Part shown: in pieces, positions 1-64,000 of the stretch
How the letters are laid out: every line of letters starts with the position of its first letter
Position numbering within the stretch: the stretch's first letter is position 1
From: Muricea muricata
Lineage: Eukaryota > Cnidaria > Anthozoa > Malacalcyonacea > Plexauridae
Direction of reading: 5' to 3'
Length of the DNA: 64,000 nucleotides
NCBI GenBank assembly: GCA_963855995.1
Contig: OY979718.1
Span: forward strand, 59,994,564 to 60,058,563
The notes under the pieces: generated by a model
What the model was told of the DNA's origin: nothing
Seen by the model: the letters and a program-made list of their open reading frames with translations, nothing else
The model's database searches: none
Made by a program: the position numbers and the translations under genes

Positions 1-3000
1 GTAAAACCTTAGCTGAAAGGGCATCGGCTTTTTGTTGCGTGAAACTGATCCGAAGTAGATATAAATCTGATACTTATCAAAGTCTAAGGCTGGGTCAAAT
101 TAGCAAAAGGTTGCAAAGAGTTTAAATCTTTTTTCTTGGAGATTTAATTCCTGCACCGTAGTGACCATGCATTTTAATCTCCCTATAGCCAGGTCAGTTA
201 CTGTATATAGTTCAACACGATGGTCGGTTGCTATGCAATTTTCTCCCGCTTGATAATTTGGTCACGTGGTCGCTTTGTTATGATTACAGATTGTGCAAAG
301 GAGTGACAATTTGCCAAAATTTGCCATGGAATTATAGGCAGCCTGCGTATTTAAGAATAAATCTGTTATGCCCTTTTGGAAAGCAATTAAGCCTAGTTTG
401 TTAAAATGTAATTGTGGTTTTCTTTTGTTAAACAGTTTTAGCGTAATTTGCTCGTGATTTGGGCGACTTTAAGCTACTGATTTGTTGAAATGCGGATGTA
501 TACAGGACCAAATATGCTCCTCTAGGGGTAGCCGCAGTAGTGTGATCAATAATAAAATGATTTGGCTTCTTCACCTTCCCACACCTGCATATAAATTGTT
601 CGCAATTTATAAAAATATGCGGCTTTGGCAGACTATTTCATATTTTCTCCTTAATCTAATTGTTGAAACTGATTTTAAACCATATTTGAAGAATACAAAT
701 CAAGAGTAATGTTACTTTGTACGTTTCAAACTAGATGGCAGTGCCGAACAATGCCAAGATGCTTGCTGGTTTCACGATGGTATTTGCATATATTTTTATA
801 TTTGCTTTAAATAAACTCATCGTTATCACCATCGTTGTCTTTAAAAGCTATCAAATGTAACAGACCACGTTCACTTTCTTGTAGGTGTAATTTCGTTAAT
901 GCGATCGTGTAAATTTTAGAAATTCTGTGCTATATGATGTGCACAACAGGAAAGATAAAATGCAGAAGTATAATGTGAACAATCTGAGTTCATGGCAACT
1001 TCCCAAACAACGTTAAAAAATCAGAGATAAAAGGTCTAAATGGTTCGCAAAGATGGATATAACTCCGGGGAAAGTCTCTTCGATAAACGCACTCATGTTC
1101 TGTAGCGGCTTACAGCTTGCGCGGTATGATATGCTTCGCCTCCTGCGGCCAGCGTATTTTCAAATTTTAAATTGTATCTTTTCAAATCCGTTAGTGGCTC
1201 ATATAGAACAGTAATCGGATTAAACGCCACAATAGAAGTCTGCGCTATGTTGTGTACAGTATAAATCGTTTTTGCAAAAGATTAAAATAGCAAGCAATTT
1301 TTCTTAAAAGCATGATACAAAATTATTTGCATGGAGTGACCCGCGCAAGTTTGAAGGTCACAGCCAAACACTGATCACGAATGAAAAATTCGTTGCAGCC
1401 AGATAAAACTTTATCATTTATGGAAAGTAGCATTGGAGATTTACCATTGCAATTTGTGAAACATGTTAAGTCAAGTTTAGTTTATATAAACGAAACTTTT
1501 ATAATGCGCAATGTTAAATCTAGGTTAGAGCAGACAGACAAAGACCTTCCATAACGACTTGGTTTCAACTTTCAAAGCACTTATTTTGTCCTATTTGTGC
1601 AATGTTTGTGTGAAGTAAATTTTGTGTTTTCAGTTATACTAAAATGGCTAAGATATATCAGCTGTCTTGCGTGTCTAGTTGTTGAATATTGTTTGGTTAT
1701 TCAGCTAATTCAAACTGACTCATAAGGTAGCTGCATTATATATCAAACCACGATCGGCTAGTAGCTTATTATAAGCAGAAATATTTGATATGGCAATACT
1801 TAACGCATCCCCATATCCCAATATTGAGTAACGGGCACAGTTCTAACTTGCATAGTTTATATAATTCTAACTTGTACACTTTCTAGCAAATGTGAGACGA
1901 AAACCTCGCGCATTTAAAACGAATAGTTTTATGCAGCATATGAGCGGTAAGCTGTCTTGTCAGAGAATATTAGATGAATTGTTGCATGTCTTCAAGAGGT
2001 TTGTAGGCAAATAGAACTATCAAAATATTTCAATTAAAGTACATCAATTTAAAACCATGTCAAAAGATCTGAAATTATTTAATATAAAGGAGCGAAATTG
2101 AAACGTAAATTGTGGGATTTAGTTGTTTTAAAATAGAAGAACGCCATTAATACTTTTGAGATGGAGACCGCTGGATAAAATGAAGCCCGCGTATCCGGGA
2201 GAAAACTGCATAGCAACCGTTAATGACTGAAACCGAAAACCGAAACCGAAACGCCTTCATTTGCATGGTACGTCGCAGCTGCTCTCAAACCACTTCCGTA
2301 ATTTGCTCTTGTGCACACAAACAATAGATTTATTGTTCGATTGTGTATGCTTGTCAAAACAAACTCCAAGGAACCAAGATATTTATTATATTTATAATCA
2401 AAGAGGATTCTCATCATACATTCACGTCTCTATCATGAATCGACAGATCACCATGAAAACAAAGCTTGCTCTATTCCCTTGGGAATTAAAAATAGGCAAA
2501 AATAATAAATCCTACTGTTTTAATGTATGCATGAATCCAATTAACTATAAGAAATACAGAAACAGTATATTCCCCTGGAAATCAAAAGTTGAGTCTTATT
2601 ACCTCGTTTTTTTTTCAAAATTATATGTTAATGCTGGTAATAGAATACAATAATAATAAACCAACCCAATCCAACTTAGTATTATTAAGCCAACATAGTA
2701 TTATTTCTTGAAAGTTGAAACAGATTTTTGTGTTCAATCTTACATATCAGGTAACATGCATTATATATATATTTCGTTTTGCTTTTAGAAATAACCACAA
2801 TCCAAATGTTATTATTTTTTGCACTTTTGAACTCGAAATATGAAACAAATGAAAAGTGTCATTACTTCAAGACTTCGAATATTTCGTGCGATTTATTTTT
2901 TCAGTGTTAATTCAGTGTTAATTGCTTTTTTCACAACGAGAAGCAATGATTATGCCCGACGAGAAACAATATAATAAAATTTACTTGAATCCTCTATGAT

Positions 3001-3250
3001 ATCTAAATAATTAGTATCTTGTTTCCACTAACTTGTAAATTACCACTACTTTGTATTACAATGTCGTGTCTTCTCTGTCTTGCGGATTATTGTTGATTTG
3101 TGGGTCTGTCTCATCCAGCAGCGTTTATTGTGGACTTTTTAATTCTCTTGCGTTTTTTCACACCCCATCACCGTTCAAAATTAAAGAATCGTATCGGTTA
3201 CTTTTTTTACAATTAATTAAATTGTAAACCACTTTATTGCAAAAAAGAAA
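1..3250 (+). repeat. Long dispersed repeat, copy A (with ~2-kb extra segment)
   Basis: Bases 1-130 and 2230-3250 align with 25244-25400 and 25530-27260 in the same order. Shared stretches include ACCTTAGCTGAAAGGGC, CGAAACGCCTTCATTTGCAT, CTAACTTGTAAATTACCACT and CACATCCCATCACC-like ends. The middle (about 140-2230) has no partner in copy B: either an insertion here or a deletion there. I see no gene in it. The family is unknown; it contains repeated near-palindromes of the form TTCCCATGGGAA. Confidence 0.72.
140..2220. other. No gene seen
   Basis: AT-rich sequence unique to copy A of the long repeat. Only short chance open frames; no motif recognised. Confidence 0.6.
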
Positions 3251-3259
3251 TACGAAGTT

Positions 3260-4850
3260 CTAAATTTGATTGATTTTTGCACCAAAAATGTAGATGTAAC
3301 AAAAATTCACGGTAACAATTTCCTGAAGTATTTATGCTAACTTTTCGCTGTGATTAGATCATTTCCAAACAAAGTTACAAACAGGCCGTGACTTTTTCTT
3401 TATGACTATGAAGGTAGTGTGATATTTTACGCGACAAAAAGGGGCTCGTGACTAGTTTATTGGCAATATTTGAGAAATCTACTTATTCTTGTTTAATAGT
3501 AGTTTTACTTGTGACGTCACCAAAATAAACGTTAATTAATGAGTTCATTGATGGCGGGTAGGTGACTCAATTTATTCACAAAATATTTTAGGAAATAATT
3601 GACGTAAAAATGTGCAAGAGAGATATAATTTTTAGAGGGATTTGGCAATATATTTACTAAAGCGATAGGAATATCCCGTGTTAATTTTTTCCTAGTATGC
3701 TTACTTTTAACAAATCGAAGTTGACTCGATATTAATTAAAGAACTGGCACTTGTAGTACAATGTAATGAACGAAAATTTCTTTTCTTGGAAAAAAATAAA
3801 TTAAATGTTTAACAAATACAATTTTGAAGGAATTTTCTAATAAATATAAAGAGTACGAGAATTTTAGTAGTCACCGTTTTCGAATGTCTACGGCAAAAAC
3901 GCTTTAGGAAATGAACATTGGTTTAAATAACTGTGCCTTTGGTCAACAGTGTGTATTGTAGGGTGTCACTTGTGGATATGTTTGCCCGTGTGGGTGTCTA
4001 GGATGGAACACCGTACTTACAGTAGACTATGTACACACGAGGTAACGTTTCTGGACGTTTTCACAGCAGTCAAAATGAAAACGATATGAACTATAAGAGT
4101 TCTCGTTGTATGAAGTTTTTAGTTTTTGTTCTTAGACGAAGTTTATATGCTGGTTTTCATTAAATTACGTCAACAAGTTGAAATAATTCGAAATGAAAAC
4201 GCTCAGAAACGACACCGTGTGCACGTAGCCTATTTTATACTTGACTTGAAAATGAACACTATACTAGATAATGCAGGCATTGGATTCGGACTTTTTACTG
4301 GACTACAACACTGCTTAGTTTCTGAAATATTGAAAGAGAAACACACACCGTCCGCCATCTTGTTTTATAATTAGCTCTATTTGAACGACGTCACTACAGC
4401 GTAGACTTTATAAAACTTACCGTCAATGAGTTAAATCGTAATGAATTTTATTGACCATTCGTAATTTAAGAAAAAATTATATACATACAAATATAGATGT
4501 TAAACATGTTTCTCTTCTTTGAGCTATTTTTTTCAAATTATAACCTACAGCATATCACGACAAACAAAAGCTCTTACCGGATAGTGAAAACGTGTTTTAA
4601 TCTACGTGGAATACTTCCGCAGAACATGCAAGAATACTTCCGTAGGGCATGCATGCATGTCGCTGAGCAATTTATTTTTATTATAGGGGACCGTCACAAT
4701 CCAACAAACTGATTGCTGAAAACTCTCAAGTTGACGAACACATAAGAAATTTGGGTCGGAGTCAAAGTGGGAAGTCTACTCAGGTATTTAATATATAATT
4801 ATGTGGCAAACTAAACCTTAGGATCAGAATAGAAAATATTTTATTTCTTT
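3260..4850. other. No gene seen
   Basis: AT-rich. A short frame at 4126-4374 has no recognisable motif. It may include the 5' part of the KDZ element that follows. Confidence 0.5.
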
Positions 4851-4854
4851 GTAG

Positions 4855-6675
4855 AGAAAAGATAGCTCATGTGGTGATACGCAATGGAAAGCCGAAAAAG
4901 CCGTCTTCAAGTCAAAGAAAGACCAGGATGAAACTTGTCTAGAAGTTGCTGGATGTCGTCATTCTATTGGTCAAGCTGTCTTAAATCTATGGCTATGCTC
5001 ACTACTTACACATGAATTTTCTTTATCGTAATAATGTTAAATTTATGTGGGAAGATGTCATACGCAAGTACTGGCTATGGGCTCAACGTATTTCTTCACC
5101 GAGTTGCAGCACAGCATTGTCATCCATAACACTAGAATTATCCATTATGCATGCATGGAATCACACCGCTGGTCATGCCAAGTATATTGAATACAGTATT
5201 GTGAGCGTTCATTTACAAAAAAAATGATTGATTGAAACACAAACTAACAAATATTTTTTTAGAAGGAAAATTTATTGCATAGTCTCGGGACCATCATACC
5301 TTTGTAAAATGAACGATTTTTATAGGTGATTTGGAGTGGAAGGTGGCAAGAAGGTGCTGCTGCAACTGCTGGGGAGGAAGTCGAACAAATAAATTCGTAC
5401 CTATCAAGACTTGGTTCAACAACGAAAAATATGACTGCATCGGATATGACAGCTAGTAACTAAATTTTCTCTAAAATTTTTACTGTACAAGTGGAGCAGC
5501 AATGCCGAGATTGTGTCGCCAACTGCTGAAATTTTTCCTAACCAGCATTTAGATATTTATTGTACTCCTTTGTACCTGTCTTTCAGGGCGTGAGGATATA
5601 GTATTACCAAACATCTTCTCAGCTGGAACAGAAGGAAAATAATAAATCAGCCCATGTCATTACTTACTCGCCTGAGGAAGGTAAAAAAATAAAATACTGT
5701 ACTCATGAGTTTGTACTTTGTCGTTCGTCGAATACTTTTTTCAAAAGTGTTTTTAACGTCATCAATAAAAACGCAACTAAATACGCAGTTGAGTGATTCT
5801 TGGTAATTGGTAGCGTATCTCTAATTCCTAACTTCCTTCCTGGTTGTTGTAATACTTTTTTTCCCAATTTTTGCATAATTTTTGCAGCTGGCAAGAATTA
5901 CAATCATGAAACTGCAAAAGCAATTAGAAATGTTGTATTTTTCTGTCGCAAAACGAGCCAAAGATATTTCATCACTAGCTGGTAGGGTTTTTTTCTGAAG
6001 TTAACGTACTTGATCATCAGTTACCCTGATTATCAATTCAGGTTGCGTTTTCATTGATGCTTTACTATTAATTCACAGTAAAATGTAGATTCTTCTAAAT
6101 GTTTTTGCTTACAGATTCTAGTAAAAGACGATCCTCCATGCGAGCAAAATGTTCTGAAGAGAAGGCTGAAATCGTTTCTGCTGTAGAAGAATTAAATTCC
6201 ATCTCAAGTCTTTGCGGTTTGCCACCAACAAATACAGAAGACGTTATGTCAGGAGTGTTTTCATGGTCTTTTAACGAAAGTGAAACGGCCTTGCTAGGTA
6301 TTTTACAGGTGCAACAACCCTTCATTGTATTGATGTCGTATAACGTCATGTAGCGACGGTGTCATGGTTTGATTCCTTACGCACGCACTTGTTGTTGTTT
6401 TTTGTACCAAAGAAGTGATGATTTACACCACGCAAAAATTGAGTATTCAGAGGCGTCCAAAGTGATATTTAGTGACATTTTGTTTACTTTATATAGGAGT
6501 TCCAATACGTATTAAGGCTCAACTCGTGGAAAAAATTATGCTTGTTAAGCGGTTAGAAGAAGAAGAGGCGCTACTGAAGTCGGAAATGAAAAATTTTTTA
6601 AGATTTTATCTAGATAGGATTTTGCCTAGTCTGGGGGAGGAAAAGGATAAGATCAAGGAACGAATAGGTATTTAA
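4855..6675 (+). pseudogene. KDZ-type (Kyakuja-Dileera-Zisupton) transposase remnant, multi-exon
   Basis: Plus-strand pieces in conserved order. At 4861-4990: SCGDTQWKAEKAVF, KKDQDETCLEVAGCRH, matching the KDZ pattern CG-WKA--LDETG-CRH. At 5040-5190: KFMWEDVIRKYWLWAQRI, with a frameshift to HYACMESHRWSCQVY (the KYWPW and MHAxxH blocks). At 5326-5460: WSGRWQEGAAATAGEEVEQI and NSYLSRLGSTTKNMT. At 6113-6310 and 6472-6675: a C-terminal helical region (RLEEEEALLKSEMKNFL). Several pieces start after AG and end before GT, so the element had introns. Frameshifts and stops make it non-functional. Confidence 0.8.
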
Positions 6676-6719
6676 TCTTTCTGGGTTTTAATATATCTTT
6701 TATTCTAGAAGTTGTAGAG

Positions 6720-9700
6720 AAAATACAAGAGCGGCAACATTAATGTTTTTACCTACTGACAGTAAAATAAAGTAAACTGTACGACACTGTCAAAACTATC
6801 TTTAACACGGTTTATTTGACATAATGTTGACATACACGATGAAACCAGTTTAGTAATATGAAAGTCATATGTCAAGTGTGAGTCCAAAAATACACCTAGG
6901 TCCTAGGCGGACGAAACAGGCGTGATGGTTTCTCCTAGGAGGTTTAACGATATGTCAGGTAGGATAGTTTGCAACAGCTTGCGTGTTCTAATTAAGAGAA
7001 ATTTTGTTTTTCCGGGGTTAATAAGTAGTTGGTTCGCCGAGCACCACCTTATGATTCTGTTGAGATCTGATTTCAAATTATAAGTTGCTTGTTCTGCCTT
7101 ATCGGAAAAAGACAGGAGCGCTTTAGAGTCATCTACGTACGAATCAAGACTACATGATTCGGTGGTTGATGGTAGATCATTCGTACAGATACAAAATAAT
7201 AAAGGTGATAGAATTGCACCCAGCGGCACACCATGAGTGATCGGAAGTGAAGAAGATATTTTTGTGCCAACACGTACAAATTGAGATCTACCAGAAAGAT
7301 AACTGTCGAACCACCGATCGGGGAAAACACCGATGCAACTTAGTTTATGTAACAAGATTGCGTGACTAACACTTTCGAACGCCTTGAATAGATCTAACAA
7401 GACCAAAGCAGTGAACATCTTCTTGTCCATTGCATCAAGAATACAGTGGGTTACCATGATGTTGATGGTTTCAGTGGAATGATATTTTCTGTTCCCACTC
7501 TGGTGTGAGGACAAGATTATTTTCGGCTAAGTAGGTGCTAAGTTGGTTGAGAACTACTCTTCCACATATTTTTGAAGCGACAACAACAGGGGCATCTTTT
7601 AGCAATGGTATTACTTCGGCGGATTTCCAAGCATCTGGAAACGTCGATGAAGTAAGTGAACGATTTATTATGCCGGTGAGAGGGCCTAATATAACAGGAA
7701 GACTATCTTGAATAACACGTAAACTTATCTAGTCTAGTCCAGGTGACTTGTTTGAGGGAATTGAAAGGATGATACGTTGCACTTCAGTGCAGGTAACTGG
7801 TTTAAAGTTAAATAGCTCACTTGTTGAATAAAGAATTGCCGTTGATAACGGACTAATTAAATCAATGTTATTGTCTTCAGCTATATGTCTTACTTCTTCA
7901 GCAGCATTTCTTCCAAGGGATGTGAAATATTGATTAAATTCATCAGCAACTACTTTTTGTTCTCTGGTACATACTTGCGATTCCTTTTCTTTGCCCGGAA
8001 TATATCGATTTATCGTCTTCCATAGAGAGCTGGAGTTGTGCTTACAGTACAGCTGTTAACGACCAAATTGTTCACTTTTATGATAGAAGCTTGAAAATTT
8101 GTCGCATTACAATATTGCTGAGATAATCATTTCTAGATATGGAGCCAAGTCAAATTCAATCTTGGTCGATGTCATGGAATATGACATGCGCAGTACACGT
8201 ACATCAATTTTAAAAAAGTGGGAAATCGAATGATGTGTTATTTTGACTAAGCGTTTGTATAAAGTTGGTAAAGAGGATTAAATGCCAAATCACACTTATG
8301 ATTGTAATAGTATATTTCCTGAGATGTCATAGATTCAAAATTTTTGAAATTGCTGATTTAGCATTTTTTGTCTTATCAAAACCTCTCAGCGTTTGATAAT
8401 TACGTATTTCTTTTTTGTATATTGTTGATCTTAAGGGAAGTGTATATGTAGAAAGAGTGCTTTGAAAAGTGCAACAACGTAAATTTACTAGAAACCGTTG
8501 CGCAGGTCAAAAATTATATTTCTGATTAAGGACTAACCAGAAGGCATTCGTCATAAAAGTGCAATCTCAGTCTTTAAACATTCACATATATGATTTTTGG
8601 AGATTTAAAGGGGACAATCTCAGCTTCATTTGGCTAAAGCTAAATGTCTCATTAATATTGCAATATTCAGTGGTTGTATCATTATAGTGAATGTTATAGA
8701 TTGGAACTGAAATATTGATTCAATTGATATAATGGAAAAATTGACATTGCTCCACTTCATAGCTATTTTTCTAGGTATAAACTTCTATCAGAATCAATAA
8801 TATTGAAAGAAGAAATAGGTAACTATCAACTGCTGAGGGATTTTGATCGGGCAGAAAATGCTGAATCAGCACTTTCAAAAATATTTGATCTGCGATATCT
8901 CAGAAACTACACCTTTACAACCTGTTAAGTAACATAGCGTTTGATCCTCTTTAGAAACTCCATAAGAGTATTTAGTCAAAATAAGACATTATTCCATTTT
9001 CTAATTTTTATCTACTGACGCACGCACTGCGCATGCCCTATTTCATGACATTGACCGAGATTGAATTAAGCTTGGCTCCATGTCAAAAATTGTTTATGAC
9101 ATGTTTAGTAACAACCATGTGAAGTTTCACGCTTTTATCACTAAAGTGAACAATTCAGCTCTTTTTTGGTCGTTAGCAGCTAGGTTATTATGTTTCTGCA
9201 CTTCGTTAAATGTGTGAGTGGTAGCAGCGTTTCTTAGTGTGATTTTAACTTTGTTAAGATACTCTTTGTAATGGTTCCGATCACTGTTATCCCGAGTTTG
9301 TAGGAAACGGTGGTGTAATCGATCTCTATCCCTCATGAGGTCTTTAATTTCACGCGTGATACACGGGCATGATCGGCTACGAATTATAACGATCTTTATT
9401 GGTGCATGCACCTCCAGAACAGAGTGAAATATGTCGTTGAAGATTTTTAACTTAAGATTCACGTCATGTCCCAATAGAATAGACAAGAGACGATTTGAGT
9501 TTGAGGCGAGGTCAGAAGAGAATGACGAGGGGTTATAGTGCTTGTAACTACGCACGGTAACGACAAATGATACTTTCTTAGGTGGTCTCAATTTCAGAAT
9601 AGCGTAAACTAGTAGATGGTCGCTAATTGGGTTATTTAACACACCACTTTTGCGTACAAGTTTTGAGGACGAGGGTGAGAATAACGTCAATTAATGAGTG

Positions 9701-10661
9701 GCAAATATTTGTTATTTTAGTTGGATCATTGATAATTTTTGTGAGGTTTAGTTCAGGGGATACATCGTTCAGTGCTTTCTGTTCCTGGCTAGTCTTTAAC
9801 AAGTTGCAATTCAGATCCCCGAGAATAAAAATCGGTTTTCCATATAGGAGAGCTTGTATGTAATTAGGTTTGAAAAAGCTCTCAAAACAGACCACAGGAC
9901 AGTCAGGTGGGCGGTACGAAACACATATTAAAAGTGATTTGAATTTTTTACGTTGAACTTTTATTCAAAGTTGATGGAAATCTGTTTCAGAAATCTCCGA
10001 AAGTTCTTTTAATACGGAAGCTTTTAGTTCTTTCCGAACATGGGCGCAAACGCCGCCGCCCCTTTTATGACGGCGATCAAGTCTGAACAAATTGTAGCTC
10101 GCAATGCCGACTTCAGTACACGTTGTGTTCAACCATGTTTCGGATATTGTAAGCACATCGATATTTGATGAAATCGCTAAATATCTTAGTTGAACAATAT
10201 GGGCTGTGTTCCTCAATGAGCGAATATTTAAGTGGACATTCTTTAAACCAGAACGAGTTATGGAAGTATAGTTTTTGTGGATTCGTCAATCGGAGTTGTA
10301 TTAACTGCAATGTCATTGTTATTGGATATATTGCTGTATTTACGAACAGAAGTTTTATTGCCATTTCTATTAGTTATTATGGGGAGTATGGGAATGAACT
10401 CGTGAGACGTAGAGGCTCGTGGTAAAGAGGTTAATGTTATTTGGGTGATAAGTTCCTGGTTCTCCTTCGGACAAAATCCAGGTAGTTTAGCCAATCTCTA
10501 GTTTTGGTACGCCGATGTTTGCCGTGAGAACGCCAATGAAAAGGAGATAGTTCGAAATTGTCTGCAGTCTTGACGCTTGGTATTTCAATTAAGGGTAGAT
10601 GATTAAAATCAATACGTGAGTTATGACGCTGTTTTAAAACTGTGTTCAACACTTCACGCAA
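6720..10661 (-). mobile_element. CR1/Jockey-like non-LTR retrotransposon (endonuclease + reverse transcriptase), degenerate
   Basis: Runs from about 10660 down to 6720 on the minus strand. Endonuclease motifs: LNIRSLRN (near 10220), TISETWL, DRRHKRGGGVCAHVRKE, FILGDLNCN (near 9830) and ISDHLLVYA (near 9620). The linker continues through LWKTINRYIPGKEKE (about 8025) and DEFNQYFTSLGRNAAEE. Reverse transcriptase (7514-6903): LVLLDLFKAFESVSH, THGVPLGAILSPLLF, YVDDSKALL (catalytic YVDD where FADD is usual) and INPGKTKFLL. A UAG stands before DLGVFLDSHLTYDFH. Several frameshifts and the inserted foldback at 8045-9165 show it is inactive. Confidence 0.88.
8045..9165. mobile_element. ~1.1-kb foldback (giant imperfect palindrome) interrupting the LINE
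   Basis: The left arm CAGCTGTTAACGACCAAATT..., GGAGCCAAGTCAAATTCAAT and CTTGGTC (8045-8180) is inverted on the right at 9045-9165. Inner blocks also pair: TTATTTTGACTAAG and AAGAGGATTAAA (8240-8285) with 8945-8990, and TTTTTGAAATTGCTGATT (8340) with about 8860. Arms of ~450 bp therefore make up almost the whole insertion. The outermost ~50 bp of the left arm resemble the LINE's own coding strand on the right side, so the break point is not clean. Confidence 0.7.
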
Positions 10662-10831
10662 TAACGCTTCTCACGTTTACGCGAACAAATTTGCGGAGTT
10701 GAAAACCGAAATAATATCACGTAAGTTGTCCATTTAATATCAATAGGCATGTATCCGTGTTATTTAAGTGGTGTTATTTAACATACGGTAGTGTAAGATA
10801 GTCTTATTTAACATACATGTGTACTTTTAGG

Positions 10832-11034
10832 CATTGGCAGATCCAGGGTAAGTCAAAATAAATTATAGCAGCTCATTCTATGATATATTTACATTTTAAA
10901 ATACCTTCAAAGCAACTTCATTGGTTAGATTTTATTCTTTTGAAATTCATAACCTATGACATTGTTATAAAGTTATTTTGAATTTGAAATTGAGCTGCTA
11001 TAATTTATTTTGACTTACCCTGGATCCGCCACTG
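10832..11034. mobile_element. 203-bp hAT-like MITE with 8-bp target duplication
   Basis: Exact 8-bp duplication CTTTTAGG at 10824-10831 and 11035-11042. Terminal inverted repeats are about 40 bp: CATTGGCAGATCCAGGGTAA... on the left and its complement ...TTACCCTGGATCCGCCACTG on the right. CAGTGGCGGATCC-type ends and 8-bp duplications are typical of hAT elements. No coding capacity. Confidence 0.9.
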
Positions 11035-11190
11035 CTTTTAGGTCAATGATTATAGTTGCATTGATTGCAAAACTCTTTGTTAGTCCGTACACAATAGTAG
11101 AGCGTTTATAACGAATACCTCACGTGCAGGTAAGTAGAATATATTTATATTTTTAATTCAAGCCAGGTAAGAGATGATAGCAGGGGTATT

Positions 11191-11885
11191 AGTCCGGCAG
11201 ATAGAGGCCGATATACTTATCATATCGAGGGGATATTCCATTTTGGTTTTATCTTGTTCCTTTAAGGTTGGTAAGTATATTCCTGAATGTTAGCCGCGTG
11301 GAAATTTCTTGTGGGCTCTTGCCAACACGTTTTTCTATGATATTACTCTTCATTACTGTCAAAAAAGGTGATATTGCAAGTTCAATTTTAGAAAAAGAAC
11401 TTGCATCAACAGAAAGCTCGTAAAAAACTAAATATTGATCATTTAAATAGCCACCTCGATTTTTCAAGCGGTTTTCAAGTTTTTGATCCTTCAAACTACG
11501 AAAAAAATGCTAAAATCGCGCAAAAAACCTAGGCACTAGTATAAAAATACAGTATGCTTTTAAAGGCTGATAACTCACTTAGAATTGGAAAAGTTAGGGT
11601 GGCCATTTAAATGTGTTATATTTAGTTTTTTACGAGCTTTCCGTTGATGCAAGTTATTTTTTCTAAAATTGAACTTGAAATATCACCATTTTTACAGTAA
11701 TAGTTTTGATAGTTTTAAAGTGACATCGTAGAAAAACGTGTTGGCAAGAGCCCACAAGAAATTTCAATGCGGCCAACATTCAGAAATATACTTACTCACC
11801 TTAAAAGAACAAGATAAAACCAAAATGAAATTGTCCATCAGTATGGTAAGTAAACATGCTTTTTGGTACCCCTATCTGCCGGACT
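11191..11885. mobile_element. ~695-bp long-TIR element, family member 1
   Basis: Begins AGTCCGGCAGATAG and ends with the complement CTATCTGCCGGACT. Arms of ~190 bp include CTTGTGGGCTCTTGCCAACA paired with its complement near 11740-11760. The central part holds TTTTTTACGAGCTTT-type sequence seen in both orientations. A related element stands at 18090-18895. No ORF of its own. Confidence 0.75.
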
Positions 11886-12529
11886 TTATAGGGTTTTGTC
11901 ACGAAATCTCGAAGATCATTTTTACATTGTCCTAGACTGCAAGGTTAAAAAGTGGTTAGGAGGACATTTCCGTGCCATCCATATGGGGAGGGGACACTTG
12001 GTTTATAGTGAGAAAGTTCTTAAGAAAAAATTTGCTCAATACGTATATACCGACAGAACGGCAAAAAAGTGTAAAATTTTCATTTATAAAAAACCCAGAA
12101 ACGGCTTGCATCGTCATAAAGCTAATAAAAAACTAGATATAGGACTCTAGAACAGCTTTTTAATTACTCAAATCCTTTGTGAGGAATACACTATCAAAGA
12201 CGCATTTTAGTATGGTACCCAGTCTTTACTGCGAGATTTTTGTCTGATTTTCACATGAGTCTTATATTAGTTTCTTATCAGCTTTATGATGATGTAAGTA
12301 ATTTTTGTTTTTTATAGATACAAAATTTCACACTTTTTTGCTGTTATGCATTTATTAAGTGATAATCACTAGTGAGCTAGTCCGCTTTGCCGGATCCATC
12401 CTCGTAGTTTAATTTATGGTAATGTTTATTTTGCTCTGACATGGAAATCGGGCTTGCCTGTCTAGACCCTAGATTTTTCTTTCAGGAAGCCAGCACTTTT
12501 CTAAAGTCTTATGTTTTGTAAAAACAGTT

Positions 12530-12904
12530 CCCAGGGCGCAAAATTCTTTGTTAAGCGTTTAAACCAACGTTTGAAATCACTTTCAAGGCGTTAAATTGAC
12601 GTTGAAAAAGATTGAAAATGCAAATTGGATAAGCGTAGCTTTCCCGACGTTTAAACAATGTTGATATTACGTTGTCAACGTCATTACCCATAACTCAACG
12701 TTGAACTGACGTTAAACAACGTCGAGATTTCAAGTCAAATCGACGTCATATAATCAACTTAACAGAGATTATATTGACGTGTGGTTGCTAATGTTGAACC
12801 AAAGTTTGTAAAATGACGTCAAAATAACGTTGATGACACGTTCTCGACGTACAACCTATTTTGAACTAAATTTCAACGTTGTAACTACGTCCTGTGCCCA
12901 TTGG
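12530..12904. mobile_element. MITE-like element built of repeated CAACGTT/ACGTCA motifs
   Basis: Starts near CCCAGGGCGCAAA and ends GTCCTGTGCCCATTGG, a loose inverted pair. In between are about 20 copies of AACGTT, ACGTTGA, GACGTC or close variants on both strands, spaced roughly 10-30 bp. Elements with TGTGCCCAYTGG ends and CAACGTT-rich interiors occur in several animal genomes (from memory). No ORF. Confidence 0.5.
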
Positions 12905-12909
12905 AACGT

Positions 12910-14640
12910 ATGAAATCAGCTTGGCAAAGCGGGCCAGTTTGGGTGCTCATTCTGGCTTTCATACAAACCCTCCTCGAAGAAATATTATGTCATTAAATTT
13001 TTTTGTATTTTTTTCACTTGCGTACAACCTGCCGCTATGTAAATATTGGATTATTGGTGCGCATCGGTGTACTTTGTCATCCGCCTTTGGCTATTGGACT
13101 AGTGTGAAAAGCATTAATTTCTCGGTGGCATATTAGCCATGCAGACGTCATGGGCGTATGAACCTTATCTTGTTTGGGGGTTACAGCAAAGGCTTGCTCG
13201 ACTGTTTGCGTATAATATTTTACTTCGTACCAGTGCCGTGGTGGCTGGAAATTTTCAAGGGGAACCAGCGTTAAATTTGGCGCCCCTAAAAGTCATCGTG
13301 ATGTTTCTCCCCCCTCCCCGCCAAAAAAACTTTGTCTTCTTCCTCCTCAAAAGACGTGAATTTGCTTCTTTAAACGATTTCAGACCGCAAGCGTTGTGGT
13401 AAAATGTTCATCCGCCGTCTTTTTCATTAAGGTCAATTTAAACAGGAGGGAATTTTGTCTGAGCATGCGCTAGAATTCGCGCGGTTAACAGAAAAGAGAC
13501 TTGGGAGCAGTAAATTTAGCAATTCGATTTTTGAGCGTTTTAGGTGGGTTTTTGACGTCGTTTTTTCTTCCAACCCAGTTTTTATTAATCTATTGAATTA
13601 TTGGGAAGGCTAGGAAGGTATGAGAACGTTCGGAGGCCAAAAAAATATAAAAATGCAACTTTTGCGTAACCTTATACATTCGAACGGCCTCGGATTCCCA
13701 CGGAAATGTCTAATAATTCCTCCTAACCCGAATTTTGAGGTGAACGAATTGTTTCCCAAAATAGAGTATGTGTTTCAAGCAACAGTTTTAACCATATTTC
13801 GTTTTGAGGCACAGGCACTTTATTGTGTTGATCTTCACCCCCATAAATCACCCTGTATTAAAGTGAAGGGAGAGGGAAATATGTTTGCATGATTTCAAAA
13901 CTATTCATATTTTCTGAATCAATAGACTCCAATCTTTCAAGTGATATGCTTTAACGAACAGGATTGGCAAAAACATGTCATTTGTAGTGGAACATTCAGA
14001 GGTACCTATTGGGTCTAATACAGACTAGGTCAGACAGTGGTGCCGTTTTCGTTATCAACCCGAATTTTTACATCAAAAACACTTTGATTAGTGCAGTAAG
14101 AAAGCTTTTAAGATTGATTTAGACATGCTTTCGTTTTCAGGCACGCGACCAGATTTTTTACAATTTTGTGTTGAATATTTAGCTTTTTCCAATTTTCAGC
14201 AAAATTACGATTTTTGCACTAAGCATTTTCAAGGATTTAAATCATAAATAAACTTTCTAAAGGTGTTTCCGAGTAGAAAAAGACATGAAAAATAAATGTG
14301 AAACCCACCGTGTGTTTAGTCTTTTAATTTCATCTGTTCAAAGGATGAAAAAAACTTGCATCTTCGAAAAAAATTATATTTCGTCCATATTCCGTCAGAG
14401 ATATTAATACTTTATAGTTTATAAATGTCTGATTTCATTCAGAAGTTGTTTATCCATCCCATTTTCCCATAACCTTCGTAGAAAAGAATTTAAATTCTTG
14501 CAAACCTACTGTTTTCTTCCAGAGAAAGAGGCCCAAAAACTTGTTTTTGCTCATTTTGGCAATTTTAGTACAGCTGAATTTTAGAAGAATTTTTCGCGAC
14601 CGCCCGCAATTTTCTGACCAGCGGAGACAAAAAAAAATAT
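12910..14640. other. No gene seen
   Basis: Somewhat less AT-rich around 12900-13450, with short frames (80-90 codons) that show no domain. Otherwise ordinary intergenic sequence. Confidence 0.5.
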
Positions 14641-14650
14641 ATAATTTGTA

Positions 14651-14825
14651 TAGGAAATTACACGGTTCGAGAATGTTCGAGAAGTTTTTAAAATGAAAAA
14701 TCGCACACGTGTTTGGCGAAATGTTTATAATACCGCGAGTGCGTAGCACTCGCGGTATTATAAATATTTCGCCAAACACAAGTGAGATTTTTCATTAATA
14801 CTTCGAGAACAAGTGTAATTTCCTA
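14651..14825. repeat. Near-perfect 175-bp palindrome
   Basis: Centre at ACCGCGAGTGCGTAGCACTCGCGGT (14732-14756). Arms continue outward through TTTATAATACCGCG, TTTGGCGAAAT and AGGAAATTACAC with few mismatches, ending with GTAATTTCCTA at 14825. Probably a compact foldback element. The overlapping minus-strand open frame is incidental. Confidence 0.88.
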
Positions 14826-15118
14826 TTAATATCATTTTACTACATATTTCAATGCTGAACTTAACTGTTTTCTTGAATGAAGTGCTGTCGACGATATGTT
14901 TCACAAACTTTCGTAATAAATACTTTCAGGTTTGCCATTTTCTCTTCAAAGAAACCTTTTCTAACACGAGCATTCATCCATCGAAAGTTTTTTAACCACT
15001 TTGTGAACATTTTTGTCAAAAAAACTGCTGATTTTTTGAATATTTCAAAATAAAAATACAAAAATGTTGACAAATTTTATCACAAAAACATTTTACTACA
15101 TGACGTATAGCTCGTTTC

Positions 15119-15178
15119 CGTGCCGATTAATTTTTAATCGGCACAATGTGCCGATTAAGGATTAATTGGCACACTTTT
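15119..15178. repeat. Short inverted repeat cluster (GTGCCGATTAA)
   Basis: GTGCCGATTAATTTTTAATCGGCAC is a perfect hairpin. It is followed by GTGCCGATTAAGGATTAATTGGCAC, a second imperfect one. These are two adjacent palindromes of the same motif. Confidence 0.85.
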
Positions 15179-16059
15179 TAACCAATCAGAATCGAGTAAA
15201 CTAAAAAAAATGATATTAACTATATAATTTACTATATATATTATTATATATATAATTCATACCTACAAGAGTTAAACATGAAAACTTTTTCGACCTTTTC
15301 AACGTTTCGTAAAACTACGAAGCGTTGTTTTAATCAACTACTTAATGGCTAGTTATTTATACTTGTTCAAAGCGGAAAAGGTATATAAAAGGCTTATAAA
15401 AAAATCCTCATTGTTGAGTTCTGTGTATTTAATTGCTATACGTGCAGAGGCGCCGGAAGCAATCTAGGGCAGGAGGGAACTTGGAAAAGGGCAATTCACC
15501 TTTACTACCTTCATAGTTAAATTAGCTTTGACAATGAAAACAAAATAGATGCTCTAAAATGTTTGATAATATGAAATTATAAGAAAATACCAAATACTTT
15601 CAGTCTTTACAACGCGCAAATATTTTATTAGTAGTAACAAATAATTCAACCTTACGAGAAAGGGCAATGCTGCCACCGCTACCCTCATCAGCAAAGGGTA
15701 GAAGGGCAGCTTCCCCCGTGGTTCCGACGCTCCTGTGTACGTGTCTGTGATGCCGCAATGTATTAACAAAATAATGAGGTTGTTAATTCAGTGTGAGTAC
15801 TGAGGCAATTAACAACTTAATGTGCATGTATGTTACAGTACTACCATAACCCAAATTTCGTCCATATATAAGCCACCTAGTGTATATAAGCCTATCAAAA
15901 ACGCTTAGGAACGTACATAAGCCCGAGGCTTGCAACTACAGGTCTACGGCACACATTTAGCCTCTGCAAAACTGTTGTTGTCTTAAATTCATGCGAGTTT
16001 GCGAGTTTAGAGAACGAAAGATTAGAGATGCACATGGTAGCACTTGACAAGGGCCAGCT

Positions 16060-17300
16060 TCAACCAAAATTATTATCAAATGGACTTGGAGTAGGAGGAG
16101 GAACGCTTTTACCCTCTGCTACAGATGTCAGTGGAACCGATAATTGGCCAGGAGGTATTGGACGACTGTGGACACTGTCGAAACCTGTGATGCATCCCTC
16201 TGCACAAACTACGCCATCAGGATCAAGCAAGAGCACAACAGTACCTAATTGGCCAAAAAAACTGTCGGATAAGCGTGTACACGTCACAATTACAAAGAGA
16301 TGAACCTCACCTTGACTGCTTTGGTATTGCTGTATTTTGTGAATGTTGTTAATATTTGTTGAGTGTATATTTACAGTTGCTCAATGAGAGTATTTATAAG
16401 CATTTATAAACGAAATTTCCCTGTCTTTTGGAAACTACACTTTAAAATTTGCCTGTTCACATAAAGCAAAACAGGTTATTGATTTACTTTAATACTTACC
16501 AGCAGACAAATCAGTAGATTTTCTGCTCGTTGGCTTCGTGGCTGGAAGTGCGGGCGCAGGAGAAGACAAAGGGGTTGAAATACTAGATAAAGATGAGATT
16601 TTTCTGGATGTGGCAGAGAATGATGACTTCAAAGTAACGCTTGTTGTTGAGGCTGCGAGTGGAGATGATGTTGGTAAGAAAGCGAAGAAAGAAGATGGAG
16701 GGAAAGAAGACAAAGGATGAGAAGTAGAGGAAGAAAGAGAATAAAACGAAACAAGAGACGAAGAAAGAAGTGAAGAAGAAGAAGGAAGGGAAGAAGAAGT
16801 AATAGAAGAAGATGAGGGAAAAGAAGAATGAACAGAAGACGAAGCAAGTGAAGAAGAAGGAAAAGAAGGAGAGGTGAAAATAGAAGAAGGAACAGAAGGA
16901 GGAAGTAAAGAAGGAGAAGGAAGTGAAGAAGGAAGTGAAGAAGGAAGTGAAGATGAAGGAAGTGAAGAAAGAAGAGAAGAAGACGAAGAAAAAGAAGAAG
17001 GAAGTAAAGAAGGAGAAGTGAAAAAGGAAGTGAAGATAAAGATAGTGAAGAAGGAACAGAAGAAGACGAAGAAGTTGTAGGAGCAGGTAGACGTCCCTCT
17101 AGTTCTTTTCTTCGCAGTTGCTTCATTCCTATTCGAAACAGTTCACATGCTGGTTTGCCTGTTATTCCAGCAATGGATAGAAAATCGGTAGCTAAACCAG
17201 AAGTCCCTGCAAAATCCCACACATTCGGACCACCAGTCTCTGATGGGCGGTAATACATTATGACCACGCGATAGCCATGGTTTTCATCAAAGGTTCGGGC
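16060..17300 (-). CDS. Possible exons of an unidentified minus-strand gene
   Basis: A likely exon starts after acceptor ATTTTTAG|GCC (17300) and reads ARTFDENHGYRVVIMYYRPS, then VWDFAGTSGLATDFL and ACELFRIGMKQLRRKELEG. It then enters a purine-rich tract (16700-17080 on the plus strand) coding for Ser/Pro or Leu depending on frame. Beyond it, Ser/Thr-rich sequence reaches a good donor GCTG|GTAAGT at 16500/16499. A further open stretch (about 16320-16060) reads FFGQLGTVVLLLDPDGVVC and ends in TGA. The frame changes within the tract, so either an intron or indels are present. I do not recognise the family. Confidence 0.4.
16690..17080 (+). repeat. Polypurine (GAAGAA/GGAAGT) low-complexity tract
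   Basis: About 390 bp almost purely of A and G on the plus strand, with repeated GAAGGAAGTGAAGAAG units. Every frame is open for long stretches on one strand or the other, so open frames here are weak evidence of coding. Confidence 0.9.
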
Positions 17301-18089
17301 CTAAAAATATAACTAGCGATTACGAAATAATAAACTATACAGTCGTCTAATCAAACTACACACGAGGCATCATTCCTAAAACCTTATCACCCTAATTTTT
17401 TGACAAACAATCGACAGAAACATATTAATGTGTTGCCAATTTTTCTACCCCCGTGTCACTTGCTCATCATACATCAAACTATTGGAGGACGCACGAGTGA
17501 GTTTATTTTTTATCTTTGAGGATTCGAAGTGAAGCAACATGCAGAAATACATTTATAAACAAAAACACTGGGTTTAATTTTAACCCAGGGTTGGCCTTAA
17601 CCTAACTTTGAACAACCGACCCCAAAAGTTTACAAACTTACAAACTTTTTCACGGATACTTCAGTATTTTCTGTCACAGGAACATCACATGCACTAACCT
17701 CTATATAATTAATAAACAAATTTTTAAAAAATGAGCAAAAATTCACTAGTGCTAATGTGAGACGGAAAATTTAACAATGAAAAGGGCCATCATCAGGACC
17801 ATTGGGAGGAGAGGCACATTGGGAACCATTTCTGTGTATTTTACTGGGTAAATCTGAGCACACACTGCATTCCAATAGGTCCATTTGATATTAAGATAAC
17901 ATAGCAATGAAACTTATGATTGATCAATTTTACCAAGTCAACTTCACTATCAAAATATTTGGACTTGGATGTCCAATGTTGAGTTAGGATTAGATTTTTG
18001 TGGCAAAATTTTTTTCTACTGTATGCCTTGTTTTATGGTTGCTCCAATCTCTATTTACATAGGCAATTAATATCACATAATATATCTAT

Positions 18090-18895
18090 ATGTCATTGAG
18101 CAGTCTTTTGTATTTCGCAAACCAAAACTAGCACATTATGTATATATATAGTCGGGGAGGCAGAGGTACAAAAATATATGTTTACTTACCATACCGGGGG
18201 ACAACTTCATTTTATGTTAATATTGTACCTTTAGGTCTAATAAATATATTTCTGCATGTTGAACGCGATAAAACTTCTTGTGGGCTTCAGCCAACACGTT
18301 TTTCCCGAAATCTTCTGTAAAACTATATTATTGTCAAGAAAGGCGAAATTTCAGATTTATTTCTAGGAAAAACCACTTACGTCATATTATCAATAAGGTA
18401 ATAAAAAATAACATATAACACATTATTGTGGTTACTTTTATTTTTCACATTTTTGTTGAGGTTATGAGCGTTTGAAAACTTATTTTCCGACTAGTGCCCA
18501 AGATTAGCGCATTTTAGGACACTTTCCCATTTTGAAGCAGCAATAACTCAAAAACAGCTTGAAAAACAAGGGTGCCCGTAATGATAACTTATATGTTGTT
18601 TTTTATAAGCTTTCTTATGATACAAGTTATTTTTCAAATGAGCGAATTTGAAAGTTTACTATTTTTGACCACATAATAGTTTTATAATAAAATTGAAGAA
18701 AAACGTGTTGACCGAAGCCCACAAGATAAATCGGGCCAAACAACATTCAGAAATCAGAATTGTGATATTAGGCATCCAACAGACAATTTAAGAGCAAAAT
18801 TTGTCCCTCGAGAAGGTAGATAAAATTACCTCTGCCTCCCTGACTAATATATATTGTTTTGGTTTGCAAAATACAAAAGAGTGCTCAATGACAAA
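18090..18895. mobile_element. ~800-bp long-TIR element, family member 2
   Basis: Outermost arms GTCATTGAGCAGTCTTTTGT and GCAAACCAAAAC (18092-18128) pair with 18856-18893. Inner arms GGGGAGGCAGAGGTA and CTTGTGGGCTTCAGCCAACA pair with 18705-18845. It shares the CTTGTGGGCT--GCCAACACGTTTTTC core with the element at 11191-11885, so both belong to one foldback family. Confidence 0.75.
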
Positions 18896-18899
18896 TAGA

Positions 18900-21800
18900 C
18901 AGAGCTACACAGATGCGCTCCTGATATTGACTATCACAATCAATTTGCGGCTGTTTTCACAATTGGTATATACCAGTGAGCTACCCTGGTCACACCTGCC
19001 CCGTAGGTGGCTTGGTCTTTGTTGTTACTCGGAAATTGTCGACTTATGTGCGCACTCCTTCGGGATTATTCCGTTACTGTCCGGAGCTTTCCGAATGTTG
19101 AAGTTCTTTCTCGTGGTGACACTTACCACGAAAATTTCTCTTGAAATTTTACAAGTTTATTGTCTAAATCCTCGTTCAACATCAAGGTAAAATGCTCTAT
19201 TTTACATGTTTACTTGTAGCAGAGTATGTCTTTGGCTATTAGGGATTGTTTTTGGGAGTAACAAGCTTGAATTGAGCGACATATTTCGCATTAAACGTTG
19301 CACGTTTTGAACTGCTTCGCTTTATAGGTATATTTTATGTGGTGCATTGTAATTATTTGTTTAATCATATTCTAATAATGATACACTAAGAAGGATCTAA
19401 AATTTACAGATTTTTTTGAGTGGTTTAAAACCAGGCAGTAGAGTATGGAATTTGCATACCAGAGATATTTTGGTGTTGCCCCAGTTGCACAAATTCGTAA
19501 TTTGACAAAATTGGTCGCAACACCTATTTTTGTATAAATGGATTTTGGTATATTGAAAATATGTACTTGATTAAAACCCTGTCAAAAGTAAGTAAAGTAC
19601 TGTATGTATGGTATTGCATTCAGTCATTCCCATATTAGTACATCAGACTGGAAAGTTTCACAAAATTGAGTAGAAAATATATAGAAGATATCAAAATTGC
19701 ACGCCTGATATTGCAGACTGCATTCCATGCATTTAAAACCGAAGATCTTTGGCGTGGATTTAGCAGAACAAAATAGTAAATATTGGCGTATCTTTGGCGT
19801 GGAGTTTACATGGAATGCATCCAGGCTAATATCCCAGTTGCACAGTTTCCTCCTCACATTGCACTGGGCATGAAAGTATTTCTCTTGCATATCTGCGAAC
19901 TGGTTACACATTCTTGCACACCTGTCTCATAAAAAATGCCATGTCATATTCACATGTAATGGGTATATTTTGGCATGAACAAAGATGAACTTACAAAAAA
20001 CTTGTGCATGCGCTGGCCATCTTCTGCAGACTGGAACACAAATTGATTTGGTGTGACAGATTATGTCACATTTCAAAAAACCTTAACAATGTGCAAACTA
20101 AGTGAGAGAAATGTTGTATACTTCTTAAAGAGTATACAGGAAGTTCATGGAGCAATCATAGTTACTTTAATCGAAGTTTGAAGCAAAACTTAGTTTGGAG
20201 TTCAGGAAATGCATTACAGTTGTGTTTCAGCTCGTCCATGGTTTTACCCATTTGGCCTAGCAATGGCTCTTTCTATGTGCTACGTGTCTTCATTTAGAAC
20301 CTTTGCATTTTGCATTGAAATCAGTTGAAATTTTACATGCATCACTGTATCGCTGGTCTCTTATAAATAAACTTACTTTGGACTTGCCTCGTTTTGGTTG
20401 GATAAACTTATGTGGGAGATACCACTTGTTGTAACTTTTTCTCAGTGTTAAGTCTAATCAGCCTAGATAAACAGTTGGCAAGCAGCCAAGCATAGTGCAA
20501 AGTGCAGGCCAACTAATAGAGAACTCGATGTGAACAGGTGGGATGTATGAGAAAGTGAAGCCCACTGTGCGAAACCCAGCTAGCAAGCATAACAAACTGC
20601 CAACCGTATGAGGCAATTATTAGAATGCATTCTATTGGTCAAATGTCTGCAAATTTGTAAAGCTTCATAGATATACACCTAATGAGCTCACATATAATTG
20701 ATGTTAATTATTTTATTGCATAAACATATATCAGAGACAAGCTTTGTGGTAATATCCTGGCATTTAATATTGCAATATATTTTGTCATTTTAATTAGTAT
20801 CTTTACTAACAGAAATATCAATGAATTTTAATGGTATAGCATGGAGGTCTACATGTATACAGTGGACGTGTAGTAATATGTACCTTATTTGTTTAGAATA
20901 TTTGCATACCTGATACACATATTTGTATGATAGGTGTTATTTAATTTAGCTCAAATAAAATATGTATGATACATGCAACATATGCTTATGGTAGACTTGA
21001 GATATGCGGGCGTTACTGTAGTTTATTTCAGGGGTGAACACTTGTTGTCTTCTGTCCTTTCTTCAAACGACGTTAGTTTTCCTTTTGAACAATTTCGGAT
21101 CACAATGCATTCTAGTAAAATCGACATGCCACCATCTTTTTTGCTATGGTGGAAATTCTTGTCGGACAGGAGGGGTGTGCATTCGTGCATTACCAAAGAC
21201 CTGACTGGACTTTGTTTATCTTCTGCCATTTTTGTCCATTATCATTTAGTCATTTCACATGCAAAATTATGACTTACAGTATCGTTACAATAACATATGG
21301 TATTTCTAACCAATAATATTCTTGAATTTTTAGACCTATATTGCAAGTTCAAGTGCCTTCAAAACAAAAACTGATGATGGAAAATATTTAAAAGGTTTAT
21401 AGTTTTATAACTTGTTTAAGTATGAAATGATTTGAAAATTGTATGCTTACTTGTGACAAGTGGCAGTGCCAATTTAATGACCACAAAAATGTGCAATGTC
21501 AGTATTAGTTGATATTTATATTGTTGCTGGTACCAGCTAGAGAAACAAAATTTCATGCTGCCTCAAATCATGGGAAGACACATCTCATTTTCAGAACATT
21601 TTCCATTTGAAGCAAGCCAAAAATGATAAACTGGGTTTGTTTTGAAAAAAACATACTGCATCTTGTAGTATGGTAATATGTTTCAGATGTTCAGTCTAGA
21701 TTTTTCAGCCTGGATAAAGCTATTTCTTCAAATGTTTGTATATAAATTTTAACTAAACTCTTTGTGAGAAAATGCATGTTCTACCTTTTATTTTCTTCAA

Positions 21801-24320
21801 AAAACTCAGACATCAAAAGCAAAGATATTTCACTGTAATGATATGAAAACAAAAACAGCAAAGCATAACGGTTTGTCATTATTTGTCTTTTCCATATTAC
21901 TGTGTTTGCCTTAAAAGATTGAGATGGTTTGTTAAGAAACCAAAATATTTTATTATGATTTTGAATATTTTTTGTATTGTCTTATTCAAATAATTTGTAC
22001 CTTTTTTGTGCTAACACGATTTACATTTCAGAACTTGTTTATCAAAATGAATGAAAGAAAAATTATTATATATAATAATTTGGTTTACTTGATTTACCTT
22101 CTCAATCGTCTTCTGTTTTATATGAATTTACACTGTTCAAAATGTTTATTTGAAAATCACAAAATCGATTCTTTAACTGCCTATATGTATATATAAATAA
22201 CTGCTTAAAGGTTTGAGCTAACCCAAGAAAGTTTTTTATTTGCCCAATGCTAATCACTAAACCATGGGTTGTTACTGGGTACTCCGGTTCCATTCACAGA
22301 GAAAGTTAAGGTTAGGTCAGGCCCATAGTAACCGACTAATGCTGTTGTAGGGATTCTTATGGCAAAACTAAGTAAATCAAACCTGGTGATCTCTTCAGTG
22401 AATTGAAAAGAAATACCAAATTGTTCTGTATAATTTTTCATTTTGAAACTCTTTTACACACTAAACTATTTAGGCCTTTTACGCTACAAAATAATTTAAA
22501 CATGCAAAAAACCAACAAACCTTGTGATTTTAAATAAACATTTTGAAGCGTTTAAACAAATATTTGCTAAAATTACTGGGAAAGTAGGGCTTGTTTGAAT
22601 TTGAGTTGAACTGAAGCAGCAAGACCTGATTTTGCATTGATGACAAAACTTGTCACACAATCAAAAGGAAAGATCATCTTAAGGAAGTGAGCAGTGTTGC
22701 AATGATTAGTCATAAAAAAATGAGCAGCCAATCTGTATCTGATATACAAATGCGAGCTACTTGGAATATGAATTACAACATACAAAATTGCAACATATTT
22801 CCTTAATTGATTTTCATTTTCACTTTATACTGACTTATGGAGATTGTGTCTTGTTAGGCAATTGAAATAAACTGTCAACAATGCGTTAATTAGTATGCTT
22901 CGGTTTAACTTTACTTTCAAAAGTTCCACTCTGCAACAGTTGGAATAATGATATAAGAAAACAGGTTTACATGGCTTTTGAACATGGTCTTTTCAACAAG
23001 TAAGTAAAGATAAATCTATACTTCAAATAAGTGCATTTTTTACCTGACAACAATAATTTTTAGTCTAAATTGGTTCGTGAATTTCCCAACAACCAACAAT
23101 TGTTTGAAACATTTGATGTTTGAAATTTTGTAGCTTGATTCATTTAACATTTCAGTATAACTGGGTTATATTTGTTCAATTGAGTAATTCCAATGGCAAA
23201 GACATTTCAGGATTTAAAAATAGTCCATGAGCATTTGAAAAAGCTTGTCTTTTTATAAAAAAGTATTTCATTGTATAAAACCTAATAAAAATATCACTGT
23301 TACATTGACATTTAAAGACTTGTTCAGTCATAGCTAAAATATAATGGAAACGACATTTTGGAAGTAAAATGGTCGAGAGGTTTGTTTGTAGAGCTTCATT
23401 TTTATCGAAAAAAGTCTTAGAACAAACAAAAATAAGAAATGAAATTTTTCAAACTAAAGTGCTTTTGTATCAACTTGATTAATTAAAAAATTAGATTTAG
23501 AAAAACACAAAATAATTAGAACGTTTTCGAGTGAAACGCCATCTACGTTACAGTCTCGCTAAATCCAAGTTCATTTATATATCTTAAATTTAATATTGTC
23601 AACAACAACGTCATCTCTATCTAGGTTAAATTGTTGTCAGGTTAAAAACACCGTGAGATAATTATATGGCTTTAGGATTTCATAAAGATTCACTTGAAAA
23701 ACAAACTCTCTTTTTACGTTAGAAACGATTTTTTTAAAGTATTCATTGCAAGAAGTTTACAAAATAATGTCAAAATGTCAAGGCCCTTTAAAGATTAATG
23801 TTTTAATTTTTGTGACATTTGCAAAAATTTAATTCATGGGATTCACTCCAAAAGACAAGTCTTATTTTCTAATAACATAAAGTTTCACAATAAATGTTTT
23901 ATAAGGCATGTTTTGTTTGTCATTTCATCTTAAAGCCATTTATTTTCTCTAATTGTGCAACAACTCTGTAATGTTTCTTCATCAAAGTTAGTATAGAGTT
24001 GTATCATTTATCTTGAAGTATAAATGCTTATCTTGAAAACTTGAATTAAAACCAAGTTCTTTAGCATTGTGTTTATTGACTTGTGTTCATTCACTTGTGT
24101 TGAGCGCAATGTCAGTTGGTTTTTTCTGCCATGTTTTGTTTTCTTGTATTGTTATTTAAATAAGTACAAGTTTGTAGTAATTATTATCTTTTTATTGTTG
24201 TTCAAATTGTAATCTGTACAAATTCTTTTCAATAAATTGTTTAAAAAATTTACATGTGACCCCCTTTTAATTAAAAATTCAATTCCCATGGGAATTGAAA
24301 AATTGAATAAAAAAAATCCC
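18900..24320. other. No gene seen
   Basis: About 5.4 kb of AT-rich sequence. A minus-strand frame at 21229-21023 starts with a good AAAAATGGC context but has no recognisable domain or convincing splice partner. Nothing else is supportable. Confidence 0.5.
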
Positions 24321-24324
24321 CCTA

Positions 24325-24436
24325 CCCCGGCCAGCTCCCCAAGTGCTACGTCCACCTAAGTAGAAGTACTTATACATATAGTACAAGTACTTCTACTTAA
24401 TTACAGTGGAAGTAGCACTCAGAGAGCTGGCCGGGG
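24325..24436. repeat. 112-bp hairpin
   Basis: CCCCGGCCAGCTC...GTAGAAGTACTT pairs with AAGTACTTCTAC...GAGCTGGCCGGGG around a ~13-bp loop (ATACATATAGTAC), with a few mismatches. GC-rich ends stand out from AT-rich surroundings. Confidence 0.85.
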
Positions 24437-25239
24437 CAGCCGGCGAAGAGAAGACCAACCTTGCAAATGCTAATGCAAATTGCTAAGTTGATCCTCTCCA
24501 GAGAGCAGCCGCGCATACCTAAGAAATTAAAACAACTAACGTCAGTGACTTAAGTACTTAGCATGCAAATTTCATTCCCAAAGCCAAAATGACAAGTGCC
24601 CCCCGCTGATCCTACCAACTTCCTACCTACCTCAGTTCTAAGCTGTCTTCCTCGGTCCTAAACTCCTGCATTCCATTCGTTACCCTCACATTCCTTACCA
24701 TCGCACAGTCACTCACAGCTGATAAACCCACATGCACCACCACCACCCCGACTGCCACCCAAATACGAAAATTAAAAGAATTAAAATTTTGGTAAAGTAT
24801 GCTATGCCTACTGAGTTTTAATTTATTTTAATATTTTAGGCCAAAGACAAATATCAAAGATCCTATATGCAAACAGGTAAACTGCCGACTTACTTTTGCT
24901 TTACTTTGTCAAATATACAAAACTTATCCCGCATTTTGTTACAAATAAACTAGCAGTTTTTTTCCCTAACAATATCAATTTTAAAAGAAAATTCTAGACC
25001 AAGTTTGTTGAAACTTATCTGTATTGTTAAGAACAATTATTGATTTTCGTTTTTTAACATACTTCTAAAATTTTAATTCCTTTAATAAACCTATAACCCC
25101 ATGCAACTTACACACGGCTCACACTCTCGCATTCCATACATTTATCTAATAAATTACGTTATAAACAAAAAAGCAAAATAAAAATAAATTACGTTATCTC
25201 TAGCTACTTAAACCCACTTAATCTGAGTTTTTGATCGAG

Positions 25240-27290
25240 TTTCAAGATGAAAAACCTTAGCTGAAAGGGCGTGGGCTTTGTGTTGTGTTAACTGGTCTGA
25301 AGCAAATAGAATCCTTACCAATGCCTGAGGCTGGGTGAAATAAGCATGAGAATACAAAGAGTATAAATTACTTTGAAAGTCTTTAAAAGGTGAAAGGCAA
25401 CTGAAGTTTTTTTTCATAACTCATCTATAAGAATTTTGGTTCAGAATGCAATTCAAGGACCGTACAGCTAGGTACAGTACAAATAGATCGAAATATGTTA
25501 AGACTTTACCGTAATTTTCATGCTTATTTAACCGAAACGCCTTCATTTGCATGGTACGACGCAGCTGCTCTCAAACTACTTACGTAATTTGCTCTAGTGC
25601 ACAAAAACAGTGGATTAATTGTTTGCCAAAACAAACCCGAAAGCACCAAGATACTTATCATATATAAATCAAAGAGGATTCTCATTATGAATTTAAGTCT
25701 TCACCATGAATTACCATAAAAATAAAGCAAGCTGCATTCCCATGGGAATTTAAAATGAGCAAAAAATACAGGGTGTCCCAAAAAACCCCCAAAACTATTA
25801 AAAATGATCTTTTGTTAGAATTTCAATGCCTAGCACTAAATTGAACCCACGAGTGGATAAACTATTGACATAACCGTCATAATTAATAGTAATCTCAGTG
25901 TTAACCATTTTTATGCGAGGCAAAAAAACTAAACCTACGAGTGCATATTAAAAATGCAATCAAATTTTATGCATGGGTTATTTTAGCCTATTCAATTTGG
26001 TTTTTATCAATATTACCTTACGGGTATAAGTTGTTTCAGCCGGGAAAATGACGGCATCAAACAAACTAACAAGATAGTGTTGTTTTCATTTTTTCTAAGC
26101 ATGGTTTACTTTTAGAGTTTAGAGAAAACAATTTACAAATGTAAATTCCCATGAGCAAAACAAACGTACTTTACAAAGGTATTTTAATTTTTTAACAAGT
26201 GCTAGGGCATTCAAATGTTAACAATTGGTGATTTCAATAGTTTTTGGGGGTTTTTGGGACACCCTGTACAGGATGAGTAAAAAAACTAATACTATTGAAA
26301 TTCAAACTAGCAGCATTGCATTCTTGCAATTTGACAGACGTTGATCTAAAACAAAATCTAATTCCCAGTGGAAGTTAAAATGCATAATTTTAGCCGTGCA
26401 TGAATTGTCAAAAACAAGACAAAGTTCGAAACACGACAACATGGTGCAATTGACAACGGAACAAAGAGTCTTTGTGGTTTACGTACTGTGTACTAAATCA
26501 CGATCTCTTCTCTGTATACCCATGGGAATACACTGTAATGAGATTCGCAGCTAATTTGAATTTGAATGAGCATCAGTTTTTTCTTACTCACCCTGTATAG
26601 TGAATACATACTGATTTTCATGCACACATGTATGGTAAATTGAACTAAGAAACAAAGAAATAGTATATTCCCCTGGTAATTTAATCTGATAATGACACGA
26701 TACTTCTTTTCAACGTTAATCCATAATAAGTGACGTGCTTTATTTTGTTTTGTTTTCTGAAATAAGGACAATGTTCATTAATTTGCATGCGTGAACGTAT
26801 TGTTTCTTTCAAAAAAGCAGTGTCATCATTGACCACTATTTTTTCTCATGATTTTTTAACTTGAAAACTGAGACCAAACGAAAGTGTCATTTTTCAAAAC
26901 TTGGAAACTTTTAAAACATTCCATATTGTTTATTTCTTCACAGCATTAACTCAAGTATCAAACTGGTCACTCAATTTGCCTCTTTTTCAACCAGAAACAA
27001 TTTTGTCAGTGAGAAACAATAAAAATAACCTAATCCCCTCTTTGACTCATAATAATAAGTATCTTGTTCTCTACTAACTTGTAAATTACCACTACTTTTT
27101 ATTCCAATGTAACGTCTTCTCATTCTTGAATATTGTTATTGTTTGTGGGTCAATGTCATACAGGATCGTTCATTTTGATCTTTTTCTTTTACGTTTTTCT
27201 TTACATCCCATCACCTTTTTAAAGAAAAGAATCGATTAGATCACAATTACGATAAATTACAAACCATGCTATTGTAAAAATATATGTACA
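25240..27290 (+). repeat. Long dispersed repeat, copy B
   Basis: Collinear with copy A (1-3250) but lacking its 2-kb middle and carrying the mariner-like MITE at 25769-26266. Near-palindromic TTCCCATGGGAATT-like sites recur at about 24280, 25738, 26515 and 26658. No ORF of note. Confidence 0.72.
25769..26266. mobile_element. 498-bp mariner/Tc1-like MITE, TA target duplication
   Basis: Ends are CAGGGTGTCCCAAAAAACCC (left) and the near-perfect complement on the right, about 31 bp each, flanked by TA at 25767-25768 and 26267-26268. CAGGGTG ends with TA duplication are typical of the IS630-Tc1-mariner superfamily. It is inserted in the second copy of the long dispersed repeat, so it is younger than that repeat. 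No ORF. Confidence 0.88.
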
Positions 27291-27343
27291 GGAGTGGAAA
27301 GGTCGTACTCAGGGGGTGGAGCACGCGGGTCATTGTCGCTTAA

Positions 27344-27860
27344 AGGGAAATGGCAACAAAATTTTTTATCGTCTTATTTGAAAGAGACTCAAAAACAATA
27401 TATATAGAAGTTTATTACAGAATTTTTATATCTGCCTTATTTGGTGAGATATTTTGACTTCAAATCTTTAGTTGTCCGCCATCTTGGATATTTGTAGATA
27501 TGCATGATACGTCACAATTGGGGTCACGCAATTTTTTTTGTTACGACACAATGGTTAATCTTCTCCATTAACCACACACATGGTAAGTGTTTCGGATTTC
27601 AGCACGAACTGAAAAGGTTTCACAAATATTTTATTGGTAGTAAGTATTTAGGAGAAGCTTTGAATGGCTATCCCTGTTGTGACGTCACCAAAACATTGTT
27701 AATGATGTTAAAAATTAATCCAAGATGGTGGACAGTTCGATTATTTGTGGATAATATCTCCCAAAGTAAAACAGAAATAAAAATTGTGTAAAAGACTTAT
27801 ATATATTATTTTTAGAGTCTCTTTCAAATGACGCAATAAAAATTTTGGTTGCCATTCCCT
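27344..27860. mobile_element. 517-bp MITE with TTAA target duplication (piggyBac-like)
   Basis: TTAA stands at 27340-27343 and 27861-27864. Inverted ends AGGGAAATGGCAACAAAATT and ...TTTTGGTTGCCATTCCCT pair over about 28 bp. More inverted blocks lie inside (AAAGAGACTC, GCCATCTTGGAT, GACGTCAC). TTAA is the piggyBac target; the non-coding interior makes it a MITE. Confidence 0.78.
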
Positions 27861-28399
27861 TTAAGGTAATCTTCCACTAAAAATTTGCGAGTCATTACAC
27901 TGTTTTTAATAATATCCGTTTAGTTTTAAATATCTGTAAATCGGATAAAGATTTTGCCCTGATTTACATAAACTTTAAGTTTAATTTTGTAACCAAATAT
28001 CATTTATATCATTGAGATTACGAAAGATTGCGAACGTTTTCATCCAGACATTTTATAAGTACGATAAAGCATAGTTAATAGAGTTGATGGTTTGGAAACT
28101 CATTAGAATAACAATATAACTCATTATCTATGTTGGCCAACGTTTATTCAAAAATATGGTTCTTCATCATCACGTGTGTATTGTGTTTTTGCCAAATCCA
28201 CTAATAGCAATTCTTGAATTGCCCTATTGTTCAAGTCGCGCATGGATAACTTTCCTAAAACGTTGTTATTGGTTTATAGTTGGGTAAAAATACAATACGC
28301 ACGTGACGATGAAGGACCTTATTTCTGCAAAAACCTGAACAACATAGATAATGACTTATATTGTAGTTCTAATGAGTTTGCAAACCATCTAGCTCTATT

Positions 28400-29150
28400 A
28401 ACTGTGGATAAAGCATTCGCATCCGATCTGTATGGGGATGTACAACCTCTAGCGTTTGTAAAGTAGATCACAGACTATCAAAAGAATGGACTGGAAACGC
28501 AAGCTAAAGCATCAATGTTGCTGACGCGACATCCGTGATACGGCCTGATATGCTATACTTTGGAACCCTGTAACTTCACTTTAAAAACATACTTCAGGAC
28601 TTTCTATTTACATACTTTTAAACTATCGACTTTTAAAATTCTTTATGGATATAACAAAGTATGACTACAGAAATGCCGCCATTGTTATTGAAAAAGGTTT
28701 ACGGAAACATTAAATGGTGATTTTCCGCCTTGTTTATCTCTCTGAAAAGTTTTAAAAGTCGATAGTTGCATCAAGGGAACACGTTAGAACTAGAAGTTTT
28801 GAAGTTTTGAAATCAAAATTTCTGTTTTGGGCGCCTGTTCTCTTGTATCTCCGACTGTTATCCGAAGAGAACAGGCGCCCAAAACAGAAATTTTGATTTC
28901 AAAACTTCAAAACTTCTAGTTCTAACGTGTTCCCTTGGTTGCATTCACATTTCTGTTCTTGTTTAAAATATGTAAATACGGAGTCCTGAAATGTATTTAA
29001 AGTGAAGTTACAGGGCTCCAAAGTAAAGCGTATCACGAATGTCGCGTAAACTTTAGCTTGCGTTTCCAGTCCATTCCTTAGATTGTCTATGATTAGATAC
29101 AGATCAGCTACCCATGCTTTATCTGTTATAGAAATGTTGACCGGCATAGA
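28400..29150. repeat. Nested inverted repeats with a perfect 72-bp-arm palindrome
   Basis: The core arms 28773-28844 and 28865-28936 are exact complements over 72 bp with a 20-bp loop. Just left, AACTATCGACTTTTAAAA (28621) pairs with TTTTAAAAGTCGATAGTT (28750). Outer arms of ~150 bp (about 28470-28620 and 28945-29110, e.g. GACTGGAAACGCAAGCTAAA) pair across both. Three nested hairpins therefore share one locus. No coding role seen. Confidence 0.9.
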
Positions 29151-29186
29151 TAATTAGTTTTAGTGTAATTTTGTTTGTAAATAATC

Positions 29187-29320
29187 GTCTTCGAGCATTT
29201 TCATGGGTTGCCTCACTGTTAAATATGAGGCATTATTTACTGGTAGGCATTTTTTCAAAATGGCCGCCAGTGAAAGTGGTTTTTATGTTTTATACTTTTG
29301 TCAAAATTAACAAAAGCAGA
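29187..29320 (+). repeat. Dispersed repeat, second copy at 37427-37575
   Basis: Shares GTTGCCTSACTRKTAAATATG, GGCATTATTTACTRGTWGGC and TTTCAAAATGGCC with the copy at 37427. The two are in the same orientation, about 80-85% alike by eye. Followed by a G-run at 29338-29352. No gene is seen here. Confidence 0.7.
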
Positions 29321-29994
29321 GCGTTACAACGTTCTGGGGTGGGGGGGGGGGGCAAACAACTAAACTGCCCAGTATTTTTTACCTAATACCCCGTTTTAGT
29401 TTGCCGATTTTATCAGGAAATTACTGGCCATGACTAGCCACTTCAGCCTTCTTATTGGCCAGAAAATGCAATGCCTGGCTGAGATAATGGTAATGACATG
29501 TGACATACGTGGACACAAAAAATTCAGTTAAGTGGTCCTAATGTTCATTCCCTATACTTTGATTTAGTCGGTCGAAAAGAATCGCCCGGTAAAAATCTCG
29601 TCTGCCCGGTAAAAATCTCGTCCGTCGGGCTCAAATCGCGTAAATGGTCAAATGACCTTCTCTATCAACTTACATTGATAAAACTTGTGTGTGTTGTAGG
29701 CCTGGACTGGTCGTTTAATGTTGCATTCTTTAGTTGGATTCTTCGTCGTAACCATCATGTCTTTTTGAAATGCAAGAAATATTCTAATTAACAATTAGAA
29801 ATAACTAATTAACCAAATGTAGATAATCAAGCACAAAACCTTATTTATACCAAGTCCTAAGGAATTTTAATCATACTGCCTGAAGATCGTCTTACGTGAA
29901 ACTCGGAGTAGCAGTGATTTTATATAAATTTTTAATTTTTAATTTAGTTCATTAAATTTTTTTGCGTTCACTTGACTTGATGCCTTTTATGTTC

Positions 29995-30139
<145 letters not shown>

Positions 30140-30967
30140 TTAGTCAATAGTCAAGCGCGCTTGTTTCATGGTCTAAATCTAATTATAATTGCATGAATCC
30201 GAACTAAGTTTCAAAGATGAATCCGTCGCTTTTTTCATTCGCCAAAAATATTGCATAAAGTGCCCTAGTTTCTTTTTTCCCCGATCATCCAGAATACTTC
30301 ACTTTAGACTGTTGTATACATTTAGATCGACATATTGAGTTTGCTCGATTGTCCAACTCAATTGTATTAGGTTCGACGCATGAAAAAAACGACGCTCGAT
30401 TAGAGTCTTATCAATAAACCTACATTCACCCTGTCTTTCGATCGACGTGGCTTCCATTTGGTTGAAGCATCGACATGCTGTCCATGGTTTCATCAGGTTG
30501 GCACTCTCTCTCTGTCTTTTAATATATAGAACATCACGTCGGTCCAGTAGATAGCAAGCTCACTCGTATCCAGTCGACCATCATAAAATAAAAAGAAAAT
30601 TCTGAATGTTACAAAACACTAATTCTGAATACTGGAAACTAAAATTTATTACCAGTATTTCAGAATACGGTTTCCTAAACAGATGTTTGATTGTGAATGA
30701 CTTTGACAAACCGTACATTGCGATAGAATTTGCATCTTGACATTTTGTGATGGACACGATTAGTAATTCACTTCTTTTCTCATCTTGTTCTGTCCATGAT
30801 TCATGTACTGAATTTTTCACTTGGAATCCTTTCAAAAGATGAATAATTATAGCATTTTACATGAGTATTACAGAAGATTAAGTAATTATAATAGGCGTAG
30901 CATATCAGGGGATTGTCAAAGGATAAAACTCCGAGAGGACGAAAATTCATGGACAAACTATATTGGA

Positions 30968-31429
30968 CACGCGCAATCGTCACGAAAATTCCTCGTGAGC
31001 GACCATACCGGGAGAGTGAATATTTTCACGAGTACGCTTGCTTGTTTCCACAGCAAACCAAGTAAACATTTCATATCATTATATTTTCATGTATATTTGC
31101 GTATTGCTTTGCCCCAAGCCCTAACCACAAGAAATCTGGCAGATTTATGTATTTTCCCCATTTTTATTTAAAGGGCGGTTTTTATTATGCCAAAGTAAAA
31201 CATAACTAAGCGTCTAAGCCAACAAAAGCCACTAATGTTTTAAAATTGAAATGTACGTATCTGCAGCGACATAGTTCTGAAAATAAAAATGGGGGAAATG
31301 CATAACTGTCAGATTCTCTTGTAATTAAAGCTTGAAACAATACGCATATAAACAAGCAAACGCATTCGTGAAAATATTCAATCCCCCGGTATGGTCGCTC
31401 ACGAGGAATTTTAGCGACGATTGCGCGTG
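30968..31429. mobile_element. ~460-bp foldback element
   Basis: CACGCGCAATCGTC, AATTCCTCGTGAGCGACCAT and GTGAATATTTTCACGAG on the left pair with 31365-31429. Inner blocks also pair (AAATCTGGCAGATTTATG near 31130 and CATAACTGTCAGATTCT near 31300; CCCCATTTTTATTT and its complement). Arms are about 200 bp. No ORF. Confidence 0.8.
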
Positions 31430-31439
31430 ACTTTCAAAT

Positions 31440-34400
31440 TATTTTGAAGCTCGAAGACACTCGATTTTATGTGGGTGGATTTTTATATTGAAATTTGATA
31501 GAAGTTTACAAAATCACCTTTAGCGGAAAATCAATAGTATAAAGTACTGCTGGATTACATGATATAAATACACATGAAGACGAAGAAGTCACATTTATCG
31601 GACACAAAAGCGGCAAGACTTCGTAATGGTGGCAATTTTGGCTAATTGTCGAGGATACCAAATCGAAGATAAATTAGACGGCACAGTCTCAGAACAAGTC
31701 AAAAATGGGCTGAGTTGTTGTTTAGTCATCTGTGATTATGGAAAAGTACAAGAATTGTATGAGACTTCGGCTACTCGGCGATAAAAAGGCAAACAAGACG
31801 GAAAATATGGCTGAAATTGTGTTTTTGCGAGGGGTAAGTGAAGTACAACGCCTTGTATATCACCAAAATCTTGTCGATCCCTTTAAAATCTGCAATAATT
31901 GGATTCAATTGAACATGGTTTTTCATGTTATGACAATTTTTTGTAGGAAATATGCAAATTTAATTTCTGCCTGCGATTTTAGTGATTTTATGCATAATTG
32001 GCTGCTGACCTGGCATTTTGAGTGGTGATTTTCATGGAAAATATTATAGTTAGGCAATGTTTTGCTTGTAATAACCACCCCTATAAGCAACTCTTCTAAA
32101 CACTATAGGCACTTCAGAAAGACTGTCGCTTGCATTGGTCTGAAGTTAGAGCTATGTCGACACTGCCGTTTCAGGGCGGGGTCATTTTGAGGACTTTCGT
32201 CCCGGATTCAGGTTTTGGCACATATGCCATGTTGACCGCCATGGTCATTTTACCCTAGAACAGTTGAGATTATCTCTGGTAAATGAAACGCATAAAAAGT
32301 TCTATACTGGACCTAGACCTAGACTAAAAGGCAAAGTGTCTTTGTACGTTTTCATTAAAGTCGAGCAACATCCCAAGTACATGGATGACGCTGTCCTGGT
32401 AAAAAATTAGTTGGTAATTGATTTATACAACAGCAATGTCAATGAAACACAAGTCAACGCCAGGGAATTTAAATTTCTCATGTAGGATTGTGTGATCTTG
32501 CACTCTAATGTCCAAGTGGCACAATCTTCAGAGCAACCTGTCACCTCTGAGGTCGTGGGTTCAATCCCCACTTCAGACTTGTGACATCCATGTAAGGAGT
32601 TAATCAACGCTCTGCCGACAGTCGTTGCCCGGGTACTCCATTTTCGAAATGTTGAAAGAGTGGTTGGAATTATAAAATCAGGTAAAATATCAGCAACTTA
32701 TTAGTGCTGCTAGGGCTAGGTAACAACGAGGTGAAATTAAAATGAGTCGTGTTTCACTGTAGTTTATCATATAAATGTAATTGTCAAACTGAATGAATAA
32801 TTCTTTTTTAACTACGACAAATGAACAACTTACAAGTATTGGATGGATAGTAGGAGAAAGAAGGGCGCAAACAGGATAAAGATCGAATTTGGGTGACGAA
32901 AGGGGATACTACTTCAGGAGGGATAATTTGTGTAAAAAGTGTGTGAAAAGATAAAAATTGAAGTGAAATCAGGAGGTATGACCCTGGAAGGGCTAGTGTA
33001 AGAAATAAAGGGGTGAACAGAAGATTGGATTAGAGAAAAGGGAGGGGGGTTTGATGTCGAAATTAAACGAGGGGGCCTGAAGTGCAAGGATCAAGAATTT
33101 CAGATTTGCATGTAGTTCAAATAAAACGCAGTACAAAAGTCATCTAAACACTTATGACGTCAGTTGTTAACATTGGTCTAACATAATGAATTTTCATTTG
33201 ACCCTAGCTAAGAATTCCTATTAAATTTGAACTAGAAATCTGAAATTCCCATTTCTCGTATGAGTGCAGTTTCTCAGTGGACACAAAATTTTTAACGAAA
33301 AAGTAACAGCAGAAAGAATGAAAGTAAGTTATAATAAATTCCCATAAAAAGAAATTACTTTAGAGACATGTTTTCTTGTTAATGGGAAAGTTACGTCGCT
33401 GACAGAGGATTTTTTTGGGGGGGGGGGAGAATACAGATAATGAAATATTTAGTAATATTTGGTTTTCTTACCATCTCCAATGCTTTTAAATCTCCTTTTG
33501 GACGTGGATTCTCGTATCACATTTGTCTCGTGGTTGTCTCCCAGTATCTCTAGATTATGTAAAATGTAGGCAATATTTTAGGTATGAAAAATTAGAAACT
33601 TTCAACCAACTGAAAATATAACTAGTTGTACAGCTAAAAGACGCAGACTTGAGATACAAATTATCTTACCTCGAAATTAAAAGCCAGTTTTCTATTTCGA
33701 ACGGTTTTCTTACGCCCAGCTAGAGAAAGCGAGAGAAATCGAAACTGAGTTATATTATTACATTAAAGTGATTTTTATTTGATTACAGAAAATTGTGATT
33801 GCGACCTGGTATGCGGGCCGGATTTTTATCAAAAAGGTAACATTTAATAACTATAATATTCACCATTTAAATACGCAGAATAATTCTAGAATACGAATAT
33901 TGTCGATGCCCAACTTCACTAGAACGATTTTAGTTGCATTGATTTTAGGAGAAGAAGACGACGCCATCTTGATTTTAAATTCGTCCGACAACACGTTATT
34001 TTTCTTCTCAATTTCTGCCCCAATTCTTCGTCATTTTGGTTCGATTTTCGTCCACATAGCTTCTGTGAGGCTTTTTTGTTATTTCTGCGTAGTAAATCCG
34101 TATTTGTTCTCCTTGAGTAAGGTATTTTCAAGACCCGTTGCTTGGACATTCTTCATCGTGGCAGACATATATTTTGTCGAAGCTTCTTCTTGGACTACCA
34201 GCAGCAAATGACGTCAGATAACCATTGTCCGCCAGCAAATACCCGTATGTATAATCTTTGATGTTCTTTGTACGAAGCTCAAAGTAAGATTTTATTGCGG
34301 CAATAAAGTGTTTTTGCCATTATTTTTTACTCAGATGATTCTCCAGTTTCCTTATTTCTAATTTACTTACTTATTTCGCAAAAGAAACGCCGGTAAGGGG

Positions 34401-34650
34401 CGTTTTTGTAATTTTTTTTATTTGCATGCTGATGAACAAGGAAAGACCCGTTTAAGTTTTTGTTTGCAAATATCTTTCCTTCCCTGGCCGAGAGGTAAAG
34501 GTAACTGTCTTCCTGATTGTTCACATCGTTTGACTTTGATTTTGGATGGTTCGTCGACAGGCCAAGTCCAACTTCAAATTCTTCACTCGCTCAGTTGGAC
34601 AGACCGGTCGACGATCCACCCAAAACTCAAGTCAAAGCTGAGCGTAGAGT
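31440..34650. other. No gene apart from the SINE
   Basis: Open frames at 33795-34211 (+) and its minus-strand shadows overlap and have no motif. In another minus frame MSATMKNVQATGLE continues with two stops, perhaps an old pseudogene of unknown type. G-run at about 33415-33427. Confidence 0.45.
32490..32640 (+). mobile_element. tRNA-derived SINE
   Basis: Contains a canonical RNA polymerase III B box, GGTTCAATCCC (32558-32568). An A-box-like CCAAGTGGCACA lies about 45 bp upstream. After the tRNA-like part comes TTGCCCGGGTACTCC (32625-32640), a kind of conserved tail seen in animal SINEs. The antisense reading VGIEPTTSEVTG is the usual spurious translation of such tRNA-like sequence. Confidence 0.7.
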
Positions 34651-34661
34651 GCGGGAAAACA

Positions 34662-34854
34662 CTAGGCAGTACCGCGAGGTCAAGGAGGCAAACGTTATTT
34701 GCCTAGTGTTTTCAACTAATATTTAAGCAAATTTCCTTAACTTGACTGTTGGGGACAGACCTGCAGGGCTGGTGCTTTAAAGACTTCTCGTCGTAATTTT
34801 CCTTCGTTTAAGAAGACAAGTTGTCTTCGGCGAGAAATAACGACGAAAAGACTT
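34662..34854. repeat. Two adjacent hairpins
   Basis: GAAAACACTAGGCA (34662) pairs with TGCCTAGTGTTTTC (about 34708). AAGACTTCTCGTCGT (34780) pairs with ACGACGAAAAGACTT near 34840, around GAAGACAAGTTGTCTTC. Likely debris of non-autonomous elements. Confidence 0.65.
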
Positions 34855-35039
34855 CAAGGCACCACTAAACCACTACACTGTAAAACTACAACTACCAAAT
34901 ACATATGACAGACTTCTTCCCAAAGCTTACGGTACAGAAGTATGGATGCGCAAAGATGCGCAAACACTTTAGAGCCTTTAAAACAAGTGTTTTCTTTCAG
35001 CGAAGTGTTAAAGACGACAACGTTCACTAAATCAGAGCC

Positions 35040-36615
35040 GTGTAGTCATGTTTTAAGTTGTTTAGCTATGTTTTATAGCAAGGTCTTTGCCAAAAGCGAA
35101 TCCGAATTTTTTTTAACTTTCCGTGGGCCTTTCTTCTTTCTTGATCGCGCTTTATGTGCCATTGTGTTCAGTGTCCTTGATATAGGAGTCATTTATTGAT
35201 GGCCTTGGGTTTAATTCCCAAACACTGAATGGCTGTCTTCAGCTCTCTCAAGTATGAGATAACATTGCAACAGGATGGCGCTACGTTGTCGCGCTGTAAT
35301 CAATTTATCAACACACGCCGCAACAACGACAAACGTAAAGTACATTCTGTAAGCCTAAGCTTAACGCAGATATGATGATCCAAGAACATGGAAATCCATA
35401 TGTTTGTCCTGTAGCACGTTCCGTAATCTGTCCCGTCAAATATCGTGTTATTATTAGATTTGTGTTCGTTGTATAGTATTAGCTTAAAAGAGGTTAAGAT
35501 TGATGTTTACGGCAGACCGGTAACCGCAAACGCCAAACTTCAAGTCGGATTTTAAGGTAAGTTCTACAAGTTTTCGACAAGTTTTTAGTCAATCCATTCT
35601 TTAAAAATAATGCACAAATTATGCTAATTTCGAACAGCTAACACTTCACCTGAAAATCCGACTTGAAGTTTGGGGTTTGCGGTTACCGGTCTGCCGTAAA
35701 CATCAATCTTAACCTCTCTACATGTATAGTCCATGGACCGCTGCAATTAGCGAAAACTGTAGCGTACACCCTGCCATTGTAATAGATATATTACTGTATA
35801 TGTTGTCGTAAATTTACTGTAGAATGTTGCATGTTAGTTTGTAAAGTTAAATAAATAGATCGTGCACTTCAATTTGTATCATTCAATGGTTATATACAAG
35901 CTGTAAGCGTCAAGCTTTCTCGTGGATAGGAAACTGTTTTACTGAAGAGTAATAGGTTTGTTTTAGAAAAACGACATGCATATACTCAGCAGTTTACTTG
36001 TGATATAACCCATAAAATGCCTGGTTATATACAAGCTGTGAGCAGCAACCGTTCTCGATAGGTAGAAAACTATTTTCCCGAAGTAATATAAGGTTATTTT
36101 AAGATCAATGAGATACATATAGTTTACTCTGCAGTTTACTTGTGATATAACCAATAAAATGCGTGGTTATATACAAGCTGTGAGCAGCAACCGTTCTCGA
36201 TAGGTAGAAAACTGTTTTAAATAATATAAGGTTATTCTAAGATCAATGACATGCATATAGTTTACTCTGCAGTTTGTAGAAGCTATGAGTCTCGATGCGA
36301 ACTTTCCTGCATGTTGGTAGTAAAATGTCTTTATGTACGTGTCATACTTAGTGCCATCTTGTTGCAATGTTATCTCATTACTTGAGAGAGTTGAAGACTG
36401 CTTGCCATTCAGTGTTTGGGAATTAAACCCAAGGCCATAAATGAATGACTCCAATATCAAGGACACTGAACGCAATGGCATATTAAGCTCGATCAAGAAA
36501 GAAGAAAAGTCCATGGAAAGTCAAAAAAGACAAAAGTTATTAATTTGCAAATGTCGAATTCACTTATTACAAAGACCTTTCTATAAAACATAGCTAGCTA
36601 AACAATTACTACGAA
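35040..36615. mobile_element. Large foldback enclosing a palindrome and a tandem triplication
   Basis: The arms 35040-35280 and 36355-36615 are inverted copies (GGCCTTGGGTTTAATTCCCA, CTCTCAAGTAATGAGATAAC). Between them are a palindrome at 35490-35716 (AGGTTAAGATTGATGTTTAC... with 68-bp arms) and three ~140-bp tandem units starting TGGTTATATACAAGCTGT at 35887, 36022 and 36164. No protein coding seen. Confidence 0.8.
35887..36290 (+). repeat. Three tandem ~140-bp units
   Basis: Each unit runs TGGTTATATACAAGCTGTRAG...GATAGGTAGAAAACT...AGATCAATGA...TAGTTTACTCTGCAGTTT...TGATATAACC. Copies two and three are closest; the first is more diverged and the third is truncated. Confidence 0.88.
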
Positions 36616-36624
36616 TAAGATTTT

Positions 36625-38450
36625 AACCGACTACCAGTCAGGTTTCAGAAAAAGATTCTCCACTTGCTTTTCCTTATTAAGAACAACAAATGAATGGTTA
36701 GTCAATATGGACAAGGGTTTGATTAATGGCGTTGTCTATTTGGACCTAAAAAAGCTTTTGACACAGTTGATCATGATATACTGATTAAGAAATTAGAATT
36801 TTATGGAATCAAAAATAATACTCTTCGCTGGTTCATTTCATATTTTAGTCACAGGAAACAAGTTTAATTTGTAAATTTGAAAATGCCAGTCTCTGATAGT
36901 GAAAATATTAAAACAGGTGTCCCGCAGGAGTCAAATCTTGGTTCCCTGCTTTTGTTACTTCACATAAATGATTTACCGAAATGTCTTGATTTTTCAGTAC
37001 CAGCTTTATTTGCTGACGATACTAACCTTATCATCAGAGGTGCTACGGTAACGGAAATCCAAGACAACTTAGAAATCGAATTACATAAAGTGCATATGGG
37101 GCATTTAGCCAATAAATTAACTTGAAACGCAAAAAAATAAATTTATGCTTATTGGATCAAGACAACGGTTGTCTAAAATAATTGATCCAATCCTATCGAT
37201 AAGATCTGAGATCATTAAACGTGTTTCATCCACCAAAACACTTGGCATAATGGTGGATGAATGCATCACCTGGAAAGACCATATTGATGAAGTGCAAAGA
37301 AAGCTGCAAAGGGAATAGGAATATTACGTAGATCCAGAGGTTTTCTTGACAAAGATATGCTTAAGACCGTTTATAACGCTTTTGTTTTGCCACATTTTGA
37401 CTATTGTGCATTAGTATGATTTCCTTAGTAAATAATGGTTTTCAAGCACTTTGATCGGTTGCCTGACTAGTAAATATGAGGCATTATTTACTAGTTGGCA
37501 TTCTTTCAAAATGGCCACCAATGAGAATCGTTTTGATGTATTATACCTTTGCCAAAATTAGCAAATGGAGGAAAATTGCATCAAAGAATGTAAACAAACT
37601 TTTATGTTAAACTATCTTAAGGTAGTAAGATAGGCTCAGGCTCAGTGAATATTCACCCCAACTTCGTCTCAGTGGACATTAAACAATTATTGAATGAGGT
37701 CGAGCAGGATATGAGAAATTATTAAGGCAGAGGTTTGTGTTATCTGCCGAAGCCGAAGGCTGAGACAGATAACACAAACCGAGGCCTTAATAATTCCTCA
37801 TATCCTGCGAGAACCGAATTCAATAATTGTTTTTAATTATTTTTTGAAAATATTTTAAACTCAGTTTAAACGTTTGCTTTGTAAGTAAGAAGACACAAGC
37901 TGCGAATAATGGAACAGCATGAAATTGGTCCAAAACTTTAATAAGCCAATCAGACTACGGAAAAATATTCTTAAAACAATCGTCAGATTACGACGAAAGG
38001 TCGATTAACAAAGCTCAGTCAATATACGACGAAATAGGTCATAATGTCGTATATTTGTTCTCAATATACGACGAAATGACTCATAATGTCGTATATTTAA
38101 TTTCAACCCCAAATTTGGGCAACTATACCAAGGGAATATGACAATTTCAGCTTTAGCTCTTAACCAATCAAAAATCCTAAAATATTTCCAATAAATAATA
38201 ATCACCAATAATCATTTCGCCTTCGGCGAATAATTGTTAATTAGCATGGCACAATTGTTCTAAATGAAATGTAATTCAATTGCTTACCTTCGACAATTTT
38301 TTACATTCTGCTCTAACCGAAAGTATCAATTAAGAAGTAACAATCATGTTCTTCGTTTGCCTAAACCTAACACGAAGGCTCTAATGCACAGTTTTGCGTG
38401 TAAAGGTGCTGCAACTTGGAATAATATTGAAGAACATAGAAAGTTTTAAT
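36625..38450 (+). pseudogene. Second LINE reverse-transcriptase fragment, frameshifted and interrupted
   Basis: Plus-strand RT motifs: DYQSGFRKRFSTCFSLLRTT (36630), VVYLDLKKAFDTVDHDIL with a one-base shift, KTGVPQESNLGSLLLLLHIN (36910), ALFADDTNLIIRG (FADD present) and LANKLT. Then GILRRSRGFLDKDMLKTVYN and LPHFDYCALVW to about 37418. The tail KYQLRSNNHVLRLPKPNTK and GAATWNNI resumes at 38300. The ~830 bp between is inserted sequence, including a hairpin. It starts right where a foldback arm ends at 36615. Confidence 0.82.
37420..38245. mobile_element. Insertion within the second LINE; contains hairpin and repeated TACGACGAAA motifs
   Basis: The left part (37427-37575) is a diverged copy of 29187-29320 (TAAATATGAGGCATTATTTACT ... 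AAAATGGCC). A strong hairpin spans 37684-37829, with arms CAATTATTGAATGAGGTCG...TTTGTGTTATCTG. At 37990-38100, ATATACGACGAAAT and ATAATGTCGTATATTT alternate. The end CCTTCGGCGAATAATTG is near 38235. No ORF seen; probably one or two non-autonomous elements. Confidence 0.5.
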
Positions 38451-38459
38451 TCTACAGTT

Positions 38460-39300
38460 CATTTGACTAATTTTTTTATACTTCATGTTTGTTTTTAGTT
38501 TTTAACAATTTTAACTTGTACCTATATATCATACTCATTTAATTGAAATTTTTAACTTGTAGATACACGGCCATCTGAAAATCAACCTTCTTATTTACCA
38601 TATAATTTTCTATCATCGTTTTAGTTTAGCTGGGGCCAGGTTGAGATGTTACCGTGTTAAAATATTTGTAAATAATAATAATAACAATAAGTTTAAATTG
38701 CCATGTTAGACGCGAAGCCGTTCTTTTAATGGCCGTGGACAGCACTCAAAACTCATAACAAAACTCATTTGCTTAATTTTTTTCAATATTAATTGCATTC
38801 GCTGGATGAATGGTTGATTTTTACTACCAGGTTTCTTCGAATGTACAAAAATTATTTGTCATTTGATATGAATAAAATGTAAATCCCGTTGCATACCGCA
38901 GAGAAACAATGTTTTGCAAAGCTCAACTTTCGTTGGGAATTGACTTCACAACCACCGTTTGTTTTCCCTGTCGATACACTTCTGATGTTAGCTGCATTTT
39001 TGAAAAAAAAAACAACACGTTGAAAACCTTAGAAGCTCAACGCTGAGAATTCAAAAACACTTGTTTCAAGTCAGTATTCCTGGTTAAATATCCTGGTCAA
39101 TCTCGCCACAGTTCCAGTTAATAAACCCAGAATGTCCAGCGATAAGACCTAGCTAATTCAAACAGATACCCTAGCTAAAATAGTTACATTGATGTGGCTT
39201 GATAAACCAGATTATTTATCCAGGATATCCTTATACATGAAGCCGAGCTTAATGCGGTAACAGGTAGCAGTTGTAAAGCCATACTTCCTACTACTTCAGT
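38460..39300. other. No gene seen
   Basis: AT-rich intergenic sequence between the LINE tail and the ARID1-like pseudogene. Confidence 0.5.
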
Positions 39301-39304
39301 ATTA

Positions 39305-40632
39305 TTATCTTGGTAAGTTGTAGCGAACGTTACTCAAATGTGACTGCACTTCGGCGTCCAACACACGAGACATACTCAGATCCAATATTCGTTCTTGAAA
39401 CGGGATCAAATACGTGCTGCGTCCTCGTTTCGCAATGCACGCCAACAAACCTCCAGCACGACGTAACATACCCGTGCTTACCCGAAGGTCGTTGTCATGA
39501 AACATTTCGGGATGTAATCCCTGTACGGCCATCGATTCAACTCTGTCCCTAACATCTTTGAGAAAACCGACCTGAACGGTAACTCTCCGAATTCCCACAG
39601 GAGATCTCCTGATTCGCTTCCGCTACCGCGGACCGACAAACAAGCCAGTGTAATAGTCCAAGTAACAAACGACTCACGTCTCCAGCTAGTAGCGACAAGT
39701 CTAAATACCCAGCTATATTAACGACTGTTACTAAAGTATTCTCTCGAACAATGTCAAGGCAATCTTTCCACCTACAATCACTGTCGTTGTAAGAGCCTTC
39801 CTTCGCTTTGCATGATACAGTAGCAACAACTTTGCCAGTTTAAGAAGCAGAGATGGATTCTTCGCCATTTGTACATCATTTCTAGGAACAAACAACAGGT
39901 TTCTAATAATATTTGAGACACAGTTGCATGTATTAATAGCGGAATCCTGGGAGTGTGTAAGCTACTGAGAGAGAATTCCTGTTTCAGTTCACATTCGGTA
40001 TTCGTAGGAGTATTAGCGGTCATGTTACACGACTTGACATTTAACGTAATTTCTTCAGTGTCATTGTTAACTCGATCCACGTCCAGATCTAGCTCTGATT
40101 AACTGGGTAGATCTCTTGCTTAACAGGAATGAAGAATCGTCCTTACCATGAGAACTACCAGATTTATACTCGCTCAAAGTGGGTCCTGGTTTAATTTGGT
40201 TTTCAGAATGTTCACGTTTCTTGATGGAAATTCCAACTTCGTCATTTTTGCTTAACATTTATACTTGTCAGACACATTTTCATCGCCATTACAACAATTG
40301 TGTGCCTCTCCCAGACCAGGGTATGTGGTCTTTTCCGTTGGTTTCATGTCGGGTGATGGTATCCAGTTGAACACACCATTGACCTCAACTTGAACACTTT
40401 CACCTTCTTTAACCTCTTTGGCTTTATTGCAACCAGAGTCTTCACCACTGGTAGAGATTTCAGCATCCGTCTCTTTTTTCAAAGTCTTACACGAGCCATC
40501 TGCAGACTTTACTCTACTCACATTTTCAAGCAAATCTCCCAAAGACACTCCATCTTCTCATATCTTCATGAAAGGGCTGTTGTTACCGCCTCGTTTTTAG
40601 TTTGGTTTATTTTGCTCGGAAGCCATTTCTGA
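39305..40632 (-). pseudogene. ARID1-like pseudogene: Degenerate copy of the BAF250/ARID1 (osa) C-terminal region
   Basis: Read on the minus strand in shifting frames. It starts at MASEQNKPN (40632) and meets two in-frame stops before SLGDLLENVSRVKS. Further on: [17 protein letters not shown] and [17 protein letters not shown] (about 39930-39800), then [24 protein letters not shown] and GLLHWLVCRSAVAEAN (about 39760-39610), then MLRRAGGLLACIAKRGRS and RILDLSMSRVLDAEVQSHL (about 39460-39320). These match, in order, the BAF250 C-terminal domain of SWI/SNF subunits ARID1A/B. Frameshifts and stops show it is dead. No introns separate the blocks, so a retrocopy or a copy of one large terminal exon are both possible. 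Confidence 0.82.
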
Positions 40633-41511
40633 ATTTAAAACTTCAGTATTTCCTAGACATAACAAAAAACATAACCTCTTTTCTCTTATCGGCTTGTTCG
40701 ATATTGGATATTAAAGTAGACCAAAGATGTTTCCGATAAAAATACACTTACATTCTATTTGCCACGCATTAATATGCTCTTTAAGTTCATTTGGGTAGAA
40801 TAACATCAAATGATGTTGGCAAATGTACCACAACTACATCTATACTGTCAGGAGGAGGGGAATGAGAAATCCTCTATGAGGTTTCTTGAATCCCTGACAG
40901 ATCTAAAGAAATATATCAATGAAATTGGGCTGGTGATGCATTATTATGTATAAGATACGGTTCAAAAATTAATTGGTCTTCAATTATACAGTTCAATGAA
41001 CAAACAACACAATATTCTTAGCCCTCTTGCTAGGCAGAACTTATGACAAGAGATGATAGAAAGATAACTGACTTCACAAATCCTGTGGGTAACCCTCACA
41101 TGGCTTGCAATCATAAAAGAACTGTAGCTTTACTACCCACCTGTAACATTCATCAATGAAGGACTCCTACCGGCTAACACTCATTTTAACAAGTTCTAGT
41201 GAAAAACCTGCCTTTGTGAAACAAGCCACCCGAACAACATAGACAGTCAATTTTCTGTTCATATATGGGATTCCATTCGATACCACCACGATTAAACTTC
41301 GATAACGTATCGAGATTAGCCCTTACTGTAACGGATAAAAGAAGAAAGTCTCATGGATGACTTCATCACGCTAATCAAATATGTTTTTTTGCTTTCTATA
41401 TTTTTTACTGTTGACAGCAGGTAAATATATATGTCTATATATATATACACTTAAAAAGTTGAAGTTGCAGGTCCTTTATGCATTAAATAGTGTTTTATAC
41501 ATTAAATAGTG

Positions 41512-41732
<221 letters not shown>

Positions 41733-41796
41733 TCATCACTGAAGAGTGCTATACTAAGTGTAGTACGAAACTAAAAGTTTTTGTGTCTTATTTGTT

Positions 41797-41902
<106 letters not shown>

Positions 41903-42424
41903 CCTAGCATGAAACACAGTGAACGATATAGTTGTGAAATTTTTTTAAATAAAGTATTTATATAACTGCCCTACCCTACGTATTGAGCACTGTTTTATAT
42001 ACATATACATTAGATGTACATTATTGTATCATTGAATTAAAAATGTCCAACATGCTTCCAGAATAAACTGATATGTTAAAGGCTCAGTAGAAACTGATAG
42101 TAGCCCATGGCCATGTCATGTTACACTGTCAAAGTCTGTAGCTACAGCAAAAAATTAATATGAATGAATCCTAATCCTAAATCACCGATTTCTGAAACTA
42201 CTGATTATTTCATATACAAATTCTTCAAAAGTTAGAACTGTTGCAGATTTATCCATGCAAAATTGCTTGTATACGATGTTTGTGATTACAGGAATAGAGA
42301 AACAATGATAGTATAAATGAGCGTTGAGACAAGCAAGTATTCACAACCCTTTATCTAACGATCTTTGCGGCATGAGGAGAATTGAGCCAATGGCTATATA
42401 ATAACCTACTTTATATATTTACAG

Positions 42425-43471
42425 TTTTGTTTAATGTTTATTTCTAATATCAAAACAGCCTCACGGCTCCACACCAGCCATATGAAACACTTATCAGGAC
42501 ATCACAAATGGAGGATATTGGATAATGTCGAGAGACAAAAACAAATTACGAAATCAAGAAGACTTGGTGCAGTACATGAGTTTAACCGACATAATATATT
42601 AAAGATGCACAAAAATGAAAGTTATAAAAATGAACCAATGGCACACATAAGTTATCTTCATTTAAGAAATGGTAACATAAATACACCAATGACATTTTCA
42701 CAACAATGTTTATGTGCACATAATTATATACGACGTCTTCATAATGTGCCAAAATTGCGTTGGTCTGTCGAGTTATCACGTGAGGCTCAAAATCAAGCAG
42801 ATAAATTGGCATCGATGATTGTATCCAGTGACCTGAAGAAAAAAGATGAAAATATATATGTTGATAGCATTGTGGATCTTTCGACATCGTGTCGTCGTGC
42901 TGTGGAATTCTGGTATTCGGAAAGCAAAAAGTATAACTATACAGAAAATAAAGTTTCTAACGACACAGGTATTAAATTAATTATATGTGAATTGGCGTAT
43001 ATAAGATATGGGTAAGGTAAAAGCATGGCGATTATAATTGCTTTGGAGTAGAAGATTTTTAAAGATAGTTAGAGTTTAGGGACTGACAACTATATTTCCG
43101 TCAAACCTTTTGAAATGGGATAGCTATGTTTTATATAGGATGTCATCGGACGTTATCGTCTCTCAAACGTAAATCTTGTACTTACGTTTTTCGAGAAACA
43201 TCAAGCTGCTTTTTTTAAGGCACGAGAATTGGGAAACTGCTTTTATCCCCGATACCGTGATCTACCCCCCCCTTCCTCTGTTATCATCTTCTTTAATGAG
43301 TTTTGAAATAAATCTTAGAGCACTTCACTCGTCTTATTTGGCAGTCAACATCACAACTGGGTGTTGGTCGAGCAATTTCTGGAAAAGGAAAAATTATCGT
43401 GGTAGCAAAATATCGACCTATGGGCAATGTAGAAGGAAAATTTAAAACAAACATCAAAAAGAACAGTGAAG
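42425..43471 (+). CDS. CAP/SCP domain exons of the composite secreted gene
   Basis: Two exons (42425-42968 and 43319-43471) flank a 350-bp phase-1 intron with donor g|gtatta and acceptor cttag|AGCAC. The join reads SNDT-E-HFTRLIWQ. That restores the classic CAP order: N-terminal helix with HNxxR and PxLxW, the acidic DEN segment, the AxExWYxE helix, then HFTxxxW, LGVG and YxPxGN. The four residues that form the CAP cavity in GAPR-1-like proteins (two His, two Glu) appear to be present. The domain ends near NVEGKFKTNI, as in GLIPR2/GAPR-1 relatives. Donor AAG|gtattt at 43471/43472 leads to a 124-bp intron. Confidence 0.88.
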
Positions 43472-46400
43472 GTATTTTAATAAATGTCAAAACTATAAAA
43501 AACTCAAGTGTTCATGGAATTACCCTGTCTTGCATTGTATACCAGCAAAATGTTGAACTACTGTCCCTCAGACAAAGTTTTGTGTTCTCTTTTAGTTGAC
43601 AGTTCGAACTTACAAATAGCTTGTCACGTCAGGAATAGCTTGAGTAAAACAGTTGGTCTAGGTGGTTTCGGAACTACTTTTAAAACTATATACTTTAAGC
43701 CCTCTTCGGCACCAAAAAAAACTAACGACACTTTAGCGAATATTATTTACGACGGTTCGCCAGGTCCACCAAGTACAACTAGTGATTTTCCAGAGTTACC
43801 TAATTCTGCTGGTACTTCACCGGGTCCACCAAGTACCGCTAATGGTCCACCTGGTGTTTCTGAAATATCAATTGGGCACCCTGCTATATCTGACAATACA
43901 AAAGGTTTACCTGATAACCCTAGTGCTTCTAGAATCTCAATAGGACCACCTGGAAGTTCTAGAAATTCAAAAGGTCCACCTGATAGTTCTGGTAATTATG
44001 TAGAACGTCCAAAAAACCCTGGTATTTCTGGAGGTTCACCTAGTAGCTCTGAAATCTCAGTTAGTCCACCAGGAAGTAAAGCGAACGGTGCACGTTATGG
44101 TCCCGGTAATTCTTTAGAACGTCCAAATAGTCCAGGTATTTCTGAAGGTCCACCTGTAAGTTCAAAAATCTCAATTGGTCCACCAGGAAGTTCCGATAAC
44201 ACAGGAGGTCCACCAGATAGTTCTGGTAATTCTGTGGAACGTCCAATAAGTCCCAGTATTCCTGGAAGTCCACCTGGTAGTTCTGAAACTTCAGTTGGTC
44301 CACCAGGAAGTTCCGTAGAACGTCCAGGAAGTTCTGTAGAACGTCCAATCAGTCCCAGTATTCCTGGCAGTCCATCTGGTAGTTCCGAAACTTCAGTTGG
44401 CCCACCAGGTAGTTCCGTAGAACGTCCAGGAAGTTCTGTAGAACGTCCAATCAGTCCCAGTATTCCTGGAAGTCCACCTGGTAGTTCTGAAACTTCAGTT
44501 GGCCCACCAGGTAGTTCCGTAGAACGTCCAGGAAGTTCTGTAGAGCGTCCAATCAGTCCCAGTATTCCTGGAAGTCCACCTGGTAGTTCTGACACTTCAG
44601 TTGGTCCACCAGGTAGTTCCGTAAAACGTCCAGGAAGTTCTGTAGAACGTCCAATCAGTCCCAGTATTCCTGGAAGTCCACCTGGTGGTTCTGAAATTTC
44701 AGTTGGTCCACCAGGTAGTTCCGCTAACAAAGAAGGTCCACCTGATAGTTCTAATAACTCTGTCGAAAGTCCAATCAGTCCCGGTATTCCTGGAAGTTCA
44801 CCTGGTAGTTCTGAAACTTCAGTTGGTCCACCAGGTAGTTCCGTAGAACGTCCAGGAAGTTATGTAGAACGTCCAATCAGTCCCAGTATTCCTGGCAGTC
44901 CATCTGGTAGTTCCGAAACTTCAGTTGGCCCACCAGGTAGTTCCGTAGAACGTCCAGGAAGTTCTGTAGAACGTCCAGTCAGTCCCAGTATTCCTGGAAG
45001 TCCACCTGGTAGTTCTGAAACTTCAGTTGGTCCACCAGGTAGTTCCGTAGAACGTCCAGGAAGTTCTGTAGAACGTCCAATCAGTCCCAGTATTCCTGGA
45101 AGTCCACCTGGTGGTTCTGAAATTTCAGTTGGTCCACCAGGTAGTTCCGCTAACAAAGAAGGTCCACCTGATAGTTCTAATAACTCTGTCGAAAGTCCAA
45201 TCAGTCCCGGTATTCCTGAAAGTTCACCTGGTAGTTCTGAAACTTCAGTTGGTCCACCAGGTAGTTCCGTAGAACGTCCAGGAAGTTCTGTAGAACGTCC
45301 AATCAGTCCCAGTATTCCTGGCAGTCCATCTGGTAGTTCCGAAACTTCAGTTGGCCCACCAGGTAGTTCCGTAGAACGTCCAGGAAGTTCTGTAGAACGT
45401 CCAGTCAGTCCCAGTATTCCTGGAAGTCCACCTGGTAGTTCTGAAACTTCAGTTGGTCCACCAGGTAGTTCCGTAGAACGTCCAGGAAGTTCTGTAGAAC
45501 GTCCAATCAGTCCCAGTATTCCTGGAAGTCCACCTGGTGGTTCTGAAATTTCAGTTGGTCCACCAGGTAGTTCCGCTAACAAAGAAGGTCCACCTGATAG
45601 TTCTAATAACTCTGTCGAAAGTCCAATCAGTCCCGGTATTCCTGAAAGTTCACCTGGTAGTTCTGAAACTTCAGTTGGTCCACCAGGTAGTTCCGTAGAA
45701 CGTCCAGGAAGTTCTGTAGAACGTCCAATCAGTCCCAGTATTCCTGGCAGTCCATCTGGTAGTTCCGAAACTTCAGTTGGCCCACCAGGTAGTTCCGTAG
45801 AACGTCCAGGAAGTTCTGTAGAACGTCCAGTCAGTCCCAGTATTCCTGGAAGTCCACCTGGTAGTTCTGAAACTTCAGTTGGTCCACCAGGTAGTTCCGT
45901 AGAACGTCCAGGAAGTTCTGTAGAACGTCCAATCAGTCCCAGTATTCCTGGAAGTCCACCTGGTAGTTCTGAAACTTCAGTTGGTCCACCAGGTAGTTCC
46001 GTAGAACGTCCAGGAAGTTCTGTAGAACGTCCAATCAGTCCCAGTATTCCTGGAAGTCCACCTGGTAGTTCTGAAACTTCAGTTGGTCCACCAGGTAGTT
46101 CCGTAAAACGTCCAGGAAGTTCTGTAGAACGTCCAATCAGTCCCAGTATTCCTGGAAGTCCACCTGGTAGTTCTGAAACTTCAGTTGGTACACCAGGTAG
46201 TTCCGTAGAACGTCCAGGAAGTTCTGTAGAACGTCCAATCAGTCCCAGTATTCCTGGAAGTCCACCTGGTAGTTCTGAAGCTTCAGTTGGTCCACCAGGT
46301 AGTTCCGTAAAACGTCCAGGAAGTTCTGTAGAGCGTCCAATCAGTCCCAGTATTCCTGGCAGTCCATCTGGTAGTTCCGAAACTTCAGTTGATCCACCAG

Positions 46401-49400
46401 GTAGTTCCGTAGAACGTCCAGGAAGTTCTGTAGAACGTCCAATCAGTCCCAGTATTCCTGGAAGTCCACCTAGTGGTTCTGAAATTTCAGTTGGTCCACC
46501 AGGTAGTTCCGCTAACAAAGAAGGTCCACCTGATAGTTCTAATAACTCTGTCGAAAGTCCAATCAGTCCCGGTATTCCTGGAAGTCAACCTGGTAGTTTT
46601 GAAATTTCAGTTGGTCCACCAGGAAGTTCCGATAACACAGAAGGTCCACTTGATAGTTCTGGTAATTCTGTTGAACGTCCAAACAGTCTCGGTGTTTCTG
46701 GAGGTCCACCTGGTGGTTCTGAAACTTCAGTTGGTCAGCCTGACGTTTCTGGTAACTCAGTAAGGCCGCCTGATAATTCTGTTAGTTCAAAAGTTCCACC
46801 ACCGCCAGAGCAACAAATCCTTCCAAGTACCGCGATCAAGCCAACGTCTACGATGAAGCAAATCAATAGTTCTACTAGAATCCTATCATCTATAGGTTTA
46901 CCAGTTCCATGGATGATTCCTTATAATCATTCTGTTCCGATTTTCAACTTGCCAAAAGAACCAAGTCATCCAGAAACTCTTGGTAAGTATAATCCTGCGT
47001 GTATATTTTAACATTCCTGATACCTGTGACATGTTGTCAATGTGTACATACTGCCGCAATGCAGTTGTGTTTTTCTTGCTTACATTGTTTGTTAGCTCTG
47101 CTACACCCCAACAATCTTCTGTGCAATTTAGTTTGTTTCATTAGTGAATCGTTTACCACAATATTAAGCGTGGGACAAGATAAACAGACTTATCATGGAA
47201 TTTCATCGCAGCTGAACTTCCTACAGTAACTTGTATTGATTTCTAGCATACTTTTGCCTAGGGAGAAGCTTCAACGTTAGTATCATCCTCCCACAGCAAC
47301 TGTTCAAAACGGACTTGTTGCGTACAAATAGTCTGATATTTCACCAACTGAAAGATGCTCTAGAGCAAGCGGTATGTCACACGCACAGTATAATCTAGTA
47401 CTGGGGCCTGTTATCTGAAGGTTGGACAGCACTGTTCACCAGATAGTAATTTTTAAGGTAGATTTAAAAATCTTTTATTTATGAATTGTTGAGCTCATGT
47501 CTAAATTACATAGCTTTGTAAACATTTTAACAACGATTGATAAACCACTATACCTGACTTTCGTACTACCGGCCCCAGAACTCAGAAGAACAATCCGACG
47601 CAAGAAGTCGTAGATAAGAAACCCATTCTTATTTCACAGTTTTAGCGCTTATTCACACGAGAACAATAACGATAAATCGTCAGAAGTATTATTTCTGAAA
47701 ACCTTAATCAAGTTCTTATGGAGCTTTCTGGCGTTGGTTCACTCCTAAAGGCACCAGAATAGCCTGGTTGAAATTTCTATTAACTTAGTTGCACTTGTGT
47801 CGACAAAAAGTGCGGCTTATTGAAATACTGACTACGTACCATCAAGCACTGCACGAGTCATAAGAATTGGGATCACGCATATCAACAGTGTACTTCATGC
47901 AACGAAGTTATAAAATACATATTGATAAAACAATTCAATGTTGCTCATTTCCCCTCCTAAATATGTAACTAGGTAACAACATATTACATTGTATTTTTAG
48001 ATCCGCAACCTGTATTCAGATAATTCGTACTTTTTGGATGTTCAATTATTAGAATTCCGGTAGGTTTAGTATGTAAATCAATTTAGAATTGTAAAAAATG
48101 TATGTAAAAAGCGTGTTGGTTAAAGTTTTAAATGAGGTTGCGTAGTAACCAAAGTTAATATGTTAGGAACCAGCGCGCGATCTGGGTCTGAGTGACCCTC
48201 CTGCTGAGCTGGATATATAAGAGCATCAGTCGAATTGGGTGTGGTCCCTTTGCTAATTTTATTCTAACGACAGCTTAGCATTGGGCGTAGTCCCGGTGCT
48301 AATGTTGAATTTGGCAACAGCTTAGCAATTTGGTGTGGTCCCTTTGCTAATTGCGTTTGAATGAAAGCCAGTGAGTACTTGGGTGTCGTTTCTGTGCTAC
48401 ATTTATTGTGGCGACACCTCGGCAATTAGTTTTTGGTCTGTTGCGCTGATGTTATCTGTTACGCTATTGATTTAAAGTTACCGTGTGGAGGTGGTTAGAA
48501 CGGACGGGGAGTTAGTTACTTGGAGTGGTGAATTTCAGAGAAATATCACTTTGGTGGTCAGGCCCTCGCTGTACAGATTCACATGACTCGGACCTGAATC
48601 CAAGCAACACAAATGCCAGACTTTAACTGACCGCGTCTGCACCTAACCATCCACACGGGTAAGTATGGTGACAACGGATACTAAATGAGGTTACGTAGTA
48701 ACCAAGGTTAATATGTTAGGAACCAGCGCGCGATCTGGGGCTGAGTGACCCTCCTGCTGAGTTGGATATACAAGAGCATCAGTCGTGCAGTGGGAGCATT
48801 CGCTAGCTAATAAAGCCAGCTGCAGCAATTTGCGGGAAATAGAGTCAGAAAAAAATTTTTTTTAACTGACATATAGCCTAACTTTGTGCGTTAGTTTCCA
48901 TCAAACTCAGCTCGGTGTGATAAGGTGCAGACGTTTCGGTGGTCAGGCCCTCGCTGTACTGATTTACATGACTCGGACCTGAATCCAAGCATCCAAGTAA
49001 CACAAATGCCCAGACTTTAACTGACCGCGTCTGCACCTAACCATCTACACGGGTAAGTATGGTGACAACGGATATTAATAATGTAAATATGTAATGTAGA
49101 GTAAATCTTAAGTCTCAAAAGTTTTTTCTAAATCAATCCCCAACAATCATAGCTTGCATGCTTTGTAAACGTCCCTAAGTCATTATCAATACTTTTAGGG
49201 AAAAAATAAAAACTCATATGCACTTTAACATTATAGTGAATTTGGCTTAAAAATACAGCCTAATCAATTGCCGAACTGTCATGATCTTCTCTCGTTTTAT
49301 TGCCCTGACAATACCATCTCAGAGGGTATCATCTTGGCTAATATCTTCGCATGTGAAATGCTTGACGCTTGCGAGGCGTAATTCTGAATGAAAACATTCT

Positions 49401-50012
49401 GTAAAATGGGAATAATAGATGTCAGTCTTGCGAACTGTCACTCCATTGTTCAAATAAGAGAAACAATATCTTTCGAGTGCTTTCGGAGGTCGTCGGACGC
49501 TTTTTTAAGACGTGAAGCTGCTTTTTTAAGACACGTGACACTGCCTTTTCCCGCTGTGAAGCGTGACCGCAGCCTCTTCTTACCACCCTCTTCTTACATG
49601 CTATTTTAAAGAAATTATTCTACATTAGCTGTGCACGTACTCCTCCACCTGAAAGATGACTTGTTAAAGACATTATACATACATAAAACTTTATTTAGGC
49701 ATGCTAGCTCCAACAACAAAATGCTGATTTCCATAGGAGGGGGGAGGCGTGTAACAAATTACATAAAGGTATATACAAGAGAATGCATTATAAGAATAAA
49801 AAAGAATTTAGTTATATATATACAAGGACCATTACTAAAGGATTAGAGCTTTAATGCTAAATAAGCAATCTCGTAGTCAGGGCCGGCAATCCTCTTATTC
49901 CTCTATGGAGGAATCGTGAGGCTGTGGGAAAAAAGGTTAAAATAATGCATGGAATTCGCTGCAACCATTACGTAATAGTTCAAATACGAGACAGAGGACG
50001 TTACCGGAAAGA

Positions 50013-50046
<34 letters not shown>

Positions 50047-51865
50047 GCGGCTTAATTTGACTCAACACGGGAAAACTCACCAGGTCCAGACATAGTAAAG
50101 ATTGACAGATTGAGAGCTCTTTCTTTTCGACGAGCTCTCGGACTGCAACGAACTCCTCGTACTTGAAATCCCGGTAAAGTCCTCTGTCGAGTATTTGAAC
50201 TGACTTCTCAAACTCATCAATTATGCAATTCAAAGTACTAGTACGTTGAAAAATTACTACTAGTAGTTGACTACTAGTAGTTTGAAATATGACTACTAGT
50301 AGTTTGAAAAGGAATACTTAATCAGCTCCGCTGTCCCCTGGGACATTTCAAATCCGCCACCTGCTTTTAAGACACTTTTCCTGTAGTTTCAAAACACTAA
50401 TTAAATATGTATTTCTTTTGAATTTCCTTCATGAATTATTAATGATTTTAGAATGTTGTATCCAGTACACTAGTAAGGTGCGCAGTATTTGAACTGTTGA
50501 AGATGGTTACTCTTGAACAATGGGCATTAGATTTATATTCCCTTGATTAGTGCATAGGACGCAGCTTAATTTAATTTGGTTCTATGTTTTTTGACTGCTC
50601 CATTAGGTGAATAATACTAGTATACTAATGACCATACATTATTTACGCAAACTAACACAAAAATTTGCTTATAAAGCACTCCCACATGGAAAATGAAAAA
50701 TCGGATTCCGTTAAATGATGCCTCTTTGTACCATCGTTTTTCATTGGGATCGGGCTCGAAATGACAGAGCTTTGTATAGATTCAGCTTCGCTTCCTTAAG
50801 AGTTAATGATTAAGAGGGAGTTGGTCAGACTAATTATCAAAGAGGATCGCGGGCTCTGGCTACGAGATTTCGTCTTATCTTAGATTCAAGTCCACGCATA
50901 GCACGCAGCGTATAACCAAATCAAAGACAAACTTGAAGCTTGTATCGGTCTGACGTCAAAACATAGTCAGTAATAGCGTTATTGTGCCTGTTTAGTGACA
51001 TAATAAACAATACATCTACTGTATTAAAATCATTAAACTTTACTGTTCTCTGCTGCTCATGATTTGCTACCATGACCGCGTTGCACCAGCTGTGAAAAAG
51101 AACAAAGGGGTTCAAATATCACTTAGACTGATAAGACTGTTTTGCTTTCTAGCTTTTGCGAGTTTTTTTTAGCTATGTGTAAATTTTCTGAGAAGTTTCA
51201 GTATCCTAACTGATATAATATTTTTTTCTAGAGCAATTAACCAAGACCTAATGCGTCGCTCAACTTTACCTGGCCACAATGTAAATACGGACTACGGCAA
51301 ACTTGTCACAGTTGTGATCTTGAGGTTAAATTTTAATCAAGTTATGAAAGGCCATCTAGTTCTCCTTAGTCGTCAATTAAACAGCGGTGTGCTTGGGAGT
51401 GTTGCTGTTCAAAGAACTTTATTTGCAGGTAATATCCGACCATATTTTAGACCTAATTATAGCGCAATATATTGTCCATAATTTAGTGCAATACACTGTT
51501 GTTGAAGTTCTTAACTAAAATGTAAAAAGGTTCAAAACTTCCTTGAAGAACTATCTCAAAAAATCTATATGGATACTTGCAATCAGTTAGGATGGGACGA
51601 CACAGCATCGGCATTTAGTCCTATATAGTTGTGAAAGAAAATGAGAAGTACGACTTCATGAAAACTGCGTTGCAGTACATAAAGTATTGAAACTTTGCAT
51701 TCCTTATACAAGGCAAACTCCACACAAACTGACTTGAAGAAACTATAACACAATTTGTTTATTTCAGCTCGCCTCGACAAGAATTCGTGCACGACAATGT
51801 GCCAAAACTCGAATATTTGTTTCCCAGCATGCAAGATCAACTGCTGTTGGCCTGGTAACAACTGA
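42425..51865 (+). CDS. Secreted CAP/SCP-domain protein with mucin-like repeat tract, SEA-like domain and six-Cys C-terminal module (multi-exon)
   Basis: Seven exons join in frame: 42425-42968, 43319-43471, 43596-46982, 47247-47371, 48001-48059, 51232-51428 and 51768-51865, the last ending in TGA at 51863-51865. All introns are GT/AG and phases match (1,1,1,0,2,1). Counted from ATG 42434 this gives about 1517 residues. The CAP domain lies at about residues 90-225: CAHNYIRRLHN, PKLRW, DEN, AVEFWYSE, then HFTRLIWQ, LGVG and YRPMGN. A long Pro/Ser/Gly/Glu repeat tract follows, then a SEA-like domain, then a six-Cys tail. No transmembrane segment follows the SEA region, so secretion is likely. The first listed exon follows an acceptor (acag at 42421-42424) and begins FCLMFIS, which looks like the end of a signal peptide whose start lies in an unseen upstream exon. 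CAP proteins are usually secreted; the role here is unknown. The combination recalls cnidarian nematocyst or mucus proteins (inference). Confidence 0.82.
44220..46700 (+). repeat. In-frame tandem repeat tract coding for Pro/Ser/Gly/Glu-rich sequence (102-bp unit, 426-bp higher-order unit)
   Basis: The core unit is 102 bp (34 residues), with recurring SVERPGSSVERP, PSIPGSPPGSSE and TSVGPPGS. Variant units carrying SANKEGPPDSSNNSVE return at 44691, 45117 and 45543, exactly 426 bp apart, so four core units plus 18 bp form a higher-order repeat. Another such variant appears near 46485. Every unit length is a multiple of three, which keeps the frame open. The product is rich in Ser, Pro and Gly with regular Glu/Arg, has no Cys, and should be extended and possibly O-glycosylated. 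Flanking non-periodic relatives of the unit (43760-44220 and 46560-46800) suggest the array grew by internal duplication. Confidence 0.93.
47247..51428 (+). CDS. SEA-like domain encoded by three exons of the composite gene
   Basis: Exons 47247-47371, 48001-48059 and 51232-51428 splice in phases 0 and 2. Together they encode a fold-like pattern: GRSFNVSIILP, then TNSLIFHQLKDALEQAIRNLY, then FLDVQLLEFR, then GKLVTVVILRLNF, then GHLVLLSRQLNSGVL. This beta-alpha-loop-beta-alpha order, with a long helix before the fourth strand, is that of SEA domains, which commonly sit next to mucin-like Ser/Thr/Pro stalks. I do not see the GS[VIA] autoproteolysis site in the expected loop, so this copy is probably not self-cleaving. 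The call rests on pattern and context, not on a profile search. Confidence 0.6.
48130..49080 (+). mobile_element. Two tandem LTR-like units (solo-LTR or TRIM-like) in the CAP-gene intron
   Basis: Two direct copies occur (about 48132-48683 and 48684-49077). Both start AATGAGGTTRCGTAGTAACC and share GCGCGCGATCTGG, a TATA-like GGATATAYAAGAGCATCAG, the block TGGTCAGGCCCTCGCTGTAC and the end CACGGGTAAGTATGGTGACA. Middle parts differ: the first contains a ~47-bp minisatellite, the second has TAATAAAGCC. TATA box plus a TGGTGACAACGG stretch after the end resemble an LTR followed by a primer-binding site. No gag-pol was seen. Confidence 0.6.
48233..48430. repeat. Degenerate ~47-bp minisatellite, four copies, inside the first LTR-like unit
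   Basis: Each copy reads roughly TTGGGYGTRGTCCCTTTGCTAAT, then a variable stretch, then CGACAGCTTAGCA. Starts are near 48234, 48280, 48330 and 48379. The second LTR-like unit lacks them, so the array expanded or was lost after the units diverged. Confidence 0.7.
50250..50312. repeat. Short palindromic repeat cluster (ACTACTAGTAGTT)
   Basis: The self-complementary AACTACTAGTAGTT-like motif occurs three times within about 60 bp, separated by GAAATATG and GAAAAATT-like spacers. It is inside the CAP-gene intron. Confidence 0.85.
51768..51865 (+). CDS. Terminal exon: six-cysteine module resembling a minicollagen cysteine-rich domain
   Basis: Acceptor atttcag|CT at 51767/51768 continues the phase-1 codon. 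The exon encodes 31 residues ending in CxxxC-x5-CxxxC-xxx-CC-WPGNN and then TGA. Cnidarian minicollagen domains use CxxxCxxxCxxxCxxxCC, so number, order and the final CC agree and one spacer is longer (5 instead of 3). Hydra NOWA, a nematocyst wall protein, also combines an SCP/CAP domain with such cysteine modules (established knowledge). That makes a capsule or extracellular-matrix role attractive, but it is inference here. Confidence 0.6.
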
Positions 51866-52048
51866 GATAACCAAGTTACTGTTTTATATCCTGCATGCTA
51901 ACTTATTCCAAAGGAATGCTGTTGGTTCTTGGCTCACTCAAACCATAGAAGAGAGTTGAAAGGACGTGCCAGAAAAGATCACATAAAACGCGCTACTCGA
52001 ACGGGTCCGTGCGTAATCTCTAAAATTACATTTTTTACATTAACCTTT

Positions 52049-55000
52049 TTAATGGAAGGACGGCTGAAAATTAGTATATTGTTGATTTTGGGAAGACTGA
52101 TTTAAATTCTGTGATTGTGCAATTTGTCCTTGTAGTGTTAGATCATTTGTGAGTTGATTTGGTAAAGTCATTTTAGCGGGAGCTGACATCTGGCGTTGAA
52201 GGTTCACTTGTGACGTCACAGGACTTGAACCACCAACTGAAAATAAAAACAGCGAAAAGTAACGAAATAGTCGTAGTGCAGTGGCGTAGAAAGAAAGTAA
52301 TTATTGTGGGGGCACATATCTATGGCACAACCCAACACCATGAGCTATATAATATCACTATATATTAGCCCCACGCCCCCCCCCCCAGTTCCTACGCCAT
52401 TGTAGTGTCAATTTTTACTGCACAAAAGTATGGTGGCCCATTGTTATCAAACATTTTTTCTGTGTATTTTTTCTAAGAAGTTTTATTTCACGTTTATAAA
52501 AATATATGAAAATAAAAATTTCTACTTTTTTTATATTTATTAATTATCCATTCTTATTTTTTTTTTAAATGAACAATACTAACATGGTCATAAGAATGAA
52601 AAAAAAAATAAAATATTGAACGGACCAGCGTTGTCAAATACGCGGTCAAAAAGACTGGTACTTATGCAGCACGTTGTATACATGGTCCCGGTCACTGCTC
52701 GACGTGCACATGTTTACATAATTCTACCGATGCTACTTTTGTCAGTGCCTTTTCCAATATTACCTTTGTGTATTAAGTCTTCGCTCATAAACCATTTATA
52801 TGAATTATGAAACGCAAATTCAAACCAAAGGAAACTTGGGACAGTTTTGAAAAAAGAGTGGGTGTGAAACGAACTGGAACGACTGCTAAAAAAGTTGGAA
52901 TGAACGTACCAAATGATATTCTGGTGCAAAGAATGTCGCCGAATGCATCGGGTCGCCTCAAGAAATATGAACCCTTGGACACGCGTGATTTTATCCCGTT
53001 TGATGATTATGAAGAGTTAACCATAGATAACGTAAAAGAGGCCTGCGAAAAGTTCTATAAAGCTCCCGAAGGGTCGTGTGATATACTTGCATCCGACAAG
53101 GGGCCATCGTGTACCAAACTCGAACAACTGAAGGGCAAAAAAGTGTATTTTATCCGATTTTTTCCTCCCGAGCAAGTGATCGATAGCTGCAATCCTCAAA
53201 CATCATCGGCAGTTAAGGCAAGTTCTTCACCAATCAAGCAAAATAGCCCAAAGATATCAGTGGTTACTCCAAAATCACTTTCCATCAGTCAACTTCTTCG
53301 AGCTGGCAAACTTGTAAAACCAATAAAACAAAACATTGTTACCCTTGAACTGGAAACATTTGATATTCCAAAAATGCAATGGATAAAGAAAGGATCTTAT
53401 CAATTTGATATTGAAGAGAATAAGTTTTCCAGTGGAGCTTTCAGGGATTCCTTCAAAGCTCGAGCAATCAGTCCAGACATGCAGTCAAATCTCTGGGTAG
53501 TAAAGCAGTACCAACCATCAGCTAAAAACACTATAACTGATGATTTGCATATGTCTCTGGAAGACCATACCATAAATTATAGAATGCAATGCATCATCCA
53601 TAATGCCTAAATAATCTATCAGATAACAATGAATTGTTGCCATCTTTCCTGTCTCCGTTCCTTTGTCTATTCGGAGGAATCGTGGAAGCATCTCTGATTT
53701 GTACAGGTATTCCAGATATTTTTTTCCTACTATCAGTGGATTGGAGTTAGAGTAGCAAACAAATATGAACAGTATTTTTCGTGAAAAAGTATCCATGCAT
53801 CCATATACGCCTAGGGGGAAAGTCGAGTTTTGGTACCCACACAGCTTATCATGCCCGTCCAAAGATACAACCCATAAGGGCCCTTCTGACGTGAAAGGCT
53901 TCTTCGCAGGCTTTGCTTTCTTTTGCAATTTCCTACCCTCAACGCCTTCGGGGTCTAAGTCCCACATCATGTTATGAACAAGGTGTCGTGGTACTTTAAC
54001 GTTGTGTTCTATTCTTAATTTTTGATTCATGGCCCTGTAACCAAGCAACGTCCCTGGCCCATCGAGTTCTTTCTGAACGGCGTCTGCTACAGTTTCAAGT
54101 GGCACGTCGTAATCAATATATCTTATATCAAAGAATCTTAAACGTCTGTCAAGGGTGGCCAAGCTCCATTTGTATTGTACATAATCTCGTTTCATGTAAT
54201 CTAATATTTCTGATCTCTTTAAATTTTGCCTAACGTAATTTTCGAGGTCGCTTTTCAGAATATCATCAACTTTCCAGTCCGCCATATTGATTTACAATAC
54301 TGCAACTACAACTATAAGTTCCAGTCTTTTTGACCGCGTATTTGACAACGCTGGTCCGTTCAATATTTTTTTTTTCATTCTTATGACCATGTTAGTATTG
54401 TTCATTAAAAAAAAATAAGAATGGATAATTAATAAATATAAAAAAAAAGTAGAAATTTTTATTTTCATATATTTTTATAAACGTGAAATAAAACTTCTTA
54501 GAAAAAATACACAGAAAAACAATGGCTACCGAAAAGGCTACTACAGAAAAACAATGGATAACAATGGGCCACCATACAAAAGCCAATTTTTACTCCACCG
54601 TATCAATTTAAGCACACAAATTTCACTTTACTAATTTTACTTCAGAATTTTCAGGTGCGCGATGAAAATGTAAATGGACGGAATAAGGCAGGAATGTAAT
54701 TGATGGCCAACTTATTTTGGAATTCTTGATCTGACAAAATACTTGCAAATTTTCCTACGTATTTTCCAATCAAGCAACTATGTGCATGGACCAATGATTT
54801 CATTGTCCCTGTGTATTCTGTGTCCCTGTGGATAGTGGTATCAATTTTCCGTGCGCAATACAAAAGTATACAAAATTCGCAAACTTTTCAAGGTTATATT
54901 TTACGCATTTTACAACATTTCACAACCAAACTTCGCAGTTATACTAACTTTAGGATGTTCTTCAATGCTGTGGTAATGAATTTAACTATTTCGATTTTTT

Positions 55001-58000
55001 CAAATTACTTGGCTATTATGCAATTGGTCCATTCTGCGATTAAAATTTCAGTTTCCGCGCTTTGTAAACGTGCAACTATTTTGGAATGTGTGATACAAAC
55101 TTAGGAAGCAATCGTCGCAACGCAGACGCATTGCTATCAATGACGAAACCTCCTAATTGAAGACTAAAATTTTTCACGATCGAGACACGATACCTGCATT
55201 TTGACGCAGAAGATTCGATATTATTCCTGATTGCGAAAACGTTTTCTGGACAGGCACCACTGGATTAAGGCGCAGAGAAGTTGACGTCATTGGATGTTGT
55301 AAAGGTGTGGTAGCTTGTGAAGCATTAAGTTGTGACATTATGAAGGATTGGGGCATTGCTTCTTGGTTCAAAGATTTCTGATGAACGAGTGCTTGTGATT
55401 GTTGGAGATTCAACTGTTGCGATGTATCAACACTGCTAGCTCCTATGACGAACAAAAGAGAAAACTCACTAGCTTCAAGCATTTATTATATATGTTGCTT
55501 TGCATGTTCGTATGACTTAACTGTTAATGTTCTTCAACTATACAAGGAAATGGTAAAAATCAAATCAATACAAAAATGATTGCATTATTATTACTATACG
55601 GCTTGTAGAAACACAATCTATCGAACAAATTATTTTTTGTAATATTTAATTCATTAGTTGTAAGGTTGTTCATTGCATATCAGTAAGCCGCAAGTATTGC
55701 TATTTTCGATAACATTGTCAAGGCACTTTTTGCTGTACCTGATTATTATGCAGCTTGAGTAACAGTGCTTACAATCTACGGAGATGGGCAAGCAAATAGA
55801 CCTTACACAAGCAAAACAGAACTCGCACAGGGAAAAAAACCTCTTGAAATATCCAAGAAACTACCCGTCATAAATTTACTATAAAATGAAAAAAGCAAAA
55901 GGAGCGACAAAGGTGCGCGACAAAACTTGACAAGAAGCCATAAAGCGAAAGCTGCTAAACAGTCTTTGTTAGCAAGCAAACGGCTTTTCGACAGAGCTGC
56001 AGTAGATGAAGTCTTTGGGTTAAATGGGCTGGAAAGTGCATGGACATAGATTTAAAAACAGTTACATTCACAGATGAATGTCGAGCAAGTTTAGATGGGC
56101 CTGATGGGTGGAGCAGAGCAGAGCTTGGCTTGCCATAGGCGAGGCCAGACCATCAAATGATGCAGTATCAAAGAACTTGATATGTAACATTTTTCTTTAA
56201 TATTGTTATATGTATCATATGCAATGTATCATATGCTTCTATTTATGAATTGCATAATAATGTGATAATTAGTATCATTAGTATTAATGTACTAATTAAT
56301 ATTATTATTGAGATTATCATTAAAAAGTATCAATATTTGCTGTTTACTAAAGTGCAATAAATAACCTCTGGACGTTTCACAAGTTTTGGACAACTAATCG
56401 ATGAAATATCACTAATAAAAAACCCGATTTGCATAATACTTACTACATGAGGTATATATCGATTTTAGTGAACAACCTGAAAATGGTTGTGATGAAAAGG
56501 TATTGAGTGCTGACTGAGTACCTGCCATTGAGCTTGACGTAACAGATAACCCTGCATGACTTAAAAGTTGTGGATTTTGACTACCAGCAAACGTGTAACC
56601 CTGTCCTGTTTGTATTAAGTGTTGTATAGACGACTCTTCCATCTGGAAAACATATAAACAATACGTTAGAACGTACAGTAGTTACATTAAACAGTTTGAA
56701 ACAAATTCATCGAGGGGGGGGGGCATAAATATGTCTGACTGGACATTTAAAGGTCTTCTGGTGAAATTCAGTGTGAACTTGTAATTCAATCTTATAATTT
56801 CGTCATTAAATACATTTACAGAATATTTGTAATAGTATGTTTTGATATATAATATTTAAGAAATGGAAAATATTTTCGTGTTTCGCAAGACACGAGGAAA
56901 ACGCCCAAGTGTTTCTATAACTTGATAGAAACACAGAAAAAATGTTTTCTATTTCCTTTATCAAATAACCATTTTGAAAACAAAAAAGGTAATAAATTGA
57001 CTTTAATCACACTTAGTGAAATATTCTTGCAATTTTTACCTTGTCCGTGTAAAATAATAAAAATTTCAACATTTTTCTAAACAGTTAATTCACAAAATTA
57101 AAACTTACTTTATTCGTTAATTTCGAGACTAAATTCAGTAAAAAATGTTTTCTTGAGTATTTAGGGCAAGTTTTATATAATAATACATTTCTTTTAAAAA
57201 ATTAATCATATTTGCAACTTTGCCACGTTGTTTTAGTACAGTTCGATTTTTTGATTTGTCATTTTTTATTAGAATGAACTATTACTTACATGCATTGTTG
57301 AAGCAGGAACATTTCTTCGTTTCTGTGTTAGTTTCACATTTGGTGGAATCTGTTTGTTTGCTTGATTTCTATTTGAATATATACCGGAAGCACCAGGGCG
57401 CTGAGTTTGTAGAGCATCTCCTTGAGACTTTGGTAACAACATTACTTGTGGAACACCAGAAAACTGACTGCCTTGTGCTCTTTGAAGCCTGTGCAACAAG
57501 AAATTACGACGTTCATATGCTCCGTAAACACCAGCTTTCACTTAATTTCATCCTGTGAGTTAAATATGTGAAACTTGCACAACTCAACACTTACCTTCGT
57601 GCGTCAAGTTGTGATTGAACTGCATTGTGTGATGGGTAAGGGCGCTCCGATTGTGGCAGCGCTGGGGGGTTTAATTTGACGAGTGTCTGTTGCTGTTGTT
57701 GTTTATTTGGCTGTTGTTTATGTTGTACTTGTTGGTGTTGCGGTTGATGTAAAGTCATCACTTGTAGTAATTGTTGCTGCTGTTGTTGTTGTTGTTGTTG
57801 TTGGGGTTGTAGTTGCTGGGTTTGTTGTTGTTGTTGTTGTTGTTGGGGTTTTTGTGGCTGCAGCTGTGGTTGTTGTTGTAGCTGAGTTTGAGGTTGCTGT
57901 GAAATCATTTGCTGCGGTTGTTGCTGTAAATGCGGTTGTTGTTGTTGTTGATGTACTCGAGGTAAGGGCTTTGCCATTTTCCTCGGACGTTTCTGTTTAG

Positions 58001-61000
58001 ATTGTTCATCGCTCAAGTGATCGTCGAGTCCTACTTGGCACGAATCCAACCTCTCGCGTTTAACGGCTTCGTTAAGGTTAACCATCGAGTTATAAGGTCT
58101 TCCTGCACCTACATAAAAACCCAATAAATATTCCACGGACACATTTGAATAAATCTGCGCGATGTACATGTCCTATCCTATCCTATCCTATCCTATCCTA
58201 TCCTATCCTATCCTATCCTATCCTATCCTATCCTATCCTATCCTATCCTATCCTATCCTATCCTATCCTATCCTATCCTATCCTATCCTATCCTATCCTA
58301 TCCTATCCTATCCTATCCTATCCTATCCTATCCTATCCTATCCCGTCTCTTTTCACGCATCCAATTAATGTACGTACAATTTCATACAAGTTTTCACGTG
58401 TAGCTTTTCCCCATGAATTGTATCGTCAATCAAGTATAATTATCTACCTTGTTGAAGCTTTGCAGGAGATGGTCCTGCTGGAGGTAAATCCATGCTGTCG
58501 TCATCAGAATCGTCAGGAGGATTCAGGTAATAACTTAAAGGTTTACGTTTTACAAAGTTATGATAATGAGCACGCGGCAAATCTGTTTGGTAAGGTAAAG
58601 GTTTCCGTTCAAGTCTCACAGCACCGAACCAAGAGAACGACATCGGAGCAGGATTTTTATGTCCTTCTATCAAATCCCACGGACTGATCTTTTGTCGGCC
58701 TTTGACTTGCAGTCCCTGAGATACATAACAAAAAAGAAATAATACACATTCGAACAGACATTGTAAAATGTTATAGTTACAAGATCAAACCTCATTTGCC
58801 TCATCATTTTCCAAAGTCGATGACTGTGATTCAGACACAATTGAGAAGTCATTTTGTTGGCTTTTCTCAACAGTGACAACTTCAATAGAGCGACCAGGAA
58901 AAGGAAGCAACTGCTTGCAATACTCGATGTCACGAGGATTCTCCACGAGCATACGCTGGAAAGAAATTAGTTTTAGATGAAATTAGTTTTAAGTGAAACT
59001 AGTGAAACAAGACGTGTCTAGTAGACGTGTCTACTGTAATGATGTACATCAGAAAGGGAGCCACAATCTACATAGTAATGTCCAACAGCTCGCTAGTAGT
59101 GGAACGATTTATCCTTCTCGAAGGTTTTTCGTTGTACACAAGTTGACAACTTCAGAATCTCTTCGTATAGACTTAATTAACTTAGTGCTGCTTTAAAGTA
59201 CATCAGTAGTTTTAATATATCTGTACCTTCATTTTTTTAAATAATCCAGTGCTAAACTTTCTGCCATCGTCGGCTAACTGGTTCGTCGTTGACTCCGTAG
59301 ATGTGATAACGTTGATCAAAACCGACAACATATCAAGTATATTTGTGTAGTGATTGCTAACGAAAGAATATCAAAATAAACAACTACTGCATATTTTGGC
59401 TTGAGGTTCTTTTCGTTAATTCTTCCAAATAAGCATTTGTGAGAAATTAGGTTTTCAACGAATATGAAGCGTTGAAATGTACTATGTATGAATATTTATG
59501 TCACAATTAAACCGTAAAAATAGAATCAGTTAGTGAATCATGTTTTCTTGTATGTTACGTAATTGCTAATACTTTTGTCAGGAACATTACCACAGATAGA
59601 AGCAATCGCTATCCCGTCAGAAACATTTGGTTGTGTGCTATATACGTAGTCTTTTGCAAACTACGACCCTGGTTAAGTCGTGGAAAAACTATTTGCAGTA
59701 AAATAGAAAATATCCACCATAGATTTTGGTTTATTCAGATGTGGAAGAACATGCAACCGTTACAACTTGGAGGGAGGGTCAGATGTTCACATTTTCTCTG
59801 CTTATTATAACCGTTCCAATGTTTACTGAAAGAAAGTTTGCAATAGTTTTGTATCGCAGTACGTCTAGCACCTTAATTGCCATCACATTAGCTGCGGCAT
59901 GTTTTTGCATTAGAAAAACATGTACCTTGACTCAGTAGATAAAATACCACTGCTAATTAAATGAAATAACACAGCACTCCACTCTGTTGCCAAATGTAAG
60001 TTCTTTGGGTTTGCAATTGAATCGAACATCACACCAACCTATAATGCAAAAATGCCAATTTTAAAAAGCTTGCAATGTACGGTATGCAGATTTTTGAGAT
60101 TACTTGTCATGCCGTTTCATCAAGAATTTGTAGAATCATTTCTTTTTACCAATATTTGATACAATTCTGTTGAAAAACATGTTCCATTGTAGTCTAGGTT
60201 CAGTACAAAATATTTAATTTATCACGCCTTAGATCGAGTTGTTAGTAAATGAATAATACATACAATAATCGAATTCTGATTTGTCGTGATATTCAAAAGT
60301 CTCTTCAAGTACATGCTACCAGTCACGATCTTTTGATCAAGTCATAAAAAAACTTAGATTAGAAGTCAAATTGCTAGTAGCTAGTATTAGGCCTGCCTGC
60401 AAAGAATCAAGATGACATCATCTTTATTATTCTGGAAAATTATTTCCATTTTGTTAACCTGCAAATTACAATAATCGCTCACCAATCGAAGTCTTAAATC
60501 AAGAGCTTCCTGAAGATGTAGCTTGCTATTTTTCTCAAGAGGGTGGCTCTCCTACGCAACAAGAGACACTCGTAACTATTTTACCATTTGCACTGTCACA
60601 TCCATAACATGCAGGGCATATAAATTAGCAACACTATATGTACAAATTCATGGCAGGAAAACGTGAAACAACATATATGAACAACATCTATAACGAAAAT
60701 TTCTTCGTAAATAAACTCACAAGTTAAAATGGGTCGTTTTTTAGACATATTTGGCCTACTCGCAGTTCGTGCGTTATCAGATGCCTGCTCGTGTTTAAAT
60801 AGTACATAAGTATAGGTTATCATACGAGGGACAAGGCGAGATCAGTTTTATCGCTTGAGGGACGACATCATCACTTGTGCTTTATAATTTTATTTGGGTC
60901 AGAATTCCTACAGCGGGACAAAAAGCGATATCGCGGGACATATCGTTTTTATTTCACCCTGTTCATCACCTTATCACCCTGACAATGGCGCAAGTGTGTC

Positions 61001-63875
61001 ATAATCATCATTATGCATCTTACAGTATATAATTCAAAATTCCATTCTAGTAGCAAAACTAGACGATCATTTCGGTACTGACGTCACGGGAAGATGTCTG
61101 TTGATCTGACAGAACATGAATTATTTTGGAGGTTAAATATGCATTTGTTTTGGAATGAAAAGAAGCAAGTAAAAGGAATACACTCGAACACATGCATAAT
61201 ATATTACCTTAGTTGGTGCAGCAAGAAGATCCTGAAACTGTCTCAAAACTGATGACAATAGTGTTTCTCGTTGTTCACTCAAAGTTTGTAGACAAGACAA
61301 AATTAGTTGCAGGAATGGCTGCGTATGGATTAGACTTGACCTGAAAAAATATAAAATTGTTTACGATTCTTTAAACTCAAAATCACAAAAACGAAATGGA
61401 GAAAATGTGAGGGTAAATAATTTTTTTTATTTTAGGCCTGGATTTTAACTTTTGGCTACTAATGGCATTTAGAAATATACATCAAATGTAATTTAATTTT
61501 TTGAAATATAAATCTTACCCTCCATAACCTTTTTGATCCTTCCACCATCCTTTCTCTCCAAGTACATTGCAAGCATCCTTCAAAATGCGACTATGCAAGC
61601 CATGTGATAATTTCTTCAACATTGGCTCTACCAAGGACTCCGGATGGTTATCAAATTCATCTTGTTTCTCGCTTTTGCTAAACGAATCACCCTGGTCAAC
61701 GAATAGATTCAAACAAGCCGACGAGACAGAGTCGATAATGGCATCCGTTTTCTACAAATATATTACAGAGCGAATGGCTAAACAATTGTGGTTTATTGAT
61801 GCATGTTGATATATTTCACATGAAGTCTGCTAATATATTTTTGAAATTCATGAAGTGTCCTGTAAATACTAACGCTAAAATTATTTAAATAATAACTTTA
61901 TTCAACTAAAAATGTGACTAGAAGTCCTACTAGAAAGTGTGCATACTAAAAATTACACAACATACCTCTTTCTCAGTCTTTGTGATTAAAAGTAAAAGTT
62001 CTAACCACGAGTTACGAAATGACCATTGATCAAGATTCTGAACAAACGAATTCATGAGATATTACACAATGACTGGTACTGAGCGGAAGATTATCCTAAA
62101 AGGTTGGTGGAGGACGGAGGTTTTCTATCGTATTTTATAGCGGTAGTCGGCAAGTGATATTTATCCTCATTCGACAGTTAGTCAGCAACAGTATGAACTA
62201 ACCTTGAGAATTTTATTTGCTGTCTCTTTGTAGGCTTCCTTTTCAAGGGCAGAGGATGACGGGAATGTATCAACAGCTACACCAAAACTCTGGGTTGAGT
62301 TGTTGGGATGACACATTAAGTAAAGAAGTTTCTTGGCCTAAATAAACACATTTTGCAGTTAATAGTGTACGAAGAGCTTTCCGAGTATTGTAAGATCTAA
62401 AGGCGAATTTATATTAGACGGCGGATTTCCGTCTAAGACGGAAAACTTGTCTGACGGATATCCGTCTAATTTAAATTTTGGACGAAAAACAATTAGACAA
62501 ATAAATGCGAAAACCCTGATATCTACATTTGCTGATTAAGGCGAGTTGCTAGGTTTTCAAAATGGCATCTAGAACAATGAGTGATCAGAGTGCAATACTT
62601 CATTCGAGAAATAGAGATTACTTCATGGTTGGCGAGTGCGTACGATTTTTATGCACGAGTTGTGAAGGATCGTTAAACGAACGAGTGAGCGCAGCGAACG
62701 AGTGAGTTTAGCGATCCTTCACAACGAGCGAATGATAAAAATCGTACAAACGAACCAACCATGAAGTAATTTGTTTATTATATGAGTATAAAGATGAGTG
62801 TATAGAGATACGGATATATCTTACTGACAAAAACAAACACATAAGCAAAATATCAAAATGAAATCGCTTACCATTTATTGCTTTGTTTTCTTGCTGAAAA
62901 TGAAGCCATGAGGTTTATTGCAAGTTAATGAGGCCAAGAATGTCGTCTTTATGATTTTCGGTGGTTGTTTTATCAGTGAAATTGTATTAAATCTCTCTTT
63001 TCGGTGAGTTAAAAAAATACTTGTAAAATCAGACTCCATGTACACTAGCCTGCGAGCAGGTGTTGCACGTTCGGGTCAGCCAATAAGAACACTGAACGAT
63101 AAATTTTCACTGGTGAAAAAACATCGTTCGTCCAATCAAAGGCCGTGAACGATGATTTTTCACCGAGTGAAATTTTATCGTTCTTGATGCCGATTGACTA
63201 TTGCTAATTTGGAACGATTATTACGCACAACCATATCGATGAATAAATCTCTATACTCGTATAATAAATATTTCTACCAAACTAAAGAGAAAAGTTTGTT
63301 ATAAAGCACTTCAGGGCCAGAAGCAAATGGTACAAAGTGCAAAAAACGGGGAAGGCCAATCATTGAAGAAGAGTAGCAATTTGAAAAGTTAACTGCTGCC
63401 GCTGTTTGTTGTTTTCTCGAAGAGTAAACCCAAAACCCGTCATTTACCGAATTTATATCAAGACGAGTTGTCTACGACGAGTTCTCCGTCTTAGACGAAA
63501 TCCGTCGCCTAATATAAATTCGGCTAAATTGTCGTAAGGCATTGCAATTTTAGTGAAATCGTTCGAGGGAAAAGAGCATTACCGAAATTTCGAAATATTT
63601 GATTATTCTTTGACGATACTTGATGTATTCTTGTAAGTTTATCTTTGGCACAAATATTGCAAGTTTAACTACTTTGCATATATCATTAAGTATAATATCG
63701 TTCTGCAGAAGCCTGTACGTACATACCTGTACATCTGTTATATCTGGATCCAAAAGACCTTCTGGCGAGAAAAGTAGTTTATCATCTCGGAGACATTTCT
63801 CCTTCAACCAATCTTGACTACATAGCTTTTGTAAAACACTACTTGCATACGTACATACATTTGTGTTTTCAATAA
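52049..63875 (-). CDS. MED12: Mediator complex subunit 12, C-terminal half (5' end outside window)
   Basis: Fifteen minus-strand exons, in transcript order: 63875-63727, 62337-62203, 62037-61966, 61751-61519, 61340-61208, 60551-60483, 60038-59926, 59356-59227, 58955-58791, 58715-58448, 58108-57595, 57488-57290, 56642-56444, 55442-55194, 52236-52049. All are GT/AG, phases agree, and they code for about 937 residues ending FQPSFH-TAA. Landmarks shared with animal MED12: CSQDWLKEKCL, NLDQWSFRNSWLEL, PFLQLILSCLQ, LQEALDLRLRL, ILDMLSVLIN, QLLPFPGR, KISPWDLIEG, SWFGAVRLERK and YYLNPPDDSDDDS. Then comes the Gln-rich tail known in animals as the PQL/catenin-binding region. MED12 is part of the CDK8 kinase module and relays signals such as Wnt to RNA polymerase II. 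Two alternatives remain open: acceptor 58108 versus 58102, and donor after 56444 versus about 56472. Confidence 0.93.
52807..53610 (+). pseudogene. Alpha-kinase-like ORF, truncated in the kinase N-lobe (transposon-borne)
   Basis: An open frame of 267 codons inside the transposon. The first ~180 residues are lysine-rich and unrecognised. Near residue 205 it reads KFSSGAFRDSFKAR and then LWVVKQY, followed by TDDLHMSLEDHT. This matches the start of an alpha-kinase domain (eEF2K/MHCK family): the G-x-[FM]-R strand, then the VxK motif carrying the ATP-binding lysine. The rest of the kinase (C-lobe, zinc site) is absent. The last ~13 residues are antisense integrase sequence, so the gene was cut at about 53570. 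It is unlikely to be an active kinase as it stands. Confidence 0.68.
53518..54285 (-). pseudogene. DDE/rve-type integrase (transposase), truncated before the catalytic Glu
   Basis: Reads from MADWKVDDIL on the minus strand for 255 codons. A helical N-terminal part (YKWSLATLDRRLRFF, then GTLLGYRAMNQKLR and VPRHLV) is followed by the catalytic core: VVSLDGHDKL with the first Asp, YGCMDTFSRKILF, and RIDKGTETGK with the second Asp. Coding breaks at IIYG (about 53575), where family members continue towards the catalytic Glu; the following residues are antisense alpha-kinase sequence. Without the Glu it cannot be catalytic. No HHCC zinc finger is visible, unlike retroviral or Gypsy integrases. Confidence 0.82.
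57290..58108 (-). CDS. MED12: MED12 glutamine-rich exons with polyQ tract
   Basis: The exon at 58108-57595 begins GAGRPYNSMV and has a basic stretch KQKRPRKMAKP, then a tract of about 130 residues rich in Gln with His, Leu and Pro. On the plus strand this is the (GTT)n/(TGC)n region around 57690-57950. It is CAA-dominated with interspersed CAG, CTA and CCT codons, so not a pure repeat. The 106-bp intron 57594-57489 (AG|gtaagt ... tgcacag|G) is confirmed by frame: the unspliced frame hits TAA, and the only other acceptor in frame fails. Gln-rich low-complexity tails are normal in MED12. Confidence 0.88.
58171..58343. repeat. (TCCTA)n pentanucleotide microsatellite, ~34 copies
   Basis: Uninterrupted 5-bp units over 173 bp, ending TCCCGTC. 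It lies in the MED12 intron between exons 58715-58448 and 58108-57595, only about 60 bp upstream of an acceptor (on the minus strand the purine-rich complement). Open frames that cross it are artefacts of the repeat. Confidence 0.97.
62397..63529. mobile_element. Non-autonomous DNA element in a MED12 intron (Harbinger-like TIRs, possible TAA TSD)
   Basis: Terminal inverted repeats begin GGCGAATTTATATTAG on the left (62402) and end with its near complement on the right (about 63526). Both continue into repeated deca-like gac/gtc motifs (CCGTCTAAGACGG on both sides). TAA flanks each end, as expected for PIF/Harbinger elements. The interior holds a hairpin at 62618-62770 and another inverted pair around 63090-63185. 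No ORF is visible. It lies between MED12 exons 63875-63727 and 62337-62203. Confidence 0.55.
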
Positions 63876-64000
63876 CTGGAAAAAAGGAATAAAAGGAAAT
63901 ATTTTTACGGACTTTGTAAACCAAATGAAACAAGGACACACATAATAGCATGATTTAATTTCCTACAAATAGTTTTTCCTCGAATTATGTTGATGAAAGT

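What the first reader, a model, noticed from the sequence alone, without database searches (positions are those of the whole stretch)
42425..51865. Undescribed-looking domain combination: CAP + giant repeat stalk + SEA-like + minicollagen-like cysteine tail
Seven exons join without a single phase conflict into a secreted-looking protein. CAP domains and six-Cys minicollagen-type modules occur together in the Hydra nematocyst wall protein NOWA (known). I know of no described protein that also has a ~900-residue Pro/Ser/Gly/Glu repeat stalk and a SEA-like domain. It could be a new capsule-wall, tubule or mucus structural protein.
Basis: partly seen in the sequence, partly recalled or inferred. 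Interest (0 to 1): 0.88.

Follow-up and report, generated by a model that had tools for sequence, protein, structure and literature searches.

The report
Stalked relative of nematocyst protein NOWA
A gene, probably from a jellyfish-type animal, encodes a large secreted-looking protein related to the stinging-capsule protein NOWA, in which a very long repetitive stalk stands where NOWA has a sugar-binding domain.

Summary
CAP, giant repeat, SEA-like and six-cysteine parts join in one gene model: 8 exons, 41353-51865, 1520 aa, phases consistent, including a predicted upstream signal-peptide exon. CAP is certain (8.1e-18). SEA is weak: 1.2e-4, below the curated cut-off, and lost without the 59-nt exon 48001-48059. 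The tail spacing C3C5C3C3CC is not canonical but equals that of Hydra CPP-1.

The same genome holds such a gene. Its SEA is split over three exons with the same phases (1-0-2-1) and a 59-nt middle exon; SEA+tail align at 42.7 bits.

Best reading: a NOWA-related gene in which a ~1,000-residue Ser/Pro/Gly stalk on a phase 1-1 exon stands in the lectin's place, ending in one cysteine module; probably a disulfide-anchored flexible tether of the stinging capsule or tubule. No expression evidence exists here, and CAP and SEA sequence alone do not single out NOWA.

The parts
41353..41420 (+). exon 1: predicted signal peptide MDDFITLIKYVFLLSIFFTVDS
   Evidence: the 1 candidate found in 30.0-42.4 kb under my filter; 2 such starts on the + and 6 on the - strand of the whole window; phase 2 fits the best-scoring acceptor, 42478. 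No dedicated signal-peptide predictor was available
42478..42968 (+). exon 2: basic N-terminal linker and first part of the CAP domain (CAP from about 42692)
43319..43471 (+). exon 3: second part of the CAP domain (EHFTRLIW...VVAKYRPMGN)
   Evidence: Pfam CAP 8.1e-18 across the junction; GAPR-1 1smb 2.6e-21; acceptor weak
43596..46982 (+). exon 4, phase 1-1: short linker, repeat stalk and pre-SEA linker
   Evidence: open 3.4 kb frame, strong splice sites
43757..46792 (+). repeat stalk, 1012 aa, units of 34/40 aa (SVERPISPSIPGSPPGSSETSVGPPGSSVERPGS)
   Evidence: Tandem Repeats Finder periods 102/120/426; unit list; 34-aa units pN/pS 0.46, 40-aa units 1.22
47262..47371 (+). exon 5: SEA-like beta1-alpha1 (secondary structure by analogy)
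   Evidence: same phases (1 in, 0 out) as the NOWA-type gene on contig C15
48001..48059 (+). exon 6, 59 nt: SEA-like beta2 (IRNLYSDNSYFLDVQLLEF)
   Evidence: SEA match lost without it; a 59-nt exon with phases 0/2 in the C15 gene
51232..51428 (+). exon 7: rest of the SEA-like domain; no G-SVV motif at the place expected by analogy (GKLV); not covered by the Pfam match beyond its first residues
51768..51865 (+). exon 8: C-terminal six-Cys module and stop
51788..51847 (+). cysteine module CTTMCQNSNICFPACKINCC (C3C5C3C3CC)
   Evidence: PDB search gives NOWA 2nx7 E=1.7 and a ferredoxin E=1.8, neither significant; same spacing as the CPP-1 CRD

Best explanation
The gene is a relative of the cnidarian nematocyst protein NOWA. 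It keeps NOWA's order CAP ... SEA ... cysteine module, but an exon coding a ~1,000-residue Ser/Pro/Gly repeat stalk stands where NOWA has its C-type lectin domain. Mechanism, partly inferred: the protein enters the secretory pathway by its signal peptide (predicted); the CAP and SEA domains are compact end pieces (shown by sequence); the stalk is a long disordered, extensible spacer without cysteines (composition shown, elasticity inferred); the C-terminal six-Cys module joins the disulfide network of minicollagens and other CRD proteins (inferred from CPP-1, Cnidoin and NOWA). The product would be a one-end-anchored flexible tether in the nematocyst wall, tubule or capsule matrix, without NOWA's proposed lectin-chondroitin zipper activity.
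For: Domains. NOWA architecture CAP-LectinC-SEA-repeats in print. NOWA-type gene in the same genome: CAP 73.2 bits, Lectin_C 68.3, SEA 21.3 (as weak as ours); final CRD CPGRCPSVCAPSCIKGCC, whose 6 of 6 listed PDB hits are NOWA or mini-collagen, at E 0.13-5.8. SEA exons 110/59/197 nt here, 113/59/161 there, intron phases 1-0-2-1 in both. SEA+CRD aligned 42.7 bits, E=1.3e-10 as a pairwise search. 23 of 23 SEA family matches elsewhere in the genome lie in one uninterrupted frame. A broad CRD pattern matches 3 times in the window plus all 24 fetched loci: twice in the NOWA-type gene and once here. The intron after CAP is phase 1 in both genes; the stalk exon is class 1-1 and the lectin exon ends in phase 1. 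Tail spacing equals the CPP-1 CRD.
Against: No expression or protein evidence. SEA sequence alone does not single out NOWA: ours scores 29.3 bits to the NOWA-type SEA and 12.3-28.5 to 18 of the 23 other SEA matches, and the NOWA-type SEA itself scores higher (31.2) with one of those 18 than with ours. Our CAP is closer to a GAPR-1-like CAP of the same genome (90.9 bits by tblastn) than to the NOWA-type CAP (50.8 bits by blastp), and the introns inside CAP differ. One cysteine module, no lectin. The exon-by-exon SEA search favours unsplit domains. The fetched loci are 10 kb each, so CRDs further off would be missed.
Confidence: 0.6

Rival explanations
1. It is a secreted mucus or glycocalyx protein of gland or epithelial cells: a CAP-headed, Ser-rich mucin-like protein whose SEA is mucin-derived and whose six-Cys tail cross-links mucus rather than capsules.
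For: SEA with Ser/Pro repeats is the mucin plan; sea-anemone mucins have PTS regions and SEA (PMC9080433, passages); this genome has SEA domains in long repeat-rich frames and a cluster of CAP domains separated by Pro/Thr-rich repeats; ours scores 28.5 and 28.1 bits with two of those SEAs.
Against: Stalk is 30.5% Ser+Thr, below the >40% quoted in PMC9080433; no transmembrane segment; split SEA plus CRD as in the NOWA-type gene.
Confidence: 0.25
2. It is a soluble CAP protein of the capsule lumen (venom-like), with stalk and tail of little structural importance.
For: CAP proteins are released from Nematostella nematocysts (PMC3627010, section 13 read).
Against: Those proteins tend to be short, with a CAP domain only; here about nine tenths of the protein is something else, and the tail looks like a cross-linker.
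Confidence: 0.08
3. Gene-model artefact: the CAP exons are one gene (reading through exon 3 to the stop at 43597-43599) and the repeat, SEA and CRD exons another.
For: Exon 3 stays open past its donor to that stop, so an unspliced CAP-only product is possible; its acceptor is weak.
Against: The stalk exon has no in-frame Met before residue 1086, the intron between is 124 nt, phases fit throughout, and the same domain order occurs in the NOWA-type gene.
Confidence: 0.05

Closest known systems
NOWA (nematocyst outer wall antigen)
   Same: Signal peptide (predicted here), CAP, SEA and C-terminal cysteine module in the same order; identical SEA intron phases and a 59-nt middle exon in the NOWA-type gene of this genome.
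   Different: No C-type lectin domain; a giant Ser/Pro/Gly stalk instead; one cysteine module, not several; CAP closer to the GAPR-1-like type, with other introns.
CPP-1 and Cnidoin (Hydra capsule-wall proteins)
   Same: Long repetitive Pro- or Gly-rich middle with terminal CRDs that link into the wall; CPP-1 CRD spacing C3C5C3C3CC is identical (passages).
   Different: CRDs at both ends; no CAP or SEA is mentioned in the passages seen; much shorter (Cnidoin mature protein 403 aa; CPP-1 26 kDa predicted).
GAPR-1 / GLIPR2 type CAP proteins
   Same: Closest solved CAP: 1smb, 2.6e-21.
   Different: GAPR-1 is a single domain; of its tetrad H54/E65/E86/H103 (names recalled) only E86 and H103 are kept, the other two aligning with D (read from the alignment).
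SEA-bearing mucins
   Same: Ser/Pro-rich repeats before a SEA domain.
   Different: No transmembrane helix, Ser+Thr 30.5%, CAP head and CRD tail.

Membership tests
NOWA | CAP domain near the N terminus | tested here: met
   PF00188 8.1e-18
NOWA | C-type lectin domain between CAP and SEA | tested here: not met
   No PF00059 at E<=1 in the CAP/linker piece or the stalk exon nor in 7 intron ORFs and 1 downstream ORF of the + strand (not every intron ORF was scanned); no PF00059 place inside the window in the genome search, which scored 150 of 178 candidates
NOWA | SEA domain before the C-terminal cysteine region | tested here: met
   PF01390 1.2e-4, below the gathering cut-off; exon phases as in the NOWA-type gene
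NOWA | several minicollagen cysteine-rich domains at the C terminus | tested here: not met
   one module in the window, also with a broad pattern
NOWA | signal peptide | tested here: inconclusive
   exon 41353-41420 predicted by my own filter only
NOWA | expression in developing nematocytes | not testable with these tools
   no transcript data
minicollagen-type CRD | canonical spacing CX3CX3CX3CX3CC (PMC4863159, passages) | tested here: not met
   C3C5C3C3CC
minicollagen-type CRD | six Cys with a spacing seen in a proven capsule CRD | tested here: met
   CPP-1 N-CRD CPAPCGGDLNCWPTCDATCC has the same spacing (passages; alignment)
membrane or gel-forming mucin | >40% Ser+Thr PTS region (PMC9080433, passages) | tested here: not met
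   30.5%
transmembrane mucin | transmembrane helix after SEA | tested here: not met
   highest 19-residue Kyte-Doolittle mean 1.18 in the 1512-residue model without exon 1
GAPR-1 CAP | metal-binding tetrad H, E, E, H (recalled) | tested here: not met
   2 of 4 kept by the alignment

The most novel reading that the evidence does not exclude
A NOWA-family gene exchanged its lectin for a giant stalk carried on a symmetric phase 1-1 exon, turning a proposed lectin 'zipper' protein of the stinging tubule into a ~1,000-residue elastic tether anchored by a single CRD; expanding and shrinking of the repeat array could then tune the mechanics of the stinging organelle between species.
Probability: 0.35. 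Interest if true: 0.65.

Novelty: new variant of a known kind. Interest (0 to 1): 0.52.

Why it matters
NOWA is thought to drive tubule invagination, probably through its lectin domain (PMC10014300, section 11 part 1 read). A relative that keeps CAP, SEA and a cysteine module but has a huge spacer instead of the lectin is a natural experiment on which parts bind sugar, which cross-link and which set the mechanics. It also suggests that the NOWA plan was modular and re-used by exon exchange.

Tried and rejected
Direct splice of exon 47262-47371 to 51232 conflicts in phase; a cryptic donor after 47375 would repair it but gives no SEA match in Pfam and, in the PDB, one hit to a molecule named b-iTHR-110 at E=0.015, so the 59-nt exon is preferred. 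That control also shows that the PDB hit of the preferred model (1ivz, E=0.0065) is weak evidence by itself. Signal peptide from the ATG at 42434: no hydrophobic core. Upstream exons in phase 0 to 42425: 5 weak candidates; in phase 1 to 42459: 0. Lectin or extra CRDs hidden in the introns: none among the ORFs scanned or by pattern. Collagen-like stalk: 0 G..G..G.. motifs against 3.5 in shuffles. A weak hit at C3:12.6 Mb (E 0.37) showed no CRD. Relatives by peptide patterns in viral contigs: none confirmed; an exact 26-base stalk pattern in bacterial/archaeal genome contigs: 0. Selection on the stalk is only partly shown: 34-aa units pN/pS 0.46 (16 units, 11 distinct), 40-aa units 1.22 (5 units, 3 distinct). 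Structure prediction was not tried because the tool states that it takes only sequence readable letter for letter from the DNA, and these domains are spliced.
Full report
What is there. On the + strand between 41353 and 51865 eight exons join in consistent phase into a 1520-residue protein. I add an upstream exon, 41353-41420, coding MDDFITLIKYVFLLSIFFTVDS. It was the one signal-peptide-like exon from 30.0 to 42.4 kb under my filter, and its phase fits 42478, the best-scoring acceptor of the next exon. In the whole window the filter finds 2 such starts on the + strand and 6 on the - strand, so a chance hit is unlikely but possible; no dedicated predictor was available.

Splice sites. By a simple matrix the donors rank at the 88th to 99.6th percentile of the window's GT sites; the acceptors of the exons at 43596, 47262, 48001, 51232 and 51768 rank at the 82nd to 99th percentile of AG sites, but that of exon 43319 only at the 39th.

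CAP. Pfam PF00188, E=8.1e-18, across the junction of exons 2 and 3. Closest solved structure is GAPR-1 (1smb, 2.6e-21). Of the GAPR-1 tetrad (residue names recalled) two of four residues are kept.

Stalk. 1012 residues, 28% Ser, 21% Pro, 15% Gly, no Cys, mainly 34- and 40-residue units. Among 34-residue units pN/pS is 0.46 (16 units, 11 distinct), among 40-residue units 1.22 (5 units, 3 distinct). It is not collagen-like and falls below the 40% Ser+Thr quoted for mucins.

SEA. PF01390 gives 1.2e-4 (22.6 bits, cut-off 26.4) over profile positions 2-64 of 106; dropping the 59-nt exon 48001-48059 loses the match altogether. The one PDB hit at E<=10 for the C-terminal part is 1ivz, named hypothetical protein 1110008I14RIK (recalled as a Muc16 SEA domain), at E=0.0065; the model without the 59-nt exon gets an unrelated hit at E=0.015, so this is weak. 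The mucin-type cleavage motif is absent at the place expected by analogy.

Cysteine tail. CTTMCQNSNICFPACKINCC is the only C3C3-5C3C3CC match in the window and was not seen in 60 Markov windows. Its spacing, C3C5C3C3CC, fails the canonical CX3CX3CX3CX3CC (PMC4863159, passages) but equals the CPP-1 CRD CPAPCGGDLNCWPTCDATCC printed in PMC6910907 (passages). Its two PDB hits are a NOWA CRD, 2nx7 (E=1.7), and a ferredoxin (E=1.8), neither significant.

Same transcript. The stalk exon has no in-frame Met before residue 1086 and so needs an upstream coding exon; the CAP exons, in phase and 124 nt away, are the evident partner. An unspliced CAP-only product ending at 43597-43599 remains possible.

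Known architecture. The legend of Fig. S5 of PMC11565402 (passages) describes Craspedacusta NOWA as signal peptide, CAP, LectinC, SEA and three C-terminal repeats, and marks SEA domains in an alignment with Hydra, Hydractinia, Clytia and Sarsia NOWA. PMC10014300 (passages; section 11 part 1) describes NOWA as a C-type lectin with several minicollagen CRDs that acts in tubule invagination. So CAP + SEA + CRD is not new.

The genome. The window lies in a 453 Mb genome of 74 contigs, unnamed. Of the 42 CAP matches (63 of 63 candidates scored) one has a lectin match (114 found, 150 of 178 candidates scored) within 20 kb: contig C15 near 11.18 Mb, both on the - strand, 2.8 kb apart. Reading that stretch shows a NOWA-type gene: signal peptide MYKVIVLFTCVGSVIA, CAP in three exons, lectin, SEA in three exons, then CRD - Gln-rich stretch - CRD. 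Pfam: CAP 73.2 bits, Lectin_C 68.3, SEA 21.3. The last CRD is canonical; the 6 PDB matches listed for it are NOWA or mini-collagen, at E 0.13 to 5.8. This makes a cnidarian the likely source. A medusozoan is my guess: PMC3627010 calls NOWA medusozoan-specific, PMC4195985 says no orthologs were found in genomes of cnidarians other than Hydra (passages), but PMC6161364 names a highly derived NOWA homolog in Nematostella (passages). I could not name the species.

The link. The SEA exons measure 113, 59 and 161 nt in the C15 gene and 110, 59 and 197 nt here; the intron phases before, within and after SEA are 1, 0, 2, 1 in both; the next exon opens with DPDSCSSFCLNSRNACTSPDCPVYCC there and has DKNSCTTMCQNSNICFPACKINCC near its start here. 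SEA+CRD align at 42.7 bits, E=1.3e-10 in a pairwise search. By contrast 23 of 23 SEA family matches elsewhere in the genome sit in one open frame, though that search favours unsplit domains. A broad CRD pattern over the window and all 24 fetched loci (14 of them around those 23 SEA matches) matches three times: twice in the NOWA-type gene, once here. SEA sequence alone is weaker evidence: ours scores 29.3 bits with the NOWA type, 12.3-28.5 with 18 of those 23, at most 18.5 with 100 shuffles; and the NOWA-type SEA scores 31.2 with one of those 18, more than with ours.

What differs. There is no lectin among what was scanned, one cysteine module instead of several, and a CAP closer to a GAPR-1-like CAP of the same genome (90.9 bits, tblastn) than to the NOWA-type CAP (50.8 bits, blastp), with other introns inside CAP. 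The stalk exon is class 1-1. The lectin exon of the C15 gene ends in phase 1, and two candidate phase-1 acceptors precede it without an intervening stop. Exchange of one symmetric exon for another is the simplest account, but it is inference; the CAP could also have been swapped.

Mechanism. Shown: domains, exon order, composition, gene relation. Inferred: secretion, disulfide anchoring by the tail, elasticity of the stalk, location in capsule or tubule. Cnidoin and CPP-1 show that a repetitive core with CRDs is a working design for capsule walls (passages). Against NOWA membership proper stand the missing lectin and the single CRD, so I file it as a NOWA-related variant, not as NOWA.

Limits. 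The large protein database was off, the Hydra nematocyst proteome paper is not held, and the search for further NOWA-type genes did not complete. My ten literature searches and the passages that I read showed no CAP protein with a giant stalk, SEA and CRD, but they cover open-licence papers only and no supplementary files.

Noticed in passing
G000 contig C5:5845001-5885000 (L001-L004): A run of CAP domains separated by very long low-complexity repeats (PGTPATPGTP, KPAIAG, ATGTPATG), one open frame of 1295 codons; looks like a multi-CAP repeat protein or tandem genes. CAP plus giant repeat is thus not unique to the window in this genome.
   Followed up: partly
L023/L024 (G000 C15:11168001-11188000, - strand): NOWA-type gene whose C terminus is CRD, then about 300 residues partly rich in Gln, then a canonical CRD.
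   Followed up: partly
window 48129-49078: Two tandem copies of an LTR-like sequence (104-nt, 57-nt and 69-nt direct repeats in the same order) in the intron between exons 6 and 7.
   Followed up: no
window 50056-50174: Degenerate fragment of eukaryotic 18S rRNA (Rfam RF01960, 53 bits) in the same intron.
   Followed up: no
window 52049-58784 (- strand): Convergent neighbour with Gln-rich exons and a WDLIEGHKNPAPMSFSWFGAVRLER stretch that reminds me of MED12 (recalled; Pfam gave no support).
   Followed up: partly
window 53521-54291 (- strand): ORF with a weak integrase-core match (rva_4, E=0.0025, below cut-off); the overlapping + strand ORF 52804-53607 has no Pfam match.
   Followed up: no
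window 6906-10285 (- strand): Remains of a non-LTR-type retrotransposon: reverse transcriptase PF00078 1.2e-21 and a weak endonuclease match, E=0.0057.
   Followed up: no
G000 C3:49021534 and C3:50271812 (L020, L021): Two SEA-bearing genes identical in the printed SEA stretch, 1.25 Mb apart: a recent duplication or an assembly duplicate.
   Followed up: no
window 43312-43599: Exon 3 stays open past its donor to a stop at 43597-43599, allowing a CAP-only product by intron retention.
   Followed up: partly
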